64,000 nt of DNA from Rhodoferax sp. (GTDB lineage: Bacteria > Pseudomonadota > Gammaproteobacteria > Burkholderiales > Burkholderiaceae_C): NCBI RefSeq assembly GCF_030653815.1, contig NZ_JAURYQ010000019.1, forward strand, positions 1 to 64,000, given 5' to 3'. The notes beneath the pieces are model-generated. The model did no database searches, was not told the origin of the DNA, and worked only from the letters and a program-made list of their open reading frames with translations. Shown here piece by piece: positions 1-64,000 of the stretch (position 1 is the stretch's first letter; every line of letters starts with the position of its first letter). A program made the translations under genes and the position numbers.

Positions 1-64
1 CGCAGGTACAAGGAGGTGCCCGCAGGGCGGGGGACACGCAGCAGAACGCTCTGCCGCCCCGGCT

Positions 65-89
65 CCTAGGGTTGTCCCTAGGCTATAAT
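65..89 (+). promoter_or_regulatory. Probable carA promoter with operator-like palindrome
   Basis: A perfect TATAAT -10 box lies at 84-89. A perfect 7-bp inverted repeat, CCTAGGG-TTGT-CCCTAGG at 65-82, directly abuts it and covers the -35 to -10 spacer. No good -35 hexamer is visible at the expected distance, which suggests an activator or a weak -35. The rest of 1-211 is a leader with small dyads (158-170 and 183-190) and no convincing gene. Confidence 0.5.
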
Positions 90-211
90 TCCGGTCAATT
101 TCGCACCCGCGTACGCTCACAGCAGCCGTCCAAGCCCCATCCCAGTCAGCAGCAGTTTCAGGAGTCATTCCTGCGTGCTTGGGCGTACCCGCAACTATTT
201 CGGAGAACCCA

Positions 212-1399
212 GTGCTTTTGTCTCTCAAGGGAAATACCCCATCGGCCATCCTGGCGCTCGCAGACGGAACGGTCTACCTTGGTCATTCCATCGGGGCCAC
301 GGGTTCCACGGTGGGTGAGGTGGTTTTCAACACCTCCATGACCGGTTACCAGGAAATCCTGACCGACCCCAGCTATTGCCAGCAAATCGTCACGCTGACC
401 TATCCGCACATTGGCAATTACGGTGTCAACGCGCAGGACGTCGAGTCCGACCGTGTGCAGGCCGCCGGCCTGATCATCAAGGACCTGCCACTGCTGGCTT
501 CCAACTTCCGCTCCAGCCAGCCGCTCGATGCCTATCTGCGCGAGCAAGGCACGGTGGCGATTGCCAACCTCGACACCCGCCAGCTGACGCGCCATCTGCG
601 CACCCAGGGCGCGCAAAACGGCTGCATTCTGGCACTGTCCGCCGGTGAGGCAGTGACGCAGGCGCTCATCGACCAAGCCGTGGCTTTGGCCAAGGCCGCA
701 CCCAGCATGGCCGGTCTTGATCTGGCCAAGGTGGTCAGCACCCCGACCACTTATGGCTGGACCCAGACCGAATGGGAACTGTTCAGTGCGCATGACCAGG
801 ACCAGCCCGGATTTGGCGAGCAAACTGCGCCCCGTTTCCATGTGGTGGCGTATGACTTTGGTGTCAAGAAAAACATTTTGCGCATGCTGGCCCAGCGCGG
901 CTGCCGGGTCACCGTGGTGCCGGCACAAACCCCGGCGGCCGAGGTGCTGGCACAGCAGCCCGACGGCATTTTCCTGAGCAACGGCCCGGGTGACCCGCAG
1001 CCTTGCGATTACGCCATTGCCGCCACGGCCGAACTGATCGACAGCGGTATTCCGACCTTCGGCATTTGCCTGGGGCACCAGATCATGGCCTTGGCCTCGG
1101 GTGCCAAAACCTTCAAGATGAAGTTTGGCCACCATGGTGCCAACCATCCGGTGAAAGACCTGGACAGTGGTCGCGTCAGCATCACCAGCCAGAACCACGG
1201 TTTTGCCGTCGACGAAAAAACCCTGCCCGCCAACCTGCGTGCCACCCACATCAGTCTGTTCGACGGCACGCTGCAGGGTCTTGAGCGCACCGACAAGCCG
1301 GCGTTCTGCTTCCAGGGTCACCCGGAGGCATCCCCCGGTCCGCATGACATTGGCTACCTGTTCGACCGTTTTGTCGCTTCCATGGCGTCGCGCGCATGA
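212..1399 (+). CDS. carA: Carbamoyl-phosphate synthase small subunit (glutaminase)
   Basis: Hydrolyses glutamine and passes ammonia to CarB for carbamoyl phosphate, the shared precursor of pyrimidines and arginine. The N-terminal CPSase small-chain domain is followed by a class I amidotransferase domain with the nucleophile in FGICLGHQ (Cys about residue 286) and the catalytic HPEASPGP near the C-terminus. The GTG start is preferred: GGAGA sits 5 nt upstream and the protein then begins LLSLKGNTP as in relatives, giving 395 residues. An in-frame start at 179 exists without as good a ribosome site. The stop overlaps the next gene by ATGA, and carB follows 0.7 kb later, so the three are probably one operon. 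Confidence 0.96.
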
Positions 1400-2097
1400 G
1401 CTTTTACGGTGTCACGGACCTGTGGACGTATGTGATTGGTGCCTTTGGCATCATTTTGCTGCCCGGGCCCAATTCGCTGTATGTGCTGTCGGTGGCGACC
1501 GCGCGTGGTGTGCGCGCCGGTTTTCAGGGGGCTTATGGCGTGTTTGTGGGCGACACCATTTTGTTGCTGTGTACCGCCTTGGGTGCTGCCGGTGTGCTGC
1601 GCACTTACCCGGCCATGTTCATGGTGGTCAAGTACGTGGGGGCGGCTTACTTGGCTTGGGTGGGTTTCAATTTGTTGCGCGGCGCCATGGCCGGTTTGCG
1701 AACCCAGCCTGAGCCGCTGGCGCTTGTAGCCAGCGCTGCTGAAGGTGCAGACGAGACAGCAGACTCAAGCACCACTGCCGGTACGGCGCATTTGCAGCGG
1801 CCATTCCGTCGTGCGCTGGTGATCAGTCTGCTGAACCCGAAAGCGATTTTGTTTTTGCTGTCGTTTTTTGTGCAGTTCATCGACACCAGCTATGCCCACC
1901 CGGAAGTGCCTTTTTTGATCCTGAGTGCCATCCTGATGACTTTCAGCGCCCTGTATTTGTCGGTGCTGATTTTTACCGGGGCCAAGTTGGCGCAAGGTTT
2001 TGCCCAGCGTAAAAAGCTGTCGGCCGGGCTGTCGAGCCTGGTGGGCGGCCTGTTTTTGTGGTTCGGAGCCAAATTGGCTACCGCCAGCCTGAATTGA
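1396..2097 (+). CDS. LysE/RhtB-family amino-acid exporter, LeuE-like
   Basis: Predicted inner-membrane exporter of 233 residues with about six hydrophobic segments. The family signature [10 protein letters not shown] lies near residue 24, and the N-terminal half resembles LeuE (YeaS). A loop around residues 105-135, rich in Ala, Glu, Ser and Thr, is longer than usual between the two membrane halves. It overlaps carA by four bases and sits 25 bp before carB. The insertion of an exporter between carA and carB suggests shared transcription, but the substrate cannot be read from sequence. Confidence 0.85.
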
Positions 2098-2122
2098 TAA
2101 TTTAAGAGAGCAGTCCTTCAAC

Positions 2123-5425
<3,303 letters not shown>

Positions 5426-5454
5426 ACCTGTGCTCCGTCGCCTCATATTCGCGG

Positions 5455-5500
5455 CATAATTCGTTCATACCGCCGACCGGCAACGTTCGGCGGTTTCATT
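5455..5500 (+). terminator. Hairpin with T-rich tail between carB and greA
   Basis: CCGCCGA (5470-5476) pairs with TCGGCGG (5487-5493) around a 10-nt loop and is followed by TTTCATTTTT. It may end carB transcription. A CATAAT -10-like box at 5455-5460 lies just upstream, so the hairpin may instead sit inside a greA leader. Confidence 0.6.
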
Positions 5501-5529
5501 TTTGTGTTTCAACTTTCTCGGAGCTGCTC

Positions 5530-6006
5530 GTGGCGACCCTTCCCCTTACCAAGCGTGGTGCTGACAAACTCAAGGCCGAGTTGCATCAACTCAAAGCGTT
5601 TGAGCGTCCCGCCGTCATCAACGCCATTGCCGAAGCGCGTGCCCAGGGCGACCTGAGCGAGAACGCCGAATACGAGTCGGCCAAGGACAAGCAGGGCTTT
5701 GTCGAGGGACGCATCAAGGAAATTGAAGGCAAGTTGTCGGCTGCGCAAATCATCGACCCCACCGAGCTGCACGCCGATGGCCGGGTGGTGTTTGGCGCCA
5801 CCGTGGAACTCGAAGACGAAGAGTCCGGTCAAAAAGTCAGCTACCAGATTGTGGGTGAAGACGAGGCTGATCTCAAACTCGGTCTGATCAACATCAACAG
5901 CCCGATCGCCCGCGCCTTGATCGGCAAGGTCGAAGGTGATACGGCCGAGGTGCAGGCACCCAGCGGTGTGCGCCGCTATGAAGTGATGTCGGTCAGCTAC
6001 ATCTGA
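5530..6006 (+). CDS. greA: Transcription elongation factor GreA
   Basis: Rescues backtracked RNA polymerase by stimulating transcript cleavage through its secondary channel. The 158 residues have the N-terminal coiled-coil domain with the conserved acidic tip (DLSENAEYESAKDKQ, about residues 41-55) and the C-terminal FKBP-like domain. The GTG start with GGAG six bases upstream gives the canonical MATLPLTKRGADKL opening. The next gene begins on the base after the stop codon. Confidence 0.96.
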   Translation: MATLPLTKRGADKLKAELHQLKAFERPAVINAIAEARAQGDLSENAEYESAKDKQGFVEGRIKEIEGKLSAAQIIDPTELHADGRVVFGATVELEDEESGQKVSYQIVGEDEADLKLGLININSPIARALIGKVEGDTAEVQAPSGVRRYEVMSVSYI

Positions 6007-6435
6007 ATGACGACGCGCCTGCAGGCTCTGGCGCCCTGGCTGGCCGCCTTGTGGTGGGGCAGCTTGACCACGCTGGGCGTGGTGGTTGTACCCTTGCTGT
6101 TCGTGCATTTGCCCAGCCCGGCACTGGCAGGCGGTATGGCGGCCAAACTGTTCACCGCGCAGACCTGGCTCGGAACCGGCTGCTGCTTGCTGTTGCTGCT
6201 GTTGAACCGGCCGGGTCAGGACCGTGTGGACGCCGGACGTGCGCAATCCATCACGGTGTTTGTGATGTTGGGCGTCTTGTTGGCGCTGTTGTCGGAATTT
6301 GCCGTCGCCCCGCGCATCGTGAGCCGGGAAAATTTGCGGCTGTGGCACAGTGTGGGCAGCGCGATGTTTGCGTTGCAGTGGCTGTGCGCCGGGGTGACGT
6401 TCTGGAAGGTGACCCGAAAGGTCGGGTCAATCTAA
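6007..6435 (+). CDS. DUF4149 membrane protein
   Basis: A 142-residue protein of unknown function with about four hydrophobic segments (residues 12-35, 48-66, 78-100, 115-132) and the family pattern ALWWGSLTTLGVVVVPLLF. It starts immediately after greA's stop, so translation is probably coupled. DUF4149 genes commonly sit near greA/carB in beta-proteobacteria. No enzymatic motif is visible. Confidence 0.8.
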   Translation: MTTRLQALAPWLAALWWGSLTTLGVVVVPLLFVHLPSPALAGGMAAKLFTAQTWLGTGCCLLLLLLNRPGQDRVDAGRAQSITVFVMLGVLLALLSEFAVAPRIVSRENLRLWHSVGSAMFALQWLCAGVTFWKVTRKVGSI

Positions 6436-6458
6436 AAAAACTTTGACTGCCTGGCGTG

Positions 6459-6507
6459 TTGTGGGGTCGACTTGCACCGACCTGGCAGACTGAAGTCTGC
6501 CCCACAA
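6459..6507. terminator. Nested inverted repeat between convergent genes
   Basis: Outer arms TTGTGGGG (6459-6466) and CCCCACAA (6500-6507) enclose a second perfect dyad, GCAGACT-GA-AGTCTGC (6485-6500). It lies between the 3' ends of the DUF4149 gene and yhbY, where a bidirectional terminator would be expected. The T-tracts are weak, so it may also be a dispersed repeat. Confidence 0.5.
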
Positions 6508-6529
6508 GATGTCGGCTTTGCAAATGCTA

Positions 6530-7003
6530 TCAGCCCTGGCTGCGCTTCTTGATGCTGATTTGCTTGGGCTTGGAGCGTTTCACCTGGCCGCCTGAGGTGA
6601 GGCGCTGGTTGCCCAGCACGCGCAGGGTCTTGACCTCGGGGCGCTGGCCACCGCGGGTGCTGTATTTGAGCACTTTGACATCACGTGGGCCGGGTTTGCG
6701 GTCCTCGTCGGCGGTTTTTTCCCGCTCGGGAAGGGGCCGCCACAGCACCAGCAACTTGCCGATGTGCTGGATGGGGGCGGCATTGAGTTCATCGGCCAGG
6801 GTTTGAAACATGGCTTCGCGGGCGACGCGATCGTCTGAGAAAACGCGAACCTTGATGAGGCCGTGGGCCTTCAGCGCGGCGTCGGCTTCTTTCTTGACGG
6901 CATCGGTCAGGCCGTCGCCGCCAATCATGACCACGGGGTCGAGGTGGTGGGCTTCAGCACGGTGAACTTTGCGTTCGGCGGGGGTCAGTTGAATTTGAGA
7001 CAT
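6530..7003 (-). CDS. yhbY: YhbY-type ribosome assembly RNA-binding protein
   Basis: CRS1-YhbY domain protein that associates with pre-50S ribosomes. The domain fills residues 1-97 ([28 protein letters not shown]..., and GKLLVLWRP at its end). A basic tail of about 60 residues, [14 protein letters not shown], is an extension beyond the ~97-residue E. coli protein. The ATG that gives [12 protein letters not shown] is preferred over an upstream in-frame start. It is divergent from rlmE, with only 22 bp between start codons. Confidence 0.9.
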
Positions 7004-7025
7004 AACAGTATTATCGGTGAGAACT

Positions 7026-7700
7026 ATGAAATCAGCAGTTAAAAGCAGCAAGGTCAATCGGGCATGGCTCAACGATCACGTCAATGACACCTACGTCAAG
7101 CTCGCCAAAAAAGAGGGTTACCGGGCGCGCGCGGCGTACAAGTTGCAGGAGATTGACGAGACCCTGCACCTGATCAAGCCAGGCCAGTTGGTGGTGGACC
7201 TGGGTTCGGCACCGGGCGCCTGGAGCCAGTATGTGCGCCGCCGCCTGTCACCCAAATCGGCCACCGGTGGTGGCGCCGCCGCCGGTGAGCTCAATGGTCG
7301 CATCATCGCGCTCGATCTGTTGCCGATGGAAGCGATCGAAGGTGTGCTGTTCATCCAGGGGGACCTGCGCGAAGACGCGGTGCTGGCCCAATTGGCCGAG
7401 CACATGCAGGGCCAGAAAGCCGACATGGTGATCTCCGACATGGCGCCCAACCTGTCGGGCATCAGTTCGGCCGATGCGGCACGCATTGAACATCTGATTG
7501 AACTGGCGCTTGAGTTTGCCCAGGACCATCTCAAGCCTGAAGGGGCCTTGGTCGCCAAAGTGTTTCATGGGGGTAGTTACGATGCCTTGTACCAACGCTT
7601 TCGGGAGACTTTTGTCACGGTCAAACGGATCAAGCCCAAGGCTTCGCGTGACAAGTCGTCCGAGACCTTTTTAATTGGCATGCAGCTTAAAAAGCACTGA
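7026..7700 (+). CDS. rlmE: 23S rRNA (uridine-2'-O-)-methyltransferase RlmE/FtsJ
   Basis: Methylates U2552 of 23S rRNA in the 50S subunit using SAM. Features: basic N-terminus, SAM-binding [15 protein letters not shown] (about residues 57-71), motif [13 protein letters not shown], and the K-D-K-E catalytic pattern ending in [16 protein letters not shown] short Gly/Ala loop ([11 protein letters not shown]) is inserted after the first motif. The ATG at 7026 is chosen because GGTGAG lies 4 nt upstream. ftsH follows 114 bp downstream, the order known from E. coli. Confidence 0.95.
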
Positions 7701-7814
7701 ATTCCTTGCAGTCGCTGTGGCTGATGCCTGTGTCTTGCCGTGGCACTGACTGAACCGCCTAGAATTGGTCATCTTTTTGGTATTCGAACGAATGCATTTC
7801 TACTGGAGTTTGGC

Positions 7815-9737
7815 TTGAACAATCCATGGTTTTCAAAAATTGCGGTCTGGATGGTCATTGCGATGGTGTTGTTCACCGTCTTCAAGCAATTCGACGCCCG
7901 TCCGGAAGCCGGGGCCGGCTATATGGGTTACTCCGACTTCCTGGAAGAAGTTCGCGGCAGCCGGATCAAGAGTGCCATCATTCAGGAAGGCCAGGGCGGC
8001 ACTGAAATCGTGGCCGTCACCACGGACGACCGCAAGGTCCGCACCACGGCGACTTACCTCGACCGCGGTCTGGTGGGTGACCTGATTGCCAACGACGTCA
8101 AGTTTGATGTGCGCCAGCGTGAAGAGGGTTCGTTGTTGATGACCTTGCTGGTCAGCTGGGGCCCGATGCTGCTGCTGATTGGCGTCTGGGTCTATTTCAT
8201 GCGCCAGATGCAGGGTGGCGGCAAAGGCGGCGCTTTCAGCTTTGGCAAGAGCAAGGCGCGCCTGCTTGATGAAAACACCAACACCGTGACCTTTGCCGAT
8301 GTGGCCGGTTGCGATGAAGCCAAGGAAGAAGTGAAAGAGGTGGTGGACTTCTTGAAGGACCCCGCCAAATTCCAGAAACTGGGTGGCCGCATTCCGCGCG
8401 GTTTGCTGCTGGTCGGCCCACCCGGCACCGGCAAAACCCTGTTGGCCAAATCAATTGCTGGCGACGCCAAGGTGCCGTTCTTCAGCATTTCGGGTTCCGA
8501 CTTTGTTGAAATGTTTGTCGGTGTCGGTGCCTCGCGGGTGCGGGACATGTTTGACAACGCCAAGAAAAACGCGCCCTGCATTATTTTCATTGACGAAATT
8601 GACGCAGTGGGCCGCCAACGTGGTGCCGGTCTGGGCGGTGGCAATGACGAGCGCGAACAAACCCTGAACCAGATGCTGGTCGAGATGGACGGCTTTGAGA
8701 CCAATGTCGGCGTGATCGTGGTAGCTGCCACCAACCGCCCGGACATTCTGGATGCCGCCTTGCTGCGCCCGGGTCGTTTCGACCGCCAGGTCTATGTGAC
8801 GCTGCCTGACATCCGCGGCCGCGAGCAGATTTTGAATGTGCACATGCGCAAGATTCCCTTGAATCCGGATGTCAACGCTGGCGTGATTGCCCGTGGCACG
8901 CCCGGCATGTCGGGTGCTGACCTGGCTAACCTGTGCAACGAAGCCGCTTTGATGGCAGCGCGACGCAATGCCCGCACGGTGGAGATGCAGGACTTCGAGA
9001 AGGCCAAGGACCAGATCCTGATGGGCCCGGAACGCAAGAGCATGGTCATGCCCGAGAGCGAACGCCGCAACACGGCCTACCACGAGTCGGGTCACGCCCT
9101 GATCGGCAAGCTGCTGCCCAAGTGCGACCCGGTGCACAAGGTCACCATCATCCCGCGCGGCCGCGCTTTGGGTGTCACCATGAGTCTGCCGGCGCAAGAC
9201 CGCTACAGCTACGACAAGGAGTACATGCTGAACCAGATCAGCATGCTGTTTGGCGGCCGCATTGCCGAAGAGGTGTTCATGAACCAGATGACCACCGGCG
9301 CCAGCAACGACTTCGAGCGTGCCACCCACATCGCCCGCGACATGGTCATGCGTTACGGCATGACGGCAGCCCTGGGTCCGATGGTGTATGCCGAAAATGA
9401 AGGCGAAGTGTTCCTGGGCCGCTCGGTCACCAAGACCACCAACATGAGCGAAGAGACCATGCAGAAGGTCGACGCCGAAGTGCGCCGCATCATCGACGAG
9501 CAGTACGCCCTGGCGCGCCGCCTGATTGAGGAACACAGCGATCACATGCACGTGATGGCCAAAGCCTTGCTGGAGTGGGAAACCATCGACAGTGACCAGC
9601 TTGACGACATCATGGCAGGCAAACCGCCACGGCCGCCCAAGGACTGGTCACCACGGGTGCCGCCAGCTTCAAGCACGGACACCGGCAGCGGCGGCACCCC
9701 GGCTGTCAATCCGGATGCTGCACCGCACGCTGCCTGA
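7815..9737 (+). CDS. ftsH: ATP-dependent zinc metalloprotease FtsH
   Basis: Membrane-anchored AAA+ protease that degrades unstable and misfolded membrane and cytosolic proteins. Two N-terminal membrane segments (about residues 6-22 and 102-122) flank a periplasmic domain. The AAA module has Walker A GPPGTGKT, Walker B IIFIDEID and the SRH, and the zinc site is HESGH. A TTG start with TGGAG upstream gives [13 protein letters not shown], the standard start in this group, and 640 residues. An upstream in-frame ATG/GTG would add an atypical leader. A possible promoter TTGCCG (7735) and TAGAAT (7760) precedes it. Confidence 0.95.
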
Positions 9738-9753
9738 GCGTCACCATTCAATA

Positions 9754-9777
9754 ACGGGGCTGCGGCCCCGTTTTTTT
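9754..9777 (+). terminator. Rho-independent terminator after ftsH
   Basis: ACGGGGC (9754-9760) and GCCCCGT (9765-9771) form a 7-bp GC-rich stem with a 4-nt loop, followed directly by a run of T to 9777. It separates ftsH from folP. Confidence 0.9.
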
Positions 9778-9808
9778 ATCTGACAAGTTTTCAGCCCAGG
9801 CTTAGACC

Positions 9809-10681
9809 ATGTTTTGGCAAACCAGTCGTTATCACATCGACCTGACGCGCCCCAAAGTGATGGGCATCGTCAACGTCACACCCGATTCCTTCTCGGATGG
9901 CGGTCAACATGGCGCTACGCTGAGCGCGCTCAGGCACTGTGAGCAGTTGATTCGCGACGGTGCCGACATCCTCGACATTGGCGGTGAGTCCACCCGACCG
10001 GGCGCGCCTCCGGTCAGTCTGGCAGACGAGTTGGCCCGCGTGTTGCCGGTGCTGCGTGAGGCCGTCCGGCTGGGCGTGCCGGTATCGCTGGACAGCTACA
10101 AGCCCCGCGTGATGCAGGCCGCGCTCGACCTCGGCGTGGACATCATCAACGACATTTGGGCGCTGCGCTGGCGGGAGGGCGGGACGGCGGGCCACACCCT
10201 GCGGGCGACCGAGGTGGTGGCGGCACACCCCCGCTGTGGCGTTTGCCTGATGCACATGCACCGTGATCCCCAGACCATGCAGGTGGCACCCATGGCGGGC
10301 GACGTGTTGTCCCAGGTGCGCGACTTCCTGGCGCAAGCCGCCCATGATTTGCAGGCGCTTGGCGTCGGAAAATCCCGAATCATGCTGGACCCGGGTATTG
10401 GCTTTGGTAAAACCGTGGCACAGAATTTTGCCCTGCTGGCACGCCAGGCCGAGCTGCTGGAAACGGGTTACCCGGTGCTGGCGGGCTGGTCGCGCAAGTC
10501 CTCGCTGGCGGGCATGGTGCCGCACACGGCGCAGCCTGGCACCACCTTGCCAGTGACCGAGCGTCTGGCAGCCAGCCTGGCTTGCGCGCTGTTGGCTGCC
10601 GAGCGCGGCGCTTCGGTGCTGCGCGTGCACGATGTCAAGGAAACCGCGCAGTCGCTGCGGGTGCTGGAAGCGATAACATAG
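9809..10681 (+). CDS. folP: Dihydropteroate synthase
   Basis: Condenses pABA with dihydropterin pyrophosphate in folate synthesis and is the sulfonamide target. Conserved motifs: [15 protein letters not shown] near the N-terminus, [16 protein letters not shown] (about residue 55), DPGIGFGKT (about residue 195) and SRKSSLAG near the C-terminus. 290 residues, slightly longer than the usual ~280 through a loop near residues 115-135. It lies between the ftsH terminator and glmM. Confidence 0.95.
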
Positions 10682-10718
10682 CCGTTGTTTGATTCAAGAT
10701 TCAGGTGAAGGTAGAACA

Positions 10719-12050
10719 ATGACAAGGCAATATTTTGGTACCGACGGCATCCGCGGTACCGTCGGGCAAGCGCCCATCACGGCAGATTTCACACTCAAAC
10801 TGGCCCATGCGGTGGGCCGTGTGCTCAAGCGCCATGAGGCCAAGCCCACGGTGCTGATTGGCAAGGACACCCGAATTTCGGGCTACATGCTGGAAAGCGC
10901 GCTGGAAAGTGGCTTCAATTCGGCCGGGGTCGACGTGGTGCTGCTCGGGCCGCTGCCAACGCCGGGGGTGGCCTACCTCACGCGGGCGCAGCGCGCCTCG
11001 CTGGGCGTGGTCATCAGCGCCAGCCACAACCCGTTTGACGACAACGGCATCAAGTTTTTCAGTGCCCAGGGCACCAAGTTGCCCGATGCCTGGGAGCGTG
11101 ATGTCGAAGCCACGCTGCGTCAGGACCCGGTCTGGGTGGACTCTGCCAACCTGGGCAGGTCCCGGCGCCTGGACGATGCCGCTGGTCGTTACATCGAGTT
11201 CTGCAAAAGCACTTTTGCCAACAACCTGTCGCTCAAGGGCATGCGCATCGTGGTCGATGGGGCCAACGGCGCCGCCTATCAGATTGCGCCCAAGGTGTTC
11301 CATGAGCTCGGTGCCGAGGTCATTGCCATTGGCTGCTCGCCGGATGGCCTGAACATCAATAAAGGCTTTGGTGCCACGCATCCCGAGGCGCTGATCGAGG
11401 CGGTTAGGCTGCACCGGGCTGACGTCGGCATTGCGCTGGACGGCGACGCCGACCGCTTGCAGATGGTCGATGCCCATGGCCGCCTGTTCAACGGCGACGA
11501 GGTGCTGTACCTGATGGTGGATGACCGCCTGCGCCGCGGCGAGGCCGTGCCCGGAGTGGTCGGCACCCTCATGACCAACATGGCGGTGGAACTGGCCCTG
11601 CAGGCACGGGGCGTGCCCCTGGTGCGCGCCAAGGTGGGCGACCGTTATGTGCTGGAGGAACTTGAAAAAAACAAGTGGCTGCTCGGCGGTGAGGGTTCTG
11701 GCCATTTGCTGGCACTGGACCAGCACACCACTGGCGACGGGCTCATCTCGGCGTTGCAGGTGCTGCAAACCGTGGTGCGCAGCGGCAAGTCCTTGGCGGA
11801 GCTGCTCAGCGAAGTCACGCTGTTTCCGCAAACACTCATCAATATCCGGCTCAAACCCGGGCAGGATTGGCGCGCCAGCGCGCGACTGGAGTCCGAAACC
11901 CTGGCCGTGGAAGCGGAACTGGGCCAGAACGGCCGGGTGCTGATCCGCCCCAGTGGTACCGAGCCCTTGGTGCGTGTCATGGTCGAGGCGCGCGACCCGG
12001 CCCAGGCCAAAGCCTGCGCCCAGCGCATTGCCGACACCATCAGCGGCTGA
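10719..12050 (+). CDS. glmM: Phosphoglucosamine mutase
   Basis: Interconverts glucosamine-6-P and glucosamine-1-P for UDP-GlcNAc and peptidoglycan. 443 residues with the N-terminal YFGTDGIRG, active-site phosphoserine loop [12 protein letters not shown] (Ser102), metal-binding DGDADR and C-terminal phosphate loop [12 protein letters not shown]. The ATG at 10719 is chosen over an upstream in-frame start because [13 protein letters not shown] is the family N-terminus. The folP-glmM order is the standard one. Confidence 0.96.
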
Positions 12051-12057
12051 GGCCAGC

Positions 12058-12561
12058 ATGACCGCGATCACCACCCTGACGCTCTGCCAGGTCGACTATG
12101 CCAATCCGCAGCACATGCAGGCCCTGCTCGATTTGCTCGACGGCTATGCCCGCGACCCGATGGGCGGCGCCGAGCCCCTGTCTGACTTTGCCAAGGCCAA
12201 CTTGCCGCAAGCCCTGGCGGCTCGGCCCCATCTGTTCAGCGTGCTGGCCTTTGATCCGGCAGCTGGTGGCCTTCCGGTGGGCCTGGTCAATTGCGTTGAG
12301 GGCTTTTCCACCTTTGCCTGCCAGCCACTGGTCAACGTGCATGACGTGGTGGTGGTGGCATCGCACCGCGGACGCGGTGTGGCCGAGCAAATGCTGGTTC
12401 TGGTGGAGCAGCTGGCGCGCGCGCGGGGTGCTTGCAAGCTGACGCTGGAAGTACTGGAAGGCAATACACCTGCCCAAAAGCTGTACCGGCGGCTGGGTTT
12501 TGAGAACTACCAGCTCGACCCGGCCATGGGGCAGGCGCAGTTCATGCAAAAATGGCTTTAA
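12058..12561 (+). CDS. GNAT-family N-acetyltransferase
   Basis: A 167-residue Gcn5-related acetyltransferase. The acetyl-CoA loop is ASHRGRGVAEQMLVLVEQLA (about residues 98-117), followed by LEVLEGNTPAQKLYRRLGF, the typical motif B. The substrate is unknown. It begins 7 bp after glmM's stop and is probably co-transcribed. An upstream extension into glmM in the same frame is not supported. Confidence 0.85.
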   Translation: MTAITTLTLCQVDYANPQHMQALLDLLDGYARDPMGGAEPLSDFAKANLPQALAARPHLFSVLAFDPAAGGLPVGLVNCVEGFSTFACQPLVNVHDVVVVASHRGRGVAEQMLVLVEQLARARGACKLTLEVLEGNTPAQKLYRRLGFENYQLDPAMGQAQFMQKWL

Positions 12562-12579
12562 CTTTTAAACCATGACACC

Positions 12580-12915
12580 ATGAACTGGCTCAAAAAACTC
12601 CCCGGTTACCAGCGCACGCCTTACGGCTTCGAGTGGCGTTTGCTGCGCATGATGCCGCGCGTGCTGTTGCTGGGCACACTGCTGCCTTTGCTGCTGTCGG
12701 GGCTGGCGCGGCTGTTTTATACCCAGGGTACGGCGGCCGAGATTGAGCGGCGTGTTCAGCTCTTTGATTTCGGCATGATCGGTTTGGCTGTGCTGATCTG
12801 GACAGCCGTGTTCACGGTGTCGTTTGGTTGTGTGGTGGTCTGGCTCATGAAAGGCCCGGCTTACGTGGCCGATGGTTACGACGTCTCCCACAGCGACAAG
12901 CCCAAAGTCGACTGA
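12580..12915 (+). CDS. Small membrane protein of unknown function
   Basis: A 111-residue protein with two hydrophobic segments (about residues 26-46 and 65-90), a basic N-terminus and a hydrophilic tail ending SHSDKPKVD. No catalytic or metal-binding motif is visible. It is close to its neighbours on both sides (18 and 16 bp), which supports expression with them. It is not recognised as a named family. Confidence 0.65.
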   Translation: MNWLKKLPGYQRTPYGFEWRLLRMMPRVLLLGTLLPLLLSGLARLFYTQGTAAEIERRVQLFDFGMIGLAVLIWTAVFTVSFGCVVVWLMKGPAYVADGYDVSHSDKPKVD

Positions 12916-12931
12916 CCCAGCCGCCCATCTG

Positions 12932-14371
12932 ATGCACACTTTCCTCTGGCACGACTACGAAACTTTTGGTGCCAACACCCGGCAAACCCGGCCGGCCCAA
13001 TTTGCTGCCATTCGCACCGATGCAGAGCTGAATCCTATCGGCGCGCCGGTCATGCTGTACTGCCAGCCCGCCAATGATTTTTTGCCGGAACCAGAGGCTT
13101 GTTTGATCACCGGCATCACGCCCCAGGAATGCCTGGAAAAGGGCCTGCCAGAACACCTGTTCGCGGCGCAAATCGAGCAGCTTTTCAGCGAATCCGGAAC
13201 CGTCGGCGTAGGCTACAACACCATCCGTTTTGACGACGAGATCACGCGTTTCATGTTCTGGCGCAACCTGATCGACCCCTACGCCCGTGAATGGCAAAAC
13301 GAATGCGGTCGTTGGGATCTGCTGGATGTGGTGCGCACCGCCTATGCCTTGCGCCCGGACGGTATCCAGTGGCCCGTCAAACCCGATGGCAAACCCAGCT
13401 TCAAGTTGACCGACCTGAGCGCAGCCAACAGCCTGTTGCACGCGGCCGCGCACGACGCTTTGAGCGACGTCCAGGCCACCATCGCGCTGGCGCGGCTCAT
13501 CAAGAGCGCGCAGCCCAAGTTGTTTGACTTCTGTTTTGGCCTGCACAAAAAAGACCGTGTCATGGCTGAGCTGGGCCTGCCCACCAGCCTGACGCACGCC
13601 AAGCCTTTCTTGCACATTTCCGGCATGTTCGCCCCCGAGCGCGGCTGTCTTGCGCTGATGTGGCCGCTGGCCATGCATCCGGCCAATAAGAACGAGTTGC
13701 TGGCCTGGGACCTGGCCTTTGACCCGAGTGAGTTGGCCAGCTTGAACGCCGAACAAATCCGTTTGCGCTTGTTCAGCAAGTCTGCAGACTTGCCGGAGGG
13801 CGTGACCCGGCTGCCGGTCAAATCGGTGCACCTCAACAAGTCGCCCATGGTCATGAACAACCTGAAAGTGCTGAGCCCGGCCATGGCCGAGCGCTGGGGC
13901 ATCGACGTGGCAGCCCAGTTGCAGCATGCGGCAGTCGCCCGTGACTTGCCTGACATGAGCGCCATCTGGGCCCAGGTGTTTGTCCGGACCGCCGCGGCAG
14001 CGGTCGATGTCGATGAAGACCTTTATGGTGGTTTTGTCGGCAACGCAGACCGCCGCCGCCTTAACGACCTGCGCCGCTGCAGCCCGACCGAGCTGGCCAC
14101 GGCGCGGCCTGCGTTTGAGGACGCGCGTTTGTCGGAGTTGCTGTGGCGCTACCGGGCGCGCAATTTCCCGCAAAGCCTCAGCGCCGAAGAAGCCAAAAGC
14201 TGGGAAGCCCACCGCGCCGCGCGCCTGTTTGACGGCGAGGGTGGGGCGCTGACGCTGGACGCCTTGTTTGAAGCCCTCGACAAGCTGGCCGAAGATGCCA
14301 GTGAGCGCGACGAAGCCATTCTGGGTGCTCTGTACGACTACGCCTCCGAGATCGCGCCGCAGCGCGCATAG
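12932..14371 (+). CDS. sbcB: Exodeoxyribonuclease I
   Basis: Processive 3'-5' single-strand DNA exonuclease used in mismatch repair and recombination. The DEDDh motifs are visible: WHDYETFG near the N-terminus, GYNTIRFDDE (about residues 92-101) and HDALSDV (about residues 172-178). The SH3-like and C-terminal helical domains characteristic of ExoI follow (YRARNFPQSLSAEE). The ATG at 12932 is chosen because MHTFLWHDYETFG matches the family. A start 60 bases earlier would overlap the preceding gene. Confidence 0.95.
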   Translation: MHTFLWHDYETFGANTRQTRPAQFAAIRTDAELNPIGAPVMLYCQPANDFLPEPEACLITGITPQECLEKGLPEHLFAAQIEQLFSESGTVGVGYNTIRFDDEITRFMFWRNLIDPYAREWQNECGRWDLLDVVRTAYALRPDGIQWPVKPDGKPSFKLTDLSAANSLLHAAAHDALSDVQATIALARLIKSAQPKLFDFCFGLHKKDRVMAELGLPTSLTHAKPFLHISGMFAPERGCLALMWPLAMHPANKNELLAWDLAFDPSELASLNAEQIRLRLFSKSADLPEGVTRLPVKSVHLNKSPMVMNNLKVLSPAMAERWGIDVAAQLQHAAVARDLPDMSAIWAQVFVRTAAAAVDVDEDLYGGFVGNADRRRLNDLRRCSPTELATARPAFEDARLSELLWRYRARNFPQSLSAEEAKSWEAHRAARLFDGEGGALTLDALFEALDKLAEDASERDEAILGALYDYASEIAPQRA

Positions 14372-14392
14372 GCAGACTGCATCGTAAGCAAA

Positions 14393-17300
14393 ATGACCCC
14401 GCAAGACTTCATCACCAAATGGGGCCCTGGTGGCCCGGCGTTTGAACTCAATGAACGTCAGGGTGCGCAACCGCACTTCATGGATTTGTGCCAGTTGCTG
14501 GGCGTGCCCACGCCAGGCAGCGCGGGTGACTATATTTTTGAGCAGGACACGCTGGTGCTGGGCGAGGCGCGTGGTTATGCCGACGTCTTCATGCGCAACC
14601 ACTTTGCCTGGGAAAACAAGGCACCCGGTAAAAACCTGGACACCGCGCTCAAGCAATTGCTCACTTACAGCCTGGCGCTGAGCAACCCGCCGCTGTTGGT
14701 GGTGTGTGACCGCCTCACGATTCGCATCCACACCCAGTTCAACGGGCATCCGTCCGAAGTCCACACGGTGCTGCTGGGCGAACTGGACCAACCCGCCAAA
14801 CAGGCGCTGCTGCGCCATTTATGGACCGACCCCGAGAGCTTTCGCCCCAAGAAAACCAGCCGCGACATCACCGAAGCCGCCGCCAAAAGCTTTGCCACGC
14901 TGGCCGATGGCCTGCGCAAGCGTGACAACGACGCCGATGAAGTGGCTCACTTCCTGACGCAGTGCCTGTTCTGCTTTTTCGCCGAAGACGTGGGCCTGCT
15001 GCCCGAGCGCATGTTTGAAAAGCTGGTCAACAACAAGCAGCTCACCGCCGACAAACTCACCCGGGGTTTGACCAATTTGTTCATCGCCATGTGCGACGGT
15101 GGCTTGTACGGCAACGACGACATTCCGTGGTTCAACGGTGGCCTGTTCAAAAAGGTCAAGGTGCCCGCTCTGAGCATCATGGAAGTGACCGAGCTGCGCA
15201 ACGCCGCAGGGCTGAACTGGTCGGCCATTGATGTGTCGATTTTCGGCACGCTGTTCGAACGGGGGCTGGACCCTGCCAAACGCAGCCAGCTCGGCGCGCA
15301 TTACACCGACCCAGCCACCATTTTGCGCATCATCGAGCCCGTGCTGAGCCGTCCGCTACTTCAAAAATGGGAGCGGGTGGCGCAGGACATTCGCACGTTG
15401 TTGAGTAAAAGCAGGAAGAAGGGCGACAAGCACTACAACGATGGCAAAGCCCGGTTTGTCTTGTGGCTCGAAGACCTCAAGGCCTTCCGCCTGCTGGACC
15501 CAGCGTGTGGCAGTGGCAACTTTTTGTTCATGGGCCTCAAGGCGCTCAAGGACATCGAGCACAAAAGCCACCTCGATGCCGCCATGTTTGGCCTGGACCG
15601 CGAGGCCGATCTGGTCACCGGCCCGCACAATGTGCTGGGCATCGAGCTCAACGAATACGCCGCCGAACTGGCGCGCGTCACGGTCTGGATTGGCGAACTG
15701 CAGTGGCGCATGGCGCACGGCTACGAGTTCAAGACCAACCCGGTGCTGGAACCGCTGGATCACATCGAGTGCCGCGATGCGCTGCTTACGTTTCCCGTCA
15801 TTGCGAGCGAAGCACCGCAATTCACAGAGGCTGTCATTGCGAGCGAAGCGCGGCAATCCATGTCTTCTGAACCCGGGCCGCGGGCAGGGCAGACGCCGGG
15901 GGCTCATAAGCTTCGCTTTTTAAAATCGCCCCCGACATCCGCCCCACCCACGCCCCTGGACCTGGATTCGCAGGTGGTCGAGGAAATACCGGGGTCAGCA
16001 GAAATGGGGTCGGATCCCGATTTTGCGCAGCAAAACTCGGGCTCTGACCCCACTTCTGCGGGTGTTCGTGAAGCCACTTGGCCCAAAGCCAATGTGGTGA
16101 TTGGGAATCCGCCGTTTTTGGGTGGCAGCAAGAAGCGCCGGGAGCTTGGAGATGACTACTTCAAGGCACTCGACACCGTGTTTGCCGGTCGTGTGCCGGG
16201 TGGGGCCGACCTGGTGTGTTACTGGTTTGACAAGGCGTGGGTGGCGATTGAAAGTAATGGGCTGGAGGCTGCCGGGCTGGTTGCCACCAATTCGATTCGG
16301 GGCGGTGCCAATCGCAAAGTGCTTGATGCCATATGCAAAAGTAGCAGGATTTTTGAAGCCTGGAGTGATGAATCTTGGGTCAATGACGGTGCGGCAGTGC
16401 GCGTGTCGCTGATTTGTTTTGGGCATTCCAATCGTTCGCGGTTGGATGGTGTTGACGTGAATCTGATTCACGCCGATCTGACCCCCGGTAACAGCAGTGG
16501 CGTAACAACTGACCTTACAACAGCGCATCGATTGCTTGAGACCGCGACCACTTGTTTTATGGGTGCCTCCAAAAAAGCGCCATTTGACATTGAAGGTTCA
16601 ATAGCCAGAGCGTGGCTAGCCCAGCCGAATCCGCACGGTAAGTCCAACGCAGAAGTAGTGCGACCCTTATGCAATGGCATCGACTTGACCCGGCGCTGGG
16701 GTGATCGCTGGATTGTTGACTTTGGCACGCGCCTGGTTGAATCAGAAGCTATGCTTTTCGAGGCACCTTACGCATACACGGTAAAAACTGTAAAGCCATT
16801 GCGTGAAAATAATAATCGCGAGGCCTATCGCAAGTTTTGGTGGCGACATGCAGAATCACGCCCTGGTATGCGCACAGCTCTTGCATCGTTACCGCGCTAC
16901 ATTATCACTGCCGCCGTTGCCAAACACCGCACCTTCATCTGGATGCACCGTGCCGTTTTGCCCGATCAGGCCACCCTGGCAACGGCCCGCGCCGACGACA
17001 CCACCTTCGGCATCCTGCACAGCCGTTTCCATGAGCTCTGGTCGTTGCGCATGGGCACGTCGTTGGAAGACCGTCCACGCTACACCCCCACCACCTGCTT
17101 CGAAACTTTCCCCTTTCCCGCAGGCCTCACACCCGCCGATACCGCCCACCAGCAAACTGAGCCACTTGAATCTGGCGCCCTGATCCCCGCCCATTTGCAG
17201 GAACAAGCTTCAAAGGCGGGGGTGGTTCGGATGTCGGGGGCGATTTTAAAAAGCGAAGCGTATGAGCCCCCGGCGTCCGAGCCAGCCCCGCCGGGTCAAC

Positions 17301-17734
17301 AGCGCCAAAGCCTGAACCTCAGAACTAACGCCATCGCAATAGCCATAGCAGCCAAGAAGCTCAACGACCTTAGGGACAACTGGCTCAACCCGCCCGAGTG
17401 GACGCACAAGGTGCCCGAAGTCACGCCGCTGGGGCTGGACAAGTCGCCGTACCCCGACCGCATCAAGCCCAAACCCGGCATCAGTGAACAAGACCTCAAA
17501 GCCCTGCAAAAACGCACGCTCACGAATCTCTACAACGCCAAACCCGCCTGGCTCATCATGGCGCACCAGCAACTCGATTTGGCGGTGGCCGCTGCTTACG
17601 GCTGGGCGGACTACACGCCCGACATGTCCGACGACGAGATCCTCAAGCGCCTGCTGGCGCTGAACCTGGCGCGTTCAGCAATGATTTCTGGTGATAACGA
17701 AGCTCACATGGATTGCGGATCAGGTCCGCAATGA
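14393..17734 (+). CDS. MmeI-like restriction endonuclease-DNA methyltransferase fusion
   Basis: Probable type IIL enzyme in which one polypeptide cuts and methylates DNA. The N-terminal nuclease has the D-X9-EXK pattern described for MmeI (Asp64, Glu74, Lys76: ADVFMRNHFAWENK). The methyltransferase has motif I LDPACGSGNF (about residue 367) and motif IV NPPF (about residue 571), consistent with adenine N6 methylation. A specificity region follows. At 1113 residues it exceeds the usual ~900-1000 because dispersed repeats are translated in frame between motifs I and IV (residues ~468-560), again near residues 945-965, and at the C-terminus, where a repeat supplies the stop codon. No partner R, S or defence gene is nearby. 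Activity is uncertain. Confidence 0.82.
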   Translation: MTPQDFITKWGPGGPAFELNERQGAQPHFMDLCQLLGVPTPGSAGDYIFEQDTLVLGEARGYADVFMRNHFAWENKAPGKNLDTALKQLLTYSLALSNPPLLVVCDRLTIRIHTQFNGHPSEVHTVLLGELDQPAKQALLRHLWTDPESFRPKKTSRDITEAAAKSFATLADGLRKRDNDADEVAHFLTQCLFCFFAEDVGLLPERMFEKLVNNKQLTADKLTRGLTNLFIAMCDGGLYGNDDIPWFNGGLFKKVKVPALSIMEVTELRNAAGLNWSAIDVSIFGTLFERGLDPAKRSQLGAHYTDPATILRIIEPVLSRPLLQKWERVAQDIRTLLSKSRKKGDKHYNDGKARFVLWLEDLKAFRLLDPACGSGNFLFMGLKALKDIEHKSHLDAAMFGLDREADLVTGPHNVLGIELNEYAAELARVTVWIGELQWRMAHGYEFKTNPVLEPLDHIECRDALLTFPVIASEAPQFTEAVIASEARQSMSSEPGPRAGQTPGAHKLRFLKSPPTSAPPTPLDLDSQVVEEIPGSAEMGSDPDFAQQNSGSDPTSAGVREATWPKANVVIGNPPFLGGSKKRRELGDDYFKALDTVFAGRVPGGADLVCYWFDKAWVAIESNGLEAAGLVATNSIRGGANRKVLDAICKSSRIFEAWSDESWVNDGAAVRVSLICFGHSNRSRLDGVDVNLIHADLTPGNSSGVTTDLTTAHRLLETATTCFMGASKKAPFDIEGSIARAWLAQPNPHGKSNAEVVRPLCNGIDLTRRWGDRWIVDFGTRLVESEAMLFEAPYAYTVKTVKPLRENNNREAYRKFWWRHAESRPGMRTALASLPRYIITAAVAKHRTFIWMHRAVLPDQATLATARADDTTFGILHSRFHELWSLRMGTSLEDRPRYTPTTCFETFPFPAGLTPADTAHQQTEPLESGALIPAHLQEQASKAGVVRMSGAILKSEAYEPPASEPAPPGQQRQSLNLRTNAIAIAIAAKKLNDLRDNWLNPPEWTHKVPEVTPLGLDKSPYPDRIKPKPGISEQDLKALQKRTLTNLYNAKPAWLIMAHQQLDLAVAAAYGWADYTPDMSDDEILKRLLALNLARSAMISGDNEAHMDCGSGPQ
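15797..15860. repeat. Two direct copies of a GTCATTGCGAGCGAAGC repeat
   Basis: GTCATTGCGAGCGAAGC occurs at 15797 and again at 15833, exactly 36 bp (12 codons) apart. Both are read in frame inside the restriction-methylase gene as the peptide VIASEA. Similar short palindromic repeats are commonly dispersed in proteobacterial genomes. Confidence 0.85.
15892..15941 (+). repeat. 50-bp hairpin repeat, copy 1 of an inverted pair
   Basis: Contains CGGGGGC and GCCCCCG arms around an AT-rich loop. Its reverse complement recurs at 17228-17277 with one mismatch in 50. It is translated in frame in the methylase gene. Confidence 0.88.
15998..16059. repeat. Long hairpin repeat of the GGGGTC...GACCCC type
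   Basis: Arms of about 29 nt pair with few mismatches. The outer arms are GCAGAAATGGGGTC (15998) and GACCCCACTTCTGC (16046), and the inner part is GATTTTGC-GCA-GCAAAA. Hairpins of this form are REP-like elements seen in beta-proteobacteria. It lies in frame in the methylase gene, just before motif IV. Confidence 0.85.
17228..17277 (-). repeat. 50-bp hairpin repeat, copy 2 of the inverted pair
   Basis: Reverse complement of 15892-15941, 49 of 50 positions identical. It is read in frame, in the opposite sense, about residues 946-962 of the methylase. Confidence 0.88.
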
Positions 17735-17736
17735 CA
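17706..17736 (+). repeat. ATTGCGGA-TCCGCAAT hairpin repeat carrying the stop codon
   Basis: ATTGCGGA (17712-17719) pairs with TCCGCAAT (17725-17732). The TGA that ends the methylase is inside the repeat. The same sequence family occurs inverted at 55826-55855. Confidence 0.82.
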
Positions 17737-17781
17737 GCCTCTTTTCATTCATCTGGTCGACTTTGAGTCAACAAGACTGGT

Positions 17782-18390
17782 TCAACCGGGAAAACTCCGA
17801 ATTGCAGTTTTGGGCCGAAACGCCTTGCACACCGCTTCGTCGGTTTCCAGGTACGGCCCGCCAATCAGGTCGATGCAGTAGGGCACGGCGGCAAAGATGC
17901 CGGGCACGACCGATTTGCCCTCGGCGTCGCGCAGGCCTTCCAGGGTTTCGGCAATCGACTTGGGCTGGCCCGGCAGATTGATGATCAGGCTTTGATTGCG
18001 GATCACCGCCACCTGGCGCGACAAAATGGCCGTGGGCACGAAGTTCAGGCTGATCTGGCGCATTTGTTCCCCAAAACCGGGCATTTCCTTGTGTGCCACC
18101 GCCAGTGTGGCTTCGGGCGTGACGTCACGCAGCGCCGGACCGGTGCCGCCGGTGGTGAGCACCAAGGCGCAGCCCGCGTCCACCAGTTCGATCAGCGCGG
18201 CACTGATGTCGGCTTGCTCGTCCGGGATCAGGCGTGGTTCGAACTGCAGCGGGTTCTTGAGGGCGCGGCTCAGCCACTCTTGCAGCGCGGGCAAGCCCTT
18301 GTCGACATAAACACCGGTGGATGCGCGGTCACTGACCGACACGATACCGATTTTGACGCTCGGGTAGGGGTTGGCAGCGGTCGTGTTCAT
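17782..18390 (-). CDS. mogA: Molybdopterin adenylyltransferase MogA
   Basis: Activates molybdopterin by adenylylation before molybdenum insertion. 202 residues with the MoCF fold: VKIGIVSVSDRAS at the start, TTGGTGPALRDVTPEAT (about residues 79-95) and NLPGQPKSIAE (about 138-148). It overlaps yjgA by ATGA, so the two are one unit. The molybdoenzymes NarG and NasA elsewhere in the window would need this cofactor, but no direct regulatory link is visible. Confidence 0.94.
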   Translation of the reverse strand: MNTTAANPYPSVKIGIVSVSDRASTGVYVDKGLPALQEWLSRALKNPLQFEPRLIPDEQADISAALIELVDAGCALVLTTGGTGPALRDVTPEATLAVAHKEMPGFGEQMRQISLNFVPTAILSRQVAVIRNQSLIINLPGQPKSIAETLEGLRDAEGKSVVPGIFAAVPYCIDLIGGPYLETDEAVCKAFRPKTAIRSFPG

Positions 18391-19040
18391 GAAGCTTCTT
18401 TGGCGGGACTGAAGGGGATGGCGTTGTCGTCGTTCGGCGGAATGGCGCCGAGCTGCTCGCGCACCATCTTAAAAATTTCACGGTAGGCACGGCCATGGCG
18501 CGGCAGGGCGCCGGGTTTGGACGGCGTGGCGTCCTTGCGTGCCTGTCGAATCAGGGCGCGCAGTTCCTGGCTGTCACAGCCGGGGTTGTTGGTGATCCAC
18601 TGGGCGGCAGCATCGTCGTCGGCAATCAGGCGGTCACGCCAGATTTCGGCCTGGTGCAGCACCAGGTTGTCGGCGGCCGAACCGGTGGCTTCTTCACTCA
18701 GCGTCTTTTTGACCGCCTCCAACACGTCGGGCTCGAGCTTGCGCATGAGCTTGCCGATGAACTGCATCTGGCGGCGTTTGCCTTCGAAGTTGGTGATGCG
18801 TTTGGCGTCGGCAATGGCATCCTTGAACTTCTCGGACAGGTCCAGCCGCGCCAACAGATCCGCGCGCAGGTCGAGCAGGTCGGCGCCCAGCTTTTGCAAT
18901 TCGGTGCTTTCGCGTTTGAGGTCGGTGCGGCTTTGGTCGTCGGTGCCCTTGAGCTCGGCTTTGAGCTCAATGTCGCGTTCGCTGCCCTCGGCGACGAACT
19001 CACCACGTACGAAATAGCCTTTTTTGAGTTTTCTTGACAT
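18387..19040 (-). CDS. yjgA: Ribosome-associated protein YjgA/DarP (DUF615)
   Basis: A 217-residue, highly charged, helical protein of the DUF615 family implicated in late 50S ribosome assembly. Recognisable segments are MSRKLKKGYFVRGEFV, KRITNFEGKRRQMQFIGKLMR and the C-terminal GRAYREIFKMVREQ. The ATG at 19040 is preferred to a TTG two codons upstream. The divergent arrangement with pmbA is conserved in many proteobacteria; here the start codons are 22 bp apart. Confidence 0.92.
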   Translation of the reverse strand: MSRKLKKGYFVRGEFVAEGSERDIELKAELKGTDDQSRTDLKRESTELQKLGADLLDLRADLLARLDLSEKFKDAIADAKRITNFEGKRRQMQFIGKLMRKLEPDVLEAVKKTLSEEATGSAADNLVLHQAEIWRDRLIADDDAAAQWITNNPGCDSQELRALIRQARKDATPSKPGALPRHGRAYREIFKMVREQLGAIPPNDDNAIPFSPAKEAS

Positions 19041-19062
19041 AGACAAGTATCATAGCCGCGCT

Positions 19063-20502
19063 ATGAACAAATCCAACACGCCCAAGCGCGCCACCCAGCC
19101 AAGCCGTGCCGCTACTTCTGCTTCCGCAAAAACCGCCGATTCCCCGGCTGACGGCTTCAGTTACAGCCGCTCTTTTTTTGAAGACCTGGTTGATTCGGCC
19201 TTGGCCCACGCCAAAAAATTGGGTGCCACCGATGCTGCGGCGCACGCCTCGGAAGGCTGCGGCCTGAGCGTTTCGGCGCGCTTGGGTGAGCTCGAAAACG
19301 TGGAGAGAAACCGCGACAAGTCCCTTGGCATCACCGTGCACCTGGGTCAGCGTCGCGGCAACGCCAGCACCTCCGACTTTTCCCAGGCAGCCATCCAGCA
19401 AACGGTGCAGGCCGCTTTTGACATCGCCCGTTTTACCGCCGAAGACCCGTTTGCCGCACTGCCGGACGAAGCCGATATTGCCCGGCCGCAGGAGCAACGT
19501 ACCGATCTGGAACTGTTCTTCCCCTGGGCCATCACCAGCGAGCAGGCGGCGCACATTGCACTGCAGGCTGAAGCGGCTGCCTTTGCCGTGGACAAGCGCA
19601 TCCGCAACAGCGAGGGCGCTGGCGTGTCGGCCCAGCAGTCGCATTTCTTCAGCGCAAACACCCACGGTTTTCGCGGCGGTTATGCCAGCTCGCGCCATTC
19701 GCTGTCGGTGTCGCCGATCGCGGGCAAGGGCGATGACATGCAGCGTGATGCCTGGTACAGCTCGCAGCGCGATGCCGCCGAGTTGGCCAGTCCGCAAGCG
19801 GTGGGGCGTTATGCCGCCGAGCGCGCCTTGAGCCGGCTGCGCGCCCGCAAGATCGCCACCACCGAATGCCCGGTGCTGTTCGAGTCGCCGCTGGCGGCCG
19901 GCCTGTTGGGCAGTTTTGTGCAGGCGGTCAGCGGTGGCGCCCTGTACCGCAAGAGCAGCTTTTTGCTTGACAGCCTGGGCAAACCGGTTTTCCCCAAGCA
20001 CATTGACATTCTGGAAGACCCGTTCGTCAAGCGCGGTAAGGGCAGCTCGCCCTTTGACGACGAAGGTGTGCGCGTGCAGGCGCGCAGCGTGGTCGAGGCG
20101 GGCAAGGTGCAGGGCTACTTTCTGGGCAGCTACTCGGCGCGCAAACTGGGCATGAAGACCACGGGCAACGCCGGTGGCTCGCACAACCTGACGCTCACCT
20201 CGCGCCTGACCCGCGCCGGTGACGACCTGGACGCCATGTTGCAGCGCCTGGGCACGGGCCTGTTTGTGACCGAATTGATGGGCAGCGGCGTCAACTATGT
20301 GACCGGCGACTATTCGCGCGGGGCCAGCGGCTTCTGGGTGGAAAACGGCCGCATTGCCTTTCCCGTCCATGAGATCACCATTGCCGGCAACATGAAAGCC
20401 ATGCTCAAGGGCATTGTGGCGGTGGGTGCGGACGCCTACAACTACGGCGCCAAAACCGTGGGCTCGATTCTTGTCAACAAGATGAAGGTGGCGGGGAGTT
20501 AA
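19063..20502 (+). CDS. pmbA: Metalloprotease PmbA/TldE
   Basis: TldE partner of the TldD-TldE metalloprotease involved in peptide maturation and turnover. 479 residues. The ATG at 19063 gives an N-terminus ([14 protein letters not shown]) with a low-complexity Ala/Ser/Thr stretch before the conserved domain at about residue 30. Typical C-terminal motifs are [37 protein letters not shown] and [12 protein letters not shown]. Its stop codon overlaps the aapP stop, convergent, by three bases. Confidence 0.94.
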
Positions 20503-21257
20503 TGCCCCAGGATTTTTGACAAAAAGTCCTTGCTGCGCTCGCTTTCCGGGTTGTTGAAGAAGTCATGCGGGTTGTTTTGCTCGACGATCTGGCCCTGGTC
20601 CATGAAGATCACGCGGTCGGCCACGGCCTTGGCAAAGCCCATTTCGTGGGTCACGCAGAGCATGGTGATGCCTTCATCGGCCATGGCAATCATCACGTCA
20701 AGCACTTCCTTGATCATCTCGGGGTCGAGCGCGCTGGTGGGTTCGTCAAACAGCATGATCTTGGGCTTGAGACACAGCGCGCGCGCAATGGCCACGCGCT
20801 GTTGCTGACCGCCCGAGAGTTGCAACGGGTACTTATGGGCCTGTTCGGCAATGCGCACCCGGTTGAGCTGCACCATGGCTTTTTCTTCGGCGTCTTTTTT
20901 GGGCATCTTTCCGACCCACATCGGTGACAGCGTCAGGTTTTCCAGCACCGTGAGGTGCGGGAACAGGTTGAACTGCTGGAACACCATACCGACTTCCTTG
21001 CGCACCGCGTCGATGGCCTTGACGTCGTCGGTAAGCTCGATGCCGTCGACCGTCAGGTGGCCCTGCTGGTGTTCCTCAAGCCGGTTGATGCAGCGGATCA
21101 GGGTGGACTTGCCCGAGCCCGACGGCCCGCAGATGACGATGCGCTCGCCCTTGGCGACCGAGAGGTCGATGTCGCGCAGCACATGGAAGTTGTTGCCATA
21201 CCACTTGTTGACCTTGTCGAAGGTGATGATGGGGGAGGGTGTTTTGATGTCAGCCAT
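20499..21257 (-). CDS. aapP: Amino-acid ABC transporter ATPase
   Basis: ATPase of a polar amino-acid uptake system. 252 residues with Walker [11 protein letters not shown]-loop [11 protein letters not shown], signature LSGGQQQR, Walker [13 protein letters not shown] and H-loop VTHEMGFA. It is the last gene of the aapJQMP operon. A 77-bp spacer carrying a dispersed hairpin repeat separates it from aapM. Substrate range is inferred from family only. Confidence 0.95.
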
Positions 21258-21282
21258 GATGATGTTCGGTTAAATTTTTAAT

Positions 21283-21334
21283 CAGTTGAGGACAGAGCTT
21301 GCTCACTTCGTTTCGCTGCGGTCTGTCCCGCAAG
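21283..21334 (+). repeat. GGACAGA/TCTGTCC hairpin repeat, copy A
   Basis: Starts CAGTTGAGGACAGAGC and ends GGTCTGTCCCGCAAG, forming an imperfect hairpin. It ends on the base next to the aapM stop codon. Copies B (42618) and C (51922, inverted) share both ends. Confidence 0.85.
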
Positions 21335-22438
21335 TTATCTCAACTTGCTCTTGTTGACCTGCTTCTCGACCCAGTGGCTGTAGCGCGACATGGAGAAGCA
21401 GAAAACAAAATAGATCAATGCAATGAAGACGTAGCCCTCGATCGAGAAGGGCCGCCAGTTGGAGTCCGAGTTGAGCGCCAGGCTCATGGCACCCGTCAGC
21501 TCGTACAGACTCACAATGGTCACCAGTGAGGTGTCCTTGAAGGTCGAGATGAAGTTGTTCATGATGCCCGGCACCACCATGGCCAGGGCTTGTGGCAGCA
21601 CGATCTTGCGCTGGGTTTGCCAGTAGGACAGGCCCAGCGTGGCTGCCGCCTCCACTTGTCCCTTGGGCACCGCCTGCAAGCCGCCGCGGATCACCTCGGC
21701 TGAATAGGCCGCAGCAAACAGCGTGATGCCCACCAGCACCCGCACCAGCACGTCGATGGTGACGCCCGGCGGCATGAACAGCGGGAACATGAACGAGGCC
21801 ATGAACAGCACCGAGATCAGCGGCACGCCGCGAATCAGCTCGACATATATGGTGCAAAAACTGCGAATGGCGGGCAGGTTGGAGCGCCTACCCAGCGCAA
21901 TGAGCAGCGCCAGCGGAAATGACATCACCAGCGACAGGGAAGCCAGCAAAATGGTCAGTGGCAGGCCACCCCAGCGGTCGGTCTCGACCTTGGTCAAGCC
22001 CAGTGTGTTGCCATACATGAGCGCAAAAAATGCTGCCAGTACCACCAACCACAACAGCGGTAGCCAGGCGCGCCAGAACATGCGCATGCAGCTCGCCACC
22101 AGCAAGCCGGTCAGCAGCAGGGTGGCAATGAGCGGTCGCCATTGTTCTTCAAACGGATAGCGGCCAAAAATGATGATGCGGTATTTTTCGGTGATCACAC
22201 CCCAGCAGGCACCCACGCCATCGACACGGCAGGCGTCATAGTCAGCGACCCAGACCGCCTTGAAAATGGCCCAATTCAGAACTTGCGGGACCAGCCAGAG
22301 CAGCACTGCACCAATCAGCAAGGTGGCCAGCGTCGTCTTCCAGTCGCCCAGCAAGTTGGCCTTGACCCAGGCCACCGGGCCTTCGGTGTTGACCGGGGCG
22401 GGGCGCGCTGCGATGGGTTGAAAAGTTGTGGTGTTCAT
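21335..22438 (-). CDS. aapM: Amino-acid ABC transporter permease
   Basis: Inner-membrane permease of 367 residues, about eight hydrophobic segments, with the conserved EAA-type loop EVIRGGLQAVPKGQVEAAATLGLSYWQ near residues 258-284. A long N-terminal region including a periplasmic loop (VADYDACRVDGVGACWG) is typical of AapM/BztC-type permeases, which are larger than GlnP. It pairs with AapQ. Confidence 0.93.
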   Translation of the reverse strand: MNTTTFQPIAARPAPVNTEGPVAWVKANLLGDWKTTLATLLIGAVLLWLVPQVLNWAIFKAVWVADYDACRVDGVGACWGVITEKYRIIIFGRYPFEEQWRPLIATLLLTGLLVASCMRMFWRAWLPLLWLVVLAAFFALMYGNTLGLTKVETDRWGGLPLTILLASLSLVMSFPLALLIALGRRSNLPAIRSFCTIYVELIRGVPLISVLFMASFMFPLFMPPGVTIDVLVRVLVGITLFAAAYSAEVIRGGLQAVPKGQVEAAATLGLSYWQTQRKIVLPQALAMVVPGIMNNFISTFKDTSLVTIVSLYELTGAMSLALNSDSNWRPFSIEGYVFIALIYFVFCFSMSRYSHWVEKQVNKSKLR

Positions 22439-22450
22439 GGTGTCTTCCTT

Positions 22451-23638
22451 TCAACGTTCCTTGATGGCGGCGCGGCTGTTGTACCAGTTCATCAACAGGG
22501 ATGTGCCCAGCGATGTGATCAGGTACACCAACATCACGATGGCAATGCATTCCACTGCGCGGCCGGTCTGGTTGAGCGCGGTGTTGGCAATCGACACCAC
22601 ATCGGGGTAGCCAATGGCCACTGCCAGTGACGAATTTTTAGTCAGGTTCAAATATTGGTTGGTCAGAGGCGGAATGATCACGCGCAGGGCTTGCGGCAGC
22701 ATCACCAAGCGCATTTCCTGCTTACGGTTCAGGCCAAGGGCCGAGGCAGCCTCGCCCTGGCCACGCGCCACCGATGAAATGCCGCCGCGCACCACCTCGG
22801 CAATGAAGGCTGCGGTGTAAAGCGACAGGCCCATCAAGACGGCCAGGAACTCCGGCGTCAGGGCACCGCCGTTTTCAATTGAAAAGTCGCCTTTGAAAGG
22901 GCGGTTGAAATCGGTGGGCGCACCACCCAGCGCCCAACCCGCCACGCTGGCCAGCAGGACAATCAACAGTGGCAGCAGCACCATGCTGCGGGCTTGGCCA
23001 GTGGCCTCAAATTGCCGGACCGCCCAGCGCCGGTAGGCCCAGCCCAGCAACAAGCCGGGCAGCAGCCCATAAGCCGCCCAAAGCTGGCCGGTGCCCCACA
23101 CCGGAATGGGGTAGTTCAGGCCACCCTTGCTCAGAAAGAGGGGGCCCACGGTCCAGGCATCAGTTGCAGCGGGCAGAACCTCGGTCAGGATCACGTACCA
23201 CATCAGCAGTTGCAGCAGCACCGGGATGTTGCGGAAGAATTCCACATAGGCCAGGCACAGACCGCGCACCAAGGCGTTGCGCGAGAAGCGGCCCACGCCC
23301 AGCAGGGTGCCAAGGATGGTCGCCAGGATGATGCCGAGCACGGCCACGCGCAGCGTGTTGGTGACCCCGACCAGAAAGGCGCGCCAGTAGGGTTCGCCCG
23401 AGTCAAAGGGGTACAGGCTTTCGCCAATGTCAAAGCCGGCCGCCTGGTTCAGAAAGTCAAAACCACTTTGGATCCCGCGCACCCGCATGTTTTCCAGCGT
23501 GTTGTGCGCCAGAAACCAGGCCACACCCGCGATGGCCGTGATGGCGATCAGTTGGTAGATCAGGCCCCGAAAGGCTTGGCTGCGCCAGGACCAGTTATTT
23601 TTTTTGGGAGGAGTTTGTGGTGTCATGGTGCTTGGCAT
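22451..23638 (-). CDS. aapQ: Amino-acid ABC transporter permease
   Basis: Second permease of the heterodimer, 395 residues, with the EAA loop EVVRGGISSVARGQGEAASALGLNRKQ. It starts 72 bp after aapJ, a spacer that holds a terminator-like hairpin. A second ATG four codons downstream is an alternative start; neither has a strong ribosome site. The large loop between early membrane segments fits AapQ/BztB. Confidence 0.93.
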   Translation of the reverse strand: MPSTMTPQTPPKKNNWSWRSQAFRGLIYQLIAITAIAGVAWFLAHNTLENMRVRGIQSGFDFLNQAAGFDIGESLYPFDSGEPYWRAFLVGVTNTLRVAVLGIILATILGTLLGVGRFSRNALVRGLCLAYVEFFRNIPVLLQLLMWYVILTEVLPAATDAWTVGPLFLSKGGLNYPIPVWGTGQLWAAYGLLPGLLLGWAYRRWAVRQFEATGQARSMVLLPLLIVLLASVAGWALGGAPTDFNRPFKGDFSIENGGALTPEFLAVLMGLSLYTAAFIAEVVRGGISSVARGQGEAASALGLNRKQEMRLVMLPQALRVIIPPLTNQYLNLTKNSSLAVAIGYPDVVSIANTALNQTGRAVECIAIVMLVYLITSLGTSLLMNWYNSRAAIKER

Positions 23639-23643
23639 CCATC

Positions 23644-23690
23644 AAAAAAAGCGCCGCGAGATTCGCTTGTGGCGATATCAGGCGGCGCTT
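23644..23690 (-). terminator. Intra-operon terminator between aapJ and aapQ
   Basis: Read on the minus strand, AAGCGCCGC (23682-23690) pairs with GCGGCGCTT (23649-23657) and is followed by a U-run. It lies just after the binding-protein gene, where partial termination would give more binding protein than permease. Confidence 0.8.
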
Positions 23691-23710
23691 CTCGGGCTGG
23701 CAGGGTGGGT

Positions 23711-24745
23711 TTAACGGACCGGGTAGGCGTACATCAGGCCGCCCTTGTTCCACTGGTTGTTGACACCCCGGGGCAAACCCAGGGCTGACTTGGGACCCAC
23801 ATTGCGTTCGAAAATTTCACCGTAGTTGCCGGTCGCCTTGACCGCGTTGGCCATCCAGTCCTTGCTCAGTCCGAGCAACTTGCCGGTGTCTTCCGAGACA
23901 CCCAGGATACGGGTGACCACGGGGTCCTTGCTGGCGGTTTTCAGGCTGTCCACATTGGCCTGGGTGATGCCGTACTCTTCGGCTTCGAGCAGACCGTAGA
24001 TCGTCCATTTGACAATGGCAAACCACTCGTCGTCACCGCGGCGCACGACGGGCCCGAGGGGCTCTTTGGAAATCAGCTCCGGCAGGATGACGTGATCAGC
24101 CGGCACCTTGGCCACCTTGTTGCGGGTCGAGGCCAGGCCGGAGGCGTCGGTGGTGTAGGCAATGCAGCGGCCGGTGAAATAGGCGTTTTCCGCCGCTTCG
24201 AGCTTTTCAAACACCACCGGTTTGATGTTCAAACCATTGGCCTTGGAATAGTCGGTCATGTTTTTCTCGGTTGTGGTGCCAGACTGCACACACACCGTTT
24301 GGCCCTTGAGCTGCTTGGCGCTCTTGATCTTGCTCTTGACCGGGACCATGAAACCCTGGCCGTCGTAATAGGTGGTGACCGTGGAATGCAGACCCAGTGA
24401 GGCGTCGCGGGTCAGGGTAAAGGTGGTGTTGCGCGACAGCACGTCAATTTCGCCAGACTGCAAGGCGGTAAAGCGTTGTTGCGCGTTCAGCGGTACATAT
24501 TTGACTTTCTCGGGGTCGCCCAAGGTGGCAGCGGCGATGGCGCGACAAATATCGATGTCCAGCCCCGTCCACTTGCCGTTGGAGTCAGCAGCGCCGAAAC
24601 CAGCCAGGCCGGTGTTCACGCCACAGACCACTTGGCCGCGGGCCTTGATGCCGTCCAGCGTTTTGCCAGCATGTGCCGGAATTGCCGCCAGCGTGCCCAG
24701 TACCGCTGCAACGACAGCCGCATTTTTTAGATTGCGCATTTCCAT
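23711..24745 (-). CDS. aapJ: Amino-acid ABC transporter periplasmic binding protein
   Basis: Periplasmic solute-binding protein of 344 residues. The signal peptide MEMRNLKNAAVVAAVLGTLA ends at AHA (about residue 26). The SBP family 3 fold is evident from GLDIDICRAIAAA and SGEIDVLSRNTTFTLTRDA. It is of the AapJ/BztA type with a longer C-terminus. The first ATG has GGAG nine bases upstream. It is the first gene of the operon. Confidence 0.95.
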   Translation of the reverse strand: MEMRNLKNAAVVAAVLGTLAAIPAHAGKTLDGIKARGQVVCGVNTGLAGFGAADSNGKWTGLDIDICRAIAAATLGDPEKVKYVPLNAQQRFTALQSGEIDVLSRNTTFTLTRDASLGLHSTVTTYYDGQGFMVPVKSKIKSAKQLKGQTVCVQSGTTTEKNMTDYSKANGLNIKPVVFEKLEAAENAYFTGRCIAYTTDASGLASTRNKVAKVPADHVILPELISKEPLGPVVRRGDDEWFAIVKWTIYGLLEAEEYGITQANVDSLKTASKDPVVTRILGVSEDTGKLLGLSKDWMANAVKATGNYGEIFERNVGPKSALGLPRGVNNQWNKGGLMYAYPVR

Positions 24746-24816
24746 GTGTGATGACTCCAGTTAAAAAATAAAAACCTCATGATGTTGACCAAACCTGAGG
24801 GTCAATCAACAAGTTT

Positions 24817-24833
24817 TGCACTGTAGCAGTGCA
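24817..24833. promoter_or_regulatory. Palindrome upstream of aapJ, NtrC-like
   Basis: TGCACTGTAGCAGTGCA is a 17-bp dyad that fits GCAC-N7-GTGC, the core of NtrC sites. It lies 72-88 bp upstream of aapJ and 168 bp from the channel gene. No convincing sigma54 promoter was found on either side, so the regulator is uncertain. Confidence 0.4.
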
Positions 24834-24870
24834 GCAATTGCCGTGATATCCGGGTTTACGCTTGAGATTT

Positions 24871-24885
24871 ATGCATTAAATGCAT
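24871..24885. promoter_or_regulatory. Perfect 15-bp palindrome between aapJ and channel gene
   Basis: ATGCATT-A-AATGCAT. It is an operator-like dyad in the 255-bp divergent spacer, 116 bp upstream of the channel gene. It resembles half-sites of NsrR but with shorter spacing. The regulator is unknown. Confidence 0.35.
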
Positions 24886-25000
24886 GATCCCATACGTTCA
24901 GTCCATTCATGAGCAAGGTTGAAAAAACCAAGCAGAAAACATGCCATGAAAGGTTCTGGGTGTCAAAATCCGAGCTGTCGAATCGACCCGCAGGACCCGG

Positions 25001-25867
25001 ATGGCAAACTCAAAAACAGATGAACTCGGCAAACCGCTGACAGGCTGGCGCTTGCAGCTGTACACCATCATTTTCGAAGCGGATACCCGCGCCGGTCGCC
25101 GCTTTGACCAAGTGCTGATTGCGGTCATACTGGCCAGTGTGGCCGTGGTGGTGGCTGATAGCGTTGAGCACATCAATGTGCGTTTTCATGGGTGGTTGAC
25201 GCTGGCCGAGTGGTTTTTCACGCTGGTGTTCACGATTGAATATGTCGCGCGCCTCATGTGCGTGCGTCACCCCTGGCGCTACGTCCTGAGCTTTTATGGT
25301 GTGGTGGACTTGCTGGCGGTGTTGCCCACCTACCTGGCGCTGCTGGTGCCGGAAGTCGGTGTGCTGGTCGACGTGCGCATCCTGCGGCTGCTGCGGGTGT
25401 TTCGGGTTTTCAAGTTGACGGCTTACGTGTCGGAATACCAGGTGCTGGGTCAGGCCTTGCGCGCCAGCCGGCGCAAGATCATGGTGTTTCTGACGGCGGT
25501 GTTGATGATTGTGCTGGTGGTGGGGACCTTGATGTACGTGGTCGAAGGCCCCGCCAACGGCTTTACCAGTATTCCCATCTCGGTGTATTGGGCCATCACC
25601 ACCATGTCCACGGTGGGTTTTGGTGACATCACGCCCAAGACCGACCTGGGACGCTTGATTGCATCGGCCATGATGTTGCTGGGCTGGGGCACGCTGGCGG
25701 TGCCAACCGGCATCGTGACGGCCGAGATGACCTATGCACGACGGTCGCCTGTGACCACCCGGACCTGCCAGGAGTGCCTGACCGAGGGCCACATGCCCGA
25801 TGCCAACTATTGCCGCCATTGTGGTGCCGGTCTGCCGACCTATGCGCATGATGTACCCGTGGCTTGA
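25001..25867 (+). CDS. Six-TM voltage-gated potassium-type channel with zinc ribbon
   Basis: Inner-membrane ion channel of 288 residues. S4-like gating helix DVRILRLLRVFRVFKL (about residues 124-139), pore helix and selectivity filter TMSTVGFGD (about residues 201-209), then S6. After the membrane part a C-x2-C-x11-C-x2-C zinc ribbon is visible (CQEC...CRHC, about residues 247-265), an unusual cytoplasmic addition. Potassium selectivity is inferred from GFGD. The ATG start is uncertain because no strong ribosome site is seen. Confidence 0.88.
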   Translation: MANSKTDELGKPLTGWRLQLYTIIFEADTRAGRRFDQVLIAVILASVAVVVADSVEHINVRFHGWLTLAEWFFTLVFTIEYVARLMCVRHPWRYVLSFYGVVDLLAVLPTYLALLVPEVGVLVDVRILRLLRVFRVFKLTAYVSEYQVLGQALRASRRKIMVFLTAVLMIVLVVGTLMYVVEGPANGFTSIPISVYWAITTMSTVGFGDITPKTDLGRLIASAMMLLGWGTLAVPTGIVTAEMTYARRSPVTTRTCQECLTEGHMPDANYCRHCGAGLPTYAHDVPVA

Positions 25868-25895
25868 GGATTTTTATTTAAATACTGGAGATGTG

Positions 25896-27086
25896 ATGAC
25901 TTTGCACATGGTAGCCCCGGAGAAGGTGGGCCTGAGCCCGCAGCGATTGCAGCGGCTGATGGAAGTCCTGAAAAGCGAGACCGATAAAAAACGCCTGCCT
26001 GGTGCGGTGGCGGTGGTGGCGCGGCATGGCCAGGTGGCCTTGTTTGAAAGTGTGGGCCAGCTTAACCCGGCCACCGGCGTGGCCATGACGACGAACGCCC
26101 ACTTTCGCATCTACTCCATGACCAAGCCGATTGTCTCGGTGGCGATCATGATGCTGATGGAAGAGGGTCGATTGCTGCTGAGCGACCCGGTGGCCAAGTT
26201 CTTGCCGGAATTTGCGGCGCAGCAGGTGGCCACGCTGGAGGTGGGTGCCGTGCAATTGCAGCCGGTCGGGCGTGCTGCCACCGTGCATGACTTGCTGCGC
26301 CACACCGCCGGCATGACCTATGAGTTTTTGGGCAGCAGCCCGGTGCAGCGCCAGTACAGCCAGTTGCGCATTGGCTCACGCGAACGCAGTCTGGCTGAAT
26401 TCACCCAACAACTGGCGGCCCTGCCGCTGGTTTTTGAGCCCGGCAGCGCCTTTGAGTACAGCCGTGCCACCGACGTGCTGGGGCGCGTCATCGAGGTGAT
26501 TTCGGGGCAGACACTGCAAGCTTTTTTGGGCGAGCGCATTTTCGAGCCGCTGGGCATGCACCATACCGCTTTTGCCGTGGCCGAGCAGCACCACGAGTTG
26601 ATTGCCGAGCCCTTCGCACGCGACCCCGATGGCGGCGTGCAGATGCGCGTGATCGACGTCCGCGCCGACGCGGCGCTGGCCTCCGGTGGCGGGGGCTTGG
26701 CGTCCACGGCCATGGACTACGCCCGCTTTCTGCAGTTCATGTTGAACCGTGGCGAACTGGCCGGCGTGCGTCTGCTGGGCCCGCGCACAGTGGATTTCAT
26801 GACCACGGACCATCTGGGAGACATACCGGTGTTCAGTGCGGGTTCGCGCTCGTTGCTACCTGCCGGGCACGGTTTTGGCCTGGGCTTTGCCGTGCGCAAA
26901 CATCTTGGGGTGGCACCAGTCCCAGGTTCCGTGGGCACCTACTTTTGGGGCGGGCTGGCCGGCACCACTTTCTTTGTTGACCCGGCGCTGGACCTGTTTG
27001 GCATCTTGATGCTGCAGGCGCCAAACCAGCGCGAGTACTACCGCATGCTGTTTCGTGACCTGGTCTATGCCGCGCTGCTGGATTGA
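25896..27086 (+). CDS. Serine hydrolase, beta-lactamase class C-like
   Basis: A 396-residue serine hydrolase or esterase of the beta-lactamase-related family. The catalytic SxxK is SMTK (about residues 74-77, IYSMTKPIVSVAI) and the second motif is YSR (FEYSRATDVLG). No signal peptide is evident, so it is probably cytoplasmic. The ATG has CTGGAG five bases upstream. It overlaps nothing and follows the channel gene by 28 bp. The true substrate is not predictable; resistance activity is not implied. Confidence 0.85.
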   Translation: MTLHMVAPEKVGLSPQRLQRLMEVLKSETDKKRLPGAVAVVARHGQVALFESVGQLNPATGVAMTTNAHFRIYSMTKPIVSVAIMMLMEEGRLLLSDPVAKFLPEFAAQQVATLEVGAVQLQPVGRAATVHDLLRHTAGMTYEFLGSSPVQRQYSQLRIGSRERSLAEFTQQLAALPLVFEPGSAFEYSRATDVLGRVIEVISGQTLQAFLGERIFEPLGMHHTAFAVAEQHHELIAEPFARDPDGGVQMRVIDVRADAALASGGGGLASTAMDYARFLQFMLNRGELAGVRLLGPRTVDFMTTDHLGDIPVFSAGSRSLLPAGHGFGLGFAVRKHLGVAPVPGSVGTYFWGGLAGTTFFVDPALDLFGILMLQAPNQREYYRMLFRDLVYAALLD

Positions 27087-27098
27087 CCGGGCGCTTTT

Positions 27099-27608
27099 TC
27101 AGGCCGCAACGGCCGTATCGACTGTCGCTGCTGCGCCGGTGGAGCAGGTGGCACCGCCGCAACCCTGAATGACTTCGCTTGGCAGGGCTCGGGGCAGGGT
27201 CACCTGGCCTGTCACCGGATCGAAGCCGACATTGCGCAAGTGCAGCGCCAGCGCGGCGTCCATGGCCTGGGCATGCATGGGAAACCAGGTGCCCAGTTCA
27301 TCGGCCATTTGCCGTACCACGGCCAGCTCGCCTGCGCTGCCGCGTTTGTCGCCTTCGCGCAGCACTTGAAGCACTACCCTGTGCTGGCTGGTGTGGCAGT
27401 TGCTGGCGGCGAAACCCGTGCTTTGCATCCATCGGTCTTCACGTGCAAAGTGATCGTCGGTGTGCGCCACCAAGTCGCGCCACAGCGGCAGCAAGGCGTC
27501 GTCCGGGGCATGGACGACCTGCGCCAGCAGCGCCACAAATTCTTGGTGGGTGGTGTCCATCTCGGACAAGCCAAGCGCCAGTGAGTCGGTCCATTGCAAT
27601 GCGGGCAT
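27099..27608 (-). CDS. Bacteriohemerythrin
   Basis: Non-heme diiron oxygen- or NO-binding protein of 169 residues. Ligand pattern visible in order: H in EMDTTHQEF, H-F-x-x-E in HTDDHFAREDRW, H-x3-H-type in NCHTSQHRV, and H near WFPMHAQAMD. A C-terminal extension after the domain carries two Cys (GCGGATCSTG). It is divergent from the POR operon, with a shared 213-bp spacer containing an FNR box. An oxygen- or NO-sensing role beside an oxygen-sensitive enzyme is plausible. Confidence 0.85.
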   Translation of the reverse strand: MPALQWTDSLALGLSEMDTTHQEFVALLAQVVHAPDDALLPLWRDLVAHTDDHFAREDRWMQSTGFAASNCHTSQHRVVLQVLREGDKRGSAGELAVVRQMADELGTWFPMHAQAMDAALALHLRNVGFDPVTGQVTLPRALPSEVIQGCGGATCSTGAAATVDTAVAA

Positions 27609-27714
27609 CGATATATTCCTATAAAGAATTCATCATACCCAAGCAGCCACTTTTTCACCTTGACAAAAATCAGAATTCTGCGATGTGAAATTGATTTCCT
27701 TATCGCAGAAGAGT

Positions 27715-27728
27715 TTGATCCAAATCAA
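27715..27728. promoter_or_regulatory. FNR/ANR box upstream of the POR operon
   Basis: TTGATCCAAATCAA is a perfect match to TTGAT-N4-ATCAA. It is centred 100 bp before porG. A -10-like TATCAT at 27747-27752 is near the distance expected for a class II activated promoter. The 213-bp spacer holds no gene. Confidence 0.8.
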
Positions 27729-27821
27729 CCATTCCGCTTGTCGTCGTATCATCATTCAGCCTGTTGAACAAAGGCCGCAGACACTTCGCCTGTTTGAGCC
27801 GCCAACACACGAGGAGACAAC

Positions 27822-28406
27822 ATGTTTCAGGTTCGCATTCACGGACGTGGCGGCCAAGGGGTCGTCACGGGTGCAGAGATGATGTCCATCGCTGCGTTTC
27901 AGGGGGGTCGGCATGCGCAGGCCTTCCCCAGTTTTGGATCCGAGCGCACGGGTGCTCCCGTGGTGGCGTTTTGCCGCATGGATGACAAGGAAATCCGGCT
28001 GCGTGAACCCATCATGCAACCCGATGCCATCATCATTCAGGATCCGACCCTTTTGCACCAGGTCGACGTCTTCAGCGGTCTTAAAAAGGACGGCTATATC
28101 CTGATCAACACCACGCGCAGCTTTGCCGAGCTGGGTTTGGGCGAGTTCGTCAAGGACTTCAAGCCGGAACACCTGCTGACGGTGCCAGCGTCCGAGCTGG
28201 CCATGAAGCATGTGGGGCGTGCCGTGCCCAACGTGCCTTTGCTGGGGGCCTTTGCGGCTCTGTGTGCGTTGATTTCACTCGAAGCCGTGCAAAGCGCCAT
28301 TGATCAAAAGTTCAAGGGCGCGGTCGCTTTAGGCAACAAGGCCGCCGCCGAACAAGCTTACAACACCGCCATGCAACAGACCGCCCAGGAGACACACCAT
28401 GCTTGA
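27822..28406 (+). CDS. porG: 2-oxoacid:acceptor oxidoreductase gamma subunit
   Basis: Gamma subunit of a POR/KOR-family enzyme that oxidatively decarboxylates a 2-oxoacid to acyl-CoA. 194 residues, starting FQVRIHGRGGQGVVTGAEM, with the FPSFGSERTGAPV signature near residue 36. First gene of a four-gene operon behind a perfect FNR box. The stop overlaps the alpha gene by eight bases. Which 2-oxoacid is used (pyruvate, 2-oxoglutarate or branched) cannot be settled here. Confidence 0.9.
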   Translation: MFQVRIHGRGGQGVVTGAEMMSIAAFQGGRHAQAFPSFGSERTGAPVVAFCRMDDKEIRLREPIMQPDAIIIQDPTLLHQVDVFSGLKKDGYILINTTRSFAELGLGEFVKDFKPEHLLTVPASELAMKHVGRAVPNVPLLGAFAALCALISLEAVQSAIDQKFKGAVALGNKAAAEQAYNTAMQQTAQETHHA

Positions 28407-29652
28407 ACAATGCGAAGGCTCGCATGCCGTAGCCAAGGCCGTGGCGCTGAGCCGCCCTGAGGTCATTTGTGCCTACCCCATTTCGCCGCAAACCCACATC
28501 GTCGAAGGCCTGGGGCAGATGGTGAAGTCGGGTGATCTGACGTCCTGCGAGTTTGTCAACGTCGAGTCGGAATTCGCCGCCCTGAGCGTGGCCATCGGCG
28601 CTTCTGCGGCGGGTGCACGCTCTTACACCGCCACGGCCAGCCAGGGCTTGTTGTTCATGGCCGAGGCGGTTTACAACGCTTCAGGTCTGGGCTTGCCGAT
28701 TGTCATGACGGTGGCCAACCGCGCCATTGGCGCGCCCATCAACATCTGGAACGACCACACCGACAGCATGTCGATGCGCGATGCCGGCTGGCTGCAGATT
28801 TTTGCCGAAACCAACCAGGAAGCACTCGACCTGCACATCCAGGCTTTCAAGATTGCCGAGGAGCTGTCGCTGCCGGTGATGGTGTGCATGGACGGTTTTA
28901 TTTTGACCCACGCCTACGAGCGGGTGGACATGCCCAGCCAGGAACAGGTGGACAAGTTTTTGCCGCCCTATGAGCCGCGCCAGGTGCTCGACCCCAACGA
29001 CCCGGTCACCATTGGTGCCATGGTCGGCCCCGAGGCCTTTACCGAGGTGCGTTACCTGGCCCATGCCAAGCAAATGCAGGCACTTGACCTGATTCCGCAG
29101 ATTGCCGCTGAGTTCAAACAGGAATTTGGCCGCGACTCGGGTGGCCTGATCAAGACCTACCAAACCGAAGACGCCGATACCATCGTGATTGCGCTGGGCT
29201 CAGTCCTGGGCACCATCAAGGACACCGTGGACGACCTGCGCGCCGAGGGCGTCAAAGTGGGTGTGCTCGGTATCACCTCGTACCGTCCGTTTCCCATTTC
29301 TGCCATTCGTGATGCCACCGCCCATGCCAAGCGCATTGTGGTCATCGAGAAATGTTTTGCCGTGGGCATTGGCGGTATTGTGTCGCGCGATGTGCGCAGT
29401 GCCGTGCGCAACCGCCCGCAGCCGGTGCTGACCGTGGTGGCTGGTTTGGGTGGGCGTCCCATCACCAAAACCTCGGTGCACCAGTTGTTGCTGGACGCCA
29501 TTGCCGACAAGCTGGAATTGCTGACCTTTCTGGACCTGGACTGGGCGGTGGTCAACCGGGTGCTGGAACGCGAAAAATCGCAGCGTCGTTCCGGTCCGAT
29601 CGCCGAGGGCATCCTGCGCGACATGGGCACGGCGTCGGCACCCGGCGCCTGA
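28399..29652 (+). CDS. porA: 2-oxoacid:acceptor oxidoreductase alpha subunit
   Basis: Alpha subunit (417 residues) with the N-terminal pyrimidine-binding-type fold: AYPISPQTHIVEGL and VNVESEFAALSVAIGASAAGAR, then GLPIVMTVANRAIGAPINIWNDHTDSM. The C-terminal transketolase-like part includes YRPFP. It follows porG with overlapping ends and precedes porB by 26 bp. Confidence 0.92.
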   Translation: MLEQCEGSHAVAKAVALSRPEVICAYPISPQTHIVEGLGQMVKSGDLTSCEFVNVESEFAALSVAIGASAAGARSYTATASQGLLFMAEAVYNASGLGLPIVMTVANRAIGAPINIWNDHTDSMSMRDAGWLQIFAETNQEALDLHIQAFKIAEELSLPVMVCMDGFILTHAYERVDMPSQEQVDKFLPPYEPRQVLDPNDPVTIGAMVGPEAFTEVRYLAHAKQMQALDLIPQIAAEFKQEFGRDSGGLIKTYQTEDADTIVIALGSVLGTIKDTVDDLRAEGVKVGVLGITSYRPFPISAIRDATAHAKRIVVIEKCFAVGIGGIVSRDVRSAVRNRPQPVLTVVAGLGGRPITKTSVHQLLLDAIADKLELLTFLDLDWAVVNRVLEREKSQRRSGPIAEGILRDMGTASAPGA

Positions 29653-29678
29653 TGTCCCACTGAACTGAAAGGATCATC

Positions 29679-30671
29679 ATGGAACAGTCATTGGTCAAGT
29701 TTTACCAAACCGGCACCTTCACCGTCGGCAACCGCTTGCTCGCCCCCGAGCAACGCAGCCTGCAGTCGGGTGCGACGCGCAGCAATTCGCTCAACTCCGG
29801 TCACCGCGCCTGCCAAGGCTGCGGCGAGGCCCTGGGCGCACGTTATGCCATTGATGCCGCCATGGCGGCCACCAACGGCCAGTTGATCGCCGCCAATGCC
29901 ACCGGTTGCCTGGAGGTGTTTTCCACGCCATACCCCGAAACCTCGTGGCAAATACCCTGGATCCACTCGCTGTTCGGCAACACCGCCGCCGTGGCCACCG
30001 GCATTGCGGCCGCCATGAAAGCCAAGGGCCGGACCGACGTGCGGGTGGTGGCGCAAGGCGGCGACGGTGGCACCACCGACATCGGCTTTGGCTGCTTGAG
30101 CGGCATGTTCGAGCGCAACGACGACGTGCTCTACATCTGCTATGACAACGAGGCCTACATGAACACCGGCGTGCAACGCTCCAGCGCCACGCCGCCGGCG
30201 GCACGCACGGCCACCACCATGGCCGTGGGGGAGCATCCAGGGAATGAATTTGGCCAGGGCAAAAATGTCCCGCAGATCGCCATGGCGCACGAGATCCCCT
30301 ATGTGGCCACCGCCACCGTGGCTGATTTGCACGACCTGGAATACAAGGTGACCAAGGCCATGTCGATGCGCGGCGCGCGTTACATCCACATCTTTGTGCC
30401 TTGCCCGCTGGGTTGGGGTGCGGCCTCGCATGACACCATCAAGTTGTCGCGTCTGGCCGTGGAGAGTGGTGTTTTTCCGGTGTTCGAGGCTGAGCGCGGC
30501 GAGGTCACCGGCGTGCTCAAAATCCGCCGCCAGGTGCCGGTGGAAGACTACCTGAAGCCGCAAAAGCGCTTTGCGCATTTGTTTGGCAAAAAGCCCGATG
30601 TGGCCACGCTGGCGCGCTTGCAGGCGCGCGCCGATCGCAACATCCGCCGTTTTGGCCTGTTAGGGGAATGA
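29679..30671 (+). CDS. porB: 2-oxoacid:acceptor oxidoreductase beta subunit
   Basis: TPP-binding beta subunit of 330 residues. ACQGCGEALGARYAID and ATGCLEVFSTPYPETSW provide cysteine ligands for a 4Fe-4S cluster, and GGDGGTTDIGFGCLSG...YDNEAYMNTG is the TPP/Mg motif. AAGGATCATCATG gives the start. Together with porG and porA it forms the catalytic core. Confidence 0.93.
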   Translation: MEQSLVKFYQTGTFTVGNRLLAPEQRSLQSGATRSNSLNSGHRACQGCGEALGARYAIDAAMAATNGQLIAANATGCLEVFSTPYPETSWQIPWIHSLFGNTAAVATGIAAAMKAKGRTDVRVVAQGGDGGTTDIGFGCLSGMFERNDDVLYICYDNEAYMNTGVQRSSATPPAARTATTMAVGEHPGNEFGQGKNVPQIAMAHEIPYVATATVADLHDLEYKVTKAMSMRGARYIHIFVPCPLGWGAASHDTIKLSRLAVESGVFPVFEAERGEVTGVLKIRRQVPVEDYLKPQKRFAHLFGKKPDVATLARLQARADRNIRRFGLLGE

Positions 30672-30673
30672 CC

Positions 30674-32299
30674 ATGCAAAAACCTTTTGCCATCACACTC
30701 GATGTCGGCAGCTCGCTGGCCAACCATACCGGCTCCTGGCGCAACGAGCGCCCGGTGTATCTGAGCCGCAAACCCCCGTGCAACCACCAGTGCCCCGCCG
30801 GTGAAAACATCCAGGGCTGGCTGTTTCATGCCGAATCGGGCAACTACCAGGAAGCCTGGCGCACACTGGTCGAAGACAACCCGTTTCCCGCCATCATGGG
30901 TCGCGTCTGTTACCACACCTGCGAGGGTGCCTGTAACCGGGCACAGCTCGATTCGGCTGTGGGCATCAATTCAGTGGAACACTTTTTGGGTGATGAAGCC
31001 ATCAAACAAGGCTGGCAGTTTCCCAAACCTGCCGCCAGTTCGGGTAAAAAAGTCATGGTGGTCGGCGCCGGACCTTCGGGCCTGTCGGCGGCTTACCAGT
31101 TGGCGCGGCTGGGCCATGCGGTCACCGTGATCGAGGCCGGGCCATTGCCGGGCGGCATGATGCGCTTTGGCATTCCGCAATACCGCCTGCCGCGCCAGGT
31201 ACTTGACGCCGAGGTGCAGCGCATTGTTGATTTGGGTGTGCGCATTGAGTACAACACCAAGGTGGCCAACGTGCTGGAGGCCAAAGAGTCTGGCGGCTTT
31301 GATGCCGTGTTTCTGGCCGTGGGTGCGCACATTGCCAAACGGGCCTACATTCCGGCTGGTGATTCCGCCAAGGTGCTGGATGCGGTGTCGGTGCTGCGTT
31401 CCATGGAAGGTGAAGACAAACCCTTGCTGGGTCGGCGCGTGGTGGTGTATGGCGGCGGCAACACGGCCATTGACGTGGCGCGCACTGCCAAGCGGCTGGG
31501 CGCGACCGAGTCCATCATTGTCTACCGGCGCAACCGCGACAAGATGCCTGCGCATGATTTCGAGGTCGAAGAAGCGCTGCAAGAGGGCGTCATGATCAAA
31601 TGGCTGTCCACCATCAAGCAAGCCGGTGAGTCGTCCATCACGGTCGAAAAAATGGCGCTGGACGACAAAGGTTTTCCGCAGCCGACCGGCGAGTTCGAAA
31701 CGCTGGAAGCCGACTCGGTGGTGCTGGCGCTGGGCCAGGATGTGGATCTGTCACTGATCGATGGCGTGCCGGGCATGGCGGTGCAAGACGGGGTGGTGCA
31801 GGTGAATGCGCAGATGATGACGGGTCACGACGGTATTTTTGCCGGTGGCGACATGGTGCCTGCCGACCGCAACGCGACCGTGGCCATCGGGCACGGCAAG
31901 AAGGCCGCGCGCAACATTGATGCCTGGTTGCGCGGCACGGCTTATGTGCCGGTGCCCAAAACCGAAGTGGCCAGCTTCGATTTGCTCAACACCTGGTACT
32001 ACAGCGATGCGCCCAAAACCATGCGACCGATGCTGGACATCATCCGCCGTCAGTCCACCTTTGAAGAAGTGCAGGGCGGTCTGGATGAAGGCAACGCGCT
32101 GTTTGAAGCGCGGCGCTGTCTGTCGTGTGGCAACTGTTTTGAATGTGACAACTGCTACGGTGTGTGTCCCGACAACGCGGTCATCAAGCTCGGCCCCGGC
32201 AAAGGCTTCGAGTTCAACTACGACTACTGCAAAGGCTGCGGCATTTGCGTCGCGGAATGTCCCTGTGGCTCGATCAAGATGGTGCCCGAAGACATTTGA
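30674..32299 (+). CDS. NAD(P)H oxidoreductase fused to 2x[4Fe-4S] ferredoxin domain
   Basis: A 541-residue GltD-like flavoprotein: N-terminal Cys-rich domain (PPCNHQCPAGENIQGW, CYHTCEGACNR), FAD motif VVGAGPSGLSAAYQLA, NAD(P) motif VVVYGGGNTAIDVA, and GIFAGGDMVP. The C-terminus adds two 4Fe-4S motifs, CLSCGNCFECDNC and CKGCGICVAECPCG, resembling the PorD delta subunit. It probably links the 2-oxoacid reaction to NAD(P). The ATG at 30674 is preferred because AGGGGA lies at a proper distance; an ATG at 30668 overlaps porB's stop. Confidence 0.88.
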   Translation: MQKPFAITLDVGSSLANHTGSWRNERPVYLSRKPPCNHQCPAGENIQGWLFHAESGNYQEAWRTLVEDNPFPAIMGRVCYHTCEGACNRAQLDSAVGINSVEHFLGDEAIKQGWQFPKPAASSGKKVMVVGAGPSGLSAAYQLARLGHAVTVIEAGPLPGGMMRFGIPQYRLPRQVLDAEVQRIVDLGVRIEYNTKVANVLEAKESGGFDAVFLAVGAHIAKRAYIPAGDSAKVLDAVSVLRSMEGEDKPLLGRRVVVYGGGNTAIDVARTAKRLGATESIIVYRRNRDKMPAHDFEVEEALQEGVMIKWLSTIKQAGESSITVEKMALDDKGFPQPTGEFETLEADSVVLALGQDVDLSLIDGVPGMAVQDGVVQVNAQMMTGHDGIFAGGDMVPADRNATVAIGHGKKAARNIDAWLRGTAYVPVPKTEVASFDLLNTWYYSDAPKTMRPMLDIIRRQSTFEEVQGGLDEGNALFEARRCLSCGNCFECDNCYGVCPDNAVIKLGPGKGFEFNYDYCKGCGICVAECPCGSIKMVPEDI

Positions 32300-32380
32300 T
32301 TGATTTCATGCGTTTTATCAGGCCGTGCTCAACGATCTGGTTCAAAATGCGCTGGTAACTTTTCTTCTAAGGAGCAAGTC

Positions 32381-32824
32381 ATGTTTAAGCATATTCTGGT
32401 CCCGGTTGACGGTTCAGAGACGGCACAAATGGCGGTTGGCAAGGCGACTGCACTGGCCAAGGCATTTGGCAGCCAGGTCACGGTGATCTATGTGATTGAC
32501 CCGTATCCGTTTACTGGCGTGGGCACCGACTTTGCCTATGGTCAGGCCGAGTACTTGAGCGCCGCCACGGCCGAGGCCAATGAATCGGTCAAATTGGCCA
32601 AGCAGTCTTTTGCCGATGCCGGTTTGAACGTCGACACCTCGGTGGTCGAGGCCCACACCGCGTGGCGCGGCATTGTCGAGGCGGGTGAGTCATTGCAGGC
32701 CGACCTGATCGTGATGGGCTCACACGGCCGCAATGCGCTGGAGAAACTGGTGCTTGGCAGCGTGGCCCAGGCCGTGCTGTCGCACACCAAGCTTCCCGTG
32801 CTGGTGGTGCGCGACGCCAAATAA
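32381..32824 (+). CDS. uspA: Universal stress protein UspA family
   Basis: A 147-residue single-domain Usp with the ATP-binding fingerprint GSHGRNALEKLVLGSVAQAVL (G-2x-G-9x-G-S/T). AAGGAG lies six bases before the ATG. It sits after the POR operon and may be co-transcribed with it. Its stop codon abuts the stop of convergent nrdJ with no intervening base. Confidence 0.9.
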   Translation: MFKHILVPVDGSETAQMAVGKATALAKAFGSQVTVIYVIDPYPFTGVGTDFAYGQAEYLSAATAEANESVKLAKQSFADAGLNVDTSVVEAHTAWRGIVEAGESLQADLIVMGSHGRNALEKLVLGSVAQAVLSHTKLPVLVVRDAK

Positions 32825-35731
32825 TCAGCCGCACTGCCCCACATAGCCACAGGCGGTGCAGAAGTCGCAACCGTCCTTGTGGATCACGGTGGGGTTGCCG
32901 CACTCGGGGCAGGTTTTGCCAGCCATGGTCTTGCTGGCTTCGCGCGCCTCTGGCGTGTCGAGTACGCCCATGTCGCGCAGCGGATAACCCTCTTCATTCA
33001 GGATGCCCAGCATCGCGTAGCGGTGGATGATCAGGCGCGCAATATAGGCCACGGTCGACGGCCAGGTCTGCTGGCGTTTTTCACCGTTGGGCAGGCCCGG
33101 CACAAAGGCCATGAAGTGGCCCAGGGGTTCGGCGTAATTGAGCAGCTTGCGCAGTTTCATGCCGATCCAGGCCGGGTCGATCACCCGCATATCAAGTGAC
33201 AGCAGGCGCGCCAGGCCGTCCATGGCCTTGGGGTAATTGCCGCTGAAGCCCACGGCACAAGGCCGTGTCACCATGTTGCCGTCGGGGCCGGCCAGGTTGA
33301 CCTCCTTGAGGGTCACGGTGAAGTCTTCGCTGGTGGCCGGGTTGTTGACGTCAACGGCCCAGGCCAGGGTGCCGGATGGGCCGGTGATGGGTTCGTTGCG
33401 GCTGAACATGGCATCGATCACCGGGGTGTACACAGGTTTGCTGTCAGCGGGTTTTTTGCTGGACTGCGCAGCGATCTGCTCGCAGCGCCAGCGGATCACC
33501 GCGGCGGTGGCGGCGACCACGCCGGGGAACAGGCGTTTTTCACCGTGGGGCGGGAACGGCATCTCGAAGGCATGCTCTTCACTGACCGTGGCCAGGGCGT
33601 CGAGCTTGAGTTGCAGCCAGGCGGGGTCGTTGGCGCGCAAGTCCATTGACAGCGTCTTGGCCAGGGCGCCCAGGCCGCGCGGCTGCTCGGCACCATTGAC
33701 CCACACTTCGAAAGGCTGCGGTGCGCCACCCTCGACCAGCGAGAGCTCACCGATGAACAGGGCAAAGTCGCCAAACGGATGGTGCACCATGAAGGTCCAG
33801 GCCGGGTTGCCGCCCGGCAGGTCGGGACGGCCAGGCCAGCGCAGGCTTGAGAGCACAGGCGCCGGCAGCCGGTCCAGCAACAAGCGCTGGTTGGCGCCGT
33901 CAATTTGCAGCGGCTTGGCGCCACTGGGCGCAGGGTTGGAGGGCGTCACGCTCAGCACTGAACCCAACACCGAGTTGGGTCGGTAGGTGGCCAGGCCCTT
34001 CAGACCCGATTGCCAGGCTTGGGTGTACAGACCCTGGAAGTCGGCATAAGGGTAGTCGGCTGGCACATTGACAGTTTTGGAAATGGCCGTGTCGATGAAG
34101 GGCGCCACCGCCGCCACCATTTCTTCGTGGGCCTGCGCACTCATCTCCAGCGCGGTGACAAAGGCGTCGGTCAGGGGCGCATCGGCGCCGAACAGGTGGC
34201 GGTACAGGCGCCAGGCGTGGTCTTCTACCGCATATTCCTTGAAGCCGCCGTCGGGCATGCGTTTCTTGCGGTTGTAGGTCCAGCTGAAAGCGGGCTCGAT
34301 GCCATTGCTGGCGTTGTCGGCAAAAGCCAGGCTGATGGTGCCGGTGGGCGCAATCGACAGCAGGTGTGAATTGCGCAGACCGTGCTTGTGAATGCGCTTT
34401 TTCAGGTCGACGGGCAAGCGCGACGCAAAGTTCTGGCCGCTCAGGTAGAGGTCGGCGTTGAACAGCGGAAAGGCACCGCGCTCTTGCGCCAGCTCGTTGG
34501 AAGCCAGGTAGGCGGTGTCGCGCATCAATTCTGAAATTTGCCGTGCCATGTCGCGCGCGGCGGGCGTGTCGTAGCGCAAGTTGAGCATCACCAGCGCATC
34601 GCCCAAGCCGGTATAGCCCAGGCCAACGCGGCGCTTGGAAGCGGCTTCCTGTTGCTGCTGCGGCAGTGGCCAGACGGTCGCGTCAAGCACGTTGTCGAGC
34701 ATGCGCACGGCCACTTTGGCGACTTCGGCGAAGGCCTTGCGGTCAAAACTGGCCGACTCGGTGAACGGCTCCCGGATGAAGCGGGTCAGGTCGATCGAGC
34801 CCAGGCAGCAGCAGCCGTAAGGTGGCAGCGGTTGCTCGGCGCAGGGGTTGGTGCTGGCAATGGTTTCGCAATACGACAGGTTGTTGTCGCGGTTCATCTG
34901 GTCCAGAAACAACACGCCGGGCTCGGCGTGGTCGTAGGTGGAGCGCATGATCTGGTCCCACAGCACGCGCGCCTTGAGCTTGCGGTAGACCCAGACCCCT
35001 TTGTCCTCGTCGTGGTAGGCCCCGGCTTCTTTTTGTGGGACGCCGGGCTCGGCCTTGTGCACCAGGCAAAAGTCACCATCGGCTTGCACCGCGTTCATGA
35101 ATTCATCAGACACACCGACCGAGATGTTGAAGTTCTTCAGGTCGCCTTGGTCCTTGGCGTGGATGAACTCCTCGATGTCGGGGTGGTCGCAGCGCAGCAC
35201 GCCCATTTGGGCACCGCGCCGGGCGCCAGCCGACTCGACTGTTTCACAGGACCGGTCAAACACGCGCATGTAGCTCACGGGTCCGGAGGCGCTGCTTTGG
35301 GTGCTGCCAACCCAGGCGCCACGTGGACGGATACGGGAAAAGTCGTAACCCACACCGCCACCACGACGCATGGTTTCCGCGGCCTCGGTCAGTGCTGTGT
35401 AGATGCCGGGGTGACCGTCTTCAACGTGGGCAATCGAGTCGCCCACGGGTTGCACAAAACAGTTGATGAGAGTGGCTGCCAGGTCAGTGCCGGCCGCCGA
35501 CTGGATGCGCCCGGCCGGTAAAAAGCCGGCTTCCAGCGTGTCAAGGAAGCGGGCCTCCCAGTGGGCTTGCTGTTCGGGTGCTTCGACCTTGGCCAGCGCG
35601 CGCGCCACACGCTGGTTGACGTCGGCTATGCTTTTTTCAGTGCCTTTGCTGTATTTCTCGATCAACACTTCGATGCTGATGGGCTGAACCTGCAAGGCGG
35701 TCAAATTGGGGGTGGTGGTGTGTTGTGTCAT
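32825..35731 (-). CDS. nrdJ: Adenosylcobalamin-dependent ribonucleotide reductase (class II)
   Basis: Reduces ribonucleotides using an adenosylcobalamin radical and so works with or without oxygen. 968 residues: catalytic barrel with active-site [12 protein letters not shown] and loop [14 protein letters not shown], two tandem TSCPD-like domains (about residues 640-740 and 800-890), and a C-terminal zinc-type CPECGN...CDFCTACG that can re-reduce the active site. MTQHTTTPN with AGGAAAG upstream is the chosen start. It needs vitamin B12; no B12 riboswitch was recognised, but NrdR boxes lie upstream. Confidence 0.92.
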
Positions 35732-35828
35732 GCTTTCTTTCCTGAAAAACGAGTCGCCATGGTATTCGGCTGAAGCCCCAGTTTCGTTGATCCAGAACAA
35801 AAATGGCGGCCTAAATAAAAATAAATAA

Positions 35829-35875
35829 ACGCTATACCTAGTGTATGTACTTATATTATTGCCCAGATATAGTGT
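35829..35875 (-). promoter_or_regulatory. Paired NrdR boxes upstream of nrdJ
   Basis: Two 16-bp elements, 35829-35844 and 35860-35875, resemble ACACWATATSTWGTGT, read on the minus strand as ACACTAGGTATAGCGT and ACACTATATCTGGGCA. They start 31 bp apart, three helical turns, the spacing known for NrdR. Confidence 0.72.
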
Positions 35876-35990
35876 ATTTGCCGGTCAGCTGTGATGTCAA
35901 TACAGTGAGCCCGAATGATGAAAGACAGGCGTCACTGTGAGCCTGCTGTAGCCGGTCAGTTACCGCGTACAGACGGCGCGCAGCCTCCTG

Positions 35991-36017
35991 GTGGGAGCGG
36001 CGCCCTCGCCGCGATGC
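35991..36017 (+). repeat. REP-like hairpin
   Basis: GTGGGAGCGGCG-CCCT-CGCCGCGATG has the pattern of a Pseudomonas/Xanthomonas-type REP. It lies in the 313-bp spacer between nasA and nrdJ, which otherwise holds the NrdR boxes and no gene. Confidence 0.6.
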
Positions 36018-36044
36018 TGTCAACCTGGGCAAGAGCTTCGAACT

Positions 36045-38861
36045 TCAGGCATGTTTTGCAATCATGCGCTGTAGTTGCGGTAGGCAGGAACCGCAGTTGG
36101 TGCCGCATTTCAGGCTGGCCTGCAGTGATGCCAAACGCTGCACTGGCGCTGCGGCACTTTGTGCCAGATGTTCGGCAATGGCAAGATCGGTCACGTTGAA
36201 GCAGGCGCACACCTGCTGCCCACGCGACACCACGGGCACCGGCGGCGTGGCACCTGGAATCAGCAGTGCCCGGCCATAGGAATGGGCGGGCAGGGCATCC
36301 TTGAGCAAAGTGGTGATCCAGTGCTGGGCGCGGGTGTCGCCGGCCAGCATGAAACCTTCCAGCACGGTTTGGGTGTCGGTCTCGACCAGTCGGGCCACCC
36401 GCTGCTGGCCGCGCTTGGGGTCGGAGTAGCGCAGTGCATCCGGACCCTGGAGCTGCAAGAGTTGTTCAATCTGCTCCAGCAGGCCCTGCGCCGGTGCGGC
36501 ATGGCGTGCGGCGCGAAACAGCAGGCCGCTACGCTCACCCTGGCTGCTGTTGGCCGCGCTGGCAAACGGGACACAGGTGGCAAAGTCAAATTGCGCCATC
36601 AGTTTTTGCAGTGCACGCCGGGCGGCGATTCCTTGCGAATCCGGCAGCCAGGCCACGGCCAGAAGCTGCCAGGGCAGTTCGGCTTTGAGGATTTTGACGG
36701 GCGTATGTTTGAACTCGGGTTGTTTTGAATCCGGGCAAAAAACACCGCTGGTCAGCGCATTGACCCCGGCCAGGCGTTCACCCTGGGCGCTTTGGCCGCT
36801 CAGGAATTCCTCGCCCCAGTGCATGGCTATGAAGGCCTGATTCAAGCCGATCTCGTGGCTGGCCTGGGCCGGCACCAGCACCGAGCCGCGCACGCTGGTG
36901 AGGTGGACCAGGTCGCCGTCCTCGAGCTGGCGCTGCGCCATGTCTTGCGGGTGCAATTGCACACAGGGTTCGCTGACATGACCAAACAGCTGGCCCAGCG
37001 TCCCGGTGCGGCTCATGCCGTGCCACTGGTCGCGCAGGCGGCCGGTGGTAAGCGCAAACGGGTAACGCGCACTGCGCGGTTCGGCAACCGGCTGGTAAGC
37101 CACGCTGATGAAACGCGCCTTGCCGTCAGCGGTTGGGAAAATACCGTCCTCATAAAGCCGTGCCCGGCCCTGGGTTTGGCCTTGTGGCATGGGCCATTGT
37201 TGGGGTGACTCTTCCAGCAGGGCGTAACGCATGCCCGTGATGTCGAGGTCTCGGCCACGCGTGGATTCGCGATGCTCCAGCCAAATCGCTTCCGGCGTGC
37301 TGTAGGGGAAGAGGGGGGTCAAGCCCGCCTGGGTCAGTGTGCGCTGCGGCTTCAGCAACACTTCGAGGCGCTGGGCAAAGTCGGTGGCAATGTGCCAGTC
37401 GTGGCGCGACTCACCGGCGGCTGGCACCGCAGCGCGGACGCGGCTGATGCAGCGCTCGCTGTTGGTGACCGTGCCTTCTTTTTCACCCCAGGTGCTGGCT
37501 GGCAGCAGCAGGTCGGCATAGGTGCAGGTGGCGGTGCTGGCGTAGGCTTCCTGCACCACCACAAACTCGGAGCGCGCCAAAGCCCGGCGCACCAGGGTCT
37601 GGTTGGGCATGGACTGTGCCGGGTTGGTGCAGGCAATCCACAAGGCCTTGATCTCGCCGTCAGCGGCGGCCTGGAACATTTCCACCGCCGTTTTTCCGGG
37701 CTGCCCGGGGACACTTGGCACACCCCATAGCGCGGCAATTTCAGCGCGATCGTCGGCATTATTCAGGTCACGGTGGCCACTGAGCAGGTTTGCCATGCCG
37801 CCCACTTCACGCCCGCCCATGGCGTTGGGCTGGCCAGTGAGTGAAAACGGTCCGGCACCCGCTTTGCCGATTTGCCCAGTGGCCAGATGCAGGTTGATGA
37901 GCGAGGTGTTTTTGGCGGTGCCGCTGCTGGACTGGTTCAAGCCCTGGCAGTACAGACTCAGCGTCGGTGTGCGGGCCTGACCGCTGGCCGAAATGCCGGC
38001 AAACAGGCGGGTGGCTTCAAGCAGCGCCGCCTGGCTGATGCCGCAGGTGCGCGCCACCAGCTCTGGGGTGCAGTCGCGCACCAAGGCTTTGAGCGCATCA
38101 AAACCGTTGGTATGGGCGGCCATGTACGCGGCATCAAGCCAGCCCTCCCACAGCATCAGGTGCAGCATGCCGTGGTGCAGCATGACATCGGTGCCGGGCT
38201 GAATTTGCAGGAACAGGTCCGCCATGTCCGCGGTGTCGGTGCGACGCGGGTCGACCACCACGATCTTCAGGGTCGGATTGGCGCGGCGGGCGTCTTCGAT
38301 GCGCCTGAACAGAATCGGGTGGGCGTAAGCGGTGTTGCTGCCGGTGATGAACAGGGTGCCAGCGTGCTGGACGTCGTCATAACACGCGGGTGGTGCGTCC
38401 ATGCCCAGGCTTTGCTTGTAGCCCGCCACGGCGCTGCTCATGCACAGGCGCGAATTGCTGTCGATGTTGTTGCTGCCGATCAGGCCCTTGGCGAGCTTGT
38501 TGAAGACGTAATAGTCCTCGGTCAGCAGTTGGCCCGAGATGTAAAAGCCCACGGCGTCGGGGCCGTGTTGTTGGATGATGCCGGCAAAACGGCTGGCTGC
38601 CTGGTCAAGCGCGCTGTCCCAACTGATGCGTTGCGCCGGCGCGCCGCGCTGGCTGCGCTGCATCGGGGAAAGCAATCTTGCCTGGGCCGTGATGTCGGCT
38701 GTGGCCGTGAGGTGCAGGCTGGACCCCTTGGTGCACAGGCGCCCGAAGTTGGCCGGATGGTCCTGGTCGCCACGCACGCCGGTGATCTGGTTGCCGCGGG
38801 ACTCAATGATCACGCCGCAACCGACGCCGCAATACGGACAGGTGGACCGGGTGTCTGTCAT
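36045..38861 (-). CDS. nasA: Assimilatory nitrate reductase catalytic subunit
   Basis: Cytoplasmic Mo-bis-MGD enzyme reducing nitrate to nitrite for assimilation. 938 residues: N-terminal 4Fe-4S CPYCGVGCGVIIE...CTKG, molybdopterin domains (LCMSSAVAGYK, WEGWLDAAYM), molydopterin-binding C-terminal domain, and a BFD-like [2Fe-2S] domain at the end (CACFNV...CGTNCGSCLPQL, about residues 885-930) that may take electrons directly from a reductase. Last gene of the nrtABD-nirBD-nasA operon. Confidence 0.94.
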   Translation of the reverse strand: MTDTRSTCPYCGVGCGVIIESRGNQITGVRGDQDHPANFGRLCTKGSSLHLTATADITAQARLLSPMQRSQRGAPAQRISWDSALDQAASRFAGIIQQHGPDAVGFYISGQLLTEDYYVFNKLAKGLIGSNNIDSNSRLCMSSAVAGYKQSLGMDAPPACYDDVQHAGTLFITGSNTAYAHPILFRRIEDARRANPTLKIVVVDPRRTDTADMADLFLQIQPGTDVMLHHGMLHLMLWEGWLDAAYMAAHTNGFDALKALVRDCTPELVARTCGISQAALLEATRLFAGISASGQARTPTLSLYCQGLNQSSSGTAKNTSLINLHLATGQIGKAGAGPFSLTGQPNAMGGREVGGMANLLSGHRDLNNADDRAEIAALWGVPSVPGQPGKTAVEMFQAAADGEIKALWIACTNPAQSMPNQTLVRRALARSEFVVVQEAYASTATCTYADLLLPASTWGEKEGTVTNSERCISRVRAAVPAAGESRHDWHIATDFAQRLEVLLKPQRTLTQAGLTPLFPYSTPEAIWLEHRESTRGRDLDITGMRYALLEESPQQWPMPQGQTQGRARLYEDGIFPTADGKARFISVAYQPVAEPRSARYPFALTTGRLRDQWHGMSRTGTLGQLFGHVSEPCVQLHPQDMAQRQLEDGDLVHLTSVRGSVLVPAQASHEIGLNQAFIAMHWGEEFLSGQSAQGERLAGVNALTSGVFCPDSKQPEFKHTPVKILKAELPWQLLAVAWLPDSQGIAARRALQKLMAQFDFATCVPFASAANSSQGERSGLLFRAARHAAPAQGLLEQIEQLLQLQGPDALRYSDPKRGQQRVARLVETDTQTVLEGFMLAGDTRAQHWITTLLKDALPAHSYGRALLIPGATPPVPVVSRGQQVCACFNVTDLAIAEHLAQSAAAPVQRLASLQASLKCGTNCGSCLPQLQRMIAKHA

Positions 38862-38883
38862 GGCAGCCCTTTGGCGGTGGGTG

Positions 38884-39267
38884 TCAGGCGCAAGCCGTGC
38901 GGCGCGACGGGCCTGCCATCGGGCGCGTCAGGTCGGTGGCATGACCTGTTAATTCAGCAGTTTTCAGGAACACCTGCCCATCTGTGCATTTGACCTCGAA
39001 GCGCGGCGTGCAGCCTTCATCGGGCGCGGCCGCCTGACCGGTGCACAGACCAATCGTCCAGTTGTGCAGGGGGCAGGCCACGCTGGTGCCAAACACAATG
39101 CCCTGGCTCAGCGGCCCACCCTTGTGGGGGCAACGGTCGAGCAGGGCAAACACCCCGTTTTGGTCGTTGCGAAATACTGCCACGTCCAGGCCCTGGGGGC
39201 GAGCCACGCGCCGCGAGCCCAGCACCGGAATGTCGTCGATGCGGCAGATGGGGGTCCATTCATTCAT
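38884..39267 (-). CDS. nirD: Nitrite reductase (NADH) small subunit
   Basis: A 127-residue Rieske-like NirD. CPHKGGPLSQG and CPLHNW supply the [2Fe-2S] Cys/His ligands. It is 11 bp after nirB. A short tail of about 20 residues beyond the domain (TRPMAGPSRRTACA) is low in conservation. Confidence 0.93.
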   Translation of the reverse strand: MNEWTPICRIDDIPVLGSRRVARPQGLDVAVFRNDQNGVFALLDRCPHKGGPLSQGIVFGTSVACPLHNWTIGLCTGQAAAPDEGCTPRFEVKCTDGQVFLKTAELTGHATDLTRPMAGPSRRTACA

Positions 39268-39278
39268 GTTGGTTTTCC

Positions 39279-41744
39279 TTAAACGCTCAGGGCGTCAAAC
39301 TGGCGGGTGTCGACGGCGGCCTTGTCAAACTCGAACCAGGGGTCGGGCTCGCCATCCAGGGCGAATTGCAGGTTTTCCCAGAGTTCCTTGCGCCCGGCGT
39401 GGTCTTCGACAATGCGTTTCTTCACGTAGTCCAAGCCGACGCGGTTGACGTAATGCACGGTGCGCTCCAGGTACCAGCCCTCGGTGCGGTACAGCTCGCA
39501 GAAAGCGCCGGTGTACTCCAGCACCTCGGCGGCGGTCTTGACCTTGACCAGAAAGTGCGCCACTTCGGTCTTGATGCCGCCGTTGCCCGCCACATACATC
39601 TCCCAGCCGCTGTCGACACCGATGATGCCGACGTCCTTGATGCCGGCCTCGGCGCAATTGCGCGGGCAACCGCTCACGGCAAATTTCACCTTGTGCGGCG
39701 CGTACATGCGCCACATGGCGCGCTCCAGGTCCTTGCCCATCTGGGTGCTGTCCTGCGTGCCCATGCGGCACCACTCACTGCCGACACAGGTCTTGACGGT
39801 TCGCAGCGCCTTGGCGTAGGCATGGCCTGAGGGCATGCCGATGTCTTTCCAGACTGCCTGCAGGTCTTCCTTTTTGACGCCCAGCAGGTCGATGCGCTGG
39901 CCGCCGGTGACCTTGACGGTCGGGATTTTGTATTTGTCCACCACATCGGCAATGCGGCGCAGTTCGCTGGCCGTGGTCTCGCCACCCCACATGCGCGGGA
40001 TCACGCTGTAGGTGCCGTCCTTCTGGATGTTGGCGTGGGAGCGCTCGTTGATGAAGCGGCTTTGCGGGTCGTCCTTGGCCAGTTTGGGCCAGGTGCTGAG
40101 CAGGTAGTAGTTGATGGCAGGGCGGCACGACGCGCAGCCGTTGGGCGTTTTCCATTCCATGAAGGCAAACACGTCGGCAATTTTGAGCAGCTTGTTGGCC
40201 TTGATGGCATCGCGCACCGCCTGATGGCCGTGCTCGGTGCAAGCGCACATGGCCTTGGTTTTGGGGGTGACCGAGTAGTCGGCACCCGCGGTGAAGATCA
40301 GCAATTGTTCGACCAGCCCGGTGCAGGAGCCGCAGGAGGCGCTGGCCTTGGTGTGTTTGCGCACCTCGTCCAGTGTGAACAGGCCTTTTTCACGGATCGT
40401 CTTGCAGATGGTGCCCTTGGTCACGCCGTTGCAGCCGCAGACCTCGTCGCTGTCTTTCATGGCGGCGGCCTTGTTGTGGCCCTCGTGGCCGGCATCACCG
40501 ATGTTGGATTCGCCGAACATCAGCTTGTCGCGAATGTCGGCAATCGGACGGCCATCGCGCAGCAGCTTGAAGTACCAACTGCCGTCAACGGTGTCGCCGT
40601 ACAGGCAGGCGCCCACTAATCTGTCGTCTTTCAGCACCAGCTTCTTGTAGACCCCGCCCTTGGGGTCGCTCATGATGATTTCCTCAAAACCTTCGCCACC
40701 GGCAAAGTTGCCAGCTGAAAAAAGGTCAATGCCGGTGACCTTGAGCTTGGTCGAGGTCAGCGACCCGACATAGCGGCCAATGCCGAACTGCGCCAGGTGG
40801 TTGGCTGCCACCCTGGCTTGCTCGAACAACGGCGCGACCAGTCCGTAGGCGGTGCCGCGGTGGGCGGCGCATTCACCCACGGAGTAAATGCGGGCGTCGG
40901 TGATGGTTTGCAGCGTGTCGTTGACCACAATGCCCTTGTCGCAGTGCAGTCGCATCGATTGGGCCAGTTCCACGTTAGGACGAATGCCGACCGCCATCAC
41001 CACCAGGTCGGCGGGGACCTGTGTGCCGTCCCTGAACTTGATGGCGGTGACCCGGCCCTCCGACCCACCGACCAGCGCCTGGGTTTGTGCCCCCATCAGG
41101 AAACGCAGACCGCGTTCTTCCAACGATTTTTGCAGCAGCTTGCCCGCCACTTCGTCGAGTTGGCGCTCCATCAGTGTTGGCTGGACATGCACCACGCTGA
41201 CCGTCATGCCGCGGCGCATCAGGCCGTTGGCGGCTTCCAGGCCCAATAGACCACCACCAATCACCACCGCGTGTTGGTAGGTGGTCGCCGCCTCGATCAT
41301 GGTCTGGGTGTCGGCAATGTCGCGGTAGGCAATCACGCCCTGCAGGTCTTTGCCGGGGATCGGCAGCATGAAGGGGTTGGAGCCGGTGCACAGCAGCAGG
41401 CGGTCGTATTCGGTGCTGATCGTTTCCCCGGCAGCGTTTTGGGCATGCACCAGCCGTTTGACGCGGTCCACCGAGGTCACACGCCAGCCGGCGTGCAAGG
41501 TGATGTGGTTGTCGCTGTACCACTCGTAGGCGTTCAGCACGATCTCGTCAAGCGTTTGTTCACCGGCCAGCACGGGCGACAGCAGGATACGGTTGTAGTT
41601 GGGGTGCGGCTCGGCGCCAAAGACGGTGATTTCGTACAGCTCCGGCGCGATTTTGAGCAATTCTTCCAGTGTGCGGACACCGGCCATGCCGTTGCCGACC
41701 ATCACGAGTTTCATTTTTGCTTTGGGTTCAATGCGCATGTCCAT
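39279..41744 (-). CDS. nirB: Nitrite reductase (NADH) large subunit
   Basis: Sirohaem/4Fe-4S enzyme reducing nitrite to ammonium with NADH. 821 residues: FAD/NAD domains (VMVGNGMAGVRTLEEL, VVIGGGLLGLEAA), two BFD-like [2Fe-2S] segments (CGCNGVTKGTICK, CGSCTG), and the sirohaem region with Cys motifs CVGSEWC and CPRNCAEAG. MDMRIEPK is chosen as start, one base after nrtD's stop; Met codons 2 and 10 residues downstream are alternatives. Confidence 0.94.
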   Translation of the reverse strand: MDMRIEPKAKMKLVMVGNGMAGVRTLEELLKIAPELYEITVFGAEPHPNYNRILLSPVLAGEQTLDEIVLNAYEWYSDNHITLHAGWRVTSVDRVKRLVHAQNAAGETISTEYDRLLLCTGSNPFMLPIPGKDLQGVIAYRDIADTQTMIEAATTYQHAVVIGGGLLGLEAANGLMRRGMTVSVVHVQPTLMERQLDEVAGKLLQKSLEERGLRFLMGAQTQALVGGSEGRVTAIKFRDGTQVPADLVVMAVGIRPNVELAQSMRLHCDKGIVVNDTLQTITDARIYSVGECAAHRGTAYGLVAPLFEQARVAANHLAQFGIGRYVGSLTSTKLKVTGIDLFSAGNFAGGEGFEEIIMSDPKGGVYKKLVLKDDRLVGACLYGDTVDGSWYFKLLRDGRPIADIRDKLMFGESNIGDAGHEGHNKAAAMKDSDEVCGCNGVTKGTICKTIREKGLFTLDEVRKHTKASASCGSCTGLVEQLLIFTAGADYSVTPKTKAMCACTEHGHQAVRDAIKANKLLKIADVFAFMEWKTPNGCASCRPAINYYLLSTWPKLAKDDPQSRFINERSHANIQKDGTYSVIPRMWGGETTASELRRIADVVDKYKIPTVKVTGGQRIDLLGVKKEDLQAVWKDIGMPSGHAYAKALRTVKTCVGSEWCRMGTQDSTQMGKDLERAMWRMYAPHKVKFAVSGCPRNCAEAGIKDVGIIGVDSGWEMYVAGNGGIKTEVAHFLVKVKTAAEVLEYTGAFCELYRTEGWYLERTVHYVNRVGLDYVKKRIVEDHAGRKELWENLQFALDGEPDPWFEFDKAAVDTRQFDALSV

Positions 41745-41745
41745 G

Positions 41746-42582
41746 TCAGGCCGCCTTTTCAACATGTGCTTGCCGGGTGTACAAAAAGTCGATCACGGCT
41801 TTGCGGTATTTGAGGTACTGCGGGCTGTCGGCGAGTTGCACCCGGTTGCGCGGGCGTGGCAGGTCGACGCTGAGCACTTCGCCAATGGTGGCGGCCGGGC
41901 CGTTGGTCATCATCACGATCTTGTCGGACAGCAGCACGGCTTCATCCACATCGTGCGTCACCATCACCACCGTGCTGTGGGTGCGCGCCACAATTTCCAG
42001 CAGTTCGTCCTGCAGTTTGGCGCGGGTCAGGGCGTCGAGGGCGCCAAAGGGTTCATCCATGAGCAGTACCTTGGGCTCCATCGCCAGCGCGCGGGCAATG
42101 CCGACGCGCTGCTTCATGCCACCCGAGATTTCTCCCGGGCGTTTTTGTGCGGCGGGGGTCAAGCCCACCAGTGCCAGCGCGGCATCGGTGCGCGCCATGA
42201 GCTGGGCCTTGTTTTCGCTGGCCGCGCCCGTGGTTTTGTTGGCGGCGCCAAAGACCCGCTCCACCCCCAGATAGACGTTCTCGAAGCAGGTGAGCCAGGG
42301 CAGCAGGGAGTGGTTTTGAAACACCACAGCGCGGTCCGGACCGGGGCCGGCAATTTCGCGGTTGTCACACAGCAGGTGGCCTTGGGTGGGCGTGGTCAGG
42401 CCGGCGATCAGGTTGAGCAGGGTGGACTTGCCACAACCCGAGTGGCCGATCAAGGCCACAAACTCGCCCTTGGCCACTGTCAGATGGATGTCCCGCAGCG
42501 CACAAAACGGGCCTTTTTTGGTTTTGAAGGTTTGCTCGACACCGACGATGTCGATGAACTTGCTGGTCTGGTTGGCATGCAT
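41746..42582 (-). CDS. nrtD: Nitrate ABC transporter ATPase
   Basis: ATPase for nitrate/nitrite import, 278 residues, with GHSGCGKST, signature ISGGMKQRVGIARAL, LLMDEPFGALD and MVTHDVDEA. The ATG giving MHANQTSKF is preferred to one six codons upstream. It follows nrtB across a 93-bp spacer with hairpin repeat copy B and precedes nirB by one base. Confidence 0.93.
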   Translation of the reverse strand: MHANQTSKFIDIVGVEQTFKTKKGPFCALRDIHLTVAKGEFVALIGHSGCGKSTLLNLIAGLTTPTQGHLLCDNREIAGPGPDRAVVFQNHSLLPWLTCFENVYLGVERVFGAANKTTGAASENKAQLMARTDAALALVGLTPAAQKRPGEISGGMKQRVGIARALAMEPKVLLMDEPFGALDALTRAKLQDELLEIVARTHSTVVMVTHDVDEAVLLSDKIVMMTNGPAATIGEVLSVDLPRPRNRVQLADSPQYLKYRKAVIDFLYTRQAHVEKAA

Positions 42583-42617
42583 GATGGTCCTTTGAGGCAA
42601 AAGTTGATGCGACTGGT

Positions 42618-42672
42618 CAGTTGGGGACAGAGCAAAATTTCACTGCGTGTAACTCTTGGTCTGTCCCGCAAG
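42618..42672 (+). repeat. GGACAGA/TCTGTCC hairpin repeat, copy B
   Basis: Begins CAGTTGGGGACAGAGC and ends GGTCTGTCCCGCAAG; the middle differs from copy A. It ends three bases from the nrtB stop codon. Confidence 0.85.
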
Positions 42673-42675
42673 GTT

Positions 42676-43599
42676 TCAGGTTTTGACTTCTTCAAAAGTG
42701 AAGGCGGTTGCGATCTTGATCAGGGCGTACTCCAGAATCAGCCCGACGATGCCAATGACAAAAATGGCGATGATGATGTTCTTGACGTTCAGGTTGTTCC
42801 ACTCGTCCCAGACCCAGAAGCCAATGCCCACACCGCCGGTCAGCATCTCGGCGGCCACAATCACCAGCCAGGCGGTACCCACGGCGAGGCGCACACCGGT
42901 CAGCATGTAAGGCAGCACCGAGGGGAACAGGATCTTGGTGACGATCTTCCACTCACTCAAGTTCAGCACCCGCGCCACGTTCATGTAGTCCTGCGGCACG
43001 CGTTGCACACCCACCGCGGTGTTGATGATCATGGGCCAGATCGAGCAGATAAAAATGGTCCAGATGGCGGCCGGGTCAGCCCCCTTGAACACCAGCAGGC
43101 CAATGGGCAGCCAGGCCAAAGGGGACACCGGGCGCAGCAGGCTGATCAGCGGGTTGAACATGCGGCTCAAAAACTCAAACCGGCCAATCGCAAAGCCTGC
43201 CGGAATACCCACCGCAGCGGCCAGCCCAAAACCCAGCGCCACACGCTCCAGCGACATCAAAATGTTCCAGCCCAAACCCTGGTCATTGGGGCCGTTGCGG
43301 TAGAACGGGTCGCTGAAAATCACCACCGCTTGCTTGAAGGTCTCAAAGGGCGACGGGATGCTGCTGGCGGTGCTGATCGACACCAGCGCCCAGATGCCGA
43401 TCAGCAGGCTAAACCCGAGCACCGGTGGCAACACGGCCAGCCAGAGGCCACGCCAGTCAAGCGCCTGGCTCGGGGCTTTGGCCTTTTCCGCAGCCGGGGT
43501 GGCCTGCGCCTTCTCGATGGCGACCGGAGCCATCACGGGTGCTTTGGCGGCTTCGGCATTTTCGTGTTGCAGCGAGGGATTAAAAACAGCACTGACCAT
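42676..43599 (-). CDS. nrtB: Nitrate ABC transporter permease
   Basis: Inner-membrane permease of 307 residues with about six hydrophobic segments after an Ala/Pro/Lys-rich N-terminal tail of about 45 residues. The BPD-type EAA loop is VPQDYMNVARVLNLSEWKIVTKIL. It is 25 bp after nrtA. Confidence 0.93.
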   Translation of the reverse strand: MVSAVFNPSLQHENAEAAKAPVMAPVAIEKAQATPAAEKAKAPSQALDWRGLWLAVLPPVLGFSLLIGIWALVSISTASSIPSPFETFKQAVVIFSDPFYRNGPNDQGLGWNILMSLERVALGFGLAAAVGIPAGFAIGRFEFLSRMFNPLISLLRPVSPLAWLPIGLLVFKGADPAAIWTIFICSIWPMIINTAVGVQRVPQDYMNVARVLNLSEWKIVTKILFPSVLPYMLTGVRLAVGTAWLVIVAAEMLTGGVGIGFWVWDEWNNLNVKNIIIAIFVIGIVGLILEYALIKIATAFTFEEVKT

Positions 43600-43624
43600 G
43601 GTGTGACTCCTGTGATGTGAAGGC

Positions 43625-44869
43625 TTAAACCTTGACCTTGAAACCGTCGGCGTATTTCTTCGGGTCCTTGCCGTCCCACACGACGCCGTCGATCAGCTTG
43701 CTGCTGCGCATCACGTCCTTCGGGATCGGCGTTTTGGAAGCCGTGGCGGCTTGTTTGTAGAGGTCGATCTGGTTGATCTGTTTGGCCACCGCCAGGTAGT
43801 CCGGGTGGTCTTTGAGCAGACCCCAGCGCTTGTGCTGGGTCATGAACCACATGCCATCACTCAGGTAAGGGAAGTTGACCGCGCCGTCATTGAAAAACTT
43901 CATGTGGTTGGGGTCGTCCCAGGTCTTGCCCATGCCGTTCTGGTAGCGCCCCAGAATGCGCTGGTTGATGGCGTCCACGCTGGTGTTCACATACGACTTG
44001 GCGGCAATGGTTTCGGCCATCTTGTTCTTGTTTTGCAGGCCGGCGTCGATCCACTTGCCGGCTTCCAGAATGGCCGCTGTCACGGCGCGCGCGGTGTTGG
44101 GGTATTTTTTGACAAAATCCGCCGTGGTGCCCAACACCTTTTCGGGGTGGTCTTTCCAGATTTCCTGTGTGGTGGCGGCGGTAACGCCAATGCCGTCGAT
44201 GATGGCGCGGTGGTTCCAGGGCTCGCCCACGCAAAAGCCGTCCATGTTGCCAACCCGCATGTTGGCCACCATTTGCGGCGGCGGCACGGTGATGACCTTG
44301 GCGTCTTTCATCGGGTTGATGCCGTTGGCCGCCAGCCAGTAGTACAGCCACATGGCGTGGGTGCCGGTGGGAAAGGTCTGGGCAAAGGTGTATTCGCGCT
44401 TTTCCAGGCTCATCAACTTGGCCAGGCCGGCACCGTCCACGGCGCCCTTGTCCGCCAGTTTCTTGCTGAGCGTGATGGCCTGGCCGTTGTGGTTCAGGTT
44501 CATCAGCACAGCCATGTCTTTCTTGGCGCCACCCACACCCAGGTGAACGCCATAAATCAGGCCGCACAACACATGGGCAAAGTCCAGTTCGCCATTGACC
44601 AGTTTGTCGCGCACACCGGCCCAACTGGATTCTTTGGTGGGAATGATCTTGACGCCGTATTTTTTGTCCAGGCCCAGTTCGGCTGCCATCACCACGCTGG
44701 CGCAGTCGGTCAGTGGAATGAAGCCGATCCTGACCTCGGTCTTCTCAGGCGCATCAGAACCTGCGGCATAGACGGCCGCGCGCAATGCCGGGCTGATGCC
44801 AATGGCGCCCACGGCGGCCGTTTGCAAAACCGCGCGTCGGCTCAGGCTGGGTTTCAGAAAATCAGTCAT
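43625..44869 (-). CDS. nrtA: Nitrate ABC transporter substrate-binding protein
   Basis: A 414-residue NrtA/CmpA-type binding protein. A Tat signal is visible: SLSRRAVLQTAAVGAIG, with cleavage expected after residue ~30-36. Typical binding features: FIPLTDCASVVMAAELG and GEPWNHRAIIDGIG. It is the first gene of the operon and lies immediately behind the regulated leader. AAAGGAAA precedes the ATG. Because NasS sensors are NrtA-like but cytosolic, the Tat signal argues that this is the transporter component. Confidence 0.93.
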   Translation of the reverse strand: MTDFLKPSLSRRAVLQTAAVGAIGISPALRAAVYAAGSDAPEKTEVRIGFIPLTDCASVVMAAELGLDKKYGVKIIPTKESSWAGVRDKLVNGELDFAHVLCGLIYGVHLGVGGAKKDMAVLMNLNHNGQAITLSKKLADKGAVDGAGLAKLMSLEKREYTFAQTFPTGTHAMWLYYWLAANGINPMKDAKVITVPPPQMVANMRVGNMDGFCVGEPWNHRAIIDGIGVTAATTQEIWKDHPEKVLGTTADFVKKYPNTARAVTAAILEAGKWIDAGLQNKNKMAETIAAKSYVNTSVDAINQRILGRYQNGMGKTWDDPNHMKFFNDGAVNFPYLSDGMWFMTQHKRWGLLKDHPDYLAVAKQINQIDLYKQAATASKTPIPKDVMRSSKLIDGVVWDGKDPKKYADGFKVKV

Positions 44870-44900
44870 GGCAGTTTCCTTTACAGGTGGGTGGGCAAAA

Positions 44901-44970
44901 CAAACAAAAAAAAGGCGTCCTCACAGGGTTCGCAACGTGTGACACGTTGCGAACCCGTGGGGACGCCTTT
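44901..44970 (-). terminator. Leader terminator/attenuator before nrtA
   Basis: On the minus strand GGCGTCC-type arms (44961-44970 with 44911-44920) and an inner perfect 15-bp stem (44942-44956 with 44926-44940) form a long hairpin, followed by a U-run (complement of 44901-44912). It would stop transcription before nrtA unless prevented. Confidence 0.9.
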
Positions 44971-45005
44971 GTCCGGATCAGACCGGAATCACCCGCCGTT
45001 GGGTG
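44961..45005 (-). promoter_or_regulatory. ANTAR-target double hairpin (NasT binding)
   Basis: P1 is CACCC-AACGGC-GGGTG (45005 to 44990). P2 is GGAC-AAAGGC-GTCC (44974 to 44961). Both hexaloops have A at position 1 and G at position 4, the described ANTAR signature. P2 overlaps the 5' arm of the terminator, so the two structures exclude each other. Confidence 0.82.
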
Positions 45006-45045
45006 GTACCGGTCAAACGACCATTACTGGTCTTGTTAATTTATA

Positions 45046-45061
45046 AGCAAGCTGTGTGCCA
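45046..45061 (-). promoter_or_regulatory. Sigma54 promoter of the nitrate assimilation operon
   Basis: Minus-strand TGGCACACAGCTTGCT matches TGGCAC-N5-TTGCW with GG-N10-GC. Transcription would start near 45035, giving a leader of about 165 nt to nrtA. Confidence 0.85.
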
Positions 45062-45164
45062 GCTTGATTGATGCGCGAGATTGCTATAAATTCAGTAGTA
45101 CTGTTTGTTATGAGTGGGACTGACTGGCGCATTCAAGCGTGCATTCACTTGGCTTGTGTGGTCC

Positions 45165-45181
45165 TGCACTGTATTTGTGCG
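45165..45181. promoter_or_regulatory. NtrC-type enhancer site
   Basis: TGCACTGTATTTGTGCG contains GCAC-N7-GTGC, the NtrC core. It is centred about 138 bp upstream of the predicted start, a typical enhancer distance, and lies just after the nasT stop codon. Confidence 0.6.
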
Positions 45182-45191
45182 GCGCACCAAT

Positions 45192-45839
45192 TCAGCCCAG
45201 CAAGTCGGCCACATCGAGCATGCGCTGCGCCACGTCCGCCAGTTTCAGGCCCTTGTCCATTGCCGTCTTGCGCATTTTCCTGAAGGCCTCTTCTTCGCTC
45301 AAGCCTTGGCGCTGCATCAGCAGACCCTTGGCGCGGTCGATCAGCTTGCGGTCCTTGAGTTCGGCGCTCAGTTCATCGCGCTCGTTTTGTGTGCTGGCCA
45401 GGGTCTGCAGCAGGGCCTGTTCGTGCTCGAAGCGTGCCAGCGCCACGTCCAGTATCGGGCGAATGCGCTCCGGCGAAAGACCGGCCACGATGTAGGCCGA
45501 GACCCCGGCGGCCACGGCCTGCTTGACATGCCGGGTATCGTCATCGTTGGTGAACATCACAATCGGGCGGCGCTCGTCGCGCGTGGCCATCACCACATGC
45601 TCCAGCGCGTCGCGGGCATCGCTTTCGGCGTCGACAATGATCAGGTCGGGTTGCAGCTGCGCGAGGCGCTCGGTCAGGAACACATCAGCGGGCAGGGTGG
45701 CGATCAGGTTGAAGCTGTTTTCCAGAAGCCCGATGCGCAGGCTGCGCGAGCGATCCACCTGGCGAATGGCTTGATCGTCCTGCGGATCAGCGATGTCCAG
45801 GTCGGGTGCGACAACAACAATACGAAGACTGGGATTCAT
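45192..45839 (-). CDS. nasT: NasT-type ANTAR antitermination regulator
   Basis: A 215-residue response-regulator-like protein. N-terminal pseudo-receiver (phospho-acceptor position in DLIIVDAESDARD; the usual Lys near AYIVAG is absent), coiled linker, and C-terminal ANTAR domain (KLIDRAKGLLMQRQGLSEEEAFRKMRKTAMD, about residues 160-190). It should bind the double hairpin just downstream and prevent termination. No NasS sensor gene is adjacent. Confidence 0.9.
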   Translation of the reverse strand: MNPSLRIVVVAPDLDIADPQDDQAIRQVDRSRSLRIGLLENSFNLIATLPADVFLTERLAQLQPDLIIVDAESDARDALEHVVMATRDERRPIVMFTNDDDTRHVKQAVAAGVSAYIVAGLSPERIRPILDVALARFEHEQALLQTLASTQNERDELSAELKDRKLIDRAKGLLMQRQGLSEEEAFRKMRKTAMDKGLKLADVAQRMLDVADLLG

Positions 45840-45898
45840 GCGTCTGACGACGCAAGAATTAAGCCAAGCTGTCTCGCAGGTGCTGGCTCAAAGGGACG

Positions 45899-46198
45899 TC
45901 AGGACACCCACTTGGTGGTGTCATCGGCGACGAATTGGTTGACGTCGCCCAACATGATTTCGCGCAGCGCCTGGATGTCCATCAGGACGTCGAACGGAAA
46001 ACCATGGCGGTCACCACGCGCGTCTTCGATCAGCGAGGCAAAACAGGCGCGGAGCTGGGTTTCATCGTCCTTGAGATTGAAGATGGTTTGGGCGATGCGT
46101 GGGTACTGTTGAGCCAGGGCTTGCGGGTATTTCATGCCCTCAAGCGTGCCAAAGTAGTCTTCTGCAGCGGCATTCAAATGAACGATGTTGTCGGTCAT
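45899..46198 (-). CDS. Conserved small protein of unknown function near nar genes
   Basis: A 99-residue soluble acidic protein with no recognised family. It contains the segment RIAQTIFNLKDDETQLRACF and a C-terminal LMDIQALREIMLGDVNQFV. It lies between the Crp/Fnr gene and nasT, 59 bp before the latter. A ribosome site GAGG is present upstream. Function cannot be assigned; placement suggests a role in nitrate metabolism or regulation. Confidence 0.75.
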   Translation of the reverse strand: MTDNIVHLNAAAEDYFGTLEGMKYPQALAQQYPRIAQTIFNLKDDETQLRACFASLIEDARGDRHGFPFDVLMDIQALREIMLGDVNQFVADDTTKWVS

Positions 46199-46231
46199 GG
46201 CAAGCTCCTCAGGTTGATTCCATCACGGCCA

Positions 46232-46256
46232 GCGCACAGTGTACTGTGCTGTGCGC
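46232..46256. terminator. Hairpin after the Crp/Fnr gene
   Basis: GCGCACAG (46232-46239) pairs with CTGTGCGC (46249-46256) around a 9-nt loop. It lies between the regulator gene and the next co-directional gene. There is no T-run, so it may be an mRNA 3' structure rather than a terminator. Confidence 0.45.
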
Positions 46257-46279
46257 ACCCGGTTGCCGAGTACGCCCGG

Positions 46280-46984
46280 TTATTGGGCGCCGTAACCCAG
46301 CAGCTTCTTCACATCCAGGATCCGGATTTCACGACGGTCGATGGTGATGAGTTGTCGGGCTTCGAGCTCATGCAGCACGCGTGAGAAATACTCGGGCGTG
46401 AGCGACAGGCGTGAGGCGATGGTCGCCTTGCTGGCGGGCAGGGACACAGTCAAGGTATGCTGACCGCCAGTGGTGTCCATTTCCACGTCGCGCAGCAAGT
46501 AACCAATCAGGCGCTGCATGCCGTTTTGCAGGGCATAGGCTTCGACATCCTGAACCAGGCTGTGCAGGCGCCTGGAAACACCTGCCAGCATGTGCAGTGC
46601 AAAGTGGGGGTCCTGTTCGATTTCATCGATCACGCCGCGTTTGCTGACATTGACCAGCACCGTATCAACCAGCGCTTGCGCGTTGAGAATGTAGGGCTTG
46701 TTCAAAAACACCAGCGCCTCGGCAAAACTTTGCCCTGGGCTGATGATCTCAATGACTTTTTCCTGGCCGGCTGGTGACACCACAAACAGCTTGACCTGTC
46801 CGTTGAAGACGATGTGAAAGGCCTCGCAGGCCTCGCCCACGCTGAAAATCATGTCGCCCTTGGCGTAATTCCGGATCTGGCAGCTTTTGGCGATGCGCGC
46901 GAGCTCATCCGGGGACAAACCACTGAACAAGGGTGAGCCCGCCAGAAAGCGCGGCATGTCAAAAAATTGCGTGTCCAGCGTCAT
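46280..46984 (-). CDS. Crp/Fnr-family transcription regulator (Dnr-like)
   Basis: A 234-residue regulator: cyclic-nucleotide-like domain (AKGDMIFSVGEACEAFHIVFNGQVKLF) and HTH domain with ASRLSLTPEYFSRVLHELE. The E-x2-S-R pattern in the recognition helix fits FNR-type TTGAT half-sites. It lacks the N-terminal Cys cluster of FNR, so it is more like Dnr/Nnr, which respond to NO via heme. It is the last gene of the nar-type operon, two bases after the preceding gene. Confidence 0.9.
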   Translation of the reverse strand: MTLDTQFFDMPRFLAGSPLFSGLSPDELARIAKSCQIRNYAKGDMIFSVGEACEAFHIVFNGQVKLFVVSPAGQEKVIEIISPGQSFAEALVFLNKPYILNAQALVDTVLVNVSKRGVIDEIEQDPHFALHMLAGVSRRLHSLVQDVEAYALQNGMQRLIGYLLRDVEMDTTGGQHTLTVSLPASKATIASRLSLTPEYFSRVLHELEARQLITIDRREIRILDVKKLLGYGAQ

Positions 46985-46986
46985 GG

Positions 46987-47397
46987 TTATTGCAGCATGA
47001 TGGCGCTGCCCGAGGTGTCAAAGGCGATCATGTTGTCGAGTGCGCCCAGTTTGACGGACTCCACCATGCGCTCCAGTGTTTGTTCGACGTCGGTGCTGCT
47101 GGGTGGCTTGCCGTTGCTACCCGACAGGGAGGCGACAAACACCACGTGCCATTGGCTTTGGAACTGGCCGGACTCCTGCTTGAGCGCGGCAAAGCTCTGG
47201 ATGTCGTCGGGCGACTTGTCGGCGACCATGGCTGGCACCAAGGCACCGCCGTGACCGGCTTCAAAGTCCTGGCGTTGTTGCGGTGTGCAGTCGTCGGGCA
47301 ACTCGGCGCTGGTGAACACCATCAGCAGGCGTTGCGGTTGTGCCTGCTGGCGTGCCGCCTGCAGCAGGTCGTCAAAAGTGTCAATGTGGATGGTCAT
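46987..47397 (-). CDS. Conserved protein of unknown function in the nar operon
   Basis: A 136-residue soluble protein, IDTFDDLLQAARQQAQPQRLLMVFTSAELP at the start. Relatives occur in Comamonadaceae, sometimes misnamed as a ribonucleotide reductase subunit; nothing in this sequence supports that. No motif for catalysis or metal is visible. It overlaps the carbonic anhydrase gene by ATGA and lies two bases before the Crp/Fnr gene, so it is certainly co-transcribed. Confidence 0.8.
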   Translation of the reverse strand: MTIHIDTFDDLLQAARQQAQPQRLLMVFTSAELPDDCTPQQRQDFEAGHGGALVPAMVADKSPDDIQSFAALKQESGQFQSQWHVVFVASLSGSNGKPPSSTDVEQTLERMVESVKLGALDNMIAFDTSGSAIMLQ

Positions 47398-48110
47398 GGT
47401 GTGGATTGGGTGTTGTAAGCGGAATCGATCTCATTGAACATGGGTTCAGACAAATGCTCAGCGTAGGGGCCGTGACCGCTGTGCGAGGCCACGGAGGCCG
47501 GAATGAATTGTCCGCTATTGACATCAAAGACATGGATCTCGCCGTCTTCAATGACATAGTGCCAACCATGCAGCGTCATGAGGCCAGCTTCCACCTGGGC
47601 GCGCACCATGGGGTAGCCCATGAGCCGCTCCAGCTGCAAGACCACCGCGCGCTGCTCGGTGCGGCGCAAAGCCTCCTCTGTGACCTGCACCGGCAACACC
47701 GCTTCACGGCCCAGTTCCAGCCAGGCGATCAGGTTTTTGGCCTGGGGATTCACCTCTTCGTAGAGGGCACGGATGCCGCCGCAATGGCTGTGGCCACACA
47801 CAATGATGCGTGACACCTTGAGATTGAGCACGGCGAATTCAATGGCAGCCGAGGTGCCATGAAACCCGGCCGAGCCGTCATAGGGTGGCACAAAGGCGCC
47901 CACATTGCGCACCAGAAACAGCTCGCCCGGACCCATGCCGGTCAGCATGTAGGGCACCAGACGCGAGTCCGAGCAACCGATGAAAAGAATGGTGGGGTGC
48001 TGACCCTCGGCAATCAGGGTCTGGAACTGCTCCTGCACACCGGGGAAGGTGTGGTCGTGAAAGCGCCGGATGCGCGCCAGCAATTCATCGGGCACTACAG
48101 CTGTGGGCAT
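47394..48110 (-). CDS. Beta-class carbonic anhydrase
   Basis: Zinc enzyme interconverting CO2 and bicarbonate, 238 residues. Zinc ligands: GCSDSR (Cys, Asp-Arg dyad) and CGHSHCGG (His, Cys). About twelve bases separate it from the parvulin gene. Location at the end of a respiratory nitrate reductase operon is unusual; a role in CO2/pH control during nitrate respiration is inference. Confidence 0.92.
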   Translation of the reverse strand: MPTAVVPDELLARIRRFHDHTFPGVQEQFQTLIAEGQHPTILFIGCSDSRLVPYMLTGMGPGELFLVRNVGAFVPPYDGSAGFHGTSAAIEFAVLNLKVSRIIVCGHSHCGGIRALYEEVNPQAKNLIAWLELGREAVLPVQVTEEALRRTEQRAVVLQLERLMGYPMVRAQVEAGLMTLHGWHYVIEDGEIHVFDVNSGQFIPASVASHSGHGPYAEHLSEPMFNEIDSAYNTQSTP

Positions 48111-48122
48111 CTTTGTCTGGAC

Positions 48123-48917
48123 CTATTGCACCAGCGGTGTATCAGCGGCTTCCAGGTCCACACCCTGAACGCTTGCTTCGCCTGCCAGCAGGCTCAGGTA
48201 CTGGCGCAGTGCCGTGACAAAAGTCTGCTGTTTCAGCGTCATGCGTACGGCGCCATGGACCGAGTCAAAGGCTTGGGCCACGCCGGCCTCACGGCCCATG
48301 ACCTCCACCACATGCAGGCCGAAACGGCTGTGCACCAGGCGTGGCAGCACGCCCACTTCGGCGTGGCCAAACAACTCCTTGGCAAACTCGGGCGCGCAGT
48401 CGCTGGTGGTCAACCAGCCCAGTTGGCCGCCCTCGGCGCCGCTGGGGCAGTTGGACAAGGTCTTGGCAGCCTTGGCAAACGCGTCGTCGGTGTTGCTACT
48501 GTCAAAGCAGCGCACATTGAGCAGCGTGCCTTCGGCTTGCTTGCGCAGGGCGTTCAGGTCCACGCCGGGTGTCACTGCGAACAGGATATGGCGCACATGG
48601 ACGCGTTCACCCGTGGTGTAGTGGCTGGCTTGGTTGGCCGCATGATGGCGACGGCAGGCTTCTTCAGACGGCTCGGGAATCAGCAGTTCCTGGTCCAGCA
48701 AGGTCTCGATGGCGATGGACGCCGCCTCGCTGGCCACCCCATCGGTGCTGGCGGCGTCACTGGCGTCCAGCAGACCCTTGTGCATGGCGGCCTGACGCAG
48801 CAATTCGGCGTAAGCGCGCTGGCGCAACTCATCGGCCGTCAGGACATCGCCGGCCTTGTGCAGCGCCACGCCGTTGATGTTGGCCACGGGGGTTTCGGTG
48901 ATCGAAGTAGATTGCAT
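48123..48917 (-). CDS. Parvulin-type peptidyl-prolyl isomerase of the nar operon
   Basis: A 264-residue NifM/PpiC-like protein: helical N-terminal chaperone part, then a parvulin domain (VHVRHILFAVTPG, GGQLGWLTTSDCAPEFAKELF, HSRFGLHVVEVMGRE; about residues 120-235). No signal peptide is seen, so it acts in the cytoplasm, probably on NarGH folding. The ATG at 48917, 10 bp after narI, is chosen; an in-frame start inside narI is not supported. Confidence 0.88.
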   Translation of the reverse strand: MQSTSITETPVANINGVALHKAGDVLTADELRQRAYAELLRQAAMHKGLLDASDAASTDGVASEAASIAIETLLDQELLIPEPSEEACRRHHAANQASHYTTGERVHVRHILFAVTPGVDLNALRKQAEGTLLNVRCFDSSNTDDAFAKAAKTLSNCPSGAEGGQLGWLTTSDCAPEFAKELFGHAEVGVLPRLVHSRFGLHVVEVMGREAGVAQAFDSVHGAVRMTLKQQTFVTALRQYLSLLAGEASVQGVDLEAADTPLVQ

Positions 48918-48927
48918 GTTAGCCACC

Positions 48928-49662
48928 TCAAACACCTGCGCCGGGGTGGCGTGGCTGATTTTGTCCGGCGGGCACATTCAGGCGCCGGGCCCGCACCACC
49001 TGGTAGGGGCGCATCAGGTAAGTGACCGAGGCAAAGCCGCTCCAGACGTGCACCAGGCGGGTGAAAGGGAAGATGAAGAAGATCGTCATACCCAGGAACA
49101 TGTGCGCCTTGAAGATGAAGCCGGCATCGGCCAACAGTTCAACGGCGCCCGGCTGGAACGTCACGATGGCTTGCGCCCAGCCCGCCAGTTTCATCATCAT
49201 GCTGCCGTCCAGGTGTTGCCCCGACAGCGGCACAGTGGCCAAACCCAGCGCCAGTTGCAGCCACAGCAGCACCAGCAGCATGATGTCGCTGGTTTTGGAG
49301 TTGATGCGGATGCGCGGCTCGGTCAGGCGGCGGTGCAGCAAAATGGTGACACCGATGAAGCCCAGCAAGCCGGCAATGCCGCCGCTGATCATGGCCATGA
49401 GTTGTTTGTCACCGGCACTGACGAAGTGCTCATAAACAAAGTGCGGTGTCAGCATGCCGAAGGTGTGGCCAAAGAACAGGAACAGCACGCCAATGTGGAA
49501 CAGGTTGCTGCCCCAGCGCAGTTGGCCCATTTTCAGCATTTGCGACGAGTCGCTTTTCCAGGTGTACTGGTCGCGGTCGAAGCGGATCAGGCTGCCGAGC
49601 ACGAAGACGACGAAGGCGATGTAGGGGTAGACGCCAAACAGGAGGTAGTCGAGGGTGTTCAT
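48928..49662 (-). CDS. narI: Respiratory nitrate reductase gamma subunit (cytochrome b)
   Basis: Membrane anchor with two b hemes that oxidises quinol. 244 residues, five membrane helices; haem-ligand His occur in NLFHIGVLFLFFGH, and KAHMFLGMTIFF...TRLVHVWS. It overlaps narJ by ATGA. Its C-terminal tail is rich in Arg, Asn and Pro. Confidence 0.95.
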   Translation of the reverse strand: MNTLDYLLFGVYPYIAFVVFVLGSLIRFDRDQYTWKSDSSQMLKMGQLRWGSNLFHIGVLFLFFGHTFGMLTPHFVYEHFVSAGDKQLMAMISGGIAGLLGFIGVTILLHRRLTEPRIRINSKTSDIMLLVLLWLQLALGLATVPLSGQHLDGSMMMKLAGWAQAIVTFQPGAVELLADAGFIFKAHMFLGMTIFFIFPFTRLVHVWSGFASVTYLMRPYQVVRARRLNVPAGQNQPRHPGAGV

Positions 49663-50378
49663 AGTGGGGCTCCAGCAGTTGCGGCTGCGCTTTGACGTGG
49701 TTTGGCCGCATCGGTTTTAACAAAATGAATGGGTTGGGCTTGGTCCGGCTTGGTCTGCCCCTTGACGGAGCAACCATCAAATACCACCGGTTCTTCCCAG
49801 CTGGTGTCAAGCGGCTCATCGGCCACGATCTTGACCGGATGCGCCTTTTCGCCGCTGAGTTCCAGCAAGGCCCCGAGCACGCTGGCGTAGGGGCTGTTGC
49901 GCTGTTGCAGGGCGTTGAAAATGGCATTGAAAATGTGCGCCATCTCGCCCAGGAAGGCGCGTGCCTCCTTGGGAGGCTGGGTCGAGACGAATTCAAGCAC
50001 CACCGGCAGGTAGTCCGGCATTTCATCAGGGCCGAGGAACAGGCCGGCCTTTTCGTAGGTTTGTGCCAGGTCGATCATGGCCGGGCCACGGTCGCGCGAG
50101 TCGCCATGCACATGTTCGAACAGGTGCAGCGAGGTGGCGCGGCCGCGGTCAAAGACTTCGACGTACTCGGCCTCGTTCTCAAGCGCGTTGCCGCGTGCCA
50201 GGCCGCTGATGAGTGCGTCAAGTTCTTCCAGGCGCGCCGGGGCGATGGCTTTCTCGGACAACAGCGCCTGGCGCATGTCGTCGAGGTCGCCGCGCAGTTG
50301 CGCATCGGGGTAGGACAGCAGTCGCGCCAGAACGCGCAGGCTCAGCGACGCCGGGACGGGAGTTGAAAAGAGGGCCAT
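49659..50378 (-). CDS. narJ: Nitrate reductase assembly chaperone NarJ
   Basis: Dedicated chaperone for insertion of the molybdenum cofactor and membrane attachment of NarGH. 239 residues, helical, with LARLLSYPDAQLRGDLDDM and EHVHGDSRDRGPAMIDL. The ATG two bases after narH's stop is chosen. A tail of about 60 residues (ending KPRQSAAATAGAPL) exceeds the family core. Confidence 0.93.
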   Translation of the reverse strand: MALFSTPVPASLSLRVLARLLSYPDAQLRGDLDDMRQALLSEKAIAPARLEELDALISGLARGNALENEAEYVEVFDRGRATSLHLFEHVHGDSRDRGPAMIDLAQTYEKAGLFLGPDEMPDYLPVVLEFVSTQPPKEARAFLGEMAHIFNAIFNALQQRNSPYASVLGALLELSGEKAHPVKIVADEPLDTSWEEPVVFDGCSVKGQTKPDQAQPIHFVKTDAAKPRQSAAATAGAPL

Positions 50379-50380
50379 GA

Positions 50381-51904
50381 TCAGACCTCCGCCTGGATTG
50401 GAATGGTGCGGCGTTTGCTGCCACCAAACAGGCTGGCTTCGCTGGCACCGTCGGAGCAACCATTGCCGAACGAGAAACCGCAGCCCCCACGCACGTCAAA
50501 GGTGTTCTCGGCGTATTCGCGGTGCGTGCTGGGGATGACAAAGCGGTCCTCGTAGTTGGCAATCGCCATCACCTGGTACATCTCCTCGACTTCCAGCGTG
50601 CTCATCTGCACCTGCTCCAGCGCTGCCATATTGGGTTTGCCATCCACGTGTTTGCCACGCTGGTAGGCGCGCATGGCGAGCATGCGCTCCAGCGCCCGTT
50701 CCACCGGGAAGGTGTCGCCGGCTGTCAGCAAATTGGCCAGGTACTTGACCGGAATCCGCAGTTGCTTGACATCGGGGATTTCACCGTTGATGCCGATGTT
50801 GCCGGCGTTGGCGGCTGCGCTGATGGGCGACAGCGGTGGCACATACCAGACCATGGGCAGCGTGCGGTATTCGGGGTGCAAGGGCAGGGCGACTTTCCAT
50901 TCCACCGCCATTTTGTAGACCGGGCTGTTGCGGGCGGCTTCCATCCACTTGTCGGGAATACCGTCGGCTCTCGCCTGCTCAATCACTTTCGGGTCGTTCG
51001 GGTCCAGGAAAATGTCGAGCTGGGCCTGGTACAGGTCGCGGTCATGTTCCACGCTCGCGGCCTCCTGGATGCGGTCGGCATCGTACAGCAGCACGCCGAG
51101 GTAACGGATGCGCCCGACGCAGGTCTCACTGCACACCGTGGGTTGGCCGGCTTCGATGCGCGGGTAGCAGAAGATGCACTTTTCGGCCTTGCCGGATTTC
51201 CAGTTGTAATAAATCTTCTTGTAAGGGCAGCCGCTGATGCACATGCGCCAGCCGCGGCATTTGTCCTGGTCGATCAGCACAATGCCGTCTTCCTCGCGCT
51301 TGTAGATCGAGCCTGACGGGCAGCTGGCCACACATGCCGGGTTCAGGCAGTGCTCACACAGGCGCGGCAGGTACATCATGAAGGTGTTTTCGAACTGACC
51401 GTAGATGTCCTTCTGGATGTCGTCAAAGTTTTTGTCTTTGCTGCGCTTGGAGAACTCACCGCCCAGAATCTCCTCCCAGTTCGGACCCCAAACGATTTTC
51501 TCCATGCGCTTGCCGGTGATCAGGCTGCGCGGGCGGGCCGTGGGTGCCGCCTTGGACTCGGGCGCGGATTGCAGGTGCGCGTAGTCAAAGGTGAAGGGCT
51601 CGTAGTAGTCGTCAATTTGTGGCAGGTTCGGATTGGCGAAGATGCGCATGAGCAGCTTCCACTTGGCGCCCTGGCGCGGCTCAATGGCGCCATTGCTCTT
51701 GCGGATCCAGCCACCGTTCCATTTGTCCTGGTTTTCCCATTCTTTCGGGTAGCCAATGCCGGGTTTGGTCTCGACGTTGTTGAACCAGGCGTATTCCATG
51801 CCGGGGCGGCTGGTCCAGACGTTTTTGCAGGTAACAGAGCAGGTGTGGCAACCAATGCATTTGTCCAGGTTGAGCACCATGCCGATTTGTGCGCGAATTT
51901 TCAT
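50381..51904 (-). CDS. narH: Respiratory nitrate reductase beta subunit
   Basis: Iron-sulphur electron-transfer subunit of 507 residues. Four Cys groups: C16-x2-C19-x2-C22-x3-C26 (CIGCHTCSVTC), CEHCLNPACVASCP, CRGWRMCISGCP (third position Trp, as known for the 3Fe-4S cluster) and CIFCYPR...CSETCVG. It begins with MKIRAQIGMVLNLDKC. The 67-bp gap after narG contains hairpin repeat copy C. Confidence 0.97.
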   Translation of the reverse strand: MKIRAQIGMVLNLDKCIGCHTCSVTCKNVWTSRPGMEYAWFNNVETKPGIGYPKEWENQDKWNGGWIRKSNGAIEPRQGAKWKLLMRIFANPNLPQIDDYYEPFTFDYAHLQSAPESKAAPTARPRSLITGKRMEKIVWGPNWEEILGGEFSKRSKDKNFDDIQKDIYGQFENTFMMYLPRLCEHCLNPACVASCPSGSIYKREEDGIVLIDQDKCRGWRMCISGCPYKKIYYNWKSGKAEKCIFCYPRIEAGQPTVCSETCVGRIRYLGVLLYDADRIQEAASVEHDRDLYQAQLDIFLDPNDPKVIEQARADGIPDKWMEAARNSPVYKMAVEWKVALPLHPEYRTLPMVWYVPPLSPISAAANAGNIGINGEIPDVKQLRIPVKYLANLLTAGDTFPVERALERMLAMRAYQRGKHVDGKPNMAALEQVQMSTLEVEEMYQVMAIANYEDRFVIPSTHREYAENTFDVRGGCGFSFGNGCSDGASEASLFGGSKRRTIPIQAEV

Positions 51905-51921
51905 GTGTAACTCCTTATGTT

Positions 51922-51969
51922 TTGCGGGACAGACCGCAGCGACGCAGTCGCCAGCTCTGTCCTCAAACT
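51922..51969 (-). repeat. GGACAGA/TCTGTCC hairpin repeat, copy C (inverted)
   Basis: Reads TTGCGGGACAGACC...GCTCTGTCCTCAAAC, the reverse complement of copies A and B at both ends. It ends two bases from the narG stop codon. Confidence 0.85.
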
Positions 51970-51971
51970 AA

Positions 51972-54900
51972 TCAAACGTGGGCTGCGGCGACTTCGGTGG
52001 ACGAACCTTCGTCGTCCAGCCAGTCCACCTTGGCCATCTTGCGCACCACCACAAACTCATCGCGGTTGGTGCCAATCGTGCCGTAGTAGTTGAAGCCGTA
52101 GCTGAATTGGGCGTAGCCGCCGATCATGTGGGTCGGCTTGAGCACAATCCGGGTGACCGAGTTGTGAATACCGCCACGCACCCCGGTGATTTCCGAGCCG
52201 GGGGTGTTGATGATCTTCTCCTGCGAGTGGTACATCAGCGTCATGCCGGGGTTGACACGCTGGCTGACCACCGCACGGGCCGCAATGGCACCGTTGATGT
52301 TGAAGACCTCGATCCAGTCGTTGTCTTCAATGCCGGCGCTCTTGGCGTCGTCTTCACTGAGCCAGACCACACTGCCGCCGCGGTTCAGCGTGAGCATCAT
52401 CAGGTTGTCACTGTAGGTGGAGTGAATGCCCCACTTCTGGTGCGGCGTGATGAAGTTCAGCGCAATTTCCTTGTTGCCGTTGGGCTTGATGTTGTGAATG
52501 CCGGCGGTGGTTTTCAGGTCCACAGGTGGCCGGTAGCTGCTGAAGCCTTCGCCAAACGCGGTCATCCAGGGGTGGTCCATGTAGAACTGCTGACGACCGG
52601 TCAGGGTGCGCCATGGGATCATCTCATGCACGTTGGTGTAGCCGGCGTTGTAGGACACGGTTTCACTTTCGATGCCGCTCCAGGTCGGCGAGCTGATGAT
52701 CTTGCGCGGCTGGGCCTGGATGTCGCGGAAACGGATTTTTTCGTCCTCGCGGTACAGCGCCAGGTGGGTGTGGTCAATGCCGGTCTGTTTGCCCAGCGCC
52801 TTCCAGGCTTTCACTGCCACGTGGCCGTTGGTTTCGGGTGCCAATTGCAACACGACTTCGCAGGCATCGATGTCGGTGTCGATCTTGGGCATGCCGCAGG
52901 TCACACCGGCGTCGGTCACCAGGCCGTTGAGCTGACCGAGTTGCGTGACTTCGATCTTGGTGTCCCAGTTGATACCCTTGCCGCCGTTGCCGACCTTGTT
53001 CATCAGTGGCCCCAGGGCGGTGAAGCGCTTGTACAGGTTGGGGTAGTCGCGTTCCACCACCACCATGTTGGGCGCTGTTTTGCCAGGGATCAGCTCAATT
53101 TCGCCACGTTTCCAGTCCTGCACACCAAAGGGTTGTGCCAGCTCGGCCGGGGAGTCGTGCATGAGGGGCGACAGCACCATGTCACGCTCCACGCCCAGAT
53201 GGCCGACGCAGATTTCGCTGAATTTTTTCGCGAAACCCTTGTAGATGTCCCAGTCGCTGCGGGACTGCCAGGCCGGGTCCACCGCGGTGCTCAAGGGGTG
53301 GATGAAGGGGTGCATGTCACTGGTGTTGAGGTCGTTCTTCTCGTACCAGGTGGCGGTGGGCAGCACGATGTCGGAGTACAGGCAGGTGGTGCTCATGCGG
53401 AAGTCCAGCGTGACCAGCAGGTCGAGCTTGCCTTCGGGCGCCTTGTCATGCCACACCACTTCTTCGGGCTTGGCTTCGTCGGCGCCCATGTCCTTGCCCT
53501 GCACGCCGTTGCTGGTGCCCAGCAGGTGCTTGAGGAAGTACTCGTGGCCCTTGCCGCTGGAGCCCAAAATATTGGAGCGCCAGACGAACATGTTGCGCGG
53601 CCAGTTGTTGGGGTGGTCAGGGTCTTCGCAACTCATGGCCTGGCTGCCGTCTTTCAGACCTTTGACCAGGTAGTCCTTGGGCTCCATGCCCGCTGCCGCC
53701 GCATCCTTGACCAACTGCATCGGGTTGGTTTTGAGTTGGGGTGCCGAAGGTAACCAGCCCATGCGTTCGGCACGCACGTTGTAGTCGATCATGCTGCCGC
53801 CAAACTTGGACTTGTCGGCCAGCGGGCTCAGCACTTCATCGACACCCAGCTTTTCATAGCGCCACTGGTCGGTGTGGGCGTAGAAGAAGCTGGTGGAGTT
53901 CATCTGCCGGGGCGGACGGATCCAGTCCAGCGCGAAGGCCAGTGCGGTCCAGCCGGTTTGCGGGCGCAGTTTTTCCTGGCCCACATAGTGCGCCCAGCCG
54001 CCGCCCGATTGGCCAATACAGCCGCACATCATCAGCATGTTGATGACGCCACGGTAGTTCATGTCGGCGTGGTACCAGTGGTTCATGGCCGCACCGATGA
54101 TGACCATGGACTTGCCATGGGTCTTGTCGGCATTTTCAGCAAACTGGCGCGCCACGGTGATGAGCTGCTCACGCGGTGTGCCGGTGATGCGCTCTTGCCA
54201 GGCCGGGGTGTAAGGGGTGTCGTCGTCGAAGTCCTTGGCCGCCATTTCTCCTGGCAGACCGCGGGCCACGCCGTAGTTGGCGACCTGCAGGTCGAACACG
54301 GTGGCCACCAGCGCCTCGCGCTTGTCGCCCTCCTTGCCGAGCGAAATGCGTTGCACCGGCACGGTACGCACCAGCACGTTGTTGGCGGCGTCTCCGGTGG
54401 CGTTGTTGGGGAAGTTTTCGCTGACGATGCCACCAAAGTAGGGGAAGCCCACCTTGGCCGTCTCGGTGCTGGCGTTTTCACCTTCCATGACGGTGAGCTT
54501 GAGCTTGACATCGGTGCCGTGGCGCGCTTCCTTGGCCTGCAGGTTCCACTGGCCTTCATCGGCGCGGCCGTCAGCACCCCAGCGGAAGCCGATGGCACCA
54601 TTGGGCAGCACCACCTTGCCGTCTTCGTTGAGGGCGACAGTTTTCCACTCGGGGTTGTTGGCAGCACCGAGCTTGCCGTTGAAGTCGGAGGCGCGCACAT
54701 AACGGTCGGGCACCATCACCACCTCGCCGCTGGGCAGGGTCTGCTCTTTGAGCATCACCAGCATCGGCATGTCGGTGTAACGACGCACGTAGTCGTCAAA
54801 GTAAGTGCTGCGCTCACCCTTGTCGGGGAAGTAAAACTCTTTCAGGATGACATGGCCCATGGCCATGGCCACCGCGGCGTCAGTGCCCTGCTTGGGTTTC

Positions 54901-55784
54901 ATCCAGATGTCGGAGAGCTTGGCCACTTCCGAGTAGTCGGGCGTGACCGCCACGGTCTTGGTGCCTTTGTAACGCACCTCGGTGAAGAAGTGGGCGTCGG
55001 GTGTGCGCGTTTGCGGCACGTTGGAACCCCAGGCGATGATGAAGCTGCTGTTGTACCAGTCGGCCGATTCGGGCACGTCGGTTTGCTCGCCCCAGATCTG
55101 CGGGCTGGCGGGGGGCAGGTCGCAGTACCAGTCGTAAAAGCTCATGCAGACGCCGCCAATCAAGCTCAGGTAACGGCTACCGGCGGCATAACTGACCATC
55201 GACATGGCGGGAATCGGCGAAAAGCCGATGACGCGGTCGGGGCCGTGTTTCTTGATGGTGTAGATGTTGGCTGCGGCGATCATTTCATTAACCTCGTCCC
55301 AGCCCGAGCGCACAAAGCCGCCGAGGCCGCGCACGCTTTGGTAGTCTTTGCGCTTGGCATCGTCCTGGGCAATCGAGGCCCAGGCGTCCACCGGGTCCAT
55401 CGACAAGCGGGCTTCACGCCAGAGTTTCAACAGACGGCCACGCACCAGCGGGTACTTGACGCGGTTGGCGCTGTACAAATACCAGCTGTAACTGGCGCCA
55501 CGGGCGCAACCGCGCGGCTCGTGGTTGGGCATGTCCCAGCGCGTGCGCGGGTAGTCGGTTTGCTGGGTTTCCCAGGTCACGATGCCGCCCTTGACGTAAA
55601 TCTTCCAGGAGCAGGAGCCGGTGCAGTTCACGCCGTGCGTGCTGCGCACGATCTTGTCGTGTGCCCAGCGGGTGCGGTAGGCGTCTTCCCAAGTGCGGTC
55701 TTCACCCGTGGTGACACCGTGCTCGCCAGAGAAAGCCTCTTTGGGTTGCGAGAAATAAGTGAGTCGGTCAAGAAAGTGGCTCAT
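51972..55784 (-). CDS. narG: Respiratory nitrate reductase alpha subunit
   Basis: Catalytic Mo-bis-MGD subunit, 1270 residues, cytoplasmic face. N-terminal 4Fe-4S motif H-x3-C-x3-C (HGVNCTGSCSW, about residues 50-60) with the later Cys at RGCARG, and the Mo-ligand Asp region in YCDLPPASPQIWGEQTDVPES (about residue 222). Large reading frames on the opposite strand are shadows. Confidence 0.98.
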   Translation of the reverse strand: MSHFLDRLTYFSQPKEAFSGEHGVTTGEDRTWEDAYRTRWAHDKIVRSTHGVNCTGSCSWKIYVKGGIVTWETQQTDYPRTRWDMPNHEPRGCARGASYSWYLYSANRVKYPLVRGRLLKLWREARLSMDPVDAWASIAQDDAKRKDYQSVRGLGGFVRSGWDEVNEMIAAANIYTIKKHGPDRVIGFSPIPAMSMVSYAAGSRYLSLIGGVCMSFYDWYCDLPPASPQIWGEQTDVPESADWYNSSFIIAWGSNVPQTRTPDAHFFTEVRYKGTKTVAVTPDYSEVAKLSDIWMKPKQGTDAAVAMAMGHVILKEFYFPDKGERSTYFDDYVRRYTDMPMLVMLKEQTLPSGEVVMVPDRYVRASDFNGKLGAANNPEWKTVALNEDGKVVLPNGAIGFRWGADGRADEGQWNLQAKEARHGTDVKLKLTVMEGENASTETAKVGFPYFGGIVSENFPNNATGDAANNVLVRTVPVQRISLGKEGDKREALVATVFDLQVANYGVARGLPGEMAAKDFDDDTPYTPAWQERITGTPREQLITVARQFAENADKTHGKSMVIIGAAMNHWYHADMNYRGVINMLMMCGCIGQSGGGWAHYVGQEKLRPQTGWTALAFALDWIRPPRQMNSTSFFYAHTDQWRYEKLGVDEVLSPLADKSKFGGSMIDYNVRAERMGWLPSAPQLKTNPMQLVKDAAAAGMEPKDYLVKGLKDGSQAMSCEDPDHPNNWPRNMFVWRSNILGSSGKGHEYFLKHLLGTSNGVQGKDMGADEAKPEEVVWHDKAPEGKLDLLVTLDFRMSTTCLYSDIVLPTATWYEKNDLNTSDMHPFIHPLSTAVDPAWQSRSDWDIYKGFAKKFSEICVGHLGVERDMVLSPLMHDSPAELAQPFGVQDWKRGEIELIPGKTAPNMVVVERDYPNLYKRFTALGPLMNKVGNGGKGINWDTKIEVTQLGQLNGLVTDAGVTCGMPKIDTDIDACEVVLQLAPETNGHVAVKAWKALGKQTGIDHTHLALYREDEKIRFRDIQAQPRKIISSPTWSGIESETVSYNAGYTNVHEMIPWRTLTGRQQFYMDHPWMTAFGEGFSSYRPPVDLKTTAGIHNIKPNGNKEIALNFITPHQKWGIHSTYSDNLMMLTLNRGGSVVWLSEDDAKSAGIEDNDWIEVFNINGAIAARAVVSQRVNPGMTLMYHSQEKIINTPGSEITGVRGGIHNSVTRIVLKPTHMIGGYAQFSYGFNYYGTIGTNRDEFVVVRKMAKVDWLDDEGSSTEVAAAHV

Positions 55785-55825
55785 GGTTTACCTCTGTAAA
55801 AAATAAGTGTTGTTGGTTTTTAGTT

Positions 55826-55897
55826 GTCATTGCGGACTTGATCCGCAACCCATGACTTCCTGGCGCATGGATCCCGGATCGCGTCCGGGATGACATC
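55826..55897. repeat. Two hairpin repeats between narK2 and narG
   Basis: 55826-55855 has ATTGCGGA...TCCGCAA and matches, inverted, the repeat at 17706-17736. 55866-55897 has ATCCCGGA-TCGC-GTCCGGGAT. Both lie in the 120-bp spacer, which holds no gene. Confidence 0.8.
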
Positions 55898-55904
55898 CGG
55901 GGTG

Positions 55905-57533
55905 TTATGGGTTTTTGATCTCCGAGCCGCTGCGCAAATAGAACCACCAGTTCAGGATCAGGCACAGCGCGTAAAAGATGGCGAAGCCGTACATGGCCGT
56001 TTGCGGTGTGCCGGCCTTGATCTGGGCACCAATCACCACCGGGGCAATGAAGGCGCCGTAAGCGGCCACGGCAGAAGTCCAGCCCAGCACCGGGCCGGCT
56101 TGCTGGCGGTCAAAAATGACCCCGATGGTGCGGAAGGTGGACCCATTGCCAATGCCGCTGGCGGCAAACAGCAGCACAAAGAGCCACATGAAGGTCGAGA
56201 AGTACTGCTCTGGCGTGGCCGAGCTGTAAGCCTGCATCATGACGTAGCCGACACCTGCCGAGGCGCCGACCATGACGGCCGAGATCACCTGGGTCACGAT
56301 GGAACCACCCACCTTGTCAGAAATCCAGCCGCCCACTGGCCGAATCAGCGCGCCAACAAACGGGCCGATCCAGGCGTAGGTGAGGGCGGATGGTGCGTTC
56401 GGGTTTTTCAGGGTGTGCTGCATGATGCCGGCCGCGTCAGGCACGTGGCTGACACCAAAAATCACCGTGATCGACAGCGGCAGGGCCATGGAGAACCCAA
56501 TGAACGAGCCGAAGGTCACGATGTAGAGCAGTGTCATGGACCAGGTGTGCTTGTTCTTGAAAATGTCGAACTGCTTGGCAATGTTGCCCTTCATTTCGCC
56601 GAAGGCTGCCAGCCGCATGGCCGCCAGGGTGGCCACGATGATCAAGGGCAAAGCCACCCACATGTTGAGCAGACCCAGACCGGTGGGTGCCGGCAGGTAC
56701 AGGTACAGCCCCAAGCCACCGATCAGGCCGGTAATGCCCCACAGGTACAGGATTTTGGAAAACGCTGCCAGCGTGCCGCCGTAGTTCGGGGAGAGCGGCA
56801 ACAGGTTGTTCATGCCAAACCAGGCGGCTGCCACCAGGGGCAACAAAATCGCGGCCCAGATGAATCCCGCGTTTTGAATAAAGGTGGGGGTGCCGGCCAG
56901 AATCTTGCCCATGATCCAGCCGCTGTCCTTGGTCAGCACCATCGAGCCACCGCCGACCGCGCCAAACAGGCCCACCGTCATGACCAGCGGAATGAGCACC
57001 TGCATGGTGGTGACACCAAAGTTGCCCAGACCGGCGTTCAGGCCCAGGCCGGTGCCCTGCAGGCGTTTGGGGTAAAAGCCTGAAATATTGGACATCGAGC
57101 AGGCAAAGTTGCCGCCACCGATGCCGCTCAGGAAGGCGCAGGCCTGGAATACCCACAACGGTGTACTGGTGTCCTGCAGTGCAATGCCGGTCCAGATGGC
57201 GGGAATCATCAGCAGTGCCGAGGTCAGGAAGATGGTGTTGCGCCCACCTGACAGGCGAATGAAGAACGACGCCGGAATGCGGAAGGTGGCACCCATCAGG
57301 CCGGCGATGGCGGTCAGGGTGAACATTTCGGCGGGCTTGAACGGAAAGCCCAGGTTGATCATCTGCACGGTGATGATGCCCCACATCGCCCAGACGGCAA
57401 AGGCCACCAGCAGGTTGGGAATGGAAATCCAGAGATTGCGGCTGGCGACACGCTTGCCCGTGGCTTCCCAGAACTGCTCGTCTTCCGGGCGCCACTCGGC
57501 GATGTCTGCGCCTGATGCTTTTGTATTGCTCAT
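55905..57533 (-). CDS. narK2: Nitrate/nitrite antiporter, NarK2-type
   Basis: Major facilitator of 542 residues, twelve helices plus a hydrophilic N-terminus. Signature segments GGGNFACSMSNISGFYPKRLQGTGLGLNAGLGN and the nitrate-signature-like GIGNGSTFRTIGVIF. It begins eight bases after narK1. It probably exchanges nitrite for nitrate. Confidence 0.94.
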   Translation of the reverse strand: MSNTKASGADIAEWRPEDEQFWEATGKRVASRNLWISIPNLLVAFAVWAMWGIITVQMINLGFPFKPAEMFTLTAIAGLMGATFRIPASFFIRLSGGRNTIFLTSALLMIPAIWTGIALQDTSTPLWVFQACAFLSGIGGGNFACSMSNISGFYPKRLQGTGLGLNAGLGNFGVTTMQVLIPLVMTVGLFGAVGGGSMVLTKDSGWIMGKILAGTPTFIQNAGFIWAAILLPLVAAAWFGMNNLLPLSPNYGGTLAAFSKILYLWGITGLIGGLGLYLYLPAPTGLGLLNMWVALPLIIVATLAAMRLAAFGEMKGNIAKQFDIFKNKHTWSMTLLYIVTFGSFIGFSMALPLSITVIFGVSHVPDAAGIMQHTLKNPNAPSALTYAWIGPFVGALIRPVGGWISDKVGGSIVTQVISAVMVGASAGVGYVMMQAYSSATPEQYFSTFMWLFVLLFAASGIGNGSTFRTIGVIFDRQQAGPVLGWTSAVAAYGAFIAPVVIGAQIKAGTPQTAMYGFAIFYALCLILNWWFYLRSGSEIKNP

Positions 57534-57541
57534 AAGTTCTT

Positions 57542-58810
57542 TCAGTTGGAAATGATTTGTGCGGTGATCTCGGGCGGGCTCTTGTGGGCCATGTACTCCT
57601 TGGCGCGCACTTCGGTCCAGTACATCCAGATCAAGGACACCCAGACCACGCCATACATCAACATGAAGGCGCTGGAGCGGATGCCGGTCAGGTCCATCAG
57701 GGCGCCGAACATGATGGGCAGCAGGAAGCCGCCCAGGCCGCCGGCCAGACCGACGATGCCGCTGATGGTGCCGATGTTGTCCGGATAGTCGTCACTGATG
57801 TACTTGAAGACGCTGGCCTTGCCAAAAGCCCAGGCGATGCCCAGTGTGAACATCAGCAAGGTGAACAGGTAGACATTCAGGCCAACGTGAAAGGTCTTGG
57901 GGCCATCGACGGTGGCAATGGTGAAATCGGTCTGCGGGTAGCTCAGCAGGAACAGGCAGACCCAGCTCACCCACAATACCCACCAGGTCATGGCATGGGC
58001 ACCGTATTTGTCCGACAACCAACCACCGACGGCGCGCAAGACACCGCCTGGCAGCGAGAAGCAGGCCGCCAGCAGGGCAGCGGTGCGGATGTCCAGACCA
58101 AACTCGCCGACGTAATACTGCACCATCCACAAGGACAGTGCCACGTAGCCGCCAAACACGATGCTGTAGTACTGGCAGTATTTAATGACCTTCGGATCTT
58201 TCAGCGACTTCAGTTGGTCGCGAAACGTGACATGGCTGGGCACCAGGTGAGCCGGGTCACTGTGGCTGAAAAACCAGAACAGAATCACCGTTCCGAGCAT
58301 GATGGCGGCGTACACCTGCGGCACCATGGTCCAGCCAAAACCCACCACCAACGCCGGGGCCAGAAACTTGTTGACCGCGGCGCCGGAGTTGCCGGCACCG
58401 TAAATGCCCATGGCAAAGCCCTGCTGATGTTTCGGAAACCAGCGTGCCACGTAGGGCGTGCCCACCGAAAACGAGCCGCCAGCCAGACCGACGAAGAGGC
58501 CGATGGTCAGGTACTGCCAGAATTCGGTGGCATACGACATCAGCCAGATGGCCGGCACCGTGGAGGCCATCAGAATGGTCATTACGATGCGACCGCCAAA
58601 TTTGTCGGTCCAGATGCCCAGCGGCACCCGAATCAGCGAACCGGTCAGCACCGGCGTGGCCATCAGCAAGCCAAACTGGGTCGAGTTGAGGTCAAGCGTT
58701 TTCTTGATCGGAATGCCGATCACTGCAAACATCATCCACACCATGAAACACACAGTGAAGGCGAAGGTGCTGACGATCAGCACGGAGAGGGCTTGCCCTT
58801 TCTTGGTCAT
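57542..58810 (-). CDS. narK1: Nitrate transporter, NarK1-type
   Basis: Major facilitator of 422 residues, twelve helices, with GGSFSVGTPYVARWFPKHQQGFAMGIYGAGNSGAA and GIWTDKFGGR. NarK1 proteins are proton-coupled nitrate importers. The ATG giving MTKKGQALSV has AAAAGGAG upstream; a longer frame would run into the promoter region. First gene of a ten-gene co-directional operon. Confidence 0.94.
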   Translation of the reverse strand: MTKKGQALSVLIVSTFAFTVCFMVWMMFAVIGIPIKKTLDLNSTQFGLLMATPVLTGSLIRVPLGIWTDKFGGRIVMTILMASTVPAIWLMSYATEFWQYLTIGLFVGLAGGSFSVGTPYVARWFPKHQQGFAMGIYGAGNSGAAVNKFLAPALVVGFGWTMVPQVYAAIMLGTVILFWFFSHSDPAHLVPSHVTFRDQLKSLKDPKVIKYCQYYSIVFGGYVALSLWMVQYYVGEFGLDIRTAALLAACFSLPGGVLRAVGGWLSDKYGAHAMTWWVLWVSWVCLFLLSYPQTDFTIATVDGPKTFHVGLNVYLFTLLMFTLGIAWAFGKASVFKYISDDYPDNIGTISGIVGLAGGLGGFLLPIMFGALMDLTGIRSSAFMLMYGVVWVSLIWMYWTEVRAKEYMAHKSPPEITAQIISN

Positions 58811-58898
58811 GTCAAAAACTCCTTTTGGGTTGGCATGACTGTAGGTTTTGCCAGGGCATTTAGGTATCCCTCTGTGGAACGTGTGCCAGCAGAATTTG

Positions 58899-58960
58899 GA
58901 ACTAGCAGACACCGTTCGTTCTAGTTCTTAAGAACTACTACCTGGACTTTTTAGAACTAG
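58899..58960. promoter_or_regulatory. Cluster of GAACTA(G) sites upstream of narK1
   Basis: GAACTAG occurs at 58899-58905, inverted at 58921-58927, as GAACTAC at 58932-58938, and again at 58954-58960. Centres are 22, 11 and 22 bp apart. The middle two form the perfect 16-bp palindrome TAGTTCTTAAGAACTA (58922-58937). No FNR box was found nearby. Confidence 0.6.
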
Positions 58961-58992
58961 CCGTACGATTTATCAGGCGGTTTCCATTGTTG

Positions 58993-59027
58993 AATTTAAA
59001 GATTCACATACAATGAATCTTTAAATT
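58993..59027 (+). promoter_or_regulatory. NsrR-like operator before the DUF2249-nor genes
   Basis: A 14-bp inverted repeat, AATTTAAAGATTCA and TGAATCTTTAAATT, with a 7-bp centre. The core AAGAT-N13-ATCTT has the spacing of NsrR sites. It lies 17-51 bp before the DUF2249 start. The assignment to NsrR is inference. Confidence 0.65.
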
Positions 59028-59043
59028 TGTTTGGAGTCAAGCC

Positions 59044-59304
59044 ATGAGTTCCTGTGCCACCGGTCACGTCACCCCTGAAGCCATTTACCCGTTTGATGCC
59101 CGCGGTGTGGCCAAACGCTTTCGTCATGCGGCCATTTTTGGTGCACTGGATGCGCTTGCGCCCGGTGAGACCATGCGCTTCTGCAATGACCACGATCCGA
59201 TTCCCTTGTTGCACCAACTCAGCGCCCGTTATGGCGATGCCGTGTCCATTGCCTACGTGCAGCGCGAGGCCGGTGCCATCGTGATTGACTTCGTCCGCGT
59301 CTGA
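59044..59304 (+). CDS. DUF2249 small protein
   Basis: An 86-residue protein starting MSSCATGHVTPEAIYPFDARG with the DUF2249 pattern FGALDALAPGETMRFCNDHDPIPLLHQL. Such proteins are found beside NO and hemerythrin genes. GGAG lies upstream of the ATG, and norC follows in 45 bp. Function is not established. Confidence 0.85.
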   Translation: MSSCATGHVTPEAIYPFDARGVAKRFRHAAIFGALDALAPGETMRFCNDHDPIPLLHQLSARYGDAVSIAYVQREAGAIVIDFVRV

Positions 59305-59349
59305 CGGAGCTTCTCCTTCATTTCAACCTCACTTTTGGAGATTCACACG

Positions 59350-61264
<1,915 letters not shown>

Positions 61265-61274
61265 GTCTGTGCGC

Positions 61275-62063
61275 ATGTCGACTGTCCCTTTTTACGCCGA
61301 GCAGGCAGGTGAGTGCACCCTGTTTGAACATGCGTGGCGCCAGCAGTTGCCGCTGCTGATCAAGGGCCCGACAGGGTGCGGCAAAACCCGCTTTGTCGAG
61401 CACATGGCGGCGCGCCTGGGGCGGCCTCTGGTCACGGTGTCCTGCCACGACGACCTGAGTGCGGCCGACCTGGTGGGGCGCTTTCTGATTGGCAACGGCA
61501 GCACGCAGTGGTCAGACGGTCCCTTGGCCCGTGCCGTGCGCCTGGGCGCCATTTGTTACCTGGACGAGGTGGTGGAAGCGCGCAAGGACACCACCGTGGT
61601 GCTGCATCCGCTGGCCGACGACCGGCGCATTTTGCCGATCGAGCGCACCGGTGAAGAACTGGCGGCCCCGCCCGAATTCATGCTGGTGATCTCTTACAAC
61701 CCGGGTTACCAAAACCTGCTCAAAGGGCTCAAACCCAGCACCCGCCAACGTTTTGTCAGCCTCAGCATGAATTACCCCAGCCCGCAAGTCGAGCTGGACA
61801 TCGTGCGCAATGAAACCGGTATTTCCGAGGCGCAGGCGAAACAGCTGGTGCAGTTGGCCAAGGCCCTGCGCTCGCTCACTGAGCACGACCTGGAAGAAAC
61901 CGCCAGCACCCGCTTGCTGGTGTCGGCGGGGCGACTGGTGGCGTCGGGCTTGCCGCTGCAGGTGGCTTGCCAGGCCGCCATCATCGACGCACTCACCGAC
62001 GACCTCGCCACCGCGCAGGCGCTGGCTGAGGTGGTGCGCGCGCTGTTTGGCGATGCCGTCTGA
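61275..62063 (+). CDS. norQ: NorQ-type MoxR AAA+ ATPase
   Basis: Partner of NorD in activating NorCB. 262 residues with Walker A GPTGCGKT (residues 31-38), Walker B ICYLDEVVEA and the sensor region STRQRFVSLSM. The ATG at 61275 is chosen, 10 bp after norB. Confidence 0.93.
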   Translation: MSTVPFYAEQAGECTLFEHAWRQQLPLLIKGPTGCGKTRFVEHMAARLGRPLVTVSCHDDLSAADLVGRFLIGNGSTQWSDGPLARAVRLGAICYLDEVVEARKDTTVVLHPLADDRRILPIERTGEELAAPPEFMLVISYNPGYQNLLKGLKPSTRQRFVSLSMNYPSPQVELDIVRNETGISEAQAKQLVQLAKALRSLTEHDLEETASTRLLVSAGRLVASGLPLQVACQAAIIDALTDDLATAQALAEVVRALFGDAV

Positions 62064-62081
62064 CGCGTTTCAGACCACCTC

Positions 62082-63047
62082 ATGAAACAGTCCAAGCCCG
62101 GCAAACTCGCCCCCGCACGCTTGCAGCAGTGGCGGTTGGCGACCCAACTTGGCTTTTTTGCGCTGTTTGTGTTGGCCCCGTCGCTCAACCTGTTGCGCTT
62201 TGACTTGACCGACACCCAACTCTGGTTTTTGGGGCAACGCTGGTCGCTGGGCATTGACGCCCTGGCCCAAGGCCAAATCAGCCCGACAGACGCTGCGCTG
62301 CAACTGGTTTGGCGCGCCTTTGTGCCCGGCTTGCTGCTGGTGGCGGTATTTTTGGGCGTGGCCTACCGCTATGGCCGCCTCTATTGCGGCTGGCTGTGCC
62401 CACACTTTTCGATGGTGGAAATGCTTAACAAGCTGCTACACCGGGCTTGCGGCAAGTTGAGCCTCTGGGACAAAAGCGCCACACCCCGGCCAGGCGCTAC
62501 CCCGCATGCGGGCTGGTGGCCGCTGTTTGTCCTGAGTTGTGTCCTGATGGGTTTTATCTGGGCCATCACGCTGTTGACCTACTTGCTGCCGCCTGGCCTC
62601 ATTTGGGGTGGTTTGGTCGAGGGCACGCTGACGCCCAATCAAAGCCGGTTTTTGCTGATTGCCGGCACCGTTTTCACGCTGGAGTTTGCCTTTGCCCGGC
62701 ACTTGTTTTGCCGCTTTGGCTGCGCGGTGGGTTTGTTTCAGAGCCTGGCCTGGATGGCCAACCCCAAAGGCATGGTGGTGGCCTTTGCCCGCGAGCGCGC
62801 CCGCGAGTGCAAAACCTGCGACGCGCCACGTGGTTCCGCCTGCGACAACGCCTGCCCCATGCGCCTGAACCCGCGCAACATCAAACGCATGATGTTTTCC
62901 TGTGTGCAATGCGGCCAGTGTTTGACGGCCTGTGATGCCACCCAGCAAGACCAGCAACGCACGCCCACGCTGGCGTGGCAGGTGGGTGTGGATGCTTTGC
63001 GCGAAACCTTGCGCCAACGCCAGCGCGAGCAGGCGGAGAGAAACTGA
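62082..63047 (+). CDS. Membrane polyferredoxin of the nor cluster (NapH-like)
   Basis: A 321-residue membrane protein with about five helices. CGWLCPH and CRFGCAVG are the CxxxC pairs of NapH/NosR/CcoG-type proteins; two C-terminal 4Fe-4S motifs follow, CKTCD...CDNACP and CVQCGQCLTACD. It may feed electrons to, or assemble, the nor enzyme. Its TGA overlaps the norD ATG (TGATG). A nor-specific role is inferred from position only. Confidence 0.82.
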   Translation: MKQSKPGKLAPARLQQWRLATQLGFFALFVLAPSLNLLRFDLTDTQLWFLGQRWSLGIDALAQGQISPTDAALQLVWRAFVPGLLLVAVFLGVAYRYGRLYCGWLCPHFSMVEMLNKLLHRACGKLSLWDKSATPRPGATPHAGWWPLFVLSCVLMGFIWAITLLTYLLPPGLIWGGLVEGTLTPNQSRFLLIAGTVFTLEFAFARHLFCRFGCAVGLFQSLAWMANPKGMVVAFARERARECKTCDAPRGSACDNACPMRLNPRNIKRMMFSCVQCGQCLTACDATQQDQQRTPTLAWQVGVDALRETLRQRQREQAERN

Positions 63048-64000
63048 TGGAAGAACTGGTTGGACGCTGGTGGCACCAGGCTATCACCAAGCTTGCGCGG
63101 CTGGAGCACCCGGCGGTGGCAGTGCAGTTGCAGGACATGCAAAAAACCATTGGTATCTTTTTTCGGGCGGCCGGCGGCCCCGCAGCGCTGCGTTTTACGC
63201 CAGCATCCCTGCACGCCGTGGGTGGCCAGCGGCACTGGCTGCAAAAACTGGCGGGCAGCGGCCAACGTGCCGATACGGCGCAACTGGAGCCCGATGTGCT
63301 GGCGCTTCCCGCCACACTGGCGGTGTTTGACGATGTGCAACTGAACCGCGACCTGTACCTCTGGCTGGCGATGCTGTCTGCGTGTTTCGAGCCCAGCGGT
63401 GACTGGATCGGCGACAACCTGCGTGCTACCCAGGCGGCGCTGGCACAGTTTCCGGGCTTTGCCGCACGCTACCAGTCGCTGCTGCAGGCGCACTTGGCAC
63501 AGCGCCCAAAGCTGCAACGGCAGGGTGGGGAAAAGGCGCAGGTCGAGGCTGCCGTTCAGGCCGCTTTGAGGGAGCAAGTGGCGGGCGACCTGCGCTGTCA
63601 ACCGCAAGACGTCGCTGCGGTCTGGCTGTGGCTGAGCGCAAATGCCCCGACTGCCGCCGATCGCCCGGCTGGTCAGAAAAATGCCGAGGCCGAACAACAC
63701 CCCGCTGCGCTCAAGGACAAGCAGCGCCGCCGCAGCCAGACCACCTCGCACGAACAAAGCCGCAACGCCATGGTGCTGCCGTTTCGCGCCGAAGCCCTGA
63801 TGTCCTGGAGCGAAATGGTGCATGTCAACCGCAGTACGGATGATGAAGAAGACGGCAACGCCCTGGACGCCGCCAACGACATGGACAAGCTGTCGGTCGC
63901 ACCGGACGGGCAAACGCTCGCCTCGCGCGTCAAATTCGACCTCGATTTACCCAGCAGCAGCGCTGACGACACGCCCCTCGGCGCTGGTATCGCCCTGCCG
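63047..64000 (+). CDS. norD: Nitric oxide reductase activation protein NorD (partial)
   Basis: N-terminal 318 residues of NorD; the reading frame is open to the window edge. It starts MEELVGRWWHQAITK at the overlap with the previous gene. A charged region (KDKQRRRSQTTSHEQSRNA) and the segment LPFRAEALMSWSEMVHVNRS match NorD. The C-terminal VWA domain with MIDAS is beyond the window. Confidence 0.9.
   Translation, partial: MEELVGRWWHQAITKLARLEHPAVAVQLQDMQKTIGIFFRAAGGPAALRFTPASLHAVGGQRHWLQKLAGSGQRADTAQLEPDVLALPATLAVFDDVQLNRDLYLWLAMLSACFEPSGDWIGDNLRATQAALAQFPGFAARYQSLLQAHLAQRPKLQRQGGEKAQVEAAVQAALREQVAGDLRCQPQDVAAVWLWLSANAPTAADRPAGQKNAEAEQHPAALKDKQRRRSQTTSHEQSRNAMVLPFRAEALMSWSEMVHVNRSTDDEEDGNALDAANDMDKLSVAPDGQTLASRVKFDLDLPSSSADDTPLGAGIALP

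Follow-up and report, generated by a model that had tools for sequence, protein, structure and literature searches.

The window, as we call the whole 64,000-nucleotide stretch of Rhodoferax sp. DNA analysed here, carries on its minus strand a nitrate-assimilation gene cluster in which a 322 nt spacer (45191-44870) separates nasT, ending at 45192, from nrtA, starting at 44869. A preliminary description of the spacer proposed that it holds an NtrC- and sigma54-dependent leader of the ANTAR antitermination type, raising the questions as to whether the operon that follows is controlled in this way and where a nitrate signal for NasT would come from. The features on which the discussion relies are as follows.

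45192-45839, minus strand: nasT, 215 aa, encoding an ANTAR antiterminator whose receiver domain is weak and probably degenerate
45165-45181, palindrome: NtrC-like site CGCACAAATACAGTGCA, centred near -138
45046-45061, minus strand: -24/-12 promoter TGGCACACAGCTTGCT, TGGCAC-N5-TTGCT (exact match; similar site in relatives' leaders)
45035, minus strand: predicted transcription start, deduced from the promoter position
45019-45032, minus strand: hairpin P0, GACC-AGTAAT-GGTC (folding, hairpin counts in relatives, covariation)
44981-45014, minus strand: hairpin P1, hexaloop AACGGC (folding, covariation in relatives)
44961-44974, minus strand: P2, antiterminator hairpin GGAC-AAAGGC-GTCC (exclusion against the terminator by folding)
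44906-44970, minus strand: intrinsic terminator, outer stem AAAGGCGTCC/GGACGCCTTT then eight T; its 5' arm overlaps P2
43625-44869, minus strand: nrtA, nitrate-binding protein
42676-43599, minus strand: nrtB, permease, by domains
41746-42600, minus strand: nrtC, ATPase, by domains
39279-41765, minus strand: nirB/nasB-type assimilatory nitrite reductase, large subunit (domains; name inferred)
38884-39267, minus strand: nirD, Rieske-type small subunit (domains; name inferred)
36045-38861, minus strand: nasA, assimilatory nitrate reductase (domains; name inferred)

NasT gives an ANTAR match of 78.7 bits in Pfam and a Response_reg match of 21.7 bits, which is below the curated cut-off of 30.2; the Pfam domain search found no NIT domain, and the protein thus has the receiver-like and ANTAR organization of a NasT and not the NIT-ANTAR fusion of NasR. 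It is the sole ANTAR match in the genome, and its gene lies just upstream of the spacer as originally described. The nearest nasT loci are in Rhodoferax-like MAGs, with up to 93% identity, and the host thus probably belongs to the Comamonadaceae. NrtA has a twin-arginine motif (SRRAVLQ) and an NMT1_2 match of 347 bits, and it matches the NrtA of PDB 2g29 with an E value of 4e-81. The interval from the nar (nitrate respiration) cluster to the nas (assimilation) cluster, at 46280-55784, includes three genes that all score under the NCBIfam cut-offs: one of Crp/Fnr type (nearest FtrB), one carbonic-anhydrase-like, and one encoding a NifM/PpiC-like isomerase.

Hairpins, terminator and promoter of the leader

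The ANTAR target motif is described, in the portions of the two accounts available to us, as a pair of hexaloops with A at position 1 and G at position 4 (A1 and G4) (PMC3369931), for which SELEX with NasR points to a C:G closing pair (PMC7496416). The leader contains two such six-nucleotide loops, in P1 and P2, both with A1, G4 and the C:G closing pair, and the claim that the spacer holds two hairpins of this kind is borne out by the presence of both in the relatives selected below. The arrangement CC-ANNGNN-GG, 18 nt, GGAC-ANNGNN-GTCC has a single exact match in the window, at 44961-45002; at up to three mismatches the P1-P2 pair pattern gives two matches against 1.39 expected.

The terminator's first ten bases fall within P2, so that the sharing of a 5' arm between the two holds as first described, and the clash is confined to the terminator's outer ten bp, the inner hairpin being compatible with P2. 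The predicted transcript of 166 nt folds 7.7 SD below shuffled sequences, compared with only 1.9 SD when it is ended before the terminator's 3' arm. In folding of the growing transcript the probability of P2 is 0.97-0.995 at lengths of 75-85 and 105-115 nt (until base 44921 is made), with an intervening drop to 0.62, 0.07 and 0.01 at 90, 95 and 100 nt because another pairing competes. Once the terminator's last arm is made P2 is gone: the complete terminator is favoured over it by 13.6 kcal/mol, and forcing P2, the check that the preliminary description had suggested, costs 13.6-13.9 kcal/mol. P2 and the terminator therefore exclude one another, and an ANTAR protein is encoded in the same genome, as expected for a dual-hexaloop ANTAR target.

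The promoter TGGCACACAGCTTGCT is the single exact match to TGGCAC-N5-TTGCW in the 64 kb window, and it contains GG-N10-GC. The -24/-12 promoter placed in the spacer is thus found there, at 45061-45046, and the leaders of relatives have a similar site; with one mismatch allowed, however, there are three matches in the window against 5.9 expected, so that the promoter is not significant by itself. The NtrC-like palindrome CGCACAAATACAGTGCA is one of two pattern matches in the window, against 1.64 expected. As this is the level of chance, the case for an NtrC site lies in its conservation: such sites, counted at up to two mismatches to a 12-position consensus anywhere within 250 nt upstream, are present in 59 of 103 leaders, against about 6.3 in shuffled sequences. 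The proposed NtrC-like site is therefore upheld as a pattern match at 45181-45165 with an above-chance presence in relatives, but the window alone lends it nothing beyond chance. Both calls use general NtrC and sigma54 consensus sequences. The two elements are singly at chance level in 64 kb, and it is the combination of the leader's parts, and its conservation, that carries weight.

Conservation of the leader in related genomes

To follow the leader in relatives we used a model (R1) built from 26 leaders and extending from P1 to the terminator. Forty-three related nasT loci were found, and 41 of these were searched with R1 (L054 and L055 being left out). Forward-strand matches of at least 30 bits are present in 34 of the 41, although 25 of the 34 are seed rows and four loci (L025, L040, L043 and L047) score only 30-33 bits. 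There is no match of 30 bits in the remaining seven (L020, L026, L030 and L050-L053); no nrtA was found in the L020, L026 and L030 loci. In eight loci 695-4549 bp separate nasT from nrtA, and the leader is nonetheless found a short way upstream of nrtA.

In wider searches, for which 'family' and 'class' are working groupings that may be broader than the NCBI family, R1 matches 189 of 398 family genomes at E ≤ 0.01 and 22 of 370 class genomes at E ≤ 1e-5, the host included in each; since a second match in the host genome, of 36.9 bits, falls on this terminator read from the opposite strand, weak matches elsewhere may be terminators only and 189 is an upper figure. Leaders of the same build also occur directly before nirB, in L015 (11726-11831), L096, L100, L104, L108, L110, L112, L118, L120, L121, L123, L125, L126 and L127. 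L015 and some genomes, G009, G179 and G182 among them, have the nirB leader in addition to the one before nrtA, and NasT may therefore control two operons there. At L225 (G114:C17:662093-662248) the ANTAR domain is part of a 515-residue reading frame whose long C-terminal part resembles a PilJ/NarX-type sensor by eye.

A set of 103 promoter-bearing leaders was assembled, 35 from nasT loci (the window included) and 68 from genome searches, with some species present twice; L092 was dropped, no promoter having been found in its stretch. Sixty were used for covariation analysis, after skipping 13 of odd build, seven identical copies, and 23 further leaders in which P0 or the spacing differs. Across these 60, 92.2% of cells pair against 81.4% in shuffles, and there are 111 two-sided changes against 33. 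The upper stem of P1 is 93.3% paired, with four of its five pairs changed on both sides, and the lower stem is 71.4% paired. The P1 loop has A1 and G4 in all 60; the P2 loop has G4 in all 60 and A1 in 50, with G1 in the other ten. The P2 stem is invariant, so covariation is silent on it. P2 was located by a pattern in which part of the loop and of the stem is fixed, and which none of the 90 leaders tried failed; this, together with the origin of all genome-search rows in model matches, makes the loop and stem figures lean towards conservation.

A hairpin at the predicted 5' end

P0, the third hexaloop in relatives and the failure to find NasS, discussed below, go beyond the preliminary description. 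P0 begins about 3 nt past the predicted start. Its loop in the window, AGTAAT, has A at position 4 in place of G4, and the hairpin folds as GACCA-GUAA-UGGUC with a GUAA tetraloop; with G4 gone, P0 is probably structural only in this genome.

A 4 bp hairpin is present at the P0 position in 96 of the 103 leaders, against 23.5 in shuffled sequences (largest 37), and a C-ANNGNN-G hexaloop in 54, against 0.19 (largest 1). R1 covers the end of the P0 loop and the 3' arm and may favour P0, so the 35 leaders from nasT loci, picked independently of the model, are of particular importance; P0 has A1 and G4 in 23 of them. The P0 stem is 99.6% paired in the 60 selected leaders, with three of four pairs changed on both sides, and five of the leaders left out of that set (L032, L089, L095, L102 and L120) keep an A1/G4 loop in P0. 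In the four nearest nasT loci (L013-L016) the loop is AGCGAT, which could also close as a tetraloop, and among class loci three consecutive hexaloops can be read by eye in three of 21 (L139, L140 and L148). Judged from these sequence comparisons, P0 is a near-universal stem whose loop is of ANTAR type in about half of the related leaders and not in the host.

It is quite conceivable, if somewhat short of an even chance, that P0 is not an ANTAR site, and that it acts as a stem stabilising the 5' end or as a DNA operator (GACC-N6-GGTC). The stem is more widely kept than the loop, and a tetraloop could form on the same stem in 29 of the 49 distinct P0 loops in hexaloop register, that of the window included. 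Within these 29, 12 carry A1 and G4 and eight are GNRA-like, but A1 with G4 predominates where the loop ends are unpairable (15 of 20). A1 occurs in 32 of the 49, G4 in 31 and both in 27, an association with a Fisher p of 4e-5, uncorrected for relatedness. A symmetric operator needs neither A1 nor G4, and the frequency of C-ANNGNN-G at this position also argues against such an explanation. P0 in relatives is perhaps an early landing site for NasT. In the EutV-RNA structure, according to the available part of that report, G4 stacks on a tyrosine, a single hexaloop may be the minimal site, and the dimer is proposed to engage the hexaloops singly, first P1 and then P2 (PMC8934654), a scheme in which a third, upstream site could be accommodated. 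A third hexaloop is thus relevant to the way in which ANTAR proteins are loaded onto an RNA as it is made, given that the EutV structure suggests the use of one hexaloop at once. No report of a three-hexaloop attenuator was found in the literature searched, which was in part incompletely accessible and largely excludes subscription papers.

Relationship to known leaders

The leader belongs to a known kind, of which the third hexaloop in relatives and the missing NasS are a variant. The nasF leader of Klebsiella oxytoca has a sigma54/NtrC promoter. It shares with the leader described here the pair of A1/G4 hexaloops, the C:G closing pair and the association with nitrate assimilation, whereas P0 has no counterpart in the part of the nasF account available (PMC7496416), and NasR senses nitrate itself through its NIT domain, which NasT lacks. 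The NasS-NasT system of Paracoccus denitrificans has in common a NasT-type protein, a leader between regulator and structural genes, and Ntr control (PMC3795266, PMC5424462). As far as the accessible text of these papers goes, it differs in that NasS is predicted to be cytoplasmic and is encoded with nasT, and in that the NtrC site studied is at nasT. The eut leaders recognised by EutV likewise have two A1/G4 hexaloops with P2 overlapping the terminator, but are governed by a two-component kinase and regulator in response to ethanolamine, and have two hexaloops per leader, a further single hexaloop being described for the sponge RNA EutX (PMC3369931, PMC8934654, each in the part available).

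No Rfam family matches the leader at its gathering score. Below that threshold, 44914-45073 matches RF00625 (P11) with 37.8 bits (gathering score 70) and RF03032 (narK RNA) with 27.7 bits (43.2). Membership of either is thus not indicated, yet both consensus sequences, like the leader, have a -24/-12-like box and a GAC-AAAGRC-GUC hexaloop. The RF03032 consensus can be read as a -24/-12 promoter with a GAC-AAAGAC-GUC ANTAR hexaloop behind it, and these elements occur in P11 together with a terminator; both look like leaders for NasT or NasR. Such a leader stands before a narK-like gene in L132/L244 and in L147. Across the host genome the narK model finds no further place better than an E value of 0.7. 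Four other sub-threshold families (three microRNAs and one antisense plasmid RNA) fall on the long terminator stem and were dismissed as chance matches.

NasS and the export motif of NrtA

The NasT of Paracoccus is sequestered by NasS and set free by nitrate, and this NasS is without the export signal of NrtA (PMC3795266, in the part available). A search of the host genome (98.3% complete) with NasS from the gammaproteobacterial locus L050 returned only NrtA, at 38% identity and 234 bits, and no cytoplasmic NasS is encoded with nasT here. With the same query 100 of 130 family genomes have a match at E ≤ 1e-30; no score exceeds 315 bits, and the top four (290-315 bits) are the NrtA proteins of NrtABCD transporters. 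In the class, scores above 400 bits occur in 12 of 187 genomes, one being the query itself and the rest scoring 404-531 bits. In L248 the neighbour of nasT is a diverged NasS-like protein with a score of just 249 bits, so that bit score alone cannot divide NasS from NrtA. Moreover, a nasS is listed close to a nasT in Burkholderia pseudomallei in the portion of that report consulted (PMC5524735); NasS may therefore occur elsewhere in the Burkholderiales, which counts against a general absence.

An RR pair is present in the N-terminal region of all 84 copies of the window type of NrtA, some species being represented twice. Seven of 91 NrtA rows had been set aside, four of them gammaproteobacterial, one frameshifted, and L069 and L124, which are without the pair. 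The export motif was judged by the RR motif and by reading; a hydrophobicity score was discarded, many rows being at a fixed fallback length. In Rhodopseudomonas palustris an 'nrtA' without a recognisable signal is in one operon with nasT, according to the accessible part of the account (PMC3223731), and this is what others would call NasS.

Absence of the motif where another transporter is used

NrtABCD-type nrtA genes (E ≤ 1e-110) occur in ten of 399 family genomes, and we have read the surroundings of all ten. In five, a NasT-type gene (46-73% identity to the window NasT) is followed by a leader match (only 29-34 bits in G314 and G187) and a window-type NrtA (48-69%); this protein lacks the RR motif in G002, G078, G765 and G314 and keeps it in G187. 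Three others (G043, G092 and G155) have NasR, with NIT confirmed in two and the third called from a 49% match to NasR, and no window-type NrtA in the stretch read; G358 and G318 have neither a clear NasT nor a window-type NrtA there. None of the ten, of which G765 is only 74% complete, has a match above 48% to the window type of NrtB, a protein about 60% or more identical among the window-type operons read.

Twelve class regions outside the family, picked mostly by NrtA or NasS matches, were also read. G541, G512 and G475 have a motif-less window-type NrtA beside nasT, followed by a NarK- or NrtABCD-type transporter, and in G512 and G475 the leader comes after the motif-less gene (28.5 and 33.8 bits), which therefore occupies the position of NasS. 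L249, L251, L254 and L255 have nasT, a twin-arginine (Tat) NrtA and NrtBC with no NasS in the stretch, as in the host, and in the three of these genomes included in the class NasS search the sole match is that NrtA. L248 and L253 have nasT with NasS, and L252 has NasR. L247 and L250 have a Tat-NrtA and no nasT in the stretch, and the L247 genome has a NasS-type match elsewhere on the contig.

Among NasT genomes that use another transporter, seven of eight NrtA proteins of the window type are thus without the motif, against none of 84, a difference with a Fisher p of 9e-10 that is uncorrected for relatedness, and for which adjacency to nasT and NrtBC was not confirmed for each of the 84. In a tree of 38 proteins all seven motif-less copies are within the Tat-NrtA clade, apart from four NasS-type rows (100/100), and the tree requires three motif changes, at least two of them forced by well-supported branches. 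A single loss was rejected, as one change suffices in 0% of 200 bootstrap trees of these 38 rows; an earlier tree of 54 rows without the three class rows had allowed one change in 70%. The tree is rooted for drawing only, and that the changes are losses is therefore something we infer.

We also considered that the motif-less copies are decaying genes. Their frames are intact, and an omega of 0.22 between L200 and L238 suggests purifying selection, if weaker than in the adjacent nrtA2 pair (0.06); however, relaxed selection is possible between L201 and L240, where omega is 0.72. In L208 (2592-4048; G133) an nrtA behind the leader is split over two frames, possibly through a sequencing error. 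L206 and L207 (G085 and G069) have a NasR-type regulator (NIT confirmed in L206), a leader of 47 and 37 bits respectively, and a window-type NrtA, and there the regulator seems to have been swapped with leader and transporter retained. NIT was found in the comparison proteins of L202, L203 and L206.

Proposed regulation and alternative explanations

We conclude that the leader is, with high probability, a sigma54/NtrC-started, NasT-controlled attenuator of the nrtABC-nirBD-nasA operon. The original proposal that its parts and their order match the ANTAR mechanism of nas leaders gains support from covariation, the exclusion of P2 by the terminator, the adjacent nasT and the tracking of nrtA by the leader. 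Under nitrogen limitation phosphorylated NtrC would bind at 45181-45165 and activate sigma54 polymerase at 45061-45046, and RNA polymerase would then transcribe P0, P1 and P2. In the default state the outer stem of the terminator is predicted to displace P2, with a stop at the U run near 44906; free NasT on the P1 and P2 hexaloops would keep P2, block the terminator and allow read-through into nrtA. NasT binds leader RNA in Paracoccus (PMC3795266, available part), and here NasT probably flips the RNA switch when nitrate is present, nitrate presumably releasing it from an inhibitor for which, with NasS not found, NrtA is the best candidate. In Paracidovorax (Acidovorax) citrulli, one of the Comamonadaceae, deletion of ntrC abolishes growth on nitrate, lowers nasS and raises nasT, according to the portion of the report available (PMC10052978); these effects are consistent with an independent NtrC-dependent promoter downstream of nasT, provided that the nasS of that report corresponds to nrtA as named in this work. 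That it does so is a guess; P. valerianellae (L031) has nasT, leader and nrtA, with no second nrtA-like match in the locus.

A simpler explanation is that the spacer holds an ordinary terminator and an nrtA promoter, with the hexaloops incidental, and the terminator is indeed the strongest single element and the promoter an exact match. The terminator is downstream of the promoter, though, the P1 loops are constant in the selected leaders (many of whose rows come from model matches and lean that way), the element stays close to nrtA in the eight loci with a distant nasT, and copies also precede nirB; we consider this explanation highly improbable. A more substantial alternative, which we nonetheless think rather unlikely, is that NasT is not nitrate-controlled in this lineage, being constitutive or acting by its amount, so that the leader adds a requirement for NasT to control by NtrC. 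It would account for a NasT consisting of ANTAR and a weak receiver only, without NIT, and for a genome in which NasS was not found and its sole homologue bears an export motif. However, permanent override would leave the terminator without purpose, and the leader is nevertheless widespread, even if weak and terminator-only matches are included in that count, and seven examined genomes with another transporter have a motif-less window-type NrtA beside nasT.

These observations lead us to suggest, tentatively, that in this lineage and several others NrtA doubles as the nitrate sensor of NasT and that, once uptake has passed to a foreign transporter (NrtABCD or NarK), NrtA is left without its export signal and turns into a dedicated NasS. 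On gene content this may be the best account of the missing NasS together with the repeated loss of the motif, though we hold it with less than even confidence. Against it, little of an exported protein is to be expected in the cytoplasm, the motif persists in G187, and NasT might have an unlinked protein as its sensor, or none. Tat substrates fold before export, which would provide a cytoplasmic pool of NrtA.

In the described systems NasT receives its signal from NasS, and here the only candidate is an exported transporter subunit; no case of a transporter protein doubling as the sensor of NasT was found in the literature searched, parts of which were available only in portions. If NrtA does serve in this way, uptake and sensing would be functions of one protein, and the leader would close a feedback loop on its own sensor. 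The motif-less copies would then represent a second, independent origin of NasS, and a transport protein would have become a cytoplasmic regulator more than once.
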